A stretch of 49,521 nucleotides of DNA from Candidatus Aenigmatarchaeota archaeon (lineage in GTDB: Archaea; Aenigmatarchaeota; Aenigmatarchaeia; PWEA01): NCBI GenBank assembly GCA_003553905.1, contig PWEA01000003.1:1-49521 (forward strand). Direction: 5' to 3'. The notes below the pieces were generated by a model. The model had not been told where the DNA came from. It worked only from the letters and a program-made list of their open reading frames with translations, and made no database searches. Positions within the stretch are counted from its first letter, which is position 1; each line of letters begins with the position of its first letter. Both the position numbers and the translations under genes were made by a program. This document shows positions 1 to 49,521 of this stretch, one piece after another.

Positions 1-2
1 CC

Positions 3-53
3 AAAGAGCTTAATCTGCCGGTCGTAGATCTCGGACATAGAAAACTAACATAA
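3..53 (+). CDS. C-terminal fragment of an upstream CDS cut by the window edge (..KELNLPVVDLGHRKLT*)
   Basis: Open frame 3 from the window start to TAA at 51-53. The ending is reminiscent of Nif3-like proteins but too short to assign. Confidence 0.4.
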   Translation, partial: KELNLPVVDLGHRKLT

Positions 54-84
54 CCCCGAAGATTAAAATAAGTTGCCGCTTTCT

Positions 85-546
85 CTATGGAAGCTCGCAT
101 CCGGCTTCGTGCGCTAGTGAACTAGGACTCCGATCACCTTCGTAGAGTTCTCCATTAAAGTGTATCTCAGGAACGTATCCTGTTACCTTTTCGTTGTTGC
201 ACCTCTCTGGTTCCTCCAGACACTCTACCCAGATGGGATCTACTATCTCGTAGCCTCCTAAACTTTCGGCAAGTTGACCACATGCTGGACATGTTTCAGC
301 ACCGTAGACAGTAAGTCCGCCTTCTTCTAGGCAGTCTATGAAGTCCGTTGCTTCGTTCTCTATGACCTCTTCTCCTGCTATCATGTATCCTGTGGGTGTC
401 TCCTCGCCGTCTTCTTCGTGTGTTTCTTCCTCCACAGGTGTTAGATCAACTGCAAAAAGGAAGTATAAGGATCCCATCACAACTGCCAAGAGAACCAAAG
501 CGGTCAGAATCATCTTCCCTGTGATAACTATCTTGTCGTCTGACAT
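85..546 (-). CDS. Membrane-anchored thioredoxin/glutaredoxin-like protein (one N-terminal TM, CPAC motif)
   Basis: ORF 85..603. Start at 546 (MSDDKIVITGK) preferred because a TATA-like element lies about 25 bp upstream. TM ILTALVLLAVVMGSLYFLFAV; motif GAETCPACGQL. Confidence 0.65.
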   Translation of the reverse strand: MSDDKIVITGKMILTALVLLAVVMGSLYFLFAVDLTPVEEETHEEDGEETPTGYMIAGEEVIENEATDFIDCLEEGGLTVYGAETCPACGQLAESLGGYEIVDPIWVECLEEPERCNNEKVTGYVPEIHFNGELYEGDRSPSSLAHEAGCELP

Positions 547-643
547 AACCAAATACTTATCCCCAAAAGTATTAAAAACTTTAATTCGGTGAATTGCGAA
601 CAAAATCAGTAGAAATTTAAATACAGAATCTAAGTATTAAACT

Positions 644-958
644 ATGAAAAAGATTCCACTGATGTTGCTGCTTGTTGGTATCGTAGCAGTTGTACTGATC
701 TACATTCTTCCTTCTGTAGGAGGCGTTATAGTTGAAGAATGTGAAACAAACGAAGAATGTGCGTGGGTAAGTACAAACTGTTGCCCCCCGAATATGGGCG
801 CCAACTGGGAATGTGTAAACGAAGCAGAGACGGAGATAGTCTGCCCAGAAGATCCCATCTGTCCCGCGGTTATGAGTCCAAAACCTACGACAGACTGTAG
901 GTGCGTCGATGGAGTATGTGAGGAAACGGGCGAAAACAACGGTAATGTGTTAGAATAG
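644..958 (+). CDS. Small secreted/membrane-anchored cysteine-rich protein
   Basis: 104-aa ORF: N-terminal hydrophobic helix then many Cys (CETNEEC, NCCPP, CVDGVC). TTTAAATA-like box about 26 bp upstream of the ATG. Confidence 0.6.
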   Translation: MKKIPLMLLLVGIVAVVLIYILPSVGGVIVEECETNEECAWVSTNCCPPNMGANWECVNEAETEIVCPEDPICPAVMSPKPTTDCRCVDGVCEETGENNGNVLE

Positions 959-975
959 AGTCTCTATGGGAGAGT

Positions 976-2028
976 TCACTGGGATTCCTCAAGAATAGTT
1001 ATATCCTTTGATACAACAACTACATTTGTAACTTCCCCTGTATCAGGATCCATTATTGGACTAAGTGTCCTCAAAAAACGTCTCTCTGGATCATCCCACG
1101 AATGCATATGCCTTACATCTTCTCCTTTCTCAAAAACTTCACGTACCTTATTCCTGAATTCTTCTGTTTCTTCATTCCCGTGAAACTCAACGAACTTTTT
1201 TCCGACAAGTTCGTTCTCATCTACACCTAACCTTCTTGTCAGTTCATCATTGACAAGTGTATACCGACATTCTCCGTCGACCATGTATATAGAATCGTCG
1301 GATGCATTTATCAGAGAGTTTAGCCTCTCCTTGGTTTTTCTTATCTCCCTGGTCCTGTCTTTCACAAGTTCCTCAAGTCTCTTTCTATACATCCTACTTT
1401 CCTCTACAGCTCTCTTCCTTTCTGTGATGTCCTTGCATATCAACGTAAGACCTGTCCTACCGTTCTGAAAGGTGGTGGGAATCATACTTACTTCGATATA
1501 GCATTTTTCTGATTCCTCGTCAAAAACTACTTCCACGTTTCTCTCGTTATCACTGTTCAGAGCAGATTGGATATCAGGTACAATACTCTCCTCAGGAAAC
1601 ACAGGCAATGGTTCATCGTCGTCCTCGTTCTTACTGAAAATGGGTATATCTATCTCGTCTATCCGTTTTTTTAGAACCTTTTCTCTATCCAAGCCAAACC
1701 TCTCAAAAAAACCGTCATTGGCCTGAACAAGTTCCATCGATGAGTTAAGAACAAGTATACAGTTATCACTGTAGTCGAGAACAGCACTAAGTGGAACCTT
1801 CTCGGAGAGACTGTAAACCTTCGCAGGTCCAATCATCTTTCTTTCAGCTTCCCCCGATATAGTTAGAATTTCAAGATATTTGGCAACGGAGTTCCTGTTT
1901 AGATCTATCTCCTTTGATATATCTTGTATAGTCATGCCTCGGGGATTTTCCTCTAGAACCTGTTTTATACTGCTTAGGTTTTCGTTTTTACTCAAAGGAC
2001 TTGAATTCATACACAATGTATTTGGCAA
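976..2028 (-). CDS. HTH + two PAS-domain sensor/regulator without a histidine kinase domain
   Basis: N-terminal HTH (GMTIQDISKEIDLNRNSVAKYLEIL) followed by two PAS regions (CILVLNSSMELVQANDGFFERFG..; IYMVDGECRYTLVNDELTRRLG..) with ICKDITERKR linker. No H-box or HATPase. Confidence 0.75.
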   Translation of the reverse strand: MPNTLCMNSSPLSKNENLSSIKQVLEENPRGMTIQDISKEIDLNRNSVAKYLEILTISGEAERKMIGPAKVYSLSEKVPLSAVLDYSDNCILVLNSSMELVQANDGFFERFGLDREKVLKKRIDEIDIPIFSKNEDDDEPLPVFPEESIVPDIQSALNSDNERNVEVVFDEESEKCYIEVSMIPTTFQNGRTGLTLICKDITERKRAVEESRMYRKRLEELVKDRTREIRKTKERLNSLINASDDSIYMVDGECRYTLVNDELTRRLGVDENELVGKKFVEFHGNEETEEFRNKVREVFEKGEDVRHMHSWDDPERRFLRTLSPIMDPDTGEVTNVVVVSKDITILEESQ

Positions 2029-2112
2029 TTGGATTTTTATGCTTTACGGTTTTGCATATCACTACTGAAATGCAAAAACACAATCTTTAAGTATTTTCAC
2101 CCACAATAGTAA

Positions 2113-2193
2113 ACTCCCTCGCAAACCAAGTCCGGTTTGTGAAGGTGTGGGAAATAGTGACCCGTAGTTCTGCTTGCATCGTGGTTTACAAAA
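2113..2193 (+). ncRNA. Candidate small structured RNA, possibly H/ACA-like
   Basis: AAACCA (2123-2128) pairs with TGGTTT (2182-2187), directly followed by ACA (2188-2190). Internal GAA/TTC and TGTGGG/CCCGTA pairing. TATA-like CTTTAAGTATTTT about 20-25 bp upstream. Confidence 0.3.
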
Positions 2194-2214
2194 CCAGAAA
2201 AGAAAAATCGTTAG

Positions 2215-2430
2215 ATGGGGGTGTCCCAAATGAAATACGCACTAAATGATCTCCAGAGCCTTTCGAAAAGGCTTTCCGACAATCTGAGGGTCGAAGGAAA
2301 GAGGATAAACGAACTCCTAAGCATCATGATATTCTTCCGGGAAGGTAACATAGATCTCGAAAATGCTCTGAAAGACATAGATTCGATATATGAATCAGAA
2401 ATTATCTTCAACGGCGGGGATAGGACATGA
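2215..2430 (+). CDS. Small hypothetical protein (71 aa, predicted helical)
   Basis: ORF track; its stop overlaps the next ORF (ATGA). Confidence 0.5.
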   Translation: MGVSQMKYALNDLQSLSKRLSDNLRVEGKRINELLSIMIFFREGNIDLENALKDIDSIYESEIIFNGGDRT

Positions 2431-2567
2431 GAAACACAAACCAGAACTGTCCGAAATGCAATAGGAACATATCACCAGATGCCGATGAATGTCCTGGCTG
2501 TGGACTGGGTCTGAAGCTAATGGAAAAGAAACCGAGTGCTTCGGAAAGACTGTTCGAAAACTGGTAA
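2427..2567 (+). CDS. Zinc-ribbon microprotein (46 aa), absent from the ORF track
   Basis: Translation MRNTNQNCPKCNRNISPDADECPGCGLGLKLMEKKPSASERLFENW*. Two CxxC knuckles; ATGA overlap with the upstream ORF. Confidence 0.6.
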   Translation: MRNTNQNCPKCNRNISPDADECPGCGLGLKLMEKKPSASERLFENW

Positions 2568-2686
2568 CATAGTATCTTGGAAATTGGAAGTAAGAAGGCT
2601 ATCATATTATCCTTTTCTATTTAATCGACATTAACACATTGTTAAAAAATTTAAATCTATATACGACAAAAACCTAGATAAATGAT

Positions 2687-3109
2687 ATGTCTTTGAATGT
2701 GGAAACATACACAGTAGAATTTTCGACCTCCCAAAGGGAAGAAGTTAAGAATCTTACAAAGTCCGTAGAAGAAAAAGTCGATGGATCGTATATAGAAGAT
2801 GGTATGTGCTTAGTGTTTGCTCCCCATGCAACAGGCATACTGATCCTCAACGAAGACGAAGAAGGTATCAAAAAAGACTATCTCAAAGGTCTTCACGAAA
2901 CAGTTCCAAAAAACAACGACTGGAAACACGATAGGATAGACAACAATGCCCATTCACATATAAAGAGCGCATTTGTTGGAAGCAATACCATCATTCCTGT
3001 GACAGATGGAAGACTCGACCTAGGAACGTGGCAAGATATATTCTTCATAGAAACCGATGGGCCTAGAGGAAACAGAAGGCTAATTCTAAAGTTGATCGGA
3101 GAGTGTTGA
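2687..3109 (+). CDS. YjbQ/UPF0047 family protein (secondary thiamine-phosphate synthase-like)
   Basis: Family motifs VFAPHATGILILNEDE, NAHSHIKSAFVGSN, LGTWQDIFFIETDGPR. Confidence 0.88.
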   Translation: MSLNVETYTVEFSTSQREEVKNLTKSVEEKVDGSYIEDGMCLVFAPHATGILILNEDEEGIKKDYLKGLHETVPKNNDWKHDRIDNNAHSHIKSAFVGSNTIIPVTDGRLDLGTWQDIFFIETDGPRGNRRLILKLIGEC

Positions 3110-3237
3110 ACACCGAAACCTATTTAAGTCTCGGGTTTGAAGCTGTCAGGGAGAGAAAAAAGAAGGTTAACAGGAAAAGGTATAAAAGATGCTTTTTCTT
3201 GTCTTCACTTAATAAACGAATCTAGGAGGTAATTTAG

Positions 3238-4365
3238 ATGGAAAACTTTACAGACTTTAATCTATCAAATCAGATTTTAAAATCTATACAAGAAAAGGAC
3301 TTCGAAAGTCCTACAGAAATTCAGGAGGAGGCTATCCCACCGATACTTCAAGGCAAGGATGTTATAGCAGGTTCCGCGACAGGATCCGGTAAAACCCTTG
3401 CATTTTCGGCAGGAATTGTAGAAAACGTAGAGCCTTCCTCTAAGGAAATACAGGGGTTGGTATTGGCTCCTACAAGAGAGCTTGCAAAACAGGTAAGTAG
3501 GATGCTAGGAGACTTTTCCAAGCACCACGAATACAACATAGCAACCATACATGGTGGTGTAGCATACGAACCACAGTACAGAGCACTTTCAAAGGCAAAC
3601 GTTGTTGTAGCAACACCAGGAAGACTTTTGGATCTTATAGGAAAGAGCAGAATAAACTTATCCAAAGTGAACACCTTCGTTCTAGACGAAGCAGACAGAA
3701 TGCTCGATATGGGATTCATAGACGATGTCGAAGATATAATGAAAGAAACGCCCGGGAAAAAACAAACTATCTTCACCTCTGCAACCATAAGAGGTGAGGT
3801 CATGAGATTAGCAGACAGGTATATGGACAGCCCTGTGAAGGTCTTTGCAAAGAAAAAGGTCGATTCGGATAAACTTGAACAGGTTTACTACGATATACCA
3901 GGACATCTAAAACTTTCGCTTCTGGTCCATCTACTAAAGGAAGAGGAAACAGATCTATCGATGGTATTCTGCAACACGAGAAGAACAGTAGAGTTTATTG
4001 AAAAAAATCTAAAAAACCAGGATATCAAGGCACAGGCAATCCACGGTGGGTTCTCACAGAACCAACGTGATAGGGCGATGGAAAAATTCGAAAAAGAAAG
4101 AGTCGATGTGCTTGTATGTACAGACGTTGCAGCAAGGGGACTTGACATAGGAAATATTTCACATATATACAACTATGACATACCAAACGACAGTAAACAA
4201 TACATGCATAGAATCGGAAGAACGGCTAGAGCAGGAGAAGAAGGAAAGGCTATAAACATCCTATCTAAGGACCAACACGGAGACTTCCGTAGAGTTCTGA
4301 AAGAAAATAAGATCAAGGTTGACAAAGCAGAGACACCCTATGTAGAGAAAGTACAACTGAAATAA
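3238..4365 (+). CDS. DEAD-box ATP-dependent RNA helicase
   Basis: ATGSGKT, PTRELA, TPGRL, VLDEADRML, SAT, HGG, ARGLDI, HRIGRTARA. Strong RBS AGGAGGT upstream. Confidence 0.97.
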   Translation: MENFTDFNLSNQILKSIQEKDFESPTEIQEEAIPPILQGKDVIAGSATGSGKTLAFSAGIVENVEPSSKEIQGLVLAPTRELAKQVSRMLGDFSKHHEYNIATIHGGVAYEPQYRALSKANVVVATPGRLLDLIGKSRINLSKVNTFVLDEADRMLDMGFIDDVEDIMKETPGKKQTIFTSATIRGEVMRLADRYMDSPVKVFAKKKVDSDKLEQVYYDIPGHLKLSLLVHLLKEEETDLSMVFCNTRRTVEFIEKNLKNQDIKAQAIHGGFSQNQRDRAMEKFEKERVDVLVCTDVAARGLDIGNISHIYNYDIPNDSKQYMHRIGRTARAGEEGKAINILSKDQHGDFRRVLKENKIKVDKAETPYVEKVQLK

Positions 4366-4419
4366 CAAAGGACCTTCAGGTTTAAGTTTGTATTTCACAA
4401 ACAATAATCCGGTGGTTAC

Positions 4420-5028
4420 CTGAACAAAAAAGAATGTAAGAGGCAGCTGGTGCACTTCTCTGGTGCACTTCTTGCTGTGATCGCACTGCTCCTTGATAAA
4501 TACATAACAGGAATTATTGCGTTGTCCGTAGCAGCCTTCTTACTTTTTCTTTCTTGGTGGATAAGAAACAAAAAGGATTTTAGAGAAAGGCTGCCTCTGA
4601 GAATGAAAAAATGGGAAGAGCTCGAGGATGAAACCCATAAATTCATCAACTCTTTTGAAAGAAAGAGGGATCTTAAAAATAGGCCCTATTTTGGAGCAAT
4701 AATGTTCATGCTTGCAGTAGGATTTACCCTTTTGGTCTTCCCGGAAACTGCAGCAGTACTGGCTGTTTTGATCCTCTCTATAAGTGACTCTGCTTCAACA
4801 CTCATTGGTATACACATAGGAGAAACCAAGCTTCCACACAACAAAAACAAAAGTCTGGAAGGATCTTCAGTTTTCTTCTTGACCTCTACTCTAATAGCAC
4901 TTTTGTTTGTATCCCCGACTAGCTCCATCATAATAGCTCTAACAAGTACATTCATCGAGTCTATGCCCGGGATTGATGACAACTTTTCTGTGCCGATAAC
5001 CGTTGCAGTTGTTTTCCTTCTGCTGTAG
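4420..5028 (+). CDS. Dolichol kinase/phosphatidate cytidylyltransferase-like (DGK1/SEC59-type) membrane protein
   Basis: ORF track starts at GTG 4450, but KKECKRQLVHFSGALL suggests a slightly more upstream start. Multiple TMs; SDSASTLIGIHIGETKLPHNKNKSLEGS motif. The exact start is uncertain. Confidence 0.7.
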   Translation: MNKKECKRQLVHFSGALLAVIALLLDKYITGIIALSVAAFLLFLSWWIRNKKDFRERLPLRMKKWEELEDETHKFINSFERKRDLKNRPYFGAIMFMLAVGFTLLVFPETAAVLAVLILSISDSASTLIGIHIGETKLPHNKNKSLEGSSVFFLTSTLIALLFVSPTSSIIIALTSTFIESMPGIDDNFSVPITVAVVFLLL

Positions 5029-5048
5029 AAGAGAACAACTTTTAGGCA

Positions 5049-5843
5049 CTACATAAAGTCTTCAAGAGCAGCTTCTATGGTTTCGAAGTCTTCTATAGTA
5101 CATTCGTAAACTCGCTTATCTGGAAGCCTTTCCTCGGCTTCCTTTACATCTTTCTCATCCAAATTAAGAAACTGTGCCGAGTCTTTGAGAGAGTTCTTAA
5201 CAAGCTTTCTTTTGTGATGAAAGGCTGCCTTTATTATCTTCCAGAACCTACTACCCTTTTTTTCAACGTTCTTTTTCTTCTTAAGTCTGACCACCGCGGA
5301 ATCCGTTATCGGCTCAGGGAAAAACCTATCTGACGGTATCTTCTTAACTATCTCGCTATCGCAGTAGTAGTTGACTTTCAGAGACATACGAGAATTGTCC
5401 ATAGTACCGGGCTCACCCACAAGCCTCTCGGCAAACTCTTTTTGATATATTAAAACCGCCAGTTCCCAATCTAGATTGAGAAGCTTGAAGGTAAGGGGTG
5501 TGGAGATTGAATAAGGAAGGTTGGAAATTATCTTATTGAACTCCAGATTCTCTAAATGAGTAGCCATAACATCACGTTGTAGCAATGATATATTTTCAAT
5601 TCCAAGATGACTGAGAACTGCGCCAAGCTTACCGTCCTTTTCTATAGCTACAACAGGGCAGATACGGGATATATATTCGGTAAGATTTCCTATGCCTGAT
5701 CCTATCTCCAATACCTTGTCCTCTTCCTTCAAATCTGCAAATCCAACAACTTCTCTCTGGAGATCTTCGTCGTATATAAATATCTGGTCTCTGTACTCCT
5801 TTGGCTTGATATTGTACTTTTTCAGAACCTTTTTGACATCCAT
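5049..5843 (-). CDS. ksgA: 16S rRNA dimethyladenosine transferase KsgA/Dim1
   Basis: VLEIGSGIGNLTEYI, NLPYSISTPLTFKLL, FFPEPITDSAVVRL motifs. Confidence 0.93.
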   Translation of the reverse strand: MDVKKVLKKYNIKPKEYRDQIFIYDEDLQREVVGFADLKEEDKVLEIGSGIGNLTEYISRICPVVAIEKDGKLGAVLSHLGIENISLLQRDVMATHLENLEFNKIISNLPYSISTPLTFKLLNLDWELAVLIYQKEFAERLVGEPGTMDNSRMSLKVNYYCDSEIVKKIPSDRFFPEPITDSAVVRLKKKKNVEKKGSRFWKIIKAAFHHKRKLVKNSLKDSAQFLNLDEKDVKEAEERLPDKRVYECTIEDFETIEAALEDFM

Positions 5844-5899
5844 ATCACACCTACCTGATTATATTTATAACTCCTAAATTAAAATAGTTTGATCTATAT

Positions 5900-5977
5900 G
5901 GGCTGGTGGTGTAGCCTGGACTAGCATCGGGGCTTTGGGAGCCTCAGACCCGAGTTCAAATCTCGGCCGGCCCACCA
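5900..5977 (+). tRNA. tRNA-Pro(TGG), CCA encoded
   Basis: Acceptor GGGCTGG/CCGGCCC, anticodon loop CTTTGGGAG, T-arm CCGAG-TTCAAAT-CTCGG, terminal ACCA. Confidence 0.93.
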
Positions 5978-6030
5978 CTCTTTCTTACTATAAAATTTAT
6001 AACTTAACTTAGGACTAGTTTGAACAGTAT

Positions 6031-7272
6031 ATGATACCTGAAGATATAACCGAAGTGCTAATGAAAAGAAGAACTCTGTCAGTGTTATTTTTAGCAATTG
6101 TTTTCGTAACTTTCGCGGTGATTTTGGCTCATACTACAGCTCTTGGATGGGACGAAGGATCATATCTGATGAACGCCCAGTACTTTAGAGGAGAAGGAGA
6201 AAACATATCATCTGGATGGCCTTTCTTTACTCCGGGGTTTGTTGCCTTGGCTTGGAATATCACAGGAGAAAGTATCATCGTAGGAAGATTGATTTCTGTG
6301 GTTTTTGGTCTACTTGCTTTATTGGTTCTGTATAAACTATGCGAGGAAAAATTTGACAGTCCACTATATCCCTTCGCAGTGTTTGCTCTGGCACCTTTGT
6401 TTATATTTTGGTCTTCACAAATTATGACAGAAACTGCAGCCTTCTTCTTTCTTTTTTCAGGTCTCTATGCATTACACAAAGACCGTCACCTTGTTGCAGG
6501 AATTTTGATGGGCCTAACAGCTACCGTAAGATATATGTTCATACTCTTCGGTATCGTTGTTCTTGTTAATTATCTTATCAATAAAAACAAGGAAGTATGG
6601 AAGTACACCATTGGTGGTGTCTTAGGTATCCTTCCTTTCATGATTTACAGTCATATCTGGCACAGGGGTGCATTCAGTATAATATTGGACTATGTATCCT
6701 CTGATGCTTCATGGTCAGGTTTTCTATCACCGGCCATATCAGAAAACATAAAAAAGTTTATCTTTCTGTACGTACCGTTCCTACCTCTCCTTTCTCTGGG
6801 ATGGAAAAAAAGCCCAAGAATCGAAAGGCTTTTCGTTGTCGTATACTCATTATTTTTGCTGTTTTTTGTTAGAGTCTCATATTACCGATACTGGCTTCCT
6901 GTGATGCCATTTATAATTATGATAGCATATAGAGGCACGAACAAAAAGAAATTCCTGGCTGCTGGATTGGTCTTCTTAACCCTCTCGTGTTTTATAGTCT
7001 ATGACTACAACCAAAGACGAGGTACCTGCCGTGATGAACTATATGAAGCACACGAATTTCTTATGGGCAAAGAAGGAGCTGTTGTAAGTTCCGTGCACTG
7101 GACCATAACAGCTTATAGAGTTGATAGAAGGGTCTTTTCGCCATGGGAAGATTATGAGTATATGAAACGTTACAACGTTACCCATATCCTTACCGATGAA
7201 GAACTGAACTACACCGAGGAGGCATCATATCCCGAATGTGGATATAAAATCTACAGACTTCAGGAACTCTAA
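6031..7272 (+). CDS. Polytopic glycosyltransferase (PMT/ArnT-like, GT39/GT83 type)
   Basis: LGWDEGSYLMNAQYF acidic motif after TM1; many TM helices. Confidence 0.75.
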   Translation: MIPEDITEVLMKRRTLSVLFLAIVFVTFAVILAHTTALGWDEGSYLMNAQYFRGEGENISSGWPFFTPGFVALAWNITGESIIVGRLISVVFGLLALLVLYKLCEEKFDSPLYPFAVFALAPLFIFWSSQIMTETAAFFFLFSGLYALHKDRHLVAGILMGLTATVRYMFILFGIVVLVNYLINKNKEVWKYTIGGVLGILPFMIYSHIWHRGAFSIILDYVSSDASWSGFLSPAISENIKKFIFLYVPFLPLLSLGWKKSPRIERLFVVVYSLFLLFFVRVSYYRYWLPVMPFIIMIAYRGTNKKKFLAAGLVFLTLSCFIVYDYNQRRGTCRDELYEAHEFLMGKEGAVVSSVHWTITAYRVDRRVFSPWEDYEYMKRYNVTHILTDEELNYTEEASYPECGYKIYRLQEL

Positions 7273-7305
7273 CATACTGATAAAATCATACATCAACATC
7301 AAAAA

Positions 7306-7315
7306 CTTTAAATAA
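7306..7315 (+). promoter_or_regulatory. Archaeal TATA box for ppdK
   Basis: CTTTAAATAA about 30 bp upstream of ATG 7344. Confidence 0.5.
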
Positions 7316-7343
7316 CGTAAAACACATTTGCATAGCGGTATCC

Positions 7344-9965
7344 ATGAACAAATATGTATATTCTTTCGATGAAGGAAGTGCTGATCTCAAAAACCTCCTA
7401 GGTGGAAAAGGTTCAAATCTAGCAGAAATGACAACAATAGGCCTAAATGTACCCCCAGGACATACAGTAACCACAGAAGCCTGTTTGAAATATCTAGACG
7501 AGGGTAGACTGGCTGAAGAAATAAAAAAACAGATGAAGGAATATATGGAAAAACTCGAAGATAAGATGGGACAGAAGTTCGGGGACCCTGAAGATCCTCT
7601 GCTTGTATCAGTAAGGTCCGGTGCTGCTGTATCTATGCCTGGTATGATGGATACCATTTTAAACCTGGGTCTCAACGACAAAACTGTAAAGGGACTGATT
7701 AAAAAAACAGACGAAAGATTCGCATACGATAGCTATAGACGTTTCATAAACATGTTTGGAGAAGTCGTCAGGGGAATACCTCACAGAAAGTTTGAGGAAA
7801 AGATGAATGAGGTAAAGAAGAAAAGAAACGCAGATAAGGATGTTGAGCTAGAGGCCGAAGGCATGAAAGAGGTTACAAAAAAGTACAAAAATCTCGTCGG
7901 TGATATACCATCGGATCCATGGGAGCAACTTGTTGAAGCTACAAAGGCTGTTTTCGCTTCATGGGACAATGAAAGAGCAATCCGTTATCGTGATCTAAAC
8001 GGACTTCCTCATGACATGGGAACTGCTGTAAATGTCCAGGTCATGGTTTATGGTAATACAGGAGACAATTCTGGAAGTGGTGTCGCTTTTACAAGAAACC
8101 CATCGACCGGAGAAAATAAAATTTACGGAGAGTTTCTGAGGAATGCCCAAGGAGAAGATGTGGTTGCAGGAATAAGAACCCCTTTAGACATATCTGACTT
8201 GAAAGATGTGTGGCCTGACATATACAAAGAACTGAAGGGAGTCTGTAAAACTCTCGAGGACAAGTACAAGGATATGCAAGACCTCGAATTTACAATCGAG
8301 GAGGGAGAACTTTATATTTTACAGACCAGAACGGGAAAGAGGACTCCCAACGCAGCAGTTAAGATAGCACACGACATGCACCAGGAAGGTATAATTAGCA
8401 AGGAAGTCGCTCTTCTCAGAGTAGACGGCAAACAGATAGAAAAAATATTACATAAAAGGATAGATCCGGATGCCGACCTAGATAAGCTTACAAAGGGTAT
8501 CAATGCATCTCCAGGAGCGGCCTCTGGAAAGGTTGTTTTTGACACAGACGAGGCTGAAGAAAGGGGGAACGAAGACGAAAGTGTAATTCTGATAAGACCT
8601 GAAACCACACCGGAAGATATCCACGGTCTTGCTGCCTCTGAGGGTGTCCTGACAAGCAGAGGAGGAATGACAAGCCATGCAGCTGTCGTTGCAAGAGGTA
8701 TGGGTAAACCATGTGTTGCCGGTGCCGAAGAAATAGAAATAAACATCGAAGAAGACTATTTTGAAGTCGATGGAGAGAAAATAGAAAAGGATGATATAAT
8801 AACAATTGATGGGACCACGGGCAATGTTATTCTTGGTGAAGCTCCGTTGATAGAACCCAAATTCACAGATGAGTTTGAAAAACTTCTTCGGTGGGCTGAC
8901 AGTATAAGAAAAATGGGTGTCAGGGCAAATGCCGACACACCAGAAGATACAAAAAAAGCAATAGAATTCGGAGCTGAGGGTGTAGGTCTATGCAGAACTG
9001 AACATATGTTTTTCGAGCCCGAAAGACTTGAGGCTATGCAGGAACTTATAATCTCAGAGGATAAAGATGAAAGAAAGTATGCTCTTGATAAACTAATGCC
9101 CATGCAGAAAGACGACTTTAAAAACTTATTTAGGGCAATAGACGGCAAACCTTTGATAATCAGACTTCTTGATCCACCTTTACATGAGTTTGCTCCAACA
9201 GAAGAAAAAAGACAAAAAGAGCTTGCAGAAAAACTCGAAGTAGACAGAAAAAAGATAAAATCCAAGGTCGAAAGACTAGAAGAAGAAAATCCTATGCTTG
9301 GACATAGGGGTTGTCGCCTTGGAATAACATTCCCCGAAATTTACAGAATGCAGGTCCGTGCTATTTTAGAAGCAGCCTGTGATGTCAAAGAAGAAGGGCA
9401 GGACGTTAGTCCAAAGATAATGGTCCCTCTTATTGGAAATGTAAGGGAGTTAAAAAACATCAAGAAAAGAGTAATAGACCCTGTTGAAAGTAAAGTATTC
9501 GTTGACAGGGATAAGATAGACTACGAAGTAGGTACGATGATAGAAATACCCAGAGCAGCTGTGACAGCAGATGAGATAGCCAAAGAGGCCGAATTCTTTT
9601 CCTTCGGAACAAACGATCTAACCCAGATGGGACTTGGATTCAGTAGAGATGATGCAGGAACTTTCATACCTAACTACATAGACCAGGGAGTACTAGAAAA
9701 GGACCCATTCCAGGTTCTGGATCAGGATGGGATAGGTCAACTTGTAAAGATTGCAACTGAAAAGGGGAGAGAAGAGAAACAAGACCTCTCCGTCGGGATA
9801 TGTGGTGAACACGGAGGAGAACCCTCGTCGGTCAAGTTCTGCTATAAGACCGGGCTTGACTATGTTAGCTGTTCGCCATATAGGGTTCCAGTCGCTAGGA
9901 TATCTGCAGCACAGGTCGTCATAGAAGAGGAAAAAGAGGTAGACGAAGGAGTCGATGGTTACTGA
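7344..9965 (+). CDS. ppdK: Pyruvate, phosphate dikinase
   Basis: GGKGSNLAEM, GVAFTRNPSTGE, GGMTSHAAVVARGMGKPCV, VGLCRTEHMFF, GTNDLTQMGLGFSRDD, GICGEHGGEP. Confidence 0.97.
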   Translation: MNKYVYSFDEGSADLKNLLGGKGSNLAEMTTIGLNVPPGHTVTTEACLKYLDEGRLAEEIKKQMKEYMEKLEDKMGQKFGDPEDPLLVSVRSGAAVSMPGMMDTILNLGLNDKTVKGLIKKTDERFAYDSYRRFINMFGEVVRGIPHRKFEEKMNEVKKKRNADKDVELEAEGMKEVTKKYKNLVGDIPSDPWEQLVEATKAVFASWDNERAIRYRDLNGLPHDMGTAVNVQVMVYGNTGDNSGSGVAFTRNPSTGENKIYGEFLRNAQGEDVVAGIRTPLDISDLKDVWPDIYKELKGVCKTLEDKYKDMQDLEFTIEEGELYILQTRTGKRTPNAAVKIAHDMHQEGIISKEVALLRVDGKQIEKILHKRIDPDADLDKLTKGINASPGAASGKVVFDTDEAEERGNEDESVILIRPETTPEDIHGLAASEGVLTSRGGMTSHAAVVARGMGKPCVAGAEEIEINIEEDYFEVDGEKIEKDDIITIDGTTGNVILGEAPLIEPKFTDEFEKLLRWADSIRKMGVRANADTPEDTKKAIEFGAEGVGLCRTEHMFFEPERLEAMQELIISEDKDERKYALDKLMPMQKDDFKNLFRAIDGKPLIIRLLDPPLHEFAPTEEKRQKELAEKLEVDRKKIKSKVERLEEENPMLGHRGCRLGITFPEIYRMQVRAILEAACDVKEEGQDVSPKIMVPLIGNVRELKNIKKRVIDPVESKVFVDRDKIDYEVGTMIEIPRAAVTADEIAKEAEFFSFGTNDLTQMGLGFSRDDAGTFIPNYIDQGVLEKDPFQVLDQDGIGQLVKIATEKGREEKQDLSVGICGEHGGEPSSVKFCYKTGLDYVSCSPYRVPVARISAAQVVIEEEKEVDEGVDGY

Positions 9966-10017
9966 ACCAAGTCTTGTTGGTTATATTTTTATACTTTGGG
10001 ACCAAGAGACAAAGACG

Positions 10018-12696
10018 ATGAAACTCAAAGCTCTGTTTTTGGTGCTCCTGGCTTTGTTCTTCCTAATTCCACAACTAGCAAATATCTGGGTCGATTATCT
10101 ATGGTTTGAGTCGCTTGGTTATCTTTCCGTGTTCACTACAGTACTTTCCACCAGGATTCTCCTCTTTGTTGGAAGCTTGATCTTTACCATGGCTTTCATA
10201 TGGATAAATTTGAAGATAGCTGGAAGAACCGTGGATCTTGAGGAACTGCGTCTCAAGACAAGGCTTAAAGGGTTTGAAGTATTTGGAGCGTTGTCGTTGT
10301 TGGTTGGTATTCTAGCTGCATTTCTGTGCTCCACCTTCTATATGACGGTCTTGAAGTTTTTCAACGGCACATCCTTTGGTACGAAGGAAGCGGTTTTTGG
10401 CAACGATATATCATTCTACTTTTTTGATCTACCCTTCTGGAATCTTACCGTAAGCTACTTCCTAGGACTTGTGTTTATTACAGCAGGAATAGTCGGTGCC
10501 TTTTACTACATGACTATACAGAAAAAAATGAGCGCGGAAGAGGATTGGAACGATGTTCTAGAAGGAGCAAAGAAACACCTTTTACCTATTACAGGCCTCT
10601 TTTTCATGATTCTTTCTATGAGAGTTTTCCTTGCCCGGTATTTTATACTTTACTCTGATATAGGTGCAGTGTTTGGTGCAGGGTTCACGGATGTGAACAT
10701 AGTTCTACCCATAATAACTTTGGCCTCTATTTTGTGTTTGTTTGTAGGAGTTCTGTTCTTTGTTAATTTGAAACTGGGTGACGTTAAATACCCATTATAT
10801 GCTCTAGCTGTTTTTGTTGCAGTTTTAGTTCTGGGGGGCGTCGGATCTGTTCTTGTTCAATCGTACCATGTTGAGCCGGCAGAGTTTACCTTAGAGGAGG
10901 AATATATCGAAAGGAGTATACAACACACGCGATCAGCCTACGGTATAGATGACATAGAGGAAATAAGGTTCGAACCCACATACGATCTCACCGCCGAAGA
11001 TCTTGAAGAAAAGAGTGGTACAATGGACAATATTAGGTTATGGGACCGCCGTGTCCTAAAGGACACCTACTCCAGTGTTCAGGAACTCAGAACCTATTAT
11101 GAGTTCGAGGACGTGGATGTAGACAGGTACCATTTCGAAGACGGACGACGGCAGGTTATGTTGTCTGTTCGTGAGATGGATGTGGACAGGCTTCCGGAGC
11201 GTGCCCAGACCTGGGTCAACAGGCATCTTGTGTATACGCATGGAACCGGGGTTGTGATGTCTCCTGTCAGAGACATAACTCCAGGAGGACAGCCCAACTT
11301 CTATATGAAAGATCTACCAACCACGGTGACGGGGGAAGCGCCTGATATGGAGCTTCTACAGCTTGATAATCCTAGTATTTACTTTGGCGAAAGAACGGGC
11401 AACTTTGTGGTTGTAGATACAAGACAGGAGGAGTTCGACTATCCGAAGGACGGGGAAAATGTGTACACGACTTACGATGGGAAAGATGGTGTAGAGTTAA
11501 GCTTTTTAGACAGGTTGGCATTTGCGATAAACCTCGGTGATCTCAGATTGTTGGTTTCAAATGATATAACACAGGACTCCAGAATTCTGATAAGAAGGAA
11601 CATACACGAAAGGGTCAGGGAACTCGCGCCCTTCCTCCAGTATGATCAGGATCCGTACCCTGTTGTACATGAAGGCGGTATTAAATGGATATATGATTCC
11701 TATACAACTTCAGATAGACATCCGTACTCCGAGCCTTACAATGGAATTAACTACATAAGAAACTCTGTAAAGACGACAATAGATGCTTATGATGGAACCA
11801 CGAACTTTTACGTGGTAGAAGATGATCCATTAGCGGAGACCTACAGTAACATCTTCCCGGATCTTTTCAAGGAAGAGGACAAGATGAGCGAAAACACGAG
11901 AAAGCATATAAGATACCCCAAAGACCTGTTTAGAGCACAGGCCGAAATACTGACGACATACCATATGACCGATCCACGGGTATTCTACAACAGAGAAGAC
12001 CAGTGGGAGATTCCAAGAGAAAGTTACCGCGGAAGGACACAGGAAATGGAGCCTTATTATGTAACCTTGGAACTTCCAAAGGAAAACGAAACACAGTTTA
12101 CTCTTATGCTTCCGTTTACACCCGAGGACAGACCCAATATGATAGGCTGGCTTGGTGCCAAGAGCGATGGGGAAGGATATGGCGAGAAACTCCTTTATCG
12201 TTTCTCAAGGGATGCCTTAGTCTACGGACCTTCACAGATAGAGGCTAGGATAGATCAGGACGCTGAAATTTCAGAAAGGTTTACTCTATGGGCACAGGCC
12301 GGAAGTGAGGTCATACGTGGAAACTTACTTGTTATTCCCGTCAAGGACTCTGTGTTGTACATAGAACCGGTTTTCCTAGAAGGATATGAAGAAGCAATAC
12401 CAGAACTAAGAAGGGTCATAGTTGCGTACAACGACGATATATCTATGCAGCCAACTCTGGAGCAGGCACTTGTCGAAATATTCGGCGAGTATGAGGGCAT
12501 AGAAGATGTCCCAGAGATGCCTGTGGATCCAGACGACCCGGAAGTTATAGATGAACAGCTTATAGATACGGAGCTCCTTGAGAAAGCAAGGGAGCACTAC
12601 AACAAAGCACAGGAATACCTAAGAGAAGGAAATCTTGGGAAATACCAAGAAGAAGTGGAAAACCTTGGTGAAATACTCGAAAGGATGGAATCCTGA
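10018..12696 (+). CDS. UPF0182 (COG1615) membrane protein
   Basis: In-frame ATG 10018 (MKLKALFLVLLALFFLIPQLANIWVDYLWFESLGY) preferred over 9955, which overlaps ppdK. Seven or so TMs then a large extracellular domain; LPFTPEDRPNMIGWLGAKSDGE, QIEARIDQD. Confidence 0.88.
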   Translation: MKLKALFLVLLALFFLIPQLANIWVDYLWFESLGYLSVFTTVLSTRILLFVGSLIFTMAFIWINLKIAGRTVDLEELRLKTRLKGFEVFGALSLLVGILAAFLCSTFYMTVLKFFNGTSFGTKEAVFGNDISFYFFDLPFWNLTVSYFLGLVFITAGIVGAFYYMTIQKKMSAEEDWNDVLEGAKKHLLPITGLFFMILSMRVFLARYFILYSDIGAVFGAGFTDVNIVLPIITLASILCLFVGVLFFVNLKLGDVKYPLYALAVFVAVLVLGGVGSVLVQSYHVEPAEFTLEEEYIERSIQHTRSAYGIDDIEEIRFEPTYDLTAEDLEEKSGTMDNIRLWDRRVLKDTYSSVQELRTYYEFEDVDVDRYHFEDGRRQVMLSVREMDVDRLPERAQTWVNRHLVYTHGTGVVMSPVRDITPGGQPNFYMKDLPTTVTGEAPDMELLQLDNPSIYFGERTGNFVVVDTRQEEFDYPKDGENVYTTYDGKDGVELSFLDRLAFAINLGDLRLLVSNDITQDSRILIRRNIHERVRELAPFLQYDQDPYPVVHEGGIKWIYDSYTTSDRHPYSEPYNGINYIRNSVKTTIDAYDGTTNFYVVEDDPLAETYSNIFPDLFKEEDKMSENTRKHIRYPKDLFRAQAEILTTYHMTDPRVFYNREDQWEIPRESYRGRTQEMEPYYVTLELPKENETQFTLMLPFTPEDRPNMIGWLGAKSDGEGYGEKLLYRFSRDALVYGPSQIEARIDQDAEISERFTLWAQAGSEVIRGNLLVIPVKDSVLYIEPVFLEGYEEAIPELRRVIVAYNDDISMQPTLEQALVEIFGEYEGIEDVPEMPVDPDDPEVIDEQLIDTELLEKAREHYNKAQEYLREGNLGKYQEEVENLGEILERMES

Positions 12697-12826
12697 AAGT
12701 TTATAAGTGTAAAAAGGTAAGGTTAGGCTTAGTGATTTAGATGGTAGGTGGATGCGTTCCGCTCTGTGGGTAAGATTATTGCAAATTTCTCAAGATTAAA
12801 AAATGAGGAAGTGGGGGGATACAAAC

Positions 12827-14263
12827 ATGTCTAAGAACTTAGGTATAACAACATCGAAGGAAGAAGACGTGGGAGAATGGTACAGAGAGGTCGTAACCAA
12901 ATCAGACCTCACAGACTATACATCCGTCAGTGGATGTTTCGTATTCAAACCCCTTTCTTACTCAATATGGACAACTATTCGAAAAGAGATGGATAAACTT
13001 TTCAAAGATATAGGCATAGAGAACGCTTATTTTCCCCTTTTTATACCCGATAAACTCTTGGAAAAGGAATCTGAGCACTTTGAGGGTTTCAACCCAGAGG
13101 TCGCATGGGTAACAAGAGCTGGCAGTTCAGAGCTTGACGAAAAGCTTGCTGTAAGGCCTACTTCCGAGGCAATAATGTATGATTCGTACAGAAACTGGGT
13201 TAGATCACACCGCGATCTTCCCATGAAGTTAAATCAGTGGAACAATGTGGTAAGATGGGAGTTTAAACATGCCACACCTTTCCTAAGGACCCGCGAGTTT
13301 CTGTGGCAGGAAGGCCACTGTGTATACACTAGCGAAGAACATGTTATGGAGGACTGTGAAAAGGTCATGGACTCCTACCAAAAAATCTGCGAGGAATATA
13401 TGGCCTTGCCCTGTGTAAGAGGCAGAAAGACCGATAAAGAGAAGTTCGACGGTGCCGTTAATACATACTCCCTGGAACATCTGTTACCAGATGGTCAGGC
13501 TATACAGGGACCGGACTACCATAACGATGGAACGAATTTTGCCAAAGCATTCGACATAAAGTTCACAGACGAAGATGGTGAAGAAAAATACGCCTACCAG
13601 AGTACATTTGGTTTCAGTACAAGACAGATAGGTATCATGGTCATGATACATTCAGATGACCGTGGACTAGTTATACCACCAAAACTGGCTCCTACAAAGG
13701 TAGTCATTGTTCCTATATATCAAAACGAAGACGAAAAAGAAGATGTCATGTCGCTGTCTAAAGAAGTCAGTAGCTACATAAAGGACTGTAAAATAGACGA
13801 CCGTGACCACAAAACACCGGGGTGGAAGTTCAACGAATGGGAGGTCAAGGGTGTTCCTCTTAGGATAGAGATTGGAAGCAACGAAGTAGATGATGGTAAA
13901 GTAACCGTAGTTCGAAGAGATACAGGAAACAAAAAATCAGTGGACATCAACGATATAGAAGGTTTTGTAGAAAACGAACTAAGGGAGATGCATAAAGATC
14001 TTTTCGAAGCGGCAGAAGAGTTTATGGAAAAAAATATAAGAGAAGCAAAAAACTATGAGGAACTTAAAGAGATTTTAGAAAACAAGATGGGCTTCATAAA
14101 AGCGCCATGGTGTGGAAAACAAGCCTGTGAAGATACAATAAAGGACGAAACCACGGCAAAAATAACAAACATACCCTTTAGGTACAGTAAACCAGAAAAT
14201 AAAAAATGCATAAGATGTGACGAAGATGCCGAACACTGGGTACACTTCGCAAAATCCATGTAA
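12827..14263 (+). CDS. proS: Prolyl-tRNA synthetase (archaeal/eukaryotic type)
   Basis: YFPLFIP, RPTSEAIMY, FLRTREFLWQEGH, APWCGKQACEDTIK. Start MSKNLGITTSKEEDVGEWY. Confidence 0.95.
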   Translation: MSKNLGITTSKEEDVGEWYREVVTKSDLTDYTSVSGCFVFKPLSYSIWTTIRKEMDKLFKDIGIENAYFPLFIPDKLLEKESEHFEGFNPEVAWVTRAGSSELDEKLAVRPTSEAIMYDSYRNWVRSHRDLPMKLNQWNNVVRWEFKHATPFLRTREFLWQEGHCVYTSEEHVMEDCEKVMDSYQKICEEYMALPCVRGRKTDKEKFDGAVNTYSLEHLLPDGQAIQGPDYHNDGTNFAKAFDIKFTDEDGEEKYAYQSTFGFSTRQIGIMVMIHSDDRGLVIPPKLAPTKVVIVPIYQNEDEKEDVMSLSKEVSSYIKDCKIDDRDHKTPGWKFNEWEVKGVPLRIEIGSNEVDDGKVTVVRRDTGNKKSVDINDIEGFVENELREMHKDLFEAAEEFMEKNIREAKNYEELKEILENKMGFIKAPWCGKQACEDTIKDETTAKITNIPFRYSKPENKKCIRCDEDAEHWVHFAKSM

Positions 14264-14271
14264 GGGATAAA

Positions 14272-14280
14272 CTTTAAATA
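14272..14280 (+). promoter_or_regulatory. TATA box upstream of psmB
   Basis: CTTTAAATA between proS and psmB. Confidence 0.4.
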
Positions 14281-14334
14281 CTTTTATTATAAAAGGGAAT
14301 ATGATTCTTCTGAGTTATCTCAGGGGGTTCTATT

Positions 14335-14985
14335 ATGCAAGATATGAGCAAAAACGGACAAGAAGAAGTAAAAACCGGAACGACAACTGTTGCTATTGAA
14401 TATAAGGATGGAGCGATCCTAGCAACAGAAAAAAGAGCTTCCATGGGTTACCAGGTATCCGGTAAAAATACTAAAAAAGTATACGAAATAGATGAAGGTA
14501 TAGGCATAACCACAGCAGGATCTGTTGGTGATGTACAGACAGTAGTACGTTACATGAAAGCCGAAACCAACCTCTTTAAATACAAAAAAGACCGTAAGAT
14601 GAACCCAAGTGCAGTGGCAAGTCTCATGGCAAATATACTTCAGAGTTCTAAAGCTCTACCCTTTATGGGTCTCTTTATACTCGGAGGATATAATCACGAA
14701 AAAAAGAAAGGTGAGGTATACCAGCTCGATCCTGCCGGAGGGATTCTTGGAGAAGATAAATACTATGCAACAGGATCTGGTTCACAGGTCGCATACGGCC
14801 TTCTTGAAGATGGTTTCGAAGAAGACATGAGCAGGGACAAGGCTGTCAGTCTAGCCATCAGATCAATAAGAAGCGCATCGAAAAGGGACATAGCTTCCGG
14901 AAATGGTTTTTCCGTGATGATTATAGATGAAGAAGGCTGCCATGTTCTTGACAAGAAAGACATAGAAAAATACCTGGCTAAATAA
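14335..14985 (+). CDS. psmB: 20S proteasome beta subunit
   Basis: Propeptide then VKTG|TTTVAIEYKDGAILATEKRASMGY (catalytic Thr); GSGSQVAYGLLE. Confidence 0.95.
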   Translation: MQDMSKNGQEEVKTGTTTVAIEYKDGAILATEKRASMGYQVSGKNTKKVYEIDEGIGITTAGSVGDVQTVVRYMKAETNLFKYKKDRKMNPSAVASLMANILQSSKALPFMGLFILGGYNHEKKKGEVYQLDPAGGILGEDKYYATGSGSQVAYGLLEDGFEEDMSRDKAVSLAIRSIRSASKRDIASGNGFSVMIIDEEGCHVLDKKDIEKYLAK

Positions 14986-15027
14986 TCTAGTGATCGAACT
15001 TTCGTTGGACTTTCTGTAGGTGATTAA

Positions 15028-16908
15028 ATGGAAATTATAGATAAAGTTAAAGAAGGGCTTCCAAACGATGCGATGATCTCGGAGGTCTGTTTCGAAGGAA
15101 GTGACATAGTCCTCTATACAAAAAACAGGGATATGTTCAAAAGCAACGGCAAGTTCATAAAGAAACTTGTCAAAAAACTCAAGAAAAGGATAGAGCTAAG
15201 GCCTGACGCTTCCATAAGAAAGGATGAAGAAGATGCGAAGAATATAATAGAAAAAGAAGTACCTGAAGAAGCCGGTATAGAAGAAATAACGTTTCAGCCT
15301 GGTTTCGGAAAGGTAATAATAGAAGCACTCAAACCCGGTCTAGTGATTGGTAAGGGAGGCAGTACCCTCGAAAAGCTAAAAAAAGAAACTGTATGGAAAC
15401 CCCAGGTCAAGATAGCACCTGAGATTTCCTCCGATGTGGTTGATACAGTAAGAAAGGTCCTCTACCAAGAATCCGAATGGAGAAAAGATTTTTTAAATGA
15501 TATAGGAGAAAGAATCCACTCGAAAGAAGTAGATGAAGTTGACTGGGCGCGGATCACATGTTTGGGGGGTTGTAGGGAAGTAGGAAGAAGTTCTTTTGTT
15601 CTCCAGACACCAGACTCAAGGATAATGATAGACTGTGGTATAAAGCCAGGGAACAAACACGAATACCCTTACCTACAGGTTCCAGAGGGTGATATAGGTT
15701 CCTTGGATGCTGTCGTTGTTTCACATCCCCATCTTGACCATATAGGCTTTGTACCATATCTTTACGAATATGGTTATGAAGGCCCGCTTTATTTAACCTC
15801 TGCAGCAAGGGATTTGATGGTACTACTCTGCCTGGACTATCTCGATGTCGCCAAACGCGAAGGAAACGAAGTTCCGTATTCTTCCCAGTCTGTAGAAAAG
15901 GCTGTTAAGCACTCCATAGCACTTGATTACGGACAGGTCAGTGATATAACACCCGATGTGGGCCTAACCCTTGAAAACGCTGGACATATACTGGGTTCGG
16001 CACTTGCACATTTCCACATAGGCGAAGGTGATCACAACCTAGTATACACAGGAGACTACAACTTCGGTGAATCGAAGCTTTTCGACAAGGCATCGACAAA
16101 CTTTCAGAGAATAGAAACGCTCATAACCGAATCAACCTACGGTGAAAACGATGCGATACAACCATCAAGAAAGGACGCAGAAAAACAACTTATCGAATAC
16201 GTTAAGAAAACCGTTGAGCGCGGTGGAAAGGTCCTTATACCTTCCTTTGCAGTCGGAAGAGCACAGGAGTTGATGTGCATATTAGACGAAGAATCAAGAA
16301 AAAATGATCTTGACGTCCCGGTTTACTTGGAGGGAATGATGTGGGATGCAACTGCAATACATACAACATACCCCGAGGACCTTAATGATAAAATTCAACA
16401 CCAGATATTCCATAAAGATCATAATCCTCTTACATCAGACATATTCCATAGGGTAGCTTCGAAAGAAGAAAGAGATGAAGTAATAAACTCATCTGATCCT
16501 GCAATAGTACTATCTACATCAGGAATGCTCACAGGTGGACCTGTAATGGAATATCTAAAGGAGTTTGGACCCGACGAAAAAAACATGTTAATATTTGTAG
16601 GATACCAAGCAGAGGGCACAATGGGAAGGAGGATACAGAAGGGCTGGGACGAAATACCTGTAAAAAGGAAGGGTAAAAGAAAGGTCGTGGAACTCAATCT
16701 AGAAGTTGGGACTGTAGATGGTCTTTCCGGACATTCTGATAGAAATCAGATCGTAAACTTCGTAAACTCTCTGAAAAGCAAACCCAACAAGACGCTGACT
16801 GTACACGGCGATGAAAATAGCTGCATCCAGATGGCCAGAACCCTCCATAATATATTTAACAGAGAAACTATACCGCCGAAGGATCTTGAAACTATTCGCC
16901 TTAAATAG
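15028..16908 (+). CDS. fttA: aCPSF1/FttA: KH-domain beta-CASP ribonuclease and transcription termination factor
   Basis: N-terminal KH (GLVIGKGGSTLEKLK), HPHLDHIGFVPYL, beta-CASP STYGEND, AFAVGRAQE-like, GLSGHSDRNQI. Confidence 0.95.
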   Translation: MEIIDKVKEGLPNDAMISEVCFEGSDIVLYTKNRDMFKSNGKFIKKLVKKLKKRIELRPDASIRKDEEDAKNIIEKEVPEEAGIEEITFQPGFGKVIIEALKPGLVIGKGGSTLEKLKKETVWKPQVKIAPEISSDVVDTVRKVLYQESEWRKDFLNDIGERIHSKEVDEVDWARITCLGGCREVGRSSFVLQTPDSRIMIDCGIKPGNKHEYPYLQVPEGDIGSLDAVVVSHPHLDHIGFVPYLYEYGYEGPLYLTSAARDLMVLLCLDYLDVAKREGNEVPYSSQSVEKAVKHSIALDYGQVSDITPDVGLTLENAGHILGSALAHFHIGEGDHNLVYTGDYNFGESKLFDKASTNFQRIETLITESTYGENDAIQPSRKDAEKQLIEYVKKTVERGGKVLIPSFAVGRAQELMCILDEESRKNDLDVPVYLEGMMWDATAIHTTYPEDLNDKIQHQIFHKDHNPLTSDIFHRVASKEERDEVINSSDPAIVLSTSGMLTGGPVMEYLKEFGPDEKNMLIFVGYQAEGTMGRRIQKGWDEIPVKRKGKRKVVELNLEVGTVDGLSGHSDRNQIVNFVNSLKSKPNKTLTVHGDENSCIQMARTLHNIFNRETIPPKDLETIRLK

Positions 16909-16947
16909 CTTATCTTATTTTTTAACGTCAAAAAACAAACTATTCTT

Positions 16948-17781
16948 ATGACCGAATGCAGCTACTGTGGTAAAGACGCCGACATCCCGTTCAGATGTAA
17001 GTTCTGTGATGATGTTTTCTGTTCGAGTCATAGACTTCCTGAAAACCATGAATGCATTGGGTTGGATAAATACAAGGAAAATGCCAAGGAAGACGGAAAA
17101 GTAGTGTATGAGCCGTTCCGGATGAAAGTAAAAGATAAGAAAGAGTCTTCTCCAAGTGCCTTATCTTTGGTGTTGAAGGGCATAAAGAAAAACTACTATA
17201 TGATGATAATCTCTCTATGTTTTTTTATGTTTATTCTGCAAGCATCTATATCAGGATTTACAGAATATCTATGGCTGTCCCCTGAAATAGGAGAAATACT
17301 CAGCAAACCTTGGACACTAATAACATCTATATTCCTCCATGGGAACACATGGCATCTCTTTGTAAACATGATTGTCTTATTCTTTTTTGGAGGCGAACTT
17401 GAGAGAAGGATAGGTGGCAGAAAGTTCCTAGAGCTATTTATTATAGCCGGACTCGTGGGTAATATAGGGTTCACGGCATTCTCAAACATAACCGGTGATC
17501 TTTTACCAGCAATAGGAGCATCGGGAGCTGTATTTGGAGTATTCGCAGCCCTTGCGATAATAGCACCAGAAATAAAAGTTCTGATATGGTTCGTGCTTCC
17601 CCTTAAGATAAGACACGCCCTGCTTATATTTGCACTATGGGACCTGTTCCTATTACCAAGAGGTGGGCCAATAGCAAACTCTGCACATCTATCGGGACTC
17701 CTGATAGGTGTTATCTACGGATATAGTCTTAAGAAAAAGGAAATAGGTACAGCATTTAACAGACTAGGGAGTAAGTTCTGA
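16948..17781 (+). CDS. AN1-type zinc finger fused to rhomboid intramembrane protease
   Basis: CSYCGKDADIPFRCKFCDDVFCSSHRLPENHEC matches AN1 spacing. Rhomboid HGNTWHLFVNMIVLFFFGGELE, AIGASGAVFGVFAAL, ANSAHLSGLLIGVIYG. Confidence 0.92.
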   Translation: MTECSYCGKDADIPFRCKFCDDVFCSSHRLPENHECIGLDKYKENAKEDGKVVYEPFRMKVKDKKESSPSALSLVLKGIKKNYYMMIISLCFFMFILQASISGFTEYLWLSPEIGEILSKPWTLITSIFLHGNTWHLFVNMIVLFFFGGELERRIGGRKFLELFIIAGLVGNIGFTAFSNITGDLLPAIGASGAVFGVFAALAIIAPEIKVLIWFVLPLKIRHALLIFALWDLFLLPRGGPIANSAHLSGLLIGVIYGYSLKKKEIGTAFNRLGSKF

Positions 17782-17791
17782 AAAGACTTCT

Positions 17792-18169
17792 CTACTCTTC
17801 TTCTCCTCGAACTACTTCAGCGTAGCTCGGAGCGACGACAATGTAGTTCTCATCTATTCCAGCGATGTCCCCATTGACAGCTGTACAGGTCTTTCTGATT
17901 CTCTCGATTGCTCTCTTCAGATCCGACATGTCCTTCTCCTTGATTCTCTTTATCTTGACAAAAACTATCCTGCCTTCTCTGACTGATTTCTGAACTTCTT
18001 CCGCATCCTTGTACTCTTCCAACTCAGTCACTTCTATAGGAACAGCTCTAACCTGGCCTTCACTTACTTCTTCGGAGAGTTCGAGAAGATCTACATCCTT
18101 TATATTTTCTTCTTTCTTTCCTAAAATGTCTTTAAGTGCCAAAGTTCTCACCCTTTTAGTTTTTTCCAT
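17792..18169 (-). CDS. sepF: SepF-like cell division protein
   Basis: C-terminal SepF domain pattern (VFVKIKRIKEKDMSDLKRAIERIRKTCTAVNGDIAGIDENYIVVAPSYAEV). Confidence 0.82.
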   Translation of the reverse strand: MEKTKRVRTLALKDILGKKEENIKDVDLLELSEEVSEGQVRAVPIEVTELEEYKDAEEVQKSVREGRIVFVKIKRIKEKDMSDLKRAIERIRKTCTAVNGDIAGIDENYIVVAPSYAEVVRGEEE

Positions 18170-18195
18170 CGAGTTATATAAAACTATCCACTTAC

Positions 18196-18531
18196 TTACT
18201 CTCTGCTGGTTGATTCAAGCATTGAAACTATATTCCATATTTGGGTTCTCGTATACATCGGTATATTAGCATCGTTGGCCACTTCATCCAGCTTAGAAGT
18301 ACATGAATTTATTCTAACGGAAAGTTCTTCTTTGTTGTTCTTTATGATCTCTATACATTCCTTACACTCCTTCTGTATGTTTCTAGGGACGGATCTGTCC
18401 TCTGAAACCTGCTTCAACATTTCAACTATAGGTTCTAATCTTTCTTGCATGGTATTCACCAATTTATACTTGTACATAAGAGGACCGTCGACTATCAATT
18501 TATAAAAATTTAAGTATAAAAAACTTTTCAT
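18196..18531 (-). CDS. UPF0147 family protein
   Basis: EMLKQVSEDRSVPRNIQKEC... VANDANIPMYTRTQIWNIVSMLES. True start probably internal (MQERLEP). Confidence 0.8.
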   Translation of the reverse strand: MKSFLYLNFYKLIVDGPLMYKYKLVNTMQERLEPIVEMLKQVSEDRSVPRNIQKECKECIEIIKNNKEELSVRINSCTSKLDEVANDANIPMYTRTQIWNIVSMLESTSRE

Positions 18532-19488
18532 CTAAAGTTTCCTTGATTCGGTCTCAAACACTTCCTCAAGTATATCTATCATTTTCTTCACAATGCTGTC
18601 ATAATCTGTATTGGTACCGTTACCGGAGGCTGCTGCATCATGACCGCCAGCAGAACCATCCAATACGTCCTCAATCTGTGAAAATAGATCGTTTCCCAAG
18701 TGTATATGCTCTGTAAGCTCTCTTCTACATCTACCACTAACCCTCATCTCATCATCTCTTATAGAGAAAACGATGGCAATGTCCGAGCCCATTCTTAAGA
18801 AGGATCGAGCCGACGCTGCTTCAAAGGAACCAACACTCGAAAAAGAAACTATATTGCCACCTATATCATAGTTTTGCATCCTAGAGGCTGCCTTCAGTCT
18901 TGCTATTCTCTCTGATCGATCTATGGGCGTACTCAAAATAGAAAGTATTTTTGAATAACTACTTTCCGTTTTGGAAAGAAGCTCTGATATATACTGAAAC
19001 TGTTCGCCATCGGCAAGCCTTAGATGTGAAGTATCCGCAACAATACCACAGATCAAAGCATCTGATGCCTCTTTGTTAAACTCCCATCTGTCCTTCAAAA
19101 GTTTATATACGAGCTCAGATGTTGACTTCGCATCTTCGTCTATATATCTTAAACCAATCAATGAATGCAGATCTCCGGGTGAATGGTGGTCTATTAGCAT
19201 AGTTTTACCACTGAAATCGTCCAGTTTCAAAGGCTTTATCTGATCAGAAGAAGGACAATCGACTATAACCAAGGTATCAAAATCAGAAATATCGGGTGCT
19301 TTATCGAAGGTATAACCATCGGCAAGGTCACGTGCACCCTTCGATACCGTATCCGGCACGGCTAAATGCGCATCACCGTCGAAAAACTCATAAAGAGCTA
19401 TAGCTGATCCAACCGCATCGATATCTGCGTTATGGTGCGTCAGAATTACGGTACTATCGGATTCATCCAGGGCTTCATAAAATTCCAT
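18532..19488 (-). CDS. DHH-family phosphoesterase (RecJ/NrnA-like)
   Basis: THHNADIDAVGSA, VDCPSSDQI, LIDHHSP, GGHDAAASG. Confidence 0.9.
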   Translation of the reverse strand: MEFYEALDESDSTVILTHHNADIDAVGSAIALYEFFDGDAHLAVPDTVSKGARDLADGYTFDKAPDISDFDTLVIVDCPSSDQIKPLKLDDFSGKTMLIDHHSPGDLHSLIGLRYIDEDAKSTSELVYKLLKDRWEFNKEASDALICGIVADTSHLRLADGEQFQYISELLSKTESSYSKILSILSTPIDRSERIARLKAASRMQNYDIGGNIVSFSSVGSFEAASARSFLRMGSDIAIVFSIRDDEMRVSGRCRRELTEHIHLGNDLFSQIEDVLDGSAGGHDAAASGNGTNTDYDSIVKKMIDILEEVFETESRKL

Positions 19489-19532
19489 ATAATCTCCTCG
19501 ACAAACAGAAAAATAGTAAGAAGGGGGATGTT

Positions 19533-19916
19533 TTAACCTGCTTCTTCGGTGCTTCCACCAGACATAAGGTTCCTCAGCTTTTCCTGGTTCTCTTTGGCTT
19601 TGTCTTCTACGTCCTTTTCCTTCTTTTCAATGGACTTCAGCTTTACCTCTAGAGTCTCTTGTTTCTCTTCAAGATCTTCAAGAAGGTCATCTCTGTTGGA
19701 CTTAATCACAGTGGGACCAACTACTCTAAAAACTTCCTCGTCCTCTCCTGTTTCCTTGAGTGCCTCTACTGCCTTATCTATCTGAGACTTGTGTGCTCTG
19801 AGCTCCATCCTCTGTTGCTCCATCTGCTGAAGTTGTTGCTGGCTCTGCTGAAGTTCTCCTAACATCTGCTGAGCTTCTGGTGGTAGATTTTGTGGATTTT
19901 GTGGCATATATTTCAC
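19533..19916 (-). CDS. pfdB: Prefoldin beta subunit
   Basis: Coiled-coil with central hairpin DEEVFRVVGPTVIKSNRDDLLEDLEEKQETLEVKLKSIEKKEKDVE. Confidence 0.92.
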   Translation of the reverse strand: MKYMPQNPQNLPPEAQQMLGELQQSQQQLQQMEQQRMELRAHKSQIDKAVEALKETGEDEEVFRVVGPTVIKSNRDDLLEDLEEKQETLEVKLKSIEKKEKDVEDKAKENQEKLRNLMSGGSTEEAG

Positions 19917-20131
19917 CTCCTCATTGTTTTCTCCGAAACCTTTACGAGTCTAAGTATAGTATTTACGCCCGCTCTTAGGCTTGAAACACTGTTTGTCTCG
20001 ACTTCCACCTCAAGACAGGCTTTATCTGCATCCATAGATACTTCGAATAAACTTGAGCTATCTTGGTCTACTTCGATAGCTCTCTTAATTAAATCCGGTG
20101 AGACCACATCAAGTTCAAGTTTTGCCCTCAT
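19913..20131 (-). CDS. pcc1: KEOPS complex subunit Pcc1
   Basis: Size and pattern (AKLELDVVSPDLIKRAIEVDQD... VSSLRAGVNTILRLVKVSEKT); superoperon position. Confidence 0.82.
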   Translation of the reverse strand: MRAKLELDVVSPDLIKRAIEVDQDSSSLFEVSMDADKACLEVEVETNSVSSLRAGVNTILRLVKVSEKTMRR

Positions 20132-20132
20132 T

Positions 20133-20270
20133 CTACCTAGCTTTTATCTCCTTTACACCGGCAGCTCTCTTCTTCTTTAGAATTCTGTACCCACAGAAGG
20201 GACATCTGATTCTCCTTCTGAGATCATCCTTCTCTATATCTTCCTCACACTTCAAACATCTGTAGGTCAT
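20133..20270 (-). CDS. rpoP: DNA-directed RNA polymerase subunit P (Rpb12-like), not in the ORF track
   Basis: Manual translation MTYRCLKCEEDIEKDDLRRRIRCPFCGYRILKKKRAAGVKEIKAR*. CxxC...CxxCGYRIL is a classic RpoP pattern. Confidence 0.92.
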   Translation of the reverse strand: MTYRCLKCEEDIEKDDLRRRIRCPFCGYRILKKKRAAGVKEIKAR

Positions 20271-20539
20271 TATTTCTCACCTGATTTCTCAAGAACCTTT
20301 TCAACCATACCCTTTCCCTTTGTCTTGGGTCTCCACGTCCCACCAGCAATCTTGTTGCCGCATTTGATACACTTCCATATACCCTTGGCCTCTCGTTTTA
20401 GCGAATTTAAACCGCACTTTGGACATTTATGCCTTCCTTTCTGGTCCTTCTCTATATCTGAAACCTTGTTCCTTATACGCTTCCCGTACCTTGCTCCATA
20501 TCTCTTTGCACTGTTCCCTTCTTTCATACTATCACTCAA
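20270..20539 (-). CDS. rpl37ae: 50S ribosomal protein L37Ae (eL43)
   Basis: YGARYGKRIRNKVSDIE.. KCPKCGLNSLKREAKGIWKCIKCGNKIAGGTW. Confidence 0.95.
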   Translation of the reverse strand: MSDSMKEGNSAKRYGARYGKRIRNKVSDIEKDQKGRHKCPKCGLNSLKREAKGIWKCIKCGNKIAGGTWRPKTKGKGMVEKVLEKSGEK

Positions 20540-21305
20540 TTATTTTTCTAAGCTCTGTTGTTTTTTCCTTGGCCAGTTCAAATATCTTCAAAAGTTCATC
20601 CTTTTTGAACCCGCCGTTTCCTCTCTTCTGAAGTGAGCAAAGCTCTTCTTCAGTCCAGGTCACGGTTACCATACCATCAACGATTTCTTCCTCGACCAGG
20701 TCAGGATCGATTATGTACTTATCGTCTATCTTTCCAACCGTACATGCAATTGGAACCTTCCTGATTTTAAACTCTTGTTCCTGATCTCTAAGAACTTTTT
20801 CATCTTCATAACCAGGCATATATGCCTCTTTAAGAGCCTTTATAGCTCCAAGTGCCGAGGCATCCATAAGGTTTCCATCATGGTCAAGTACGTGTATATC
20901 AACCATGATCTTCCATACCTTCTCGCCTTCTTCGATACAAAGATCTTCTAGTGGGAGTGCCTCACATTCACGGAGACCCCTGTCTATAACTCTGGATAAC
21001 TCCGTAGCGTCCTTTCCAGGGGGACCAGATTCAAAGTTAGGCGAGGCCATAGGTCCAAGTTCAGCATTAACCATAAGTATGCCTTCGTCTGGTGTATCTG
21101 GGAATGGATGTCCAACTCCGAACTTCACACCCACAATTACCTTGCTATCGCCAAGGGTAACTTTGGCACTGCCTTCGGCTTTCTTCGCAACACCCGTTTC
21201 TATCTTTATGTCTCTGAACTCCTTTAGACCTCTTCCGTCTAATCTTTTACCGCTTTTTATCTTGTCCAATGCAGCCTGTTCTTCTATTTCAGTTATATCC
21301 ATCAT
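20532..21305 (-). CDS. rrp42: Exosome complex subunit Rrp42
   Basis: KRLDGRGLKEFRDIKIETGVAKKAEGSAKVTLGDSKVIVGVK; pairs with rrp41. Confidence 0.93.
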   Translation of the reverse strand: MMDITEIEEQAALDKIKSGKRLDGRGLKEFRDIKIETGVAKKAEGSAKVTLGDSKVIVGVKFGVGHPFPDTPDEGILMVNAELGPMASPNFESGPPGKDATELSRVIDRGLRECEALPLEDLCIEEGEKVWKIMVDIHVLDHDGNLMDASALGAIKALKEAYMPGYEDEKVLRDQEQEFKIRKVPIACTVGKIDDKYIIDPDLVEEEIVDGMVTVTWTEEELCSLQKRGNGGFKKDELLKIFELAKEKTTELRKIIE

Positions 21306-22027
21306 TTTGAATCCTCAAATGTTTTCATTAAAGCTTCTCTTTGTTTTTCAGCAACCTTTTTGCAACCCTTCACAGCAAGACCAAGCATCTCATCCATCTC
21401 ATCTATGTCTGTCATTCCGTCCATCTGTAAAAGAGTTATATCTCCCGTTTCTGCGTTCATTGCTATTGGAAGATCTACCTGACCATCTTTGTCTTCTTCT
21501 CCCTTCAGATCGAGAACCGGTGTATCTTCAATCTTTCCTGCAGCACATGCAGATATTAGGCCCTTCATAGGCACGCCTGCATCTGCAAGAGCAATTGAAG
21601 CTGCGTTCAATGCAACACATCTTGTTCCTGCATCGGCAGAAATAACTTCCATGTATACATCTATAGTAGCAGTTGGGAACTCCTCCAAAAACACTATAGA
21701 AGAAAGTGCTCCTTCAGAAACCTTTCCTATTTCCTTACCTCTTCTCGAAGGACCTGGCCTTTTTCTATCTTCAACCGAAAAGGGTGTAAGATTGTATCTA
21801 CACTGAAGGATACCTCTTTTTGGTTTTTGTCTATGTTTAGGATGTAGTTCTCTGGGTCCGAAGACTGCAGCAACTGCTTCTGTATTTCCCATTCTAAAGT
21901 ATCCGGAACCATCTGCTCTCTTAAAGATACCTACTTCTGCTTCCATATCCCTAAGATCTTCAATACCTCTTCCATCTATTCTTTTTCCATTTTTCAGTAG
22001 TTCTTTATTTTCACTCATATTTCTCAC
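21302..22027 (-). CDS. rrp41: Exosome complex exonuclease Rrp41
   Basis: KRIDGRGIEDLRDMEAEVGIFKRADGSGYFRMGNTEAVAAVFGPRELHPKH; CRYNLTPFSVEDRKRPGPSRR. Confidence 0.95.
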   Translation of the reverse strand: MRNMSENKELLKNGKRIDGRGIEDLRDMEAEVGIFKRADGSGYFRMGNTEAVAAVFGPRELHPKHRQKPKRGILQCRYNLTPFSVEDRKRPGPSRRGKEIGKVSEGALSSIVFLEEFPTATIDVYMEVISADAGTRCVALNAASIALADAGVPMKGLISACAAGKIEDTPVLDLKGEEDKDGQVDLPIAMNAETGDITLLQMDGMTDIDEMDEMLGLAVKGCKKVAEKQREALMKTFEDSK

Positions 22028-22707
22028 CTTTTGTTTAGTATTTTTTCGACTTTTTCTTTCAAGCCCCTTCCATGACCTCTTTCATCAACGGTTTTTACAG
22101 CCTCTAAGGCAAGGTCTTCTTTTCCACCACCTATCCATACAATTCCATTTTGACCTATGATTATTCTCGAGTCCGTTTTGTTCTTAATCATCTCGACCAT
22201 AGATCCACCTTTACCTATCAACCTGGGTACTCTGCTTGGGCTTATTCTAACAATTCTACCACCGGTAAGCTTCTTGCAGATTCTGTCCTGCATCGAAAGC
22301 TTTACATCCTTCTCACTCGTAACCTTTATCACTTCCGTGTATATGATATCACCTATATCGTATACGTCGGATAGCTCCGTTTCATCAAGATCTATGAACT
22401 CTTCTGATCCCTCAGCAAGTGAAAGGTAACCATCATACGGTGAATCCAGTTCTATCCACCAGTGGCTGGGACCTATACCCGAAACCTTTCCTATTACTTT
22501 GTCTCCTTCCTTTGGTATGTAACCTCCAGAAAGCGGTATAACTCTTACCTTTGATTTTTCAATTCTTGCAACACCAAGAACCTTTGACTTTACCTTTCCA
22601 TTTTCTTTGTAAGTGCCTCTATCAGAGAGATAATCACCCTCTACAATAACGTCTCCGGGAAGCACGTTTGATTTGTCTTCAACTAATTTTTTTCCCATTA
22701 CTTTCAC
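22024..22707 (-). CDS. rrp4: Exosome RNA-binding cap protein Rrp4
   Basis: S1 domain plus KH (RVPRLIGKGGSMVEMIKNKTDSRIIIGQNGIVWI). Confidence 0.95.
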   Translation of the reverse strand: MKVMGKKLVEDKSNVLPGDVIVEGDYLSDRGTYKENGKVKSKVLGVARIEKSKVRVIPLSGGYIPKEGDKVIGKVSGIGPSHWWIELDSPYDGYLSLAEGSEEFIDLDETELSDVYDIGDIIYTEVIKVTSEKDVKLSMQDRICKKLTGGRIVRISPSRVPRLIGKGGSMVEMIKNKTDSRIIIGQNGIVWIGGGKEDLALEAVKTVDERGHGRGLKEKVEKILNKR

Positions 22708-22711
22708 CTCA

Positions 22712-23410
22712 TTATTTATCCATTATTTTTGTCTCAACTTTACCCTTTGTTACTGAATTCGCCTTTTTATAAAACTTGTCCTGAAGTCCAGCGGGCATCT
22801 TAATAACTGCCCTCCATGACCCATCATTCCCCCAGTCCTCCTTTTCCAACTTCCCTATGTCTCTTAACTTACCGGATGCCTGTCCTGCATAGTCTGCAGG
22901 TACGCGAACAGCTATCCTAACCTCCTCCACGGAAATTGGAAGGATAGCCTTTATCTCATCCAGTATGTCGGAAACCTGTACTTCCACATCTTTCATCTCA
23001 TCTATGTGGATACCGGCCTCATCTATTGCATTTCTTATACGCTTCGGGGGATGTGGTTTACCTGTTTGTGGATTCACAGCTCGTCTCGCTATCGTTGAAA
23101 CGACCTTTTTCTTCGTTTCCTCCCGCATTTTTCTTCTCTGTTCGGTCGTTAACTGAACTTCACCATCCCTTATTATCTTGTATACTATTTCCTTTATGTC
23201 GTTTGTACCGAACACCTTATTTAGCTCGTCGTCACCTACTCTCTTACCTTTATCTGCATCCTCAAATACTTCGTCTGCCGCGATAAGCTCGCCAATTTCT
23301 ATGTCTTTTCCGTCTTTCACTTCTAGTGCCTTATCGGGATCGACAAGCACTTCAAAGTGATTGCCATGTGAATCAAGACGAGCTATGACGGCATCGTCTA
23401 TTGATATCAT
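22712..23410 (-). CDS. sdo1: SBDS/Sdo1 ribosome maturation protein
   Basis: ARLDSHGNHFEVLVDPDKALEVKDGK; FGTNDIKEIVYKIIRDGEVQLTTEQRR. Confidence 0.94.
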   Translation of the reverse strand: MISIDDAVIARLDSHGNHFEVLVDPDKALEVKDGKDIEIGELIAADEVFEDADKGKRVGDDELNKVFGTNDIKEIVYKIIRDGEVQLTTEQRRKMREETKKKVVSTIARRAVNPQTGKPHPPKRIRNAIDEAGIHIDEMKDVEVQVSDILDEIKAILPISVEEVRIAVRVPADYAGQASGKLRDIGKLEKEDWGNDGSWRAVIKMPAGLQDKFYKKANSVTKGKVETKIMDK

Positions 23411-23414
23411 CAGA

Positions 23415-24122
23415 TCACAGGAGCTCTTCGCACTCCCCTTCGTCTAGGTAACGGAAGCCTTCTTCCTCGGTTACTATCGCCATCTTAACAGTTTTTTTGG
23501 TTATCTCTGTGTCGCCTTCGCTAAGTACCTTTATCGCAAGATCCTTTGCTTCTTCTTCTGTCATTCCTTCCTTCCACTCTTCTTTAAGAAGCTCTTCGCC
23601 TCCCTTTCTTCCTTTTCCTATTACCTGGGCATTCCATCCATAGATATCACCACCCACATCGGTTTCAAACAGCATGGATTCTCCTTTGTAGACTCCTCCT
23701 ATAAGGAACGAAACACCCATGGGCCTGAGACCGCCATACTGGGTATGTTGCTGCTTAAAGTCACCTATATCCTCTGCCAGTGATCTGACATCGATCTTTT
23801 CTTGGTATGATATCCTATATACCTGCGCCTGTTGTCTTGCCTGATTAACAAGAACTCTCGTATCTCCAACAAGGCCTGCTGAAACTACTCCTATATGTTC
23901 GTCCAACTGATGTACCTTTCTGCTACCTCTGTCATCAGAAAGCTTGTCGCATGGTCTGAGCCCTGCAAGAACAACACCACCATCAAACTTTATCCCTGCA
24001 CAAGTAGCAGCTCTCTTTATAGCTTCCCTTGCATACTCTACCTGGAAAAGGCGTCCATCGGGTGAAAAAGTAACGATAGCTCTATCGTAACCCATCTTTC
24101 CTTGTTTCGGCATCATTCCCAT
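23415..24122 (-). CDS. psmA: 20S proteasome alpha subunit
   Basis: GYDRAIVTFSPDGRLFQVEYAREAIKR; RPMGVSFLIGG. Confidence 0.96.
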   Translation of the reverse strand: MGMMPKQGKMGYDRAIVTFSPDGRLFQVEYAREAIKRAATCAGIKFDGGVVLAGLRPCDKLSDDRGSRKVHQLDEHIGVVSAGLVGDTRVLVNQARQQAQVYRISYQEKIDVRSLAEDIGDFKQQHTQYGGLRPMGVSFLIGGVYKGESMLFETDVGGDIYGWNAQVIGKGRKGGEELLKEEWKEGMTEEEAKDLAIKVLSEGDTEITKKTVKMAIVTEEEGFRYLDEGECEELL

Positions 24123-24279
24123 ATTTGTTCACCAATCATCCATTTTATTATTGAAATGGCAAGAAATGCCACATCTCTCTTTTTTCCAAATACTTATTAC
24201 ACCCAACCTTTAAAAGCTTTTATCCGTATCTCGGTTCCTTGGGTTTCGAAGAACTTAAGCAAACAGATATTTAACTTTT

Positions 24280-24570
24280 TTGATGCACGTAGATATTATG
24301 TCCAATGATAACACCGATATCTTAAAAAGAATAGAGACATTTACAAGCGACTCGGACAGGTATAAATCAAAGCTGATAGATAAAGAAAAATTAGAAGTTT
24401 TTGATGGAGAAAACAAAATAGCCGAAGTGGTTGTATCCAAAGAACAAGGAGTGGACGCCGGTCTATACAAACAAGAGGGCTTCGAAGAGGAATACAAGAA
24501 CTTCGAGAAAAGTCTTGGAAAGTTCTACAGGGAAAATCTTGATGTGGAGCTTGTGATTAGCAAGGAATAA
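24280..24570 (+). CDS. Hypothetical protein (96 aa)
   Basis: ORF between divergent psmA and convergent nth; no recognised family. Confidence 0.5.
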   Translation: MMHVDIMSNDNTDILKRIETFTSDSDRYKSKLIDKEKLEVFDGENKIAEVVVSKEQGVDAGLYKQEGFEEEYKNFEKSLGKFYRENLDVELVISKE

Positions 24571-24571
24571 A

Positions 24572-25246
24572 TTAATTTCTTTCTTTGTAAAAATCACATT
24601 TTTTCTTCAAAATACATTCGGAACAAAGTGGTTTTCTGGCTTTACAGATCCTCCTACCATGTCTTATAAGATTGATGTGGAACTCCTGCTTCCTTGGCCC
24701 GGGTACAATACCTTCTAAAAGTTTATGGGCTCTTTCCCTCGTACTATATTCGGGAATAAGTCCAAGTCTTTTTGAGACACGGAAGACGTGTGTGTCTACA
24801 GGAAAGGTTTCCCTTCCGAAGGTAAAGTTCAGCACAACGGCTGCGCTCTTCGGTCCTATACCAGGGAGACGACGAAGCCACTTCTTCGCCTCTTCTGTAC
24901 CCATTTCTTCTAGAAAGCTCAGATCAAGCCCGCCGCGCCTTTCTTCTATCTCCTTGAGACATTCCTGTATCCTTTTGGCTTTGATGTTGTGAAGACCGGC
25001 GACGGATATAGCATCCGCTACCTCTCTTACGTCGGCCTTCATTATATCCTCGGGGGTATCAAACCTTTCGGTGAGCCTTTGATAGGCCCTGTCCCTATTG
25101 GTATCGTTTGTGTTCTGTGAGAGTATAACCTGTATCAACGAATCAAGAGGTTCTTCTCTCCCGTCTACAACGGGGACACCGTAATCTTCCTTTAGGAGAT
25201 CTATGACCTCTTGAAGCTTGGACATAATTTCACTGTCGAGATCCAT
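24572..25246 (-). CDS. nth: Endonuclease III (HhH-GPD, 4Fe-4S)
   Basis: VILSQNTNDTNRDRAYQRL, LPGIGPKSAAVVLNFTFGRETFPVDTHVFRVSKRLG, CKARKPLCSECILKKKC. Confidence 0.94.
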   Translation of the reverse strand: MDLDSEIMSKLQEVIDLLKEDYGVPVVDGREEPLDSLIQVILSQNTNDTNRDRAYQRLTERFDTPEDIMKADVREVADAISVAGLHNIKAKRIQECLKEIEERRGGLDLSFLEEMGTEEAKKWLRRLPGIGPKSAAVVLNFTFGRETFPVDTHVFRVSKRLGLIPEYSTRERAHKLLEGIVPGPRKQEFHINLIRHGRRICKARKPLCSECILKKKCDFYKERN

Positions 25247-25320
25247 AAATTTAAGCTTAAAATATCAGTTACAAAAAGTAAACTTTTTAATCTAGCACCC
25301 AAAGAAACTATAGTCAGAAG

Positions 25321-25471
25321 GCGGGGGTACCCAAGCGGCCGAAACCTCAAGGTTTCGTACCTTGCCATTTGCCTCTCTTCGAGAGTAGGCTGATAAGGTG
25401 GCTAAAGGGGCAGCGTTGAGGGCGCTGTGCACGTAGGTGCTTCGTGAGTTCGAATCTCACCCCCCGCACCA
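25321..25471 (+). tRNA. tRNA-Leu(GAG) with D-loop intron (about 25339-25401), CCA encoded
   Basis: Acceptor GCGGGGG/CCCCCGC; D-arm CCCAAGCGG...CTAAAGGGG interrupted; anticodon arm CAGCG-TTGAGGG-CGCTG; variable arm GCAC-GTAG-GTGC; T-arm GTGAG-TTCGAAT-CTCAC; ACCA. Confidence 0.9.
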
Positions 25472-25510
25472 TATTACTAAAACAGGAGACCGACCGGAAG
25501 AACTATTTCA

Positions 25511-26878
25511 TCAAAATTTGATATAAAGCCTATCGTCCTTTTTCTTCACAGTACCTATGATTTTACCCTTACCATCGATCCCTTCCTTCCTGGAAACTCC
25601 GAGCATATCATTGGTTTCATCGATAACTCTATAGTAATGATTCCCTTTACGCTCCCTTTTAAGTGGTTTTACCTTGACATCAAACATCACTTCTTTTTCC
25701 AAAAAGCGATCAGGATATTTAATTATATCATCGACTGTTGGGCTTTCTTCCATATCATTCTTCTTTTTCGCACGAAGTAAAACCAGGACAAAAATCAATA
25801 ACGCCAAGGGTATGGTAATCTTAAAAATCATTTCCAAATGACCGTCCGAAGAATAAAGATCGTCTTCTATAAACCCATCATCTGAATCTAAAATTAGACT
25901 GAAGCTTTCTGAGTATATAGAATCTTCTGTATTCAAAAAAAGTTCAATCTCATCGTCGAACTCTGACCTGTCCCGGGAAGATATATCAAGAAAAAACAAG
26001 GCCGTATCGCCGGGGCCTATTCTTCCTATGGTGTCCGGATCCGATCGATAAAAACTCTGATCAATAGCAGGCATAACTAAATAAATATCGTTCATGTTGC
26101 CTTCGCCTTCGTTCCTGACTTTAACATCCAAGGTTTCACTACCTCCGACCGGAATCTCCACCGTTTCGGGAAGTTTTATAATGGGCCTTGAGGGTGTATT
26201 TTCCAGTTCAATACCCGTCGAAACCTCGGACAAGACTTCACCAGCAAAAGAGGCTGAAAGCCTGACATCTTTGTTTCCTTCGGCATCACAAGCATCCAAC
26301 ACAAAAAAACCGTCCAGGGTCTCCGTAGAAGACGCTCTAACTTCGTCCTCAAAGGTATGAGAAAAGCCGTCACAAAAGATTTGAGCCTCCAACAGTACGC
26401 CGATATCATCTGTGCCTAGGTTTTTGAGGGAATATCTAAAAGGAATCCTTCCGTTCGGTTCTACTTTGTGGGAGACCGGCTCCATTTCTAAATCAAGAGG
26501 GCCGATCCCACCAGAAACGTCAAAAACGTTTCTGTGACTATCTACTATATCACCATCTTGGTCAGTGAACTCCAAAAATAACACATAACTACCGGCACTG
26601 TCTATCTGATGCCTGAAATAGAAAGTGCTGGTTTCTTCATGGAGATGAAAGGTTTCTTCTGCTTCGAGGATTCCCCTATGAAACAAAGAGACCTCGAAGG
26701 CATATGCATCATCTAAAGTCTCCAAACCATCCCCTTCCAGGGCTACTTCGACAGCACCACCGACTCTGTCTGGTTCATAAATTTCCGCTTCCGTCAAACC
26801 GGCTGCAGACACGCCAGAAGAAATGTAAAGTTGACACAAAACAAGAACAACGACAACAAGTAGGTTCTTTAAATCCAT
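25511..26878 (-). CDS. Secreted/membrane CARDB/NEW3-like protein with one C-terminal TM and a cytoplasmic OB-fold-like domain
   Basis: Signal peptide MDLKNLLVVVVLVLCQLYISSGVSA; extracellular Ig-like regions; TM IPLALLIFVLVLLRAKKK; C-tail EKEVMFDVKVKPLKRERKGNHYYRVIDETNDMLG..GKGKIIGTVKKKDDRLYIKF. Confidence 0.65.
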   Translation of the reverse strand: MDLKNLLVVVVLVLCQLYISSGVSAAGLTEAEIYEPDRVGGAVEVALEGDGLETLDDAYAFEVSLFHRGILEAEETFHLHEETSTFYFRHQIDSAGSYVLFLEFTDQDGDIVDSHRNVFDVSGGIGPLDLEMEPVSHKVEPNGRIPFRYSLKNLGTDDIGVLLEAQIFCDGFSHTFEDEVRASSTETLDGFFVLDACDAEGNKDVRLSASFAGEVLSEVSTGIELENTPSRPIIKLPETVEIPVGGSETLDVKVRNEGEGNMNDIYLVMPAIDQSFYRSDPDTIGRIGPGDTALFFLDISSRDRSEFDDEIELFLNTEDSIYSESFSLILDSDDGFIEDDLYSSDGHLEMIFKITIPLALLIFVLVLLRAKKKNDMEESPTVDDIIKYPDRFLEKEVMFDVKVKPLKRERKGNHYYRVIDETNDMLGVSRKEGIDGKGKIIGTVKKKDDRLYIKF

Positions 26879-26911
26879 ATCTATTAAATTGTATTTGGTG
26901 TAATATATTTC

Positions 26912-28549
26912 TTACCTGCCAAACCGGGCCTCGTAGGCATTTCTTTTTTTCTTTCTATAAAAGAGGAAAAATACAAACAGGGACAGTATCAGGATAGCAA
27001 CACCTAGGATTATACGAAGTGTCGGAAAAACAGGTTCCTCCGTAACATCAACTTCCTGTTCTCTCCTAAGGATTGAGCCATCGAGAAGAAACTCGTAGTC
27101 TAAAACGTATGTCCCGGGCTCGACCTCTTTCCTAATCCTGATGCTAAACTCCACCTCTTCGGTTTCGCCAGCTTTTACAACACCATCCTTTACTTCTGGG
27201 TTTATACTCCATCCGTCGGGAACACCCGGTCTTACTTCAAAGCCTATGTCTCTGTCCATCTTGTTCTTTATAAGGAAAGAGGTATAGCCTAATCCGTCTG
27301 CCTCTATATCCTTGACTTCTACTTCTTCTACCTCTATATCATCAAAAAGTCTGTCTCTTCTAAAAGATATGTCCCTGGTATACCATTGACTGTAGTCCAC
27401 ATCCACGGAGATAGGCTTCCCGAATCCGTAACCAAATCCTCTGCTATCGTCCGGTCCAATCTCAAAAAAACTCCACAGTACCTCTTTTTCTTCTTCATAG
27501 ATCGCCTTCGGTGAAGGATCAAAATCTATCTTGTCTATCTCAACAGGAATCTCTTCTGATATGCGTTCATTGAGTTCAACTATATCGTAGCTGTTGTCAG
27601 TAGGATTCCATAACTCCATCCCAACGTATGTTTCTCCTTGTTCCCCATCTACATGTACATTTCTCTTGATGATGGGTCTATGCTCAGGAACGGACTTTAT
27701 TCTAATGTACAAGGTTGTACTGTCCAAAACTTCATCCTGGGTGCCCAGAGCTTTGATTTCCATCTCCTTGGCTGTACTCTCTGTATCCATCGGAATATCC
27801 ATATCCAAAAAGAACCCTCTTACTTCACCCGATTCGATGTTTTCTCTTGTAAAATCGATACTATGCCATCCGTCCTGATCATCTACCTCAAGATCAACAG
27901 AAGCCGATGCAGTACCCGAGTTCTTGAAAGACATCGGTATAGAAACCTCTTCACCGGGTACCATCTCCTTAAACACAACTCTTTCAACGAACTCTATCTC
28001 TTCCGATGGATCGGGCGGTGCAGCACCCGATCCGGACGAACGTCGGTCTGGCTCGGTTTCCTCCTCCCCCTCAACAACAACCATATGAAGAACACTCTTA
28101 GTGCCCTTATCCAACCCTTCATCTTCACCCAAAGTCTCATTCTCCGCTCTATAAACAACGGTAGCATTTACCATATATTCCCCCGGAGATAGATCATCAC
28201 CTAAGACGTAAGAAGTTCCTTTGTAATCTCCTATATCGAGTGTATCATTGTAATCAAACTCTCCCTGGTATTCCAAGTTTCCGTTGTCGTTATCGATCAC
28301 ATCGACCGTTGTAGTTGAATTGACATAGAAAGGAGAAGATCCTACGTTACGGAAAGACGTATAAAGTTCTATCTTCGTTCCTTCGGGTACTGTACTCTCG
28401 CTTATCTGTGAATACACTTCGGTCACAACTACCTCGTTTATCTCAAAGGCAAGGGGTTTTGTTGTATTAGGACTTCCTGCAGACGTAAAACCTGATAATA
28501 ATAAAAACACAAATATTACGACAAAAAGCAATTTTTCAGTCCTCATCAC
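26912..28549 (-). CDS. NEW3/CARDB-like surface protein with C-terminal TM and positive tail
   Basis: Signal peptide; PGEEVSIPMSFKNSGTASASVDLEV..; VKAGETEEVEFSIRIRKEVEPGTYVLDYEF; TM ILGVAILILSLFVFFLFYRKKKR. Confidence 0.7.
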   Translation of the reverse strand: MMRTEKLLFVVIFVFLLLSGFTSAGSPNTTKPLAFEINEVVVTEVYSQISESTVPEGTKIELYTSFRNVGSSPFYVNSTTTVDVIDNDNGNLEYQGEFDYNDTLDIGDYKGTSYVLGDDLSPGEYMVNATVVYRAENETLGEDEGLDKGTKSVLHMVVVEGEEETEPDRRSSGSGAAPPDPSEEIEFVERVVFKEMVPGEEVSIPMSFKNSGTASASVDLEVDDQDGWHSIDFTRENIESGEVRGFFLDMDIPMDTESTAKEMEIKALGTQDEVLDSTTLYIRIKSVPEHRPIIKRNVHVDGEQGETYVGMELWNPTDNSYDIVELNERISEEIPVEIDKIDFDPSPKAIYEEEKEVLWSFFEIGPDDSRGFGYGFGKPISVDVDYSQWYTRDISFRRDRLFDDIEVEEVEVKDIEADGLGYTSFLIKNKMDRDIGFEVRPGVPDGWSINPEVKDGVVKAGETEEVEFSIRIRKEVEPGTYVLDYEFLLDGSILRREQEVDVTEEPVFPTLRIILGVAILILSLFVFFLFYRKKKRNAYEARFGR

Positions 28550-28562
28550 TTATCACTTAGTG

Positions 28563-29123
28563 CTACTCTTTTGTATACCAATACCCAAAGAGCACCAAAA
28601 ACAAGACAACTACCACCAGGAGCACATTTTCAGCCGGGTAAGCTGTATATTTTACTGTAAATGGCATGGTATTCGTAGCAGTGGTTTCCCCATAGTTCAC
28701 CACGTTCCTAGCAGCTCCAGAATATTCATCTTCCTCGGGAAAAAATTCAAGTCGGAAGGGTCCCTTGAAATCCGTGCAGACTATCCGACAGTATTCATCC
28801 TGTTCTTCTTCACAAAGCTGGGTTATACAGCTCCTAAGCTCTTCGCCTTGCTCATCCTGGCACTTCTGTCTGTAGCCCACCAGTTCCATGTAACTTGGTT
28901 CAACGGCTTCAACAAAGTCTTGGAGCTCTTCTGTGTAATCAACTGTATGTTCGGTGGTGCCATCTACACCGGACCATATCATCAGATGACACATGGTCTT
29001 TTCTTCACCGGCATTCAGTTCTATTCTTGATTCAGAAGCAGTTATTCCGGCAAAAGCCCCTTGACTGGAAAAAATAAAAAATAAAACAAAGGCTACTGTA
29101 CACACTGCGAAATCTCTCTTCAT
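28563..29123 (-). CDS. Secreted Cys-containing protein with C-terminal TM (possible Ig-fold accessory protein)
   Basis: Signal peptide, then GITASESRIELNAGEEKTMCHLMIW; C-terminal TM ENVLLVVVVLFLVLFGYWYTKE. Confidence 0.6.
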   Translation of the reverse strand: MKRDFAVCTVAFVLFFIFSSQGAFAGITASESRIELNAGEEKTMCHLMIWSGVDGTTEHTVDYTEELQDFVEAVEPSYMELVGYRQKCQDEQGEELRSCITQLCEEEQDEYCRIVCTDFKGPFRLEFFPEEDEYSGAARNVVNYGETTATNTMPFTVKYTAYPAENVLLVVVVLFLVLFGYWYTKE

Positions 29124-29142
29124 CTTCTATTCAGCCTCCATA

Positions 29143-29751
29143 TCAACAGGCACTTGAATCTTCGCTATCGAGGACTCCACAGAACTCGTACTGCACTTCG
29201 TAGGTTCCTGCCTCAACTGCATCTGCAACGTCTATGTAAAACATCTGCCTGCAGTGGTCTGCTTCCGTGATGTACGTTTCGCCGTCGTGGTACACAGAGT
29301 CACACCAGAGGCCAGCTTCATTACCTATCTCAGTCCAACCAGCATCATCGAACTCGCTTGTCTCCGACCATCCGCCTGATTCGTTGACGGTAACGTTGCT
29401 GTAAACTGTGAACCAGTCTTCATTGGTAGCCATCTGTTCGCTAAGCTTGTGGTACATGTCCACCGGCTGGTTTGTTGCATCGTCAACGTCTATCTGGTAA
29501 CCGTTTGACTCATCAGCATTCCCCAACGCTGCGTTACCTGTTGTTCCAGGATCCAGACTTCCGAAGTCAACTTCAGTTTCCAGGGCTCCGACGGGATGTA
29601 TAGCCATCCAGGCAGAGACCGTCGCTGTCAGAGGTGTTTCTCCAGTGTCCGCGTCCTGTCCTGAAGCAGAAACCAACGGCATCACCAGTCCCGCAATCAA
29701 AGTCACCATAACTATGGAGGTGATTGTAACCATTAATTTTTTCTTAGACAT
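29143..29751 (-). CDS. Secreted beta-rich protein; mature part resembles the C-terminal domain of the giant protein
   Basis: Start MSKKKLMVTITSIVMVTLIAGLVMPLVSASG; WMAIHPVGALETEVDFGSLDPGTT...AGTYEVQYEFCGVLDSEDSSAC*. Confidence 0.75.
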   Translation of the reverse strand: MSKKKLMVTITSIVMVTLIAGLVMPLVSASGQDADTGETPLTATVSAWMAIHPVGALETEVDFGSLDPGTTGNAALGNADESNGYQIDVDDATNQPVDMYHKLSEQMATNEDWFTVYSNVTVNESGGWSETSEFDDAGWTEIGNEAGLWCDSVYHDGETYITEADHCRQMFYIDVADAVEAGTYEVQYEFCGVLDSEDSSAC

Positions 29752-29818
29752 AACTATCAACTACTTAAAAAGTTTGAAGTCTTTTCCTTATAAAGATTTC
29801 CCTTGTTATCAAACGAAA

Positions 29819-32800
29819 TCAAGCTCCACACACGTCACTTCCTGAACCAGACTCTGTGGCACAGTAGTGATAAGTGGTATTGTAGTCGCCTGTGGGCTGT
29901 GCTTCAGGAACGTTCAGCCAGTACCTCAACCAACAGTCGTCTCCAGCAACAAGATCCGAGCAGACACCATCTCCGATCAGACTGTAATCCGTGACGTTGA
30001 ACTCTATAGCACCGTCCACAACCAGGTTCGAGCCGTCGGGATCCGTAACGTTTGCCTGGTGAACAACATGTTCGGCACTCATGAAGTCATCCCCCGAAGT
30101 CAACCCACCGCCATCGGTGAAATGGTACAGATCTACATCTACGTTGGTAGCAGGGTCTATCGTTATATTGTAACCCGTGTTCCCGCCCGGATTGTTGTCT
30201 CCTGCATCCACGTCCTGAGATCCCGGCGACATCTCACCGAAGTCAACACCGGCCTCGAGGGCATTCGAAGGAGCTATCTCAATCCAAATATAATCCGTAG
30301 TAAAGTTTAGAACATCCCCTTCGGAAACCGTGCCATCTGCCTCGGCCACGGCCCTGAACTCGTAGGTGGTTACACCCTGTAAATTTGAAAGGTTGTGCTG
30401 GAACTCCCCTATATCCGTCAAGGTTTCTACTTCGGTTGAATTCCACTCTGTGGCTCCTTCTTCCCTCCAATCAAAGTAAACATCGGCGTCATCATAACCT
30501 CCTAACTCAATCAACTCACCGTGAAGTGTCGCTGAATCATGTGATATATCAGTGGCTTCGTCCGTTTGCACATCAAGAGAAACTTCATTTATCCATGCCG
30601 TAATGCTTTCGACGGTCGGTGACTCTTCGGTTTCTGTTGATAAATCGTATTTGAACCAGAGATACTCCTCGGTAAGGTTGGCTCCTTCTTCGACAAATGG
30701 CTCGCCATCAGTAGCCTCGAACCAGTCTTCACTATCCATTTCTGGCATCTGATCTGTATCGGTGAAGGCAAGAGAAATGTTTACATCTGTACCGGCTGGC
30801 TCATAGGACTCCCATGTTACTTCACTCTCCGAAACATCCTCTATCCCTGTATCGTAGGAGGTAGATATCCTATACCCCTCGGAATGGGCAAAGTCGGCGG
30901 TCAGGTTCATGGCATCCACATAGGCCCATGCTTCATCACCATGAGGATGTGAATCTGACTGGAGATAAATATTGGTCCTGACTGCATCCACTTCCCCTGT
31001 GGGAGTATATGTAGCAGATTCCTCAACCCACCCTGTAGAGCCCGAATGAGACAAAAGAGTTTCCCATGTTCCACCATCTCGTATCTCAAATATTATATCG
31101 GACTGAAGTGGTTCATCTCGCTCATATTCTACTTTATATGCTGCGGAGAAATCTAAATCCCCATCCACGTCCTCGGGCATGAAACCATCGAAGGTCTGTG
31201 TCACGGTTGCTTCCTCCACATCTTCTTGTTCCGACCAAGATTCTATCGAACCACCTTCCTCAAACTGATCGTAGCTCACCCATCCGGTCGAACCACCGTT
31301 CTGTATCCTCTCTATCTCCCAAGGATCCTCGCTGTCGTAAAGATGAATATTGTCCAAAACCTCCTGAAAACCAAACATAAGCTGGAGTCTATTGTGACTA
31401 TCAACTTTAACTTCCTGAACTCCCTCAAAATCTTCCACATCTGCAAACCAGGAGCCTTCGGGTAGTTGATGTGGTCCAACCACGGACCAGTCTGCAGCGA
31501 AGAACTCCGACACCAGACCCTCATATACCTCATCCTCCGTCTCTACAACCGCCTTGAACTCGTGTCTGCTTGTTTCGTTCAGCCCTGTGACCTGCCTCAA
31601 GAACTCACCCGTCTCCGTTAACGTCTGCGGATCAGTGCTTGTCCACTCCTCTTCACCAACCACTCGATGCTTGAAGTAGGCTTCAACAGAATCATAGGCA
31701 AACAACCTCGTTAACTCTCCCTGCAACAATGCCGAGCTTGCAGATGTGTTGTCGGCTCCGATCGTTGAGACCTCTATAGGCTCTGTGTCCGATACAGTAA
31801 CATAACCATCATCACCTCTCTCCTGTGCATCACCACCAGAAGCCCCCACCCCAGCTCCAGCACTAATCAGCTTCACCAAGTATTCATCATTGTAGTTCAT
31901 ATCACCAACACCTGCAGGATGTCCGTCCCCATCACCATGTCCATCACCACCGTATCCACCATAACCACCGTTTGAACATTCAGCATCTTCTGGGTCTCCA
32001 TATTCGGTTCCGTTACCACCTTCACCACAACGACCACCACCACTACCTCCAGTCTCATAACCATCATCTGTATCTGCTCCTCCACCTCCTGCGTCGGCAC
32101 CAGCCAGCCAAACTTCTTTTTCAGTCCCTTCATCGGCTACAACCTCGGTCGATCCACCACCAGCGCCAGTGTATGTTCCGGCAGCATCACCACCGCGGTG
32201 ATAGCCCCATCCACCTGACCCTCCATATTCTCCTCCTTCCCCAACATATACACTCAGCTCATCGAAGTCTGTGACATCGAACTCACCCTCAAAGTAGGCT
32301 CCATCCCCTCCACGACCGCTCCAACCTCCTGCACCACCTGCACCGGCGAGCTCAATACTCACAACATACAAATCGCTAACATTCACCGTTCTGACTATGC
32401 CTGGTGTAACGAAATCATCACCGAAATGCGGGCCCTGCCACCCGAGTGCAGGGTATCCTGTATTGTTTTCATGGTCCCTAACAATCTCATGATCGCCGCT
32501 GTACCAGGTTTCATGCTCTTCACTTGACATATCCCACTCTTCGTACACCGCTGGGTCCTCGCTGTATTCCCACGTCATCTGCTCCGTGGTCCTGGGTTCA
32601 CCACCGTAGCTCGTGTCCTGTCCCGTGGTATTGGTGTTCCAGTATGAGTTTTCGACGATGGTTTCACCATCCCATGCAACTAAACCACCAGAGGTACCCT
32701 CTGCATCGACGTATCCCGTAGCATATGAATTTTTAACAAATGCCTCTGCCTCTTCTGATGACCCAACAATCAGACCACCAACCAAGGTGCCCCCCTGAAC

Positions 32801-35800
32801 AGAGGCAGTCGAATACGAGTCCACGATGTTCCCATCGTGAACTCCGGCAAGCCCAGCTACCTGATCACCGTGTCCTACTATGTTGCCAGCAGCATAGCTT
32901 CTTCTTATATCAGCGTAGTTTTCTCCCACCAGACCGGCAACGTTCAGCCCATCACCGGTGACATTCACCACCGAATAAGAATTGGTTATTTGACCATCAA
33001 GGTTTTGGCCAACTAATCCAGCAGCAACAGAAAAATCACCCGCGTCCTGACCTGCATATACTTCTCCGATAGAATAGCTGTTATGGACGTTTGCACCTGC
33101 TTGTATTTCTCCCACCAGACCGGCAACGATTACTCTCCCAGTTATATTTATGTCTTCCAGGCCTACAGCCTCGATACGACCACCTTCCGTAGCGGCAAAC
33201 AGACCAACATAGTCCGTATCAGGCCTATTTATCTCGAGGCCTGTAATCGTGTGACCTCGTCCATACAGTACTCCTGTGAACGGGCTGTCTTCACCGCCTA
33301 TAGGATCCCAGCCTTCCTCTGTATCCACAAGCTCACCATAGCCTTCCGATGTTTGGTTTATATCATTTATCACCTCATACTGGGCGGTGAGGTTGTTCCT
33401 GACGCTATCTAGGTGATACCAGTTCTCAATCAGGAACGGATCTTCACCGGTCCCAGAACCACCCGGTGTAAACGTCAATGTGTTTCCTCTGCCCTCTTCT
33501 CCGTTGGCCACCCCCACGGCCCTGAACTCGTGGGTTGTGTAAGCCTCTAGGCCGTCAACGGTTTCGTTGAACGGTCCGGCTTCATAGAGGGTCGTATTAG
33601 TGGTTTCGTTCCACTCCACAACTCCTTCTTGACGGTACTCGAAATACACATCTGCTTCCGTGAAATCCTCCCTTAGATCTGTTAGGTTTCCATGAAGCGT
33701 CGCCGAGGTAGTTCCTATGTCATCCACCGGCTTTGTATCCACGATAATGGCAACGTCCTTCCATTCTTGCCATCCCAGGGCAGGGTATCCAACATTACTC
33801 TGGTGGTCTTCCACGGTCGCATGTTCACCGCTAAGCCAGGTCGCTGTTCCATCCTGAGACATGTTCCAGGTGTAGTATGTCTCCTCTCCGTTCCTGGCCT
33901 CGTACTCCCACGTCATTTCCTCCGTGTTCCTCAGACCCGAGTTTTCGTCCTTAGTTCCCTCGTCTGTGCCTATAAAATCGGCAGTATCAACCGTATCCTC
34001 GTTGGCATAGCTATTGGAAACAACACCATCTCCGTCATTGTTTCCAAGCAAACCGCCGAAATAGTCTCCATCACCGACTACTGCACCGGTAGCGTAGGAG
34101 TTTTCCACTGTTCCATCGTTCCTCCCAGCTCCTCCGCCGGCATATTCGTCGTCGGCCTGAACACTGCTTGTCGAATAACAGTCAACCACCTCCCCTTCGA
34201 ACAGGTCCCCGGTTATACCTCCTGTAAATCTATGTTCCGTTATGACATCGTTTCCAAGGCTCGCAGAACGCAGAATTCTCGCCCCTCCTGTAACTCTGCC
34301 TGCAATTGCTCCAATGTAGTAGGCGTCTACATCTCCATCATATAGGTAGAAGTACGAACCCTCGACAGAAAGGTTTACAACCTCCCCACCATCCAGGTGT
34401 GCAAAAAGACCGTTCCAGTATCCACTCCACTCGGCATGGATTCCGCTTATCGAATGTCCTCCGCCATCAAAAGTGCCCGAAAACCTTTCTTCGTCGCCCC
34501 AGTCTATCCATTCCTGCTGGTCGTGATTCGAACCTATAGGGACAAATCCCTGTCCACCGGGTGCATCCTCGTTTGCTGTCTCACCGGCTACTTCGTCGTA
34601 ACCAGGACTCGTCTCGTTCAGATCGTTCTGAAGCTCGTAGTATGCTGTAAGGTTTTCACGGGTCTGGTTCAGGTGATACCAGTCCTCGACTAAAAACGGA
34701 TCTTCGGCGGTTCCTAAACCACCCGCAGTGAAGGACTGTATCTCGCCGACATCTTCATCACTTCCGTGAACCACCGCCCTGTACTCATACGTTTTATACG
34801 GTTTAAGCTCCTGGATGGTTTCACTGTACGTATCCGGCTCGGTAAGAATCTGTTCGTCTGTCTCACTCCAGCCAGTTTCACCCTTTTTCCTGTACCTGAA
34901 GAAGGCATGACCTTCATCGTAACCTCTGAGAGATCTGAGGTCCCCAGAAACAGTCGCATCGGTTATAGAAACATATTTAGGAGGGCCTGTCTCAACGTGC
35001 AGGTGCCGAAGTGTCCTAAAGGTGAGTACGTCGCCGTAAACAGTTTCTTCCTCTGTCTCTGCTGTTGTTCTGAACTCATAATCTGTATTTTCATATAAAC
35101 CCGAGACCTCATGATAAAAATCTCCTAGCTCTGTCATCGTTTTCTCGGAAGTATTTTCCCATGGAACTTCCTCTCCCATCTCCTCTCTGTACTGGAAGTA
35201 GACCTGGGCCTCCTCATAACCCACCATATTGACAAGTTCACCTCGGAGTACAGCTGATTCCGAAGTTATGTTGTCTGCCTCGTTGGTGGACAGGTTTAAT
35301 CCTTTTTCCTCGATTATCACCTCCTCGGCGTCTTCGTCGTCCTCACTCTGAACGGTAACCATGTCCGTTCCTCCTTCACCTACCTCGGTCTCCCAAACCA
35401 AATCCATAGTCTCGTTCTCATCAACACCAAGCGTCAAATTTTCGTGCGTATCCACAAGATTAGAATCGAAGTCCAGTAGCTCTATATCCTGCGTTCCTTC
35501 TAGCTCGCCGATGTTATAAATATCGACCGTTACTGTCAGATTTTCTCCTTCCATAACAGGAGAATCTGTACCAATGATAGTTACATCAAAATAAGGGATT
35601 TCGATATCCTCCTCAACCTCCAATACATAGCCTTCTATTAGGGGACCTCCGTTCTCGTCTTGTCTAAGCTCGTACTCCACACTATAACGACTACCCTCGG
35701 AAAGATCGAAGTCTTCTGTATCGAAGGCATTCGAACCTTCTTCCAGACCCTTCCAATCGCTCCACTGGTCTATTTCGCCGTCTCCTGTCGTATCCACACC

Positions 35801-36748
35801 CAACCGGACCTCGGCCTGGCTCCCGTTTGGCAGTTCAACAACATCCGTCCCAAAGCTTGTTATGAAGCTGTCCTCGGCCAGTCCGTCGTCCCAGCTATCG
35901 GAAGTCCAGACGCCCGCTTCGTATAGCTGCTCGTACTCATAAGACGCTTCCAGTGCTGTTACTTCGTCCACATTGATTCCAGGTCCGTCTTCGGTATAAA
36001 CATCCCATGATACGTCCATGGTATCGTTTCCGCTCACGTTAAGGGTTTCGCCGTCAAGTATCACATCGTCTTCTTCGTCTTCAATCAATTCTCTTTCCCA
36101 AACGGTGTCGCCGTCCACCTGTATTCTCACCCTCGGGTCCGTTCTATAGTCATCCAGCCGCCATTCAAACAGAAGGGTTATATCATCTATATCCGATACG
36201 TCTACTATTTCCTCGTGATATGTTTCCCAAACACCATCCTCTGAATCAAACAGCACATTGTCAGACCTTGCTACCTCTGTCGTCACTTCCCCGTCCAGAC
36301 CCAATCTTTCATTTTCTATCCTGGTCTGATTGTGTTCGGAGGTCCAGTCGTTCCACTCTGCCTCTGTATTAACCTGCCAGGTCGCCATATCGGCCTCGAG
36401 GAGACTGTTCCCAGATCCATCTTCTGTAGAACTGGTGTTTTCCCCTTCTACCTCACCTGCCAAAACCGTACTTCCGAGGAAAGAATCTGCGTAACCATGG
36501 AGCATATCCCCGGAAGATGAACTAAACGGGTTAGTGAAACCTACTTGGTAGACCAAAAAAACTCCCAAAAAAAGTGCTACGCAGAGGACCAACAAACGGA
36601 AAAAAAGATTCCCAGAACTCCTGGGACTGACGTCCCGTTCCTTGGAAAATTTCTCATTGAACTTCTGTCTGGGAGACGGTTCTCCGTCTAATACAAATCC
36701 GGGTTCACCAGAATCTCCTATATCCTTTTCCATATCGCTCCGTTTCAA
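29819..36748 (-). CDS. Giant (2309 aa) type II membrane-anchored surface protein: five FnIII-like repeats, two GLUG-like regions, Gly-rich domain, C-terminal domain shared with the 205-aa protein
   Basis: Single uninterrupted ORF; N-terminal TM FFRLLVLCVALFLGVFLVYQVGF; repeated SATLHGEL..DADVYFDWREEG..TEW..T..TLTDIGEFQ..L..L...TTYEFRAVA; GGLLGNNDGDGVVSNSYA/VAGLVGQNLDGQITNSYS; many N-x-S/T sequons. Confidence 0.9.
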   Translation of the reverse strand: MKRSDMEKDIGDSGEPGFVLDGEPSPRQKFNEKFSKERDVSPRSSGNLFFRLLVLCVALFLGVFLVYQVGFTNPFSSSSGDMLHGYADSFLGSTVLAGEVEGENTSSTEDGSGNSLLEADMATWQVNTEAEWNDWTSEHNQTRIENERLGLDGEVTTEVARSDNVLFDSEDGVWETYHEEIVDVSDIDDITLLFEWRLDDYRTDPRVRIQVDGDTVWERELIEDEEDDVILDGETLNVSGNDTMDVSWDVYTEDGPGINVDEVTALEASYEYEQLYEAGVWTSDSWDDGLAEDSFITSFGTDVVELPNGSQAEVRLGVDTTGDGEIDQWSDWKGLEEGSNAFDTEDFDLSEGSRYSVEYELRQDENGGPLIEGYVLEVEEDIEIPYFDVTIIGTDSPVMEGENLTVTVDIYNIGELEGTQDIELLDFDSNLVDTHENLTLGVDENETMDLVWETEVGEGGTDMVTVQSEDDEDAEEVIIEEKGLNLSTNEADNITSESAVLRGELVNMVGYEEAQVYFQYREEMGEEVPWENTSEKTMTELGDFYHEVSGLYENTDYEFRTTAETEEETVYGDVLTFRTLRHLHVETGPPKYVSITDATVSGDLRSLRGYDEGHAFFRYRKKGETGWSETDEQILTEPDTYSETIQELKPYKTYEYRAVVHGSDEDVGEIQSFTAGGLGTAEDPFLVEDWYHLNQTRENLTAYYELQNDLNETSPGYDEVAGETANEDAPGGQGFVPIGSNHDQQEWIDWGDEERFSGTFDGGGHSISGIHAEWSGYWNGLFAHLDGGEVVNLSVEGSYFYLYDGDVDAYYIGAIAGRVTGGARILRSASLGNDVITEHRFTGGITGDLFEGEVVDCYSTSSVQADDEYAGGGAGRNDGTVENSYATGAVVGDGDYFGGLLGNNDGDGVVSNSYANEDTVDTADFIGTDEGTKDENSGLRNTEEMTWEYEARNGEETYYTWNMSQDGTATWLSGEHATVEDHQSNVGYPALGWQEWKDVAIIVDTKPVDDIGTTSATLHGNLTDLREDFTEADVYFEYRQEGVVEWNETTNTTLYEAGPFNETVDGLEAYTTHEFRAVGVANGEEGRGNTLTFTPGGSGTGEDPFLIENWYHLDSVRNNLTAQYEVINDINQTSEGYGELVDTEEGWDPIGGEDSPFTGVLYGRGHTITGLEINRPDTDYVGLFAATEGGRIEAVGLEDINITGRVIVAGLVGEIQAGANVHNSYSIGEVYAGQDAGDFSVAAGLVGQNLDGQITNSYSVVNVTGDGLNVAGLVGENYADIRRSYAAGNIVGHGDQVAGLAGVHDGNIVDSYSTASVQGGTLVGGLIVGSSEEAEAFVKNSYATGYVDAEGTSGGLVAWDGETIVENSYWNTNTTGQDTSYGGEPRTTEQMTWEYSEDPAVYEEWDMSSEEHETWYSGDHEIVRDHENNTGYPALGWQGPHFGDDFVTPGIVRTVNVSDLYVVSIELAGAGGAGGWSGRGGDGAYFEGEFDVTDFDELSVYVGEGGEYGGSGGWGYHRGGDAAGTYTGAGGGSTEVVADEGTEKEVWLAGADAGGGGADTDDGYETGGSGGGRCGEGGNGTEYGDPEDAECSNGGYGGYGGDGHGDGDGHPAGVGDMNYNDEYLVKLISAGAGVGASGGDAQERGDDGYVTVSDTEPIEVSTIGADNTSASSALLQGELTRLFAYDSVEAYFKHRVVGEEEWTSTDPQTLTETGEFLRQVTGLNETSRHEFKAVVETEDEVYEGLVSEFFAADWSVVGPHQLPEGSWFADVEDFEGVQEVKVDSHNRLQLMFGFQEVLDNIHLYDSEDPWEIERIQNGGSTGWVSYDQFEEGGSIESWSEQEDVEEATVTQTFDGFMPEDVDGDLDFSAAYKVEYERDEPLQSDIIFEIRDGGTWETLLSHSGSTGWVEESATYTPTGEVDAVRTNIYLQSDSHPHGDEAWAYVDAMNLTADFAHSEGYRISTSYDTGIEDVSESEVTWESYEPAGTDVNISLAFTDTDQMPEMDSEDWFEATDGEPFVEEGANLTEEYLWFKYDLSTETEESPTVESITAWINEVSLDVQTDEATDISHDSATLHGELIELGGYDDADVYFDWREEGATEWNSTEVETLTDIGEFQHNLSNLQGVTTYEFRAVAEADGTVSEGDVLNFTTDYIWIEIAPSNALEAGVDFGEMSPGSQDVDAGDNNPGGNTGYNITIDPATNVDVDLYHFTDGGGLTSGDDFMSAEHVVHQANVTDPDGSNLVVDGAIEFNVTDYSLIGDGVCSDLVAGDDCWLRYWLNVPEAQPTGDYNTTYHYCATESGSGSDVCGA
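31780..32370 (-). other. Glycine-rich domain within the giant surface protein
   Basis: ELAGAGGAGGWSGRGGDGAYFEGEF...GEGGEYGGSGGWGYHRGG...GGYGGYGGDGHGDGDG; resembles ALK-type Gly_rich domains. Confidence 0.6.
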
Positions 36749-36819
36749 AAAAACTTCCCTCTCAGATATATTGTTATGGTATCATATTATCTGTCGATGG
36801 TTATAACCTTTAAGTCCGC

Positions 36820-36927
36820 GTCGACCGACATAAGCCGACCAGAACTACAAACAACAGATATTGGCTGAAGAGCAACACGGTTGGAAATTTTCGACCAGTG
36901 GTATAATATTTTTATATGTCGACCAAC
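36820..36927. promoter_or_regulatory. Candidate operator: repeated CGACC motifs upstream of and across the wHTH gene start
   Basis: CGACC at 36822, 36836, 36892 and 36920 (spacings 14, 56, 28), next to TATA-like TTTTTATA at 36908-36915. Confidence 0.35.
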
Positions 36928-36945
36928 AAACTTGAACCGGATATT

Positions 36946-37323
36946 ATGAAGAGCTCCAAGCAAGATGTTACTGTTAACAAAGATCTTCTTGAGATAAAGG
37001 ATAGGATAAGAAGGCCTGTGAGTAGGAAAGACAGGAGAAGTGAAATGGCTCAGTTAGAGTCGCAGATCAGTGATATCAGCGACAAGATAGACGACATAAG
37101 AGAAAATATATCAGGCGGAAGTAGCAGTAATGTCAAATTAAAAAAGAAGAAGGAGATAGTATGTCTTCTAAAAGAGGAAGGTAGGATCACCACCAGTGAG
37201 CTCTCGGACATAATAGACCTTTCCAGAACGCGCTGCTCAGAATATCTAAACGAAATGAAAAAAGAAGGAATCCTCAAGGGATCAAAAGAAGGAAGAAAAA
37301 AATACTACGAGCTTGACATATGA
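36946..37323 (+). CDS. Coiled-coil + winged-helix transcriptional regulator
   Basis: ORF 36916..37323. ATG 36946 fits a leaderless start about 30 bp after the TATA-like box. EIVCLLKEEGRITTSELSDIIDLSRTRCSEYLNEMKKEGILKGSKEGRKKYYEL. Confidence 0.75.
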   Translation: MKSSKQDVTVNKDLLEIKDRIRRPVSRKDRRSEMAQLESQISDISDKIDDIRENISGGSSSNVKLKKKKEIVCLLKEEGRITTSELSDIIDLSRTRCSEYLNEMKKEGILKGSKEGRKKYYELDI

Positions 37324-38111
37324 GTTTCAATAAAGACACGAACAATGGAAAGATAATATCTGTGGCTTCGGGTAAAGGGGGGACAGGAAAAACAGTAACT
37401 TCCCTAAATCTAGCCATGGAACTCCACAGTCTAGGGAAGGATGTTACAGTTGTAGATGCCGACCTAGAAGATCCAAATATAGGAATAAACCTCGGGCTTT
37501 ACTCCCCAAAGTCAACCATAAACAAATCGCTTGAGAATGATGAAAGCCTTATAGAGGCCATGCACATCCACGAAACGGGTATAAAACTTGTCCCGGCTTC
37601 GCTTTCGATAAACTACCTAAACACAAACTTCAGATCCTTAAAGGATAGATTCAAAGACCTAGGTGGCTATGTAATAATAGACTGTGGTCCGGGAATCAGC
37701 GAAAAGGTGATTTCCTGTATAGATCAGTCCGACGCTGTCGTTGCTGTGACTAATCCAATGAGATCCGCTGTTTCTGGGCTTGTGAGACTTACTGAAATAG
37801 TCAAAGACATGGAAAAGGACTTGGAAGGTATTGTTGTCAATAATCTCACATCTAAAGAGATAACATCGGAGGAGATAAGCAGTATAACCGGCTACAACGT
37901 TCTCGGAGAGATTCCATACGATATAAATGTCGACAGAAGTATAATAAACAAAGAGCCTCTGGTCAAATACAAGCCCTATTCAAAGGCGGCTATTGCATAC
38001 AAAAAAATAGCCCACGGACTTATAGATGAAGATTTCGAACCTGATCTTTCTCAGCACATAAAAAGATACACCGACCTGTTTCTATCGAAAATGGGACTAA
38101 ATAAACAATAG
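37320..38111 (+). CDS. MinD/ParA-family P-loop ATPase
   Basis: VASGKGGTGKTVTSLNLA deviant Walker A, VDADLEDPNIGINLGL, VIIDCGPGI. ATGA overlap with the wHTH gene. Confidence 0.92.
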   Translation: MSFNKDTNNGKIISVASGKGGTGKTVTSLNLAMELHSLGKDVTVVDADLEDPNIGINLGLYSPKSTINKSLENDESLIEAMHIHETGIKLVPASLSINYLNTNFRSLKDRFKDLGGYVIIDCGPGISEKVISCIDQSDAVVAVTNPMRSAVSGLVRLTEIVKDMEKDLEGIVVNNLTSKEITSEEISSITGYNVLGEIPYDINVDRSIINKEPLVKYKPYSKAAIAYKKIAHGLIDEDFEPDLSQHIKRYTDLFLSKMGLNKQ

Positions 38112-38141
38112 TCCCGGCTCGTCAACAAAAAAGATACAAAG

Positions 38142-38294
38142 ATGATAGGCAACAAAAAGAACAACAAGAAAAAAATAATCGAAAGGTTGGGTCTAGAATA
38201 CTCTGAGAAACATGAATGCTACGAGGACAGACATGCATACTATCATTTCGAAGGAGAAAACATCAAGAAGATAGAACCAAAACAGTTGAAATAA
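38142..38294 (+). CDS. Candidate 50-aa basic microprotein, not in the ORF track
   Basis: MIGNKKNNKKKIIERLGLEYSEKHECYEDRHAYYHFEGENIKKIEPKQLK*. Lies 30 nt after minD on the same strand. Confidence 0.4.
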   Translation: MIGNKKNNKKKIIERLGLEYSEKHECYEDRHAYYHFEGENIKKIEPKQLK

Positions 38295-38373
38295 ACATAG
38301 ACAACTATACACCTAGTGATTTTTGCTCGAGTCATACTTGAACAACAACCAGTATTAATCCTAAAGGATATAA

Positions 38374-38517
38374 TGGTCCCCCGACCGTGATTTGAACACG
38401 GGACCTATCGGTATCGGCAGAGATGCTAATCCAAAGCACCGTGTCATCATACCGCGAGGCAATCATCCAAGGCGCTCGTCTACAGCCGATCGCTCTGCCA
38501 GCCTGAGCTATCGGGGG
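38374..38517 (-). tRNA. tRNA-Tyr(GTA) with intron of about 67 nt (38413-38479), CCA encoded
   Basis: Acceptor CCCCCGA/TCGGGGG (archaeal C1-G72), D-stem GCTC/GAGC, anticodon stem ATCGG/CCGAT around CTGTAG|intron|A, variable AGGTC, T-arm CCGTG-TTCAAAT-CACGG, ACCA. Confidence 0.88.
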
Positions 38518-38608
38518 ACGTAGATACTCAGGAACGTTCAATTGTTTGGTACTGCCCTTTATTTATCTTTCGGTTATACTTTTATTTCTCAAAGAGGTAA
38601 AGATTTCC

Positions 38609-39040
38609 ATGGATAAGTTCAAGGTTCTTGAAGACGAGGCCACTGCAGACATAGCCTTTGTAGCATACGGGAAAAGTTTGGAGGAGCTCTATGAAAACGC
38701 CGGCATCGGTATATTTTCTCTGATAACAAAGATTGAGGATGTGGATCAGATTCAGGTCGACCTGATAACCATAGAAGCCGAGGACAGGGAAGCACTTATG
38801 CTGGACTTTCTCAATGAGCTCGTCTATAGATGGGACACTGAAAAAATCCTTTTCTCTGACTTTTCATGCAGTATCGATGAATCGGATGGAAGCCTGAGAC
38901 TGTCTGCCGAATGCCGCGGAGAGATTTTCGATGAAGACAAACACAAAATAAAGGCATCCATCAAGGCTGTCACCTACTTTGGAATGAAAATAGTGGAAGA
39001 AGACGGGATCTGGAAATCCAAAATCACGCCTGATGTATGA
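38609..39040 (+). CDS. Archease (RtcB cofactor)
   Basis: Start MDKFKVLEDEATADIAFVAYGKSLEELYENAG; DFLNELVYRWDTEKILFSDF; IKASIKAVTYFGMKI. RBS-like AAAGAGGT. Confidence 0.93.
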   Translation: MDKFKVLEDEATADIAFVAYGKSLEELYENAGIGIFSLITKIEDVDQIQVDLITIEAEDREALMLDFLNELVYRWDTEKILFSDFSCSIDESDGSLRLSAECRGEIFDEDKHKIKASIKAVTYFGMKIVEEDGIWKSKITPDV

Positions 39041-39109
39041 GTAAGAATATATTGAACAGATACAACAAAAGAATTTAAGTATACTGCTATAACTACTAGG
39101 TGTGGGAAA

Positions 39110-39595
39110 ATGAAAACATATCTAACAGTGTTTTTCAACTCCAATGGAGACAAACCAACGGAGGTCACAGAAGTCTTTGATGATCTAGGATTTAAGCCGA
39201 ACAGAGGAGTATATGACTACAGATATGACTGGGACGATGAAACCTCCTTTGAGCAGATAATGAGTATAGGTGATAAGATACAGGAGCTTCTCAAAGGCAA
39301 GAAGATACTGTTTCAGATGGAAACCAGCGAAGGGGATATGGAAGAAATTTCGGGAGATGAAATGAAGACCTACCTGAAGCTCATATTTAGGAGCGATGGA
39401 GGCGAAGCACCCTCTAAGGTAGACGAAAAGGTCGTTGATCTCATGGAGATAGGATTTGAACCAATAAAGGGTGAATATGATTATGTTTACAGGTGGCCGG
39501 AAAAAAGCAACATCCGAGGATTTCTAGAGGTCGCTGATAGAGTCTACAAAGCCCTCGAAGGTTGTGGTGTATTCTTTAAGTTAAAGACCGTATAA
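39110..39595 (+). CDS. Uncharacterised protein with two tandem copies of an approx. 75-aa domain, between archease and rtcB
   Basis: MKTYLTVFFNSNGDKPTEV..LGFKPNRGVYDYRYDW... repeated as MKTYLKLIFRSDGGEAPSKV..IGFEPIKGEYDYVYRW.... Confidence 0.75.
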   Translation: MKTYLTVFFNSNGDKPTEVTEVFDDLGFKPNRGVYDYRYDWDDETSFEQIMSIGDKIQELLKGKKILFQMETSEGDMEEISGDEMKTYLKLIFRSDGGEAPSKVDEKVVDLMEIGFEPIKGEYDYVYRWPEKSNIRGFLEVADRVYKALEGCGVFFKLKTV

Positions 39596-39671
39596 CTGAT
39601 TCGAAACTGTGTTTCTTGAAGTAATTATAAAAGAAAAGGTTAGTATAATAAATTCCGGGGTCTGTGATACT

Positions 39672-41105
39672 ATGTCTGAGCTCGAGGAAGTAGATGAAAA
39701 TATATGGGAAATGAAGAAAGAAGGTGGCATGAATGTCCCCGGTAGAGTTTACGCTTCAAAAAAGCTACTGGAGCAGATAAAACAGGACAGAACCCTCGAA
39801 CAGATAAAAAACGTTGCACATCTACCCGGAATACAAAAACATTCTATAGCCATGCCAGATGCCCACCAAGGTTATGGATTTCCTATTGGAGGCGTGGCAG
39901 CCCTAGATACCGAGGAAGGTGGAATAAGTCCCGGTGGAGTCGGCTACGATATTAACTGTGGTGTCAGGCTCGTTAAAACTCCACTCAAAGCCTCGGAAGT
40001 TAGAGGAAAACTCAAAGAACTATTAAATGTACTTTTCCAGAAGATCCCATCTGGTGTAGGAAAGGGTTCCAGATTTTCTCTTTCCAAAAACGAGCTAAAG
40101 GAAGTTTTGGAGGAAGGAGCAGAGTGGGCTATTGAAAACGGATACGGAGTCGAAAAAGATCTCAAGACAGTTGAAGAAAACGGACGAATGTCTGGAGCAG
40201 ACGCCGGTGAAGTATCGGAAAAGGCTCTTAACCGTGGAAAGGAACAAGTGGGGTGTCTGGGGGCAGGTAACCATTTTTTGGAAATTGAAAAGGTAGGAAA
40301 CATAGACAACGAAGAAATTGCCAAAGAGTTTGGACTGCAGGAAGATCAGGTTTGTCTGATGATACATACAGGATCGCGTGGATTTGGTCACCAGGTATGT
40401 ACGGACTATCTCCGCGAAACCGAGAAAAAGTACAAAAACGTTGTAAGAAAACTACCGGACAAGGAGCTTGTATACGCGCCTGGGGGAAGTAAAATGGCAG
40501 ATCGATATTTCAAAGCTATGAGTTGTGCTGTAAACTTTGCCTTTGTAAATAGACAGGTAATAATGCACCAAGCCAGGGAAGCCTTCGGAGAGGTTTTAGG
40601 TCTGGACTATGAAGACATGGAGCTTCTGTACGGCGTCTGTCACAATGTTGCAAAGAAAGAAACACATAAAACCAACGACGGGAGGAGGAAAGTTTATGTT
40701 CATAGAAAAGGAGCTACAAGGGCTTTTCCACCGGACCACAAAAAGGTTCCGAAGAAGTATAGAAAAGTAGGGCAACCTGTTCTTATCCCAGGAAATATGG
40801 GCGAAGGTAGCTATCTACTGAGAGGAAAGGAGAAGTCTATGGAACTATCGTTCGGTACGGCACCACACGGATCCGGACGAACCATGTCAAGAACAAAAGC
40901 CAAGGGCAAGTTCTGGGGAGAAACCGTAGCCAGAGACCTCAAAGAAAAAAAGGACATACTTGTCAAGGCAGCATCAATGCCGGTTGTAGCCGAGGAAGCA
41001 CCCGGAGCCTACAAAAACCTCAGAGACGTAGTAGATGTCTCAGATGATATCGGTGTGGCTGAAAAGGTACTGAAGCTCGATACGATGGGTGTCATAAAGG
41101 GTTAA
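39672..41105 (+). CDS. rtcB: RNA-splicing ligase RtcB
   Basis: MPDAHQGYGFPIGGVAA, GGVGYDINCGVRL, GAGNHFLE, IHTGSRGFGHQ, PHGSGRTMSR. No intein by length. Confidence 0.96.
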   Translation: MSELEEVDENIWEMKKEGGMNVPGRVYASKKLLEQIKQDRTLEQIKNVAHLPGIQKHSIAMPDAHQGYGFPIGGVAALDTEEGGISPGGVGYDINCGVRLVKTPLKASEVRGKLKELLNVLFQKIPSGVGKGSRFSLSKNELKEVLEEGAEWAIENGYGVEKDLKTVEENGRMSGADAGEVSEKALNRGKEQVGCLGAGNHFLEIEKVGNIDNEEIAKEFGLQEDQVCLMIHTGSRGFGHQVCTDYLRETEKKYKNVVRKLPDKELVYAPGGSKMADRYFKAMSCAVNFAFVNRQVIMHQAREAFGEVLGLDYEDMELLYGVCHNVAKKETHKTNDGRRKVYVHRKGATRAFPPDHKKVPKKYRKVGQPVLIPGNMGEGSYLLRGKEKSMELSFGTAPHGSGRTMSRTKAKGKFWGETVARDLKEKKDILVKAASMPVVAEEAPGAYKNLRDVVDVSDDIGVAEKVLKLDTMGVIKG

Positions 41106-41140
41106 AACGGGACCAATCTTTTTTATATTCTTTTTTACAA

Positions 41141-41824
41141 ATGATGTATATGGAAGTTGAAAGAGTCGAAACTGGGATACCGGGACTTGATGATCTACTA
41201 AACGGCGGTATACCTAAAAGGAACGTGGTTTTGGTTAGCGGTGAATCGGGTGCTGGAAAGACAACCTTCTGCAGCCAGTTTCTGTGGAAGGGACTTCAGG
41301 AAGGAGAAAACTGTATGTTCGTGACTTTCGAAGAATCTCCCTCACAGATAAAGGAAGAGGCCAGACTATTTGGATGGGATTTCGAAAAACACGGCGATAG
41401 TATAACTATAAGAGGAAAAGATCCATTTGATGAGGGGGACGAAGAACTTTTCTGGTTTAGGGATGAACTCGAGAAAAATGAAGTCGATAGACTTGCCTTG
41501 GATTCAACATCTATACTGTCTCTATACCACGAAAATCCATACGAAATAAGGAAGGCTATATATGAAATGATAAAAGTGATAAAGGAGACGGGCACCACAG
41601 CCATTGTAACTGCCGAGTCCCCGGCTGGTGAAGAAAAGCTGACAAGACACGATGTAGTTCAGTACGCTGTGGATGGAGTAATAGCCCTATATTTTGAGGG
41701 TATTGGAAAAAGGGGATATAGATCTGTTCAGGTTAGAAAAATGAGGAGAAGTGACATATCCACCGAGACGCTTTCTTTCGAAATAACAAGCAACGGACTT
41801 GATGTTGGTCAGTCGATAGTTTAG
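41141..41824 (+). CDS. KaiC-like RecA-superfamily ATPase (single domain)
   Basis: GIPGLDDLLNGGIPKRNVVLVSGESGAGKTTFCSQFL. Confidence 0.92.
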   Translation: MMYMEVERVETGIPGLDDLLNGGIPKRNVVLVSGESGAGKTTFCSQFLWKGLQEGENCMFVTFEESPSQIKEEARLFGWDFEKHGDSITIRGKDPFDEGDEELFWFRDELEKNEVDRLALDSTSILSLYHENPYEIRKAIYEMIKVIKETGTTAIVTAESPAGEEKLTRHDVVQYAVDGVIALYFEGIGKRGYRSVQVRKMRRSDISTETLSFEITSNGLDVGQSIV

Positions 41825-41826
41825 TT

Positions 41827-42540
41827 CTATTCGATAACCTTTAGACCATCACCGGTTATCTCGATAGGAAATATTTCTATGTCATGATTTGTTCTGCGCA
41901 TCTTTCTTATCTCCAGGGTCCTGTTATACCTTTCTGCGATCGGGGTGAACTCTAATTTTATCACAGAGTCGGCGAGATACTCAACTATGCCACTGCCGGT
42001 CAGCCCTTCAGAAGTCTCGGGGATAGTACCGACAAGTATGGCAGTAACGCCCATTGCTTTCAGTTTTCTTATCAAAGAAGAAATAACAACCCTCGCCATA
42101 TACTCTTCATTAACAAACATTTCTATAAGAGACACGGAGTCTATAACAACCCTCTGTGCATCAATCTCCTTTATATTTTCTTCAAGTCTTCCCATGAACT
42201 CGGATATATAACCACGAACCATCCTGTTGATGTTGTCAACATCCTTGGAAGGGAATATAGGTTCTATAGAATCTATTCTTAGCAAATTATTTTCTGAAAG
42301 GTAGTTTGAGAAATCCCAGTCAAACATCTCCTCTATATCCTTCACTATATCATCCTTCTCCTCTTCTGTGGTCACATAAACGCCAGCCTCACCGTTTTCG
42401 AGGCCATAACGTATAAATGAAGCCGAAAAAGCCGTCTTCCCTGTACCTGTTTTACCTGTTACAAGGTTCACAGAACCCTCAAAAAAACCGCCCTTCATCT
42501 TGTCATCAAGATTTATAACACCACTACCCAATCTTTTCAT
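41827..42540 (-). CDS. KaiC-like RecA-superfamily ATPase (second paralog)
   Basis: MKGGFFEGSVNLVTGKTGTGKTAFSASFIRYGLENGEAGVYVTTEE; RVVIDSVSLIEMF. Confidence 0.9.
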   Translation of the reverse strand: MKRLGSGVINLDDKMKGGFFEGSVNLVTGKTGTGKTAFSASFIRYGLENGEAGVYVTTEEEKDDIVKDIEEMFDWDFSNYLSENNLLRIDSIEPIFPSKDVDNINRMVRGYISEFMGRLEENIKEIDAQRVVIDSVSLIEMFVNEEYMARVVISSLIRKLKAMGVTAILVGTIPETSEGLTGSGIVEYLADSVIKLEFTPIAERYNRTLEIRKMRRTNHDIEIFPIEITGDGLKVIE

Positions 42541-42620
42541 ACTATCGTACTAAGTTTTTGTCTGCTTCTTTTTATCTTTTTGCTCCAAACAAGAAAAACT
42601 GCACCATATCAACATAATAC

Positions 42621-42630
42621 TTTTTAAATG
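42621..42630 (+). promoter_or_regulatory. TATA box of the pilin-like gene
   Basis: TTTTTAAATG about 30 bp upstream of ATG 42658. Confidence 0.5.
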
Positions 42631-42657
42631 TAGCTTATCAAATATTCAACTGATACC

Positions 42658-43095
42658 ATGTTCGGAAAAAAGAAAGGACAGGCCGCGATGGAGTATCTTA
42701 TGACCTATGGCTGGGCTATTCTGGCTGTAGTGATCGTAGGCGGTGTCCTATACTACTATGGAGTTTTCGAACCTGACCTACCAGACCAAGGATGCCCAAA
42801 CGCACAGATTGCAGTTGATGGAAATGCGTGGGAATACAGCGGAGAAGAACTAAGATTTGTAGCAAGAAACAACGCAGGACAGGAGATCACACTAACTCGA
42901 GCAGAAGTAGAAGAAGAAAATGCATTCGCTGAGCTTGACCAAAGCCTTGGTATAGGTGAAAATTCTGATCAGATAACTATAACCGGTCTTCCGGAAGTAG
43001 AACCAGGAGATTCGGTGAGCGTTGATGTTGTTTTCACCTACGATGGAGCACTGGAGGACCAAACTTCTTCGTGCAACCTAATGGGAGAAGCATAA
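42658..43095 (+). CDS. Type IV pilin-like protein with class III signal peptide
   Basis: MFGKKKGQAAMEYLMTYGWAILAVVIVGGVLYYYGVF. Confidence 0.92.
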   Translation: MFGKKKGQAAMEYLMTYGWAILAVVIVGGVLYYYGVFEPDLPDQGCPNAQIAVDGNAWEYSGEELRFVARNNAGQEITLTRAEVEEENAFAELDQSLGIGENSDQITITGLPEVEPGDSVSVDVVFTYDGALEDQTSSCNLMGEA

Positions 43096-43119
43096 TCTGA
43101 ACACACAGGTTCGAAGTAG

Positions 43120-43165
43120 AAACCCACAGGGTTTGGTTTATCCAAACTTCCACCCTTTTCTTTAT
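43120..43165 (+). terminator. Overlapping hairpins plus T-rich tract after the pilin gene
   Basis: AAACCC-ACA-GGGTTT (43120-43134) and GTTTGG-TTTAT-CCAAAC (43131-43147), then CTTTTCTTTATTTTG. Confidence 0.5.
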
Positions 43166-43198
43166 TTTGTTCTACCGGCCACAGCTATACAAGTCTAT

Positions 43199-44194
43199 CT
43201 AGAGCCCAACAAATCCACCAAAGACCCTGGTCACTATTATATTAGCAACATAAAAAACAACCAATCCAGCGGTAACCATAAGAGGTGAATACCTCAGACC
43301 ACTTGTAGAATTACCTTCCTGTATCATTCCTATAATTATACCACCAAAGAATGTAGTCACAGATATAGCTCCGATGGAAAACAGTTTCAAAGTGGAAGGA
43401 CTTATATCGGGGCCTTCCATTGATACCATAGCTCCTCCCATCCCACCAAAACCATCGGCAGCCACCATATCGCCTACCCAGAGGCTTGACGTAACCTCTA
43501 TAAAATAAACAGAAAGTGCAAACAAAAGCGGCGCACCAAGAACAGAGGCAAAAACAATAAACATCGAGTACATGGTAACGTTTGCCTTGACCTTATCCAT
43601 CATGTTTTGAGCTGTTCTTATATCGCCGGCGGTCTCATCAAGAAGTGTAGCCATCTCACCACCAGATCTTATGCCTTCAGTCATAAGTTTAACCGCTCTG
43701 TCTAAAAGATCCGACTTTACGTGTTCGGTCATCTCTTTGAGAGATTTTTCGAGTGGTTCACCTCCCATTACTCTCGAGGAAACCCTATGTATCTCATCTT
43801 CTAGGGGTCCAAACTCCGGCCTTGCCGAAACCCATATAGCCCTCTCAACTGTCATCCCTGCCCTTATGTTTGCAGCCATGAGTTGTAATGCATCTGGAAG
43901 AACTGTGTCAACCTCGCTTCCTCGTCTTTCAGCGACCAAAACAAGATATACAAAAGGTACGGTATTGAAACCAACTATCGAAATTATGAAAGCTCCGGTA
44001 GAATACAAAACGTTCGATGTCAATGCAAAAACAATCAAAGAGATACAAACACCCGATAAAAATCCAAGGATTATGAGAAAACCAACAAGTGATTCTGCTG
44101 AAGTACGGCGGTAGCCACCATAATCCAAGAGCTCAGTAAATCTTTCCTTCCACGGCAACTTTCTTCCTATAATCTCATACTTCATATGAAACAC
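43199..44194 (-). CDS. TadC/FlaJ-type (T2SS F-domain) membrane protein
   Basis: MAANIRAGMTVERAIWVSARPEFGPLEDEIHRVSSRVMGGEPLEKSLKEM; multiple TMs. Confidence 0.9.
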   Translation of the reverse strand: MFHMKYEIIGRKLPWKERFTELLDYGGYRRTSAESLVGFLIILGFLSGVCISLIVFALTSNVLYSTGAFIISIVGFNTVPFVYLVLVAERRGSEVDTVLPDALQLMAANIRAGMTVERAIWVSARPEFGPLEDEIHRVSSRVMGGEPLEKSLKEMTEHVKSDLLDRAVKLMTEGIRSGGEMATLLDETAGDIRTAQNMMDKVKANVTMYSMFIVFASVLGAPLLFALSVYFIEVTSSLWVGDMVAADGFGGMGGAMVSMEGPDISPSTLKLFSIGAISVTTFFGGIIIGMIQEGNSTSGLRYSPLMVTAGLVVFYVANIIVTRVFGGFVGL

Positions 44195-45082
44195 CTAAAA
44201 ACTAACCGAAGGTCTTTTACTTTTTACGAAGCCCATAAAGAAAAACTGGAACATCGCTAGACCAAATATTATCAGTGGAAAAATCAAGCCTGGAATACTC
44301 ATCCCTGTAAGACTGGTAAGTATTATCAAAAATGTTATTCCTATTGAAGGTAGAATCACTGCAACTATCATATAAAACATTGTCCATGGATTCAACTCTT
44401 CTCCATATCTATTTATCTTGTTGATCTGCCTTTCAGCAAAGTTGTCTGTTATAGCTTCCAGTGCCTTTGAAACATCACTGCCCCCTTGAAGAGCGTTAAC
44501 AACTTGCCACAAAGCTCTTCTAAAATAAAGAGATGGGCTTCTTTTTGCTGATTCGTTTAGAACATCTTCCTGATCCCTGCCTGAGTTAACTTCTTCAACT
44601 ATTCTTCTAAACTCATCGCTCACACTTCCATAGCCGCTTGAAACTCCTACCATGGCATCGAAAAGGGGCACGCCTGCCCTGACCTCTATGAGAAGGTGTC
44701 TGAGAGCAAACAGAAGATTTTTTTCCAGATCTCTGACCTTTCTCCCTGCAACAAGGGCCGGATAAAAGTTAACATACCAGAAGGGGACGAAGAAGAATAC
44801 AACAGATAACAAAGGCGGAAGTAAACCTATAGATCCTGTTGACATCACAGAGATAAGTGTCACGATGCCTGCCATCAGAAACGAATAGAAAAGTCCAGTA
44901 AAAACCGCGAGGCTCACATAAAGAATAGGATCAATGTCCATATCTGCTTGATAAAGATTCTTTTTGAGATGCGGTACAGAAGGAGCTAATTTTTCACCTA
45001 CAAAACGTAGCTTTCTTGCTGCTTTGAGAGCTCTCTTTGTGGTAAAGGGAACGATTGGAATAGATTTTATTTCCTCATTCAC
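44195..45082 (-). CDS. TadB/FlaJ-type (T2SS F-domain) membrane protein
   Basis: ALRHLLIEVRAGVPLFDAMVGVSSGYGSVSDEFRRIVEEVNSGRDQEDVL. Confidence 0.9.
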   Translation of the reverse strand: MNEEIKSIPIVPFTTKRALKAARKLRFVGEKLAPSVPHLKKNLYQADMDIDPILYVSLAVFTGLFYSFLMAGIVTLISVMSTGSIGLLPPLLSVVFFFVPFWYVNFYPALVAGRKVRDLEKNLLFALRHLLIEVRAGVPLFDAMVGVSSGYGSVSDEFRRIVEEVNSGRDQEDVLNESAKRSPSLYFRRALWQVVNALQGGSDVSKALEAITDNFAERQINKINRYGEELNPWTMFYMIVAVILPSIGITFLIILTSLTGMSIPGLIFPLIIFGLAMFQFFFMGFVKSKRPSVSF

Positions 45083-46649
45083 GTAATCCCCTTTTCTTGA
45101 GTTCGTCTATAACATCATCCGGAAGTAGGTTGTCTGGCCCTTTGTCACCCCTGACAAGTTCAAGGACCTTGTCTTTGTTGCTATAGTACTCGGCCACGAC
45201 CTTTCCCACAGAATTCGTGGTTTTGAGATTACTGTCAAGAAACCACTGCAGTATTTCTTCTTTCTCTTTGAGGTCTTCTTGTATCTCCTGTTGGGACATG
45301 GATGTATGATCCATTATATCATCAAGAAGTCTATTGGACTCTCTTATCTTTGAAAACTCGTCGTCGTTCGGTTTCCATCTATACAGGGTCCTAGCATTTA
45401 AGTCAACCCCACCTCCTTTTCTCTTGGTTTTAGGAACTATCTCGGCAAGCTCTCTTGTCCTCCTTATACCCGTTCTTCTGTCTCTGTACTGCACGCATGT
45501 CAGATGGAGAGACTCGAGCATAGTCTTTGGTATGTTTATGGGAGGGTTAGAAATTCTTCTCATAACCTCCTTTGCTGTGTTCGCATGAAGTGTAGCATAA
45601 ACAGAATGGCCTGTCAACATAGCCTCGAAAAGAACCTCGGCCTGATCCTTCTCTCTTATCTCACCTACCATTATTCTGTCGGGTCTCATTCTCAATGAGT
45701 TGATCATAAGATCAAGCATGCTAACCTCACCCTTACCTTCCGGGTTCGGCTCTCTTGTGGTCATAGGAACCCAGTGAAGATATTGGGGGAGGTTCAACTC
45801 CCTTGTGTCTTCTATAGTTACAATCCTCTGGTTGGGTGGTATAAATGGGGTGAGCGTATTGAGAAGGGCAGTCTTTCCGGACGCCGTACCCCCGGCTATA
45901 AGCATATTCATTTCATACTGTATAGATAACCACAAAAGAGCCGCAAGTTCTTTTGATAGGGTTCCGAACTTGGGATCTATGAAATGTGTTATAGTCCATG
46001 GATTCCTAGCAAACTTTCTTATTGTTATGGTATTTCCATCTGTGGAAACAGGAAAAAGAGTTGCATTTACTCTATCACCGCTTGGTAGATGAGCATCAAG
46101 AAGAGGTTGTAGGTTTGTTATTTGTTTCCCCACCCTTCTTCCTATCACTGAAGAATAGTTGTATATTTTTCTTTCTGAATCAAGATATATGTCGGTTTTT
46201 AACCAATGAAACTCCTTATGATAAACCCAAACAGGCTCATCGGCAGAATTAACCACTATTTCCTCGAGATCATCATCTCTCAATAATATTTCTAGCCTCC
46301 CGAGACCGTACATGTCATGTGTAAGTCTTCCTGCCAAAATTTCTATCTTTCTTTTACTTAGCCCAGGGAAGAAACTTCCAGCAACTCTCTCTGCCGTCCT
46401 CAAAAACTCCCCCTTTATTTTTTCCACTGACTTGGGATCAAGTATCTCCCTTTCTTCTATGTCAACTTGCCTTGTTATCTCTTCCTTTAAGTCATCGAGA
46501 ACCGTTCTCGTTGCCTTCTCGAACTTTGGATAGTCTACGATATACCGTGGAACGTGGTCCTCCTCCCTCTCGACGATAGTTACCTCTGCCTCGACATTGT
46601 CTGCCTCGACTGTATACACAGCCTGCGTGTTTTCAGCGATTATCATCAC
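45075..46649 (-). CDS. Type IV pilus/archaellum-like secretion ATPase (TadA/VirB11/FlaI family)
   Basis: AGGTASGKTALLNTL, TIEDTRELNLP, MRPDRIMVGEIREKDQAEVLFEAMLTGHSVYATLHANTA. Confidence 0.95.
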   Translation of the reverse strand: MMIIAENTQAVYTVEADNVEAEVTIVEREEDHVPRYIVDYPKFEKATRTVLDDLKEEITRQVDIEEREILDPKSVEKIKGEFLRTAERVAGSFFPGLSKRKIEILAGRLTHDMYGLGRLEILLRDDDLEEIVVNSADEPVWVYHKEFHWLKTDIYLDSERKIYNYSSVIGRRVGKQITNLQPLLDAHLPSGDRVNATLFPVSTDGNTITIRKFARNPWTITHFIDPKFGTLSKELAALLWLSIQYEMNMLIAGGTASGKTALLNTLTPFIPPNQRIVTIEDTRELNLPQYLHWVPMTTREPNPEGKGEVSMLDLMINSLRMRPDRIMVGEIREKDQAEVLFEAMLTGHSVYATLHANTAKEVMRRISNPPINIPKTMLESLHLTCVQYRDRRTGIRRTRELAEIVPKTKRKGGGVDLNARTLYRWKPNDDEFSKIRESNRLLDDIMDHTSMSQQEIQEDLKEKEEILQWFLDSNLKTTNSVGKVVAEYYSNKDKVLELVRGDKGPDNLLPDDVIDELKKRGLRE

Positions 46650-46989
46650 CTTTGTGCTTCATTCCTACATGGGTAAGTAGTCCATGTTCTGTTCTAAAGC
46701 CCTTACCACACTCATCACACACATATTCTTCTCTTTTTTGATCCTTCATGGTCTTCTTTGCCATTTCTTTACTTTCCTTCTCTACAATCTCAATTTTCAT
46801 TCCTCTAATACTGTAGTCTATCTCGACCGCACCGTGTTCCTCAAGAGCATTTGCCCATTCCTCGATAACTTCCTCTGGATACCCAAACTTCTCTGAAAGC
46901 TTGCTCAGACTACAACTGCCTTTTTTGTGAAGATATTCAACTATCTCGTCTATTCCCGTTTCGATGACTTTCATGAAAACACCTCTCAA
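46633..46989 (-). CDS. Winged-helix-like + C2H2 zinc-finger protein
   Basis: IVEYLHKKGSCSLSKLSEKFGYPEEVIEEWANALEEHGAVEID... YVCDECGKGFRTEHGLLTHVGMKH (C-x2-C-x12-H-x4-H). Confidence 0.8.
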   Translation of the reverse strand: MRGVFMKVIETGIDEIVEYLHKKGSCSLSKLSEKFGYPEEVIEEWANALEEHGAVEIDYSIRGMKIEIVEKESKEMAKKTMKDQKREEYVCDECGKGFRTEHGLLTHVGMKHKGDDNR

Positions 46990-48245
46990 CAGTCAAAATG
47001 CAAAGCATCACTTAATCCAATGTCCTCCGAACTCGGGGCATCTATACGAAAAGACTTTGGCATGCCTTTCACATTACAGTCTTTAACGTTTTCCTTACTA
47101 AAATAAATGTGTGCAACATTCGATTTATTCTTCACCTCAAGTCCCTCCCTGTCAAGATCGGTCTTTTTTAACAGTACGTTTAGGCCCTGCTCGGACCTTG
47201 CATCGGGATTGTTTTCCAGACGATCAAGAAAACTCGGGGCTTTTTCACCTGGCATGTAGCATGTTTCGTTCCACATTCTATATAGGTTGTCAAGCTCCCA
47301 AACCTCACCACGGACTCCTTCAACAACTACACCTATCCCATCGGAAATAAGATCCGTATCTGTCTTACTCACATACGGGACTTCCAATAAATCGTCGTCA
47401 ACGCCTTCTCCCACCACAACACCAGAAAATCTGTTGGCATATCCATAGTCATCTAAGGACCCTACAACAAGTACTTTGGTTTCTTTGTTATCGACTTCAC
47501 CAGAGATTGGTTCAAAAACCGTACTGCCCGATCCCCATGAATTGTTTCCAACACCCTCTGCAAGCTTCTTGCTCGTATAGTTAAAGTCACAAGGTTCGAT
47601 AAAGGTACTGAGCCTTCCTCCGGTTCCGAGGGCAACAAGTGGATCTTCAAGACCTTTCAAGGACACCTCATTTGGGTTATATTTGTCCTTAGCTAGTCCG
47701 AAGGCTCCACCCGAATCGGACATCTCCAATGTATAATTGAAACCAAGGGAAACCGTATAACTATCCTTCATCTCCGGTTTTGGTTCGTCCATATTCAGAA
47801 TGACTTCATAACCCCTCTGAGATGATATTCTTTCAACGCTCCTAAGCCAGTCCTCGATTCCCGATCTATTCATAAGAAGTTGTGGCTCGCCGTGTATGCT
47901 ACCATCTACAAAAAGCTCTCCGAGTACATCTGAAGAAGAATTCAGACCTTCGCCTGCCTCGATAACATATCCCACGGAGGAAAACAACGACCTTCGACCT
48001 ATCTTTTCTGAGCTACGTGATAGGTCCTGTTCAAGAGAATGATAATGATAATATCCACTTTTAAGCCTGACCTGTTGTCCTATATCACTACCATACCCAC
48101 CCATGGTTTCACCAAAGGCAATCGAAAGTAAAACCAACGGTAAAATCATAAGAATGGTCATGATTGAGAGAAACTGGCCTCTTTTACCAAAGTTTATCAT
48201 CATTTTCATCACCATATTTTCAGTGTAAAGATCCCGGGACCCCAA
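46986..48245 (-). CDS. Putative minor pilin-like/exported protein of the pilus locus (419 aa)
   Basis: N-terminal class III-like motif INFGKRGQFLSIMTILMILPLVLLSIAFGETM, large Cys-containing exodomain; within the pilus cluster. Confidence 0.6.
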   Translation of the reverse strand: MGSRDLYTENMVMKMMINFGKRGQFLSIMTILMILPLVLLSIAFGETMGGYGSDIGQQVRLKSGYYHYHSLEQDLSRSSEKIGRRSLFSSVGYVIEAGEGLNSSSDVLGELFVDGSIHGEPQLLMNRSGIEDWLRSVERISSQRGYEVILNMDEPKPEMKDSYTVSLGFNYTLEMSDSGGAFGLAKDKYNPNEVSLKGLEDPLVALGTGGRLSTFIEPCDFNYTSKKLAEGVGNNSWGSGSTVFEPISGEVDNKETKVLVVGSLDDYGYANRFSGVVVGEGVDDDLLEVPYVSKTDTDLISDGIGVVVEGVRGEVWELDNLYRMWNETCYMPGEKAPSFLDRLENNPDARSEQGLNVLLKKTDLDREGLEVKNKSNVAHIYFSKENVKDCNVKGMPKSFRIDAPSSEDIGLSDALHFDC

Positions 48246-49521
48246 AGATATGGAACCCCACCAACCTTCATATCACTTACCTCTAAATTCCCCTCGGATA
48301 TCATAACATCCACCCTTCCGTCGTTGTTGACATCCAATCTTGTCAAAAGCCTTTCTACCATATCGTCTAGGGCATCATTCCGAGGATCCCATCTATCAGA
48401 AGTGTTCCCCACGCCCAAGATGTATTCTTCTCCTGTGCTCATCTCAACTGGTCTGCTTCCTCCTTCATACTTTTGAAATGAATCGCCATAGCCAACGGAT
48501 GCATTTACCGCCACCGTATACAACACCCTGCTGTCCGGTGAACCACCACTGAAATTACCCGGGGCCCTTGATGTATCTATATAAACAGTATTGTTACCGC
48601 TGCTGATATATTCAGTCGGTATCCTAATGGTATATGGATCACCTAGTTTCGTATAATCATCACCATATTCCGAAAGGTTGTAGATGTTTTTATCTACCTC
48701 ATCGTTCGTTATATTTGCCATGGATGTCCAGAATCGTGAGGAGTATGAAGTAACCCTGGCTTCCAGAGGTCTGGCAGCCTCACCGACCCAGAACCAGCCC
48801 TTCTGTGGTGATTCAACCTCCTCGCCAAAGACATCGGACTCAAATGTAAGAGGGATTTCACCGTAGCCGAGTGGATCTGTCTCATCAGAGTAGGTTATAT
48901 TTATATGAGATTCCTCGTACAGTCTGTCCTTGACTTCTCGTTCTGGTATAACCCTCTGTTCCTCCATCGCTGCTTCCAGAATATCATGTGCTATTTTTTC
49001 ATAAATCTCCTTCAGGTCCTCGGGTTCCTGTTCATCTGCATCCACGTGGTAGAACTCCCCACCACCACATTGTGCTGTTTTGTTCATCTCCTCGATAGCA
49101 TCCTCATCTTCGTCGTCAACGACAGCAATGGTATGGACAACCGCATCATGTTTTCTATAGGCTCGGCACCCGGCCTCTATTGTATGATATTTGGGTTCAT
49201 CTTCCCAATCTTCACCAAAGTAATCCTCGTAATATGGTCCCTCTTCCATCTCTGTTTTCTCTTCTGGATCACCTCCTGAAATGACAACAATAGATCTGTA
49301 CCTGTACTCCGTGGCAGATAGTTCAGCATCAAAAGTAGATTCATCGTTACCCGGATTGAAGCGGACAGCCAGTACATTGTCTTCGTCCTTCATAAGTTCC
49401 CTGTCTATGATATCACCGGTGAACCCACCAAGAGAAATATTGTCCACGTACCAGCCCTCGTAATCCTCGTAACGTCCATGATCCATACTATCAATGCTGT
49501 CGAACCTAAATCTAAATCTGG
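48209..49521 (-). CDS. Large extracellular protein with vWA-like C-terminal part; 5' end beyond the window
   Basis: Frame stays open to the edge (..RFRFRFDSIDSMDHGRYEDYEGWYVDNISLGG). IVVISGGDPEEK.. AVVHTIAVVDDEDEDAIEEMNKTAQCGGGEFYHVD..DLKEIYEKIAHDI resembles a vWA C-terminal half. Confidence 0.65.
   Translation of the reverse strand, partial: RFRFRFDSIDSMDHGRYEDYEGWYVDNISLGGFTGDIIDRELMKDEDNVLAVRFNPGNDESTFDAELSATEYRYRSIVVISGGDPEEKTEMEEGPYYEDYFGEDWEDEPKYHTIEAGCRAYRKHDAVVHTIAVVDDEDEDAIEEMNKTAQCGGGEFYHVDADEQEPEDLKEIYEKIAHDILEAAMEEQRVIPEREVKDRLYEESHINITYSDETDPLGYGEIPLTFESDVFGEEVESPQKGWFWVGEAARPLEARVTSYSSRFWTSMANITNDEVDKNIYNLSEYGDDYTKLGDPYTIRIPTEYISSGNNTVYIDTSRAPGNFSGGSPDSRVLYTVAVNASVGYGDSFQKYEGGSRPVEMSTGEEYILGVGNTSDRWDPRNDALDDMVERLLTRLDVNNDGRVDVMISEGNLEVSDMKVGGVPYLWGPGIFTLKIW

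Follow-up and report, generated by a model that had tools for sequence, protein, structure and literature searches.

The locus described here raises a specific question: what could be the function of a domain that ends a giant surface protein of a Candidatus Aenigmatarchaeota archaeon and is found again in the small secreted protein encoded next to it? The layout of the locus is given in Table 1; throughout, "the window" refers to the whole stretch of DNA analysed (49,521 nucleotides of contig PWEA01000003.1). In the giant, Pfam detected GLUG repeats (1.7e-9), together with glycine-rich (6e-4) and fn3 (8e-4) matches that both lie below their cut-offs. From its sequence, the hydrophobic segment of this protein could be either a signal anchor or a signal peptide with a long n-region—about 47 residues precede it (window 36539-36748), and the giants of loci L014 and L017 carry ordinary signal peptides. 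The small protein begins with a TTG codon, with an ATG present at codon 4.

Table 1. Coordinates of the cluster and its divergent flank in the window.
Feature	Position	Strand	Basis and remarks
Giant surface protein, 2309 aa	29819..36748	(-)	ORF; from N- to C-terminus: hydrophobic segment near the N-terminus, fn3-like and GLUG repeats, glycine-rich region, predicted pilin-like domain at the C-terminus
Hydrophobic segment of the giant, residues ~48-70	36539..36607	(-)	Sequence, hydropathy
Giant's copy of the shared C-terminal domain	29828..30331	(-)	Domain HMM E 5.2e-49 (own genome)
Small secreted protein, 205 aa	29143..29760	(-)	ORF; signal peptide, ~15-residue N-terminal extension, shared domain
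Small protein's match to the domain	29164..29655		Domain HMM E 2.2e-45 (own genome)
186-aa protein (P0003)	28563..29123	(-)	Partner position; signal peptide, 7 Cys, C-terminal membrane helix
545-aa membrane protein (P0004)	26912..28549	(-)	"Third gene"; NEW3/Ig-like domain, C-terminal membrane helix
455-aa membrane protein	25511..26878	(-)	Run ends with this gene; resembles third-gene proteins to some extent
Winged-helix protein and MinD/ParA-type ATPase	36916..38111	(+)	Divergent flank; Pfam HTH_24 4.3e-11, ParA 6.2e-21

A preliminary description of this DNA had proposed that the 205-aa protein is homologous to the tail of the giant, and our analysis bears this out. Residues 50-205 of the small protein align with residues 2154-2307 of the giant at 48 identical positions out of 144, with a local BLOSUM62 score of 160; in 1000 comparisons of the shuffled small protein with the whole giant, the maximum was 81 (mean 54.8, sd 6.9). 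An HMM built from relatives, with both window sequences left out, retrieved the giant at E 1.3e-16 and the small protein at E 3.5e-14—while the remaining window ORFs (51 searched) gave no match at E<=10. On these alignments, the small protein is homologous to the giant's final ~165 aa, and these are the only two places found by a tblastn search of the 702-kb assembly of the same genome (E 1.7e-138 and 5.9e-11). The cysteine frame that had been described along with the homology was retained in part. Three of the four cysteines align within the pair (C170/C2272, C194/C2296 and C205/C2307), but the frame was rejected as a signature of the family, since the number and position of cysteines vary among relatives. 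Large or 5'-truncated relatives have cysteines near domain positions ~20 and ~62 in 23 of 47 cases, with many lacking any, and most small relatives have one cysteine near residue 110-130 and another at the C-terminus. As judged from these sequences, the frame is particular to the window pair.

To gain a broader view of the distribution of the domain, profile searches were extended to related genomes. A 13-sequence profile detected it in 43 of the 143 genomes of the class, and a 43-sequence profile in 49 of the 155 genomes, and 40 of the 103 genera, of the Aenigmatarchaeota phylum; by profile search it was absent from all five congeners. The small protein alone, used as a query against named genomes, gave no matches, and a sub-alignment query of the same genomes found 15 loci, all from Aenigmatarchaeota, Nanohalarchaeota or DPANN/archaeal MAGs. 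No copy was found in the viral contigs searched, and a sequence search of the PDB returned nothing useful. Neither the giant's tail nor its counterparts in 43 relatives matched any Pfam or NCBIfam family above cut-off—the best Pfam values among members were 0.0023 for Fimbrial and 0.02 for SCPU, both below cut-off—and we found no paper describing this gene cluster. The cluster, recurrent in about a third of the sampled Aenigmatarchaeota genomes, is apparently undescribed. Two domain genes are possibly decaying, each containing one in-frame stop codon (G065:C50:585-989 and G088:C17:4333-4731). Divergent clusters in L085 (2641-11306), L086 (5345-14007) and L087 (1665-10302) comprise several domain genes around a conserved protein of ~2205 aa and another protein of ~660 aa.

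Across all 62 genes examined, the domain ends 0-10 residues before the C-terminus, in proteins whose length ranges from ~200 to ~4000 aa. Such a strictly C-terminal position on unrelated cargo would suit a tag for export or attachment that a membrane enzyme cleaves off, as happens in type 9 secretion and with archaeosortases; however, a scan of the cluster genes revealed no peptidase or sortase-like match, and a small protein consisting of the domain only makes little sense as a mere tag, so that a cleaved sorting signal is a very improbable reading. The giant and the small protein could instead be parts of an S-layer, with the domain acting as a generic Ig-like module for lattice contacts. 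According to a review, S-layer proteins have been predicted in Aenigmatarchaeota (PMC12175726), and the giants do carry Ig/fn3-like and further extracellular repeats, but the patchy spread described above, down to none of the five congeners, is unlike that of an essential coat, and the strict C-terminal position comes with a dedicated partner gene. We therefore regard the S-layer reading as improbable.

The genomic setting of the cluster also differs between congeners. The distance from the HhH-GPD gene to archease is 13 kb in the window (25247-38545) and 1.4 kb in the congener G004 (L149 912-2319), whereas in the congener G003 different large surface-type genes (2955 aa) adjoin HhH-GPD (L147 5498-19500). 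This comparison of the flanks indicates that the cluster is a variable block, and that its site is home to other surface-type genes as well. Further along the window, positions 39110-39595 encode a 161-aa protein with two similar halves (MKTYLTVFFNSNGDK... and MKTYLKLIFRSDGGE...) and no Pfam match, which adjoins archease in G004 too, and two convergent KaiC-type ATPases lie at 41141-42540. Type IV pilus-like genes are found at 42658-46649 (a pilin-like protein, two TadC-like membrane proteins and a T2SSE ATPase), possibly representing a second surface-attachment system.

The dedicated partner became evident from the conserved gene order. On the same strand, the gene after the domain gene usually codes for a protein of 170-320 aa with a signal at the N-terminus and a membrane helix at the C-terminus, and the gene after that often for one of 400-800 aa with a comparable topology. 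A partner HMM matched the next gene in 38 of 55 cases, a count that is partly circular in that most such partners went into building the profile. The topology count is free of this circularity: an N-terminal signal plus a C-terminal helix, called by hydropathy, was found in 33 of the 55 next genes, compared with 3 of the 135 remaining ORFs of about that size at the same loci. Likewise, in L094-L097, whose partners had been left out of the profile, the next gene matched it at E 5e-37 to 1e-42. Weak matches to the NEW3 Ig-like family occurred in 10 of 24 type-A partners (best 6.1e-5). In the window, the position and topology of P0003 match those of the partners of relatives; its sequence similarity to them is not significant, although it was the top ORF both times (E 0.22 with the jackknifed profile and 0.021 with the partner-A HMM), and P0003 may accordingly be taken as the window's partner by virtue of position and topology. 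P0004 can be assigned with more assurance to the third-gene family (third-gene HMM from relatives E 1.4e-14), its NEW3/Ig-like domain matching Pfam NPCBM_assoc at 1.1e-7, and the 455-aa protein matched the third gene of L054 at 6.8e-7 by phmmer and the third-gene HMM at 0.0041.

Small proteins were found directly downstream of a large domain protein in 7 of 10 cases (the window, L015, L016, L017, L019, L052 and L070), the divergent L085-L087 being left out; the preliminary description had named, as a case against its proposal, that homologs of the small protein never adjoin such a large one, and this is not what is seen. The others occur in L075 and in L069, where the small protein and its partner have been duplicated as a unit, giving two tandem copies. 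Most of the 59 domains in our phylogenetic tree belong to systems without a small protein, and the tree separates a clade of giants nearly all lacking one (L016 being an exception) from a clade combining giants and small proteins. The window pair falls in the latter, its two members grouping together (99/97) with the small protein on a long branch. For L052 and L070, which belong to different families, the two giants form a pair in the tree and the small proteins likewise fall together, which places the origin of the two-component arrangement before that split. Since most relatives lack the small protein, the basic role of the domain is probably the docking of giants rather than the building of fibres.

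To explore the domain from a structural perspective, AlphaFold2 was applied to the window's small protein, which yielded a poor model (pLDDT 54); compared with the PDB, this low-confidence model had self-complemented FimA structures as its seven best matches (E 5.5e-4 to 0.02). Because of its quality, a second model was made from a relative with closer homologues, and this one was confident (pLDDT 88.4, pTM 0.78). Its two best Foldseek matches were to the Csu pilus, an archaic chaperone-usher system (7zl4; E 4.1e-3 and 6.3e-3, prob 1.00, TM 0.42-0.46), and most of the top 27 were chaperone-usher pilins, with TM values of ~0.3-0.5 and no E-value of the confident model below 1e-3. A sequence pattern had pointed to SCPU pilins before the fold search—paired cysteines, FG near the start and G-x-Y-x-x-T at the end. 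Structure prediction thus supports a pilin-like fold, with chaperone-usher pilins as the nearest solved folds. The preliminary description had likened the arrangement in its logic to TasA/AbpA-type fibres, with no claim of homology. AbpA and TasA also form beta-rich donor-strand fibres, one of them archaeal, and the Pyrobaculum bundling pilus chain 7ueg did appear among the matches, but only as a weak one at rank 34 (prob 0.47, TM 0.30-0.34), with chaperone-usher pilins ranking far higher. That the domain is a TasA/AbpA-type fibre protein is, consequently, highly unlikely.

Profile comparisons gave a signal for the pilin superfamily that varies with the alignment used, as far as these sequences go. 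The window's clade matched the combined SCPU and Fimbrial profile over 130 columns (prob 83, P 8.9e-6), a value reached by 0 of 60 block-permuted controls, and all members matched SCPU over 122 columns (prob 31), again with 0 of 60 such controls as high. Against SCPU alone, the window's clade reached a prob of 9.5, equalled by 7 of 60 permuted controls, and clade A vs SCPU and Fimbrial gave 1.1. No SCPU match above cut-off was found in 143 genomes, and matches below it fell on the domain in one of five cases. Taken together with the predicted fold, common descent of the domain with chaperone-usher pilins is suggested.

The resemblance to chaperone-usher systems (Csu/SCPU; FimA, FimH, CsuA/B) extends beyond the predicted fold to an adhesin with a C-terminal pilin domain accompanied by a small pilin-only protein, and to an adjoining gene for an Ig-like helper. 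The two cysteines found in half of the large relatives are also placed roughly like what we take to be the disulfide of the pilin A-B strands. The differences are equally clear: the host is a monoderm archaeon, the helper is anchored in the membrane through a C-terminal helix, sequence similarity stays below the family cut-offs (PF00419/PF05229) and the giants reach ~4000 aa. No usher (PF00577) was found above cut-off in any of the 143 genomes, and the partner profile aligned with chaperone-usher chaperones (PapD-like) at a prob of 7-9. The proposal of an assembling subunit plus an adhesin is plausible in view of the nearest solved folds, but fits less well with the many relatives that have no small protein.

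WxL/csc clusters of Firmicutes with their WxLIP proteins (DUF916-DUF3324) offer a second comparison. The logic of these clusters, to which the locus had been likened, applies here and extends further than anticipated, as a membrane-anchored Ig-like partner is encoded next. As in Firmicutes, adjacent genes encode a small domain-only protein, a large one that ends in the domain and an Ig-like protein with a signal and a C-terminal helix. Here, in contrast, the domain carries no WxL motif, and peptidoglycan, which is not known from archaea, is not expected. Membership of the WxL family was rejected: the WxL domain PF13731 was found in 0 of 143 genomes at E<=10, and against profiles of nine WxL domains from food and environmental bacteria the domain reached hhalign probabilities of 0.8-6.4 (below 7%), with common columns mainly confined to ~19 near the end—in agreement with the earlier disclaimer of homology. 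Consensus sequences served as search probes for WxL and SCPU, and only the records retrieved with them were taken further. The partners had no DUF916 match in Pfam. As a separate observation, an alignment of the WxLIP (DUF916-DUF3324) profile with that of chaperone-usher chaperones spans 182-188 columns (hhalign prob 54-71; L107 and L110-L114 vs L115-L122), a hint that the two kinds of system may share a relationship.

A static membrane clamp, in which the Ig-like membrane protein holds the giant's C-terminal domain without any fibre, as has been proposed for WxLIP and WxL, with the small protein as a further occupant or a spacer, draws on the same comparison. The gene content indeed matches that of a WxL cluster—small domain-only protein, large protein with the C-terminal domain and Ig-like protein with a C-terminal helix (PMC10599100)—the small protein is missing in most relatives, and the partner profile aligns with the N-terminal Ig strand of WxLIP (hhalign prob 79.7), over 29 columns only. 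The fold search, however, yields pilus subunits, and the N-terminal extension that follows the signal peptide of the small protein is free, a feature to be expected of a strand donor. We consider this clamp a serious contender, though a somewhat unlikely one.

Two further systems invite comparison. The archaeal threads of Sulfolobales (Saci_0406/0405) are strand-complemented, pilin-like fibres in archaea, apparently assembled by a mechanism other than chaperone-usher, and share with the present system an archaeal host, Sec export, a structure like that of type 1 pilins and two pilin-like genes lying together (PMC9715654). They are crenarchaeal, with no giant and no described Ig/C-helix partner, and are likened here by description; they were absent from the 50 best fold matches of the relative's model. 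The NCBIfam family NF058581, the pilin domain of the CPR Pam pilus, comes from another lineage of ultra-small cells, a bacterial one, and we found no paper on this pilus. Its sub-cutoff matches fall on the domain in three of eight cases, two being near full-length and colinear, with scores on the domain of 6-15 bits against a cut-off of 55 (15.4 for the window's giant, 12.5 for G131). The 2205-aa protein of G073, from the divergent clusters, likewise has a sub-cutoff Pam pilin match (E 3.2e-4).

The pilin-like predicted fold, together with the membrane-anchored partners that usually adjoin it, suggests that the domain probably fastens or builds adhesive structures at the surface. The explanation that we favour, with about an even chance of being right, is that a C-terminal docking domain, a pilin-like beta-sandwich of Ig type, completed by a strand of the small protein or of the membrane partner, fixes giant adhesins on the cell surface. 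By analogy, its working logic would be best read as that of WxL clusters, in the face of WxL sequence similarity that is not significant. Under this explanation, Sec would export the giant and the small protein, and in giant-only systems the adjacent membrane-anchored Ig-like partner would supply the beta-strand completing the domain. In two-component systems such as that of the window, the small protein might also supply a strand by donor-strand exchange, its N-terminal extension filling the domain of the giant or that of the following small subunit, so that it might polymerise as a fibre subunit or serve as an adaptor, while the 186- and 545-aa membrane proteins would act as chaperone or anchor. 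The giant would be an adhesin projecting from the cell surface, comparable to FimH on the type 1 pilus or the large WxL protein on its clamp. A bolder version, which we hold to be unlikely but worth stating, places these proteins in an usher-free branch of the chaperone-usher pilin superfamily in single-membrane archaea, where a membrane-anchored Ig-like chaperone or base donates a strand to the pilin domain of the giants and, in one of the clades, also to a small subunit that polymerises.

According to the prevailing view, DPANN archaea mostly live attached to host cells, by means of which little has been described, and the docking domain marks giant proteins that belong to a surface cluster. 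If the pilin-like fold is true, the display of adhesins through strand complementation would not depend on having an outer membrane and an usher, and the likeness between chaperone-usher systems, WxL clusters and the Aenigmatarchaeota cluster would become testable. Should the usher-free branch prove real, it would, together with WxL/WxLIP, constitute one donor-strand superfamily spanning Gram-negative bacteria, Firmicutes and DPANN archaea.
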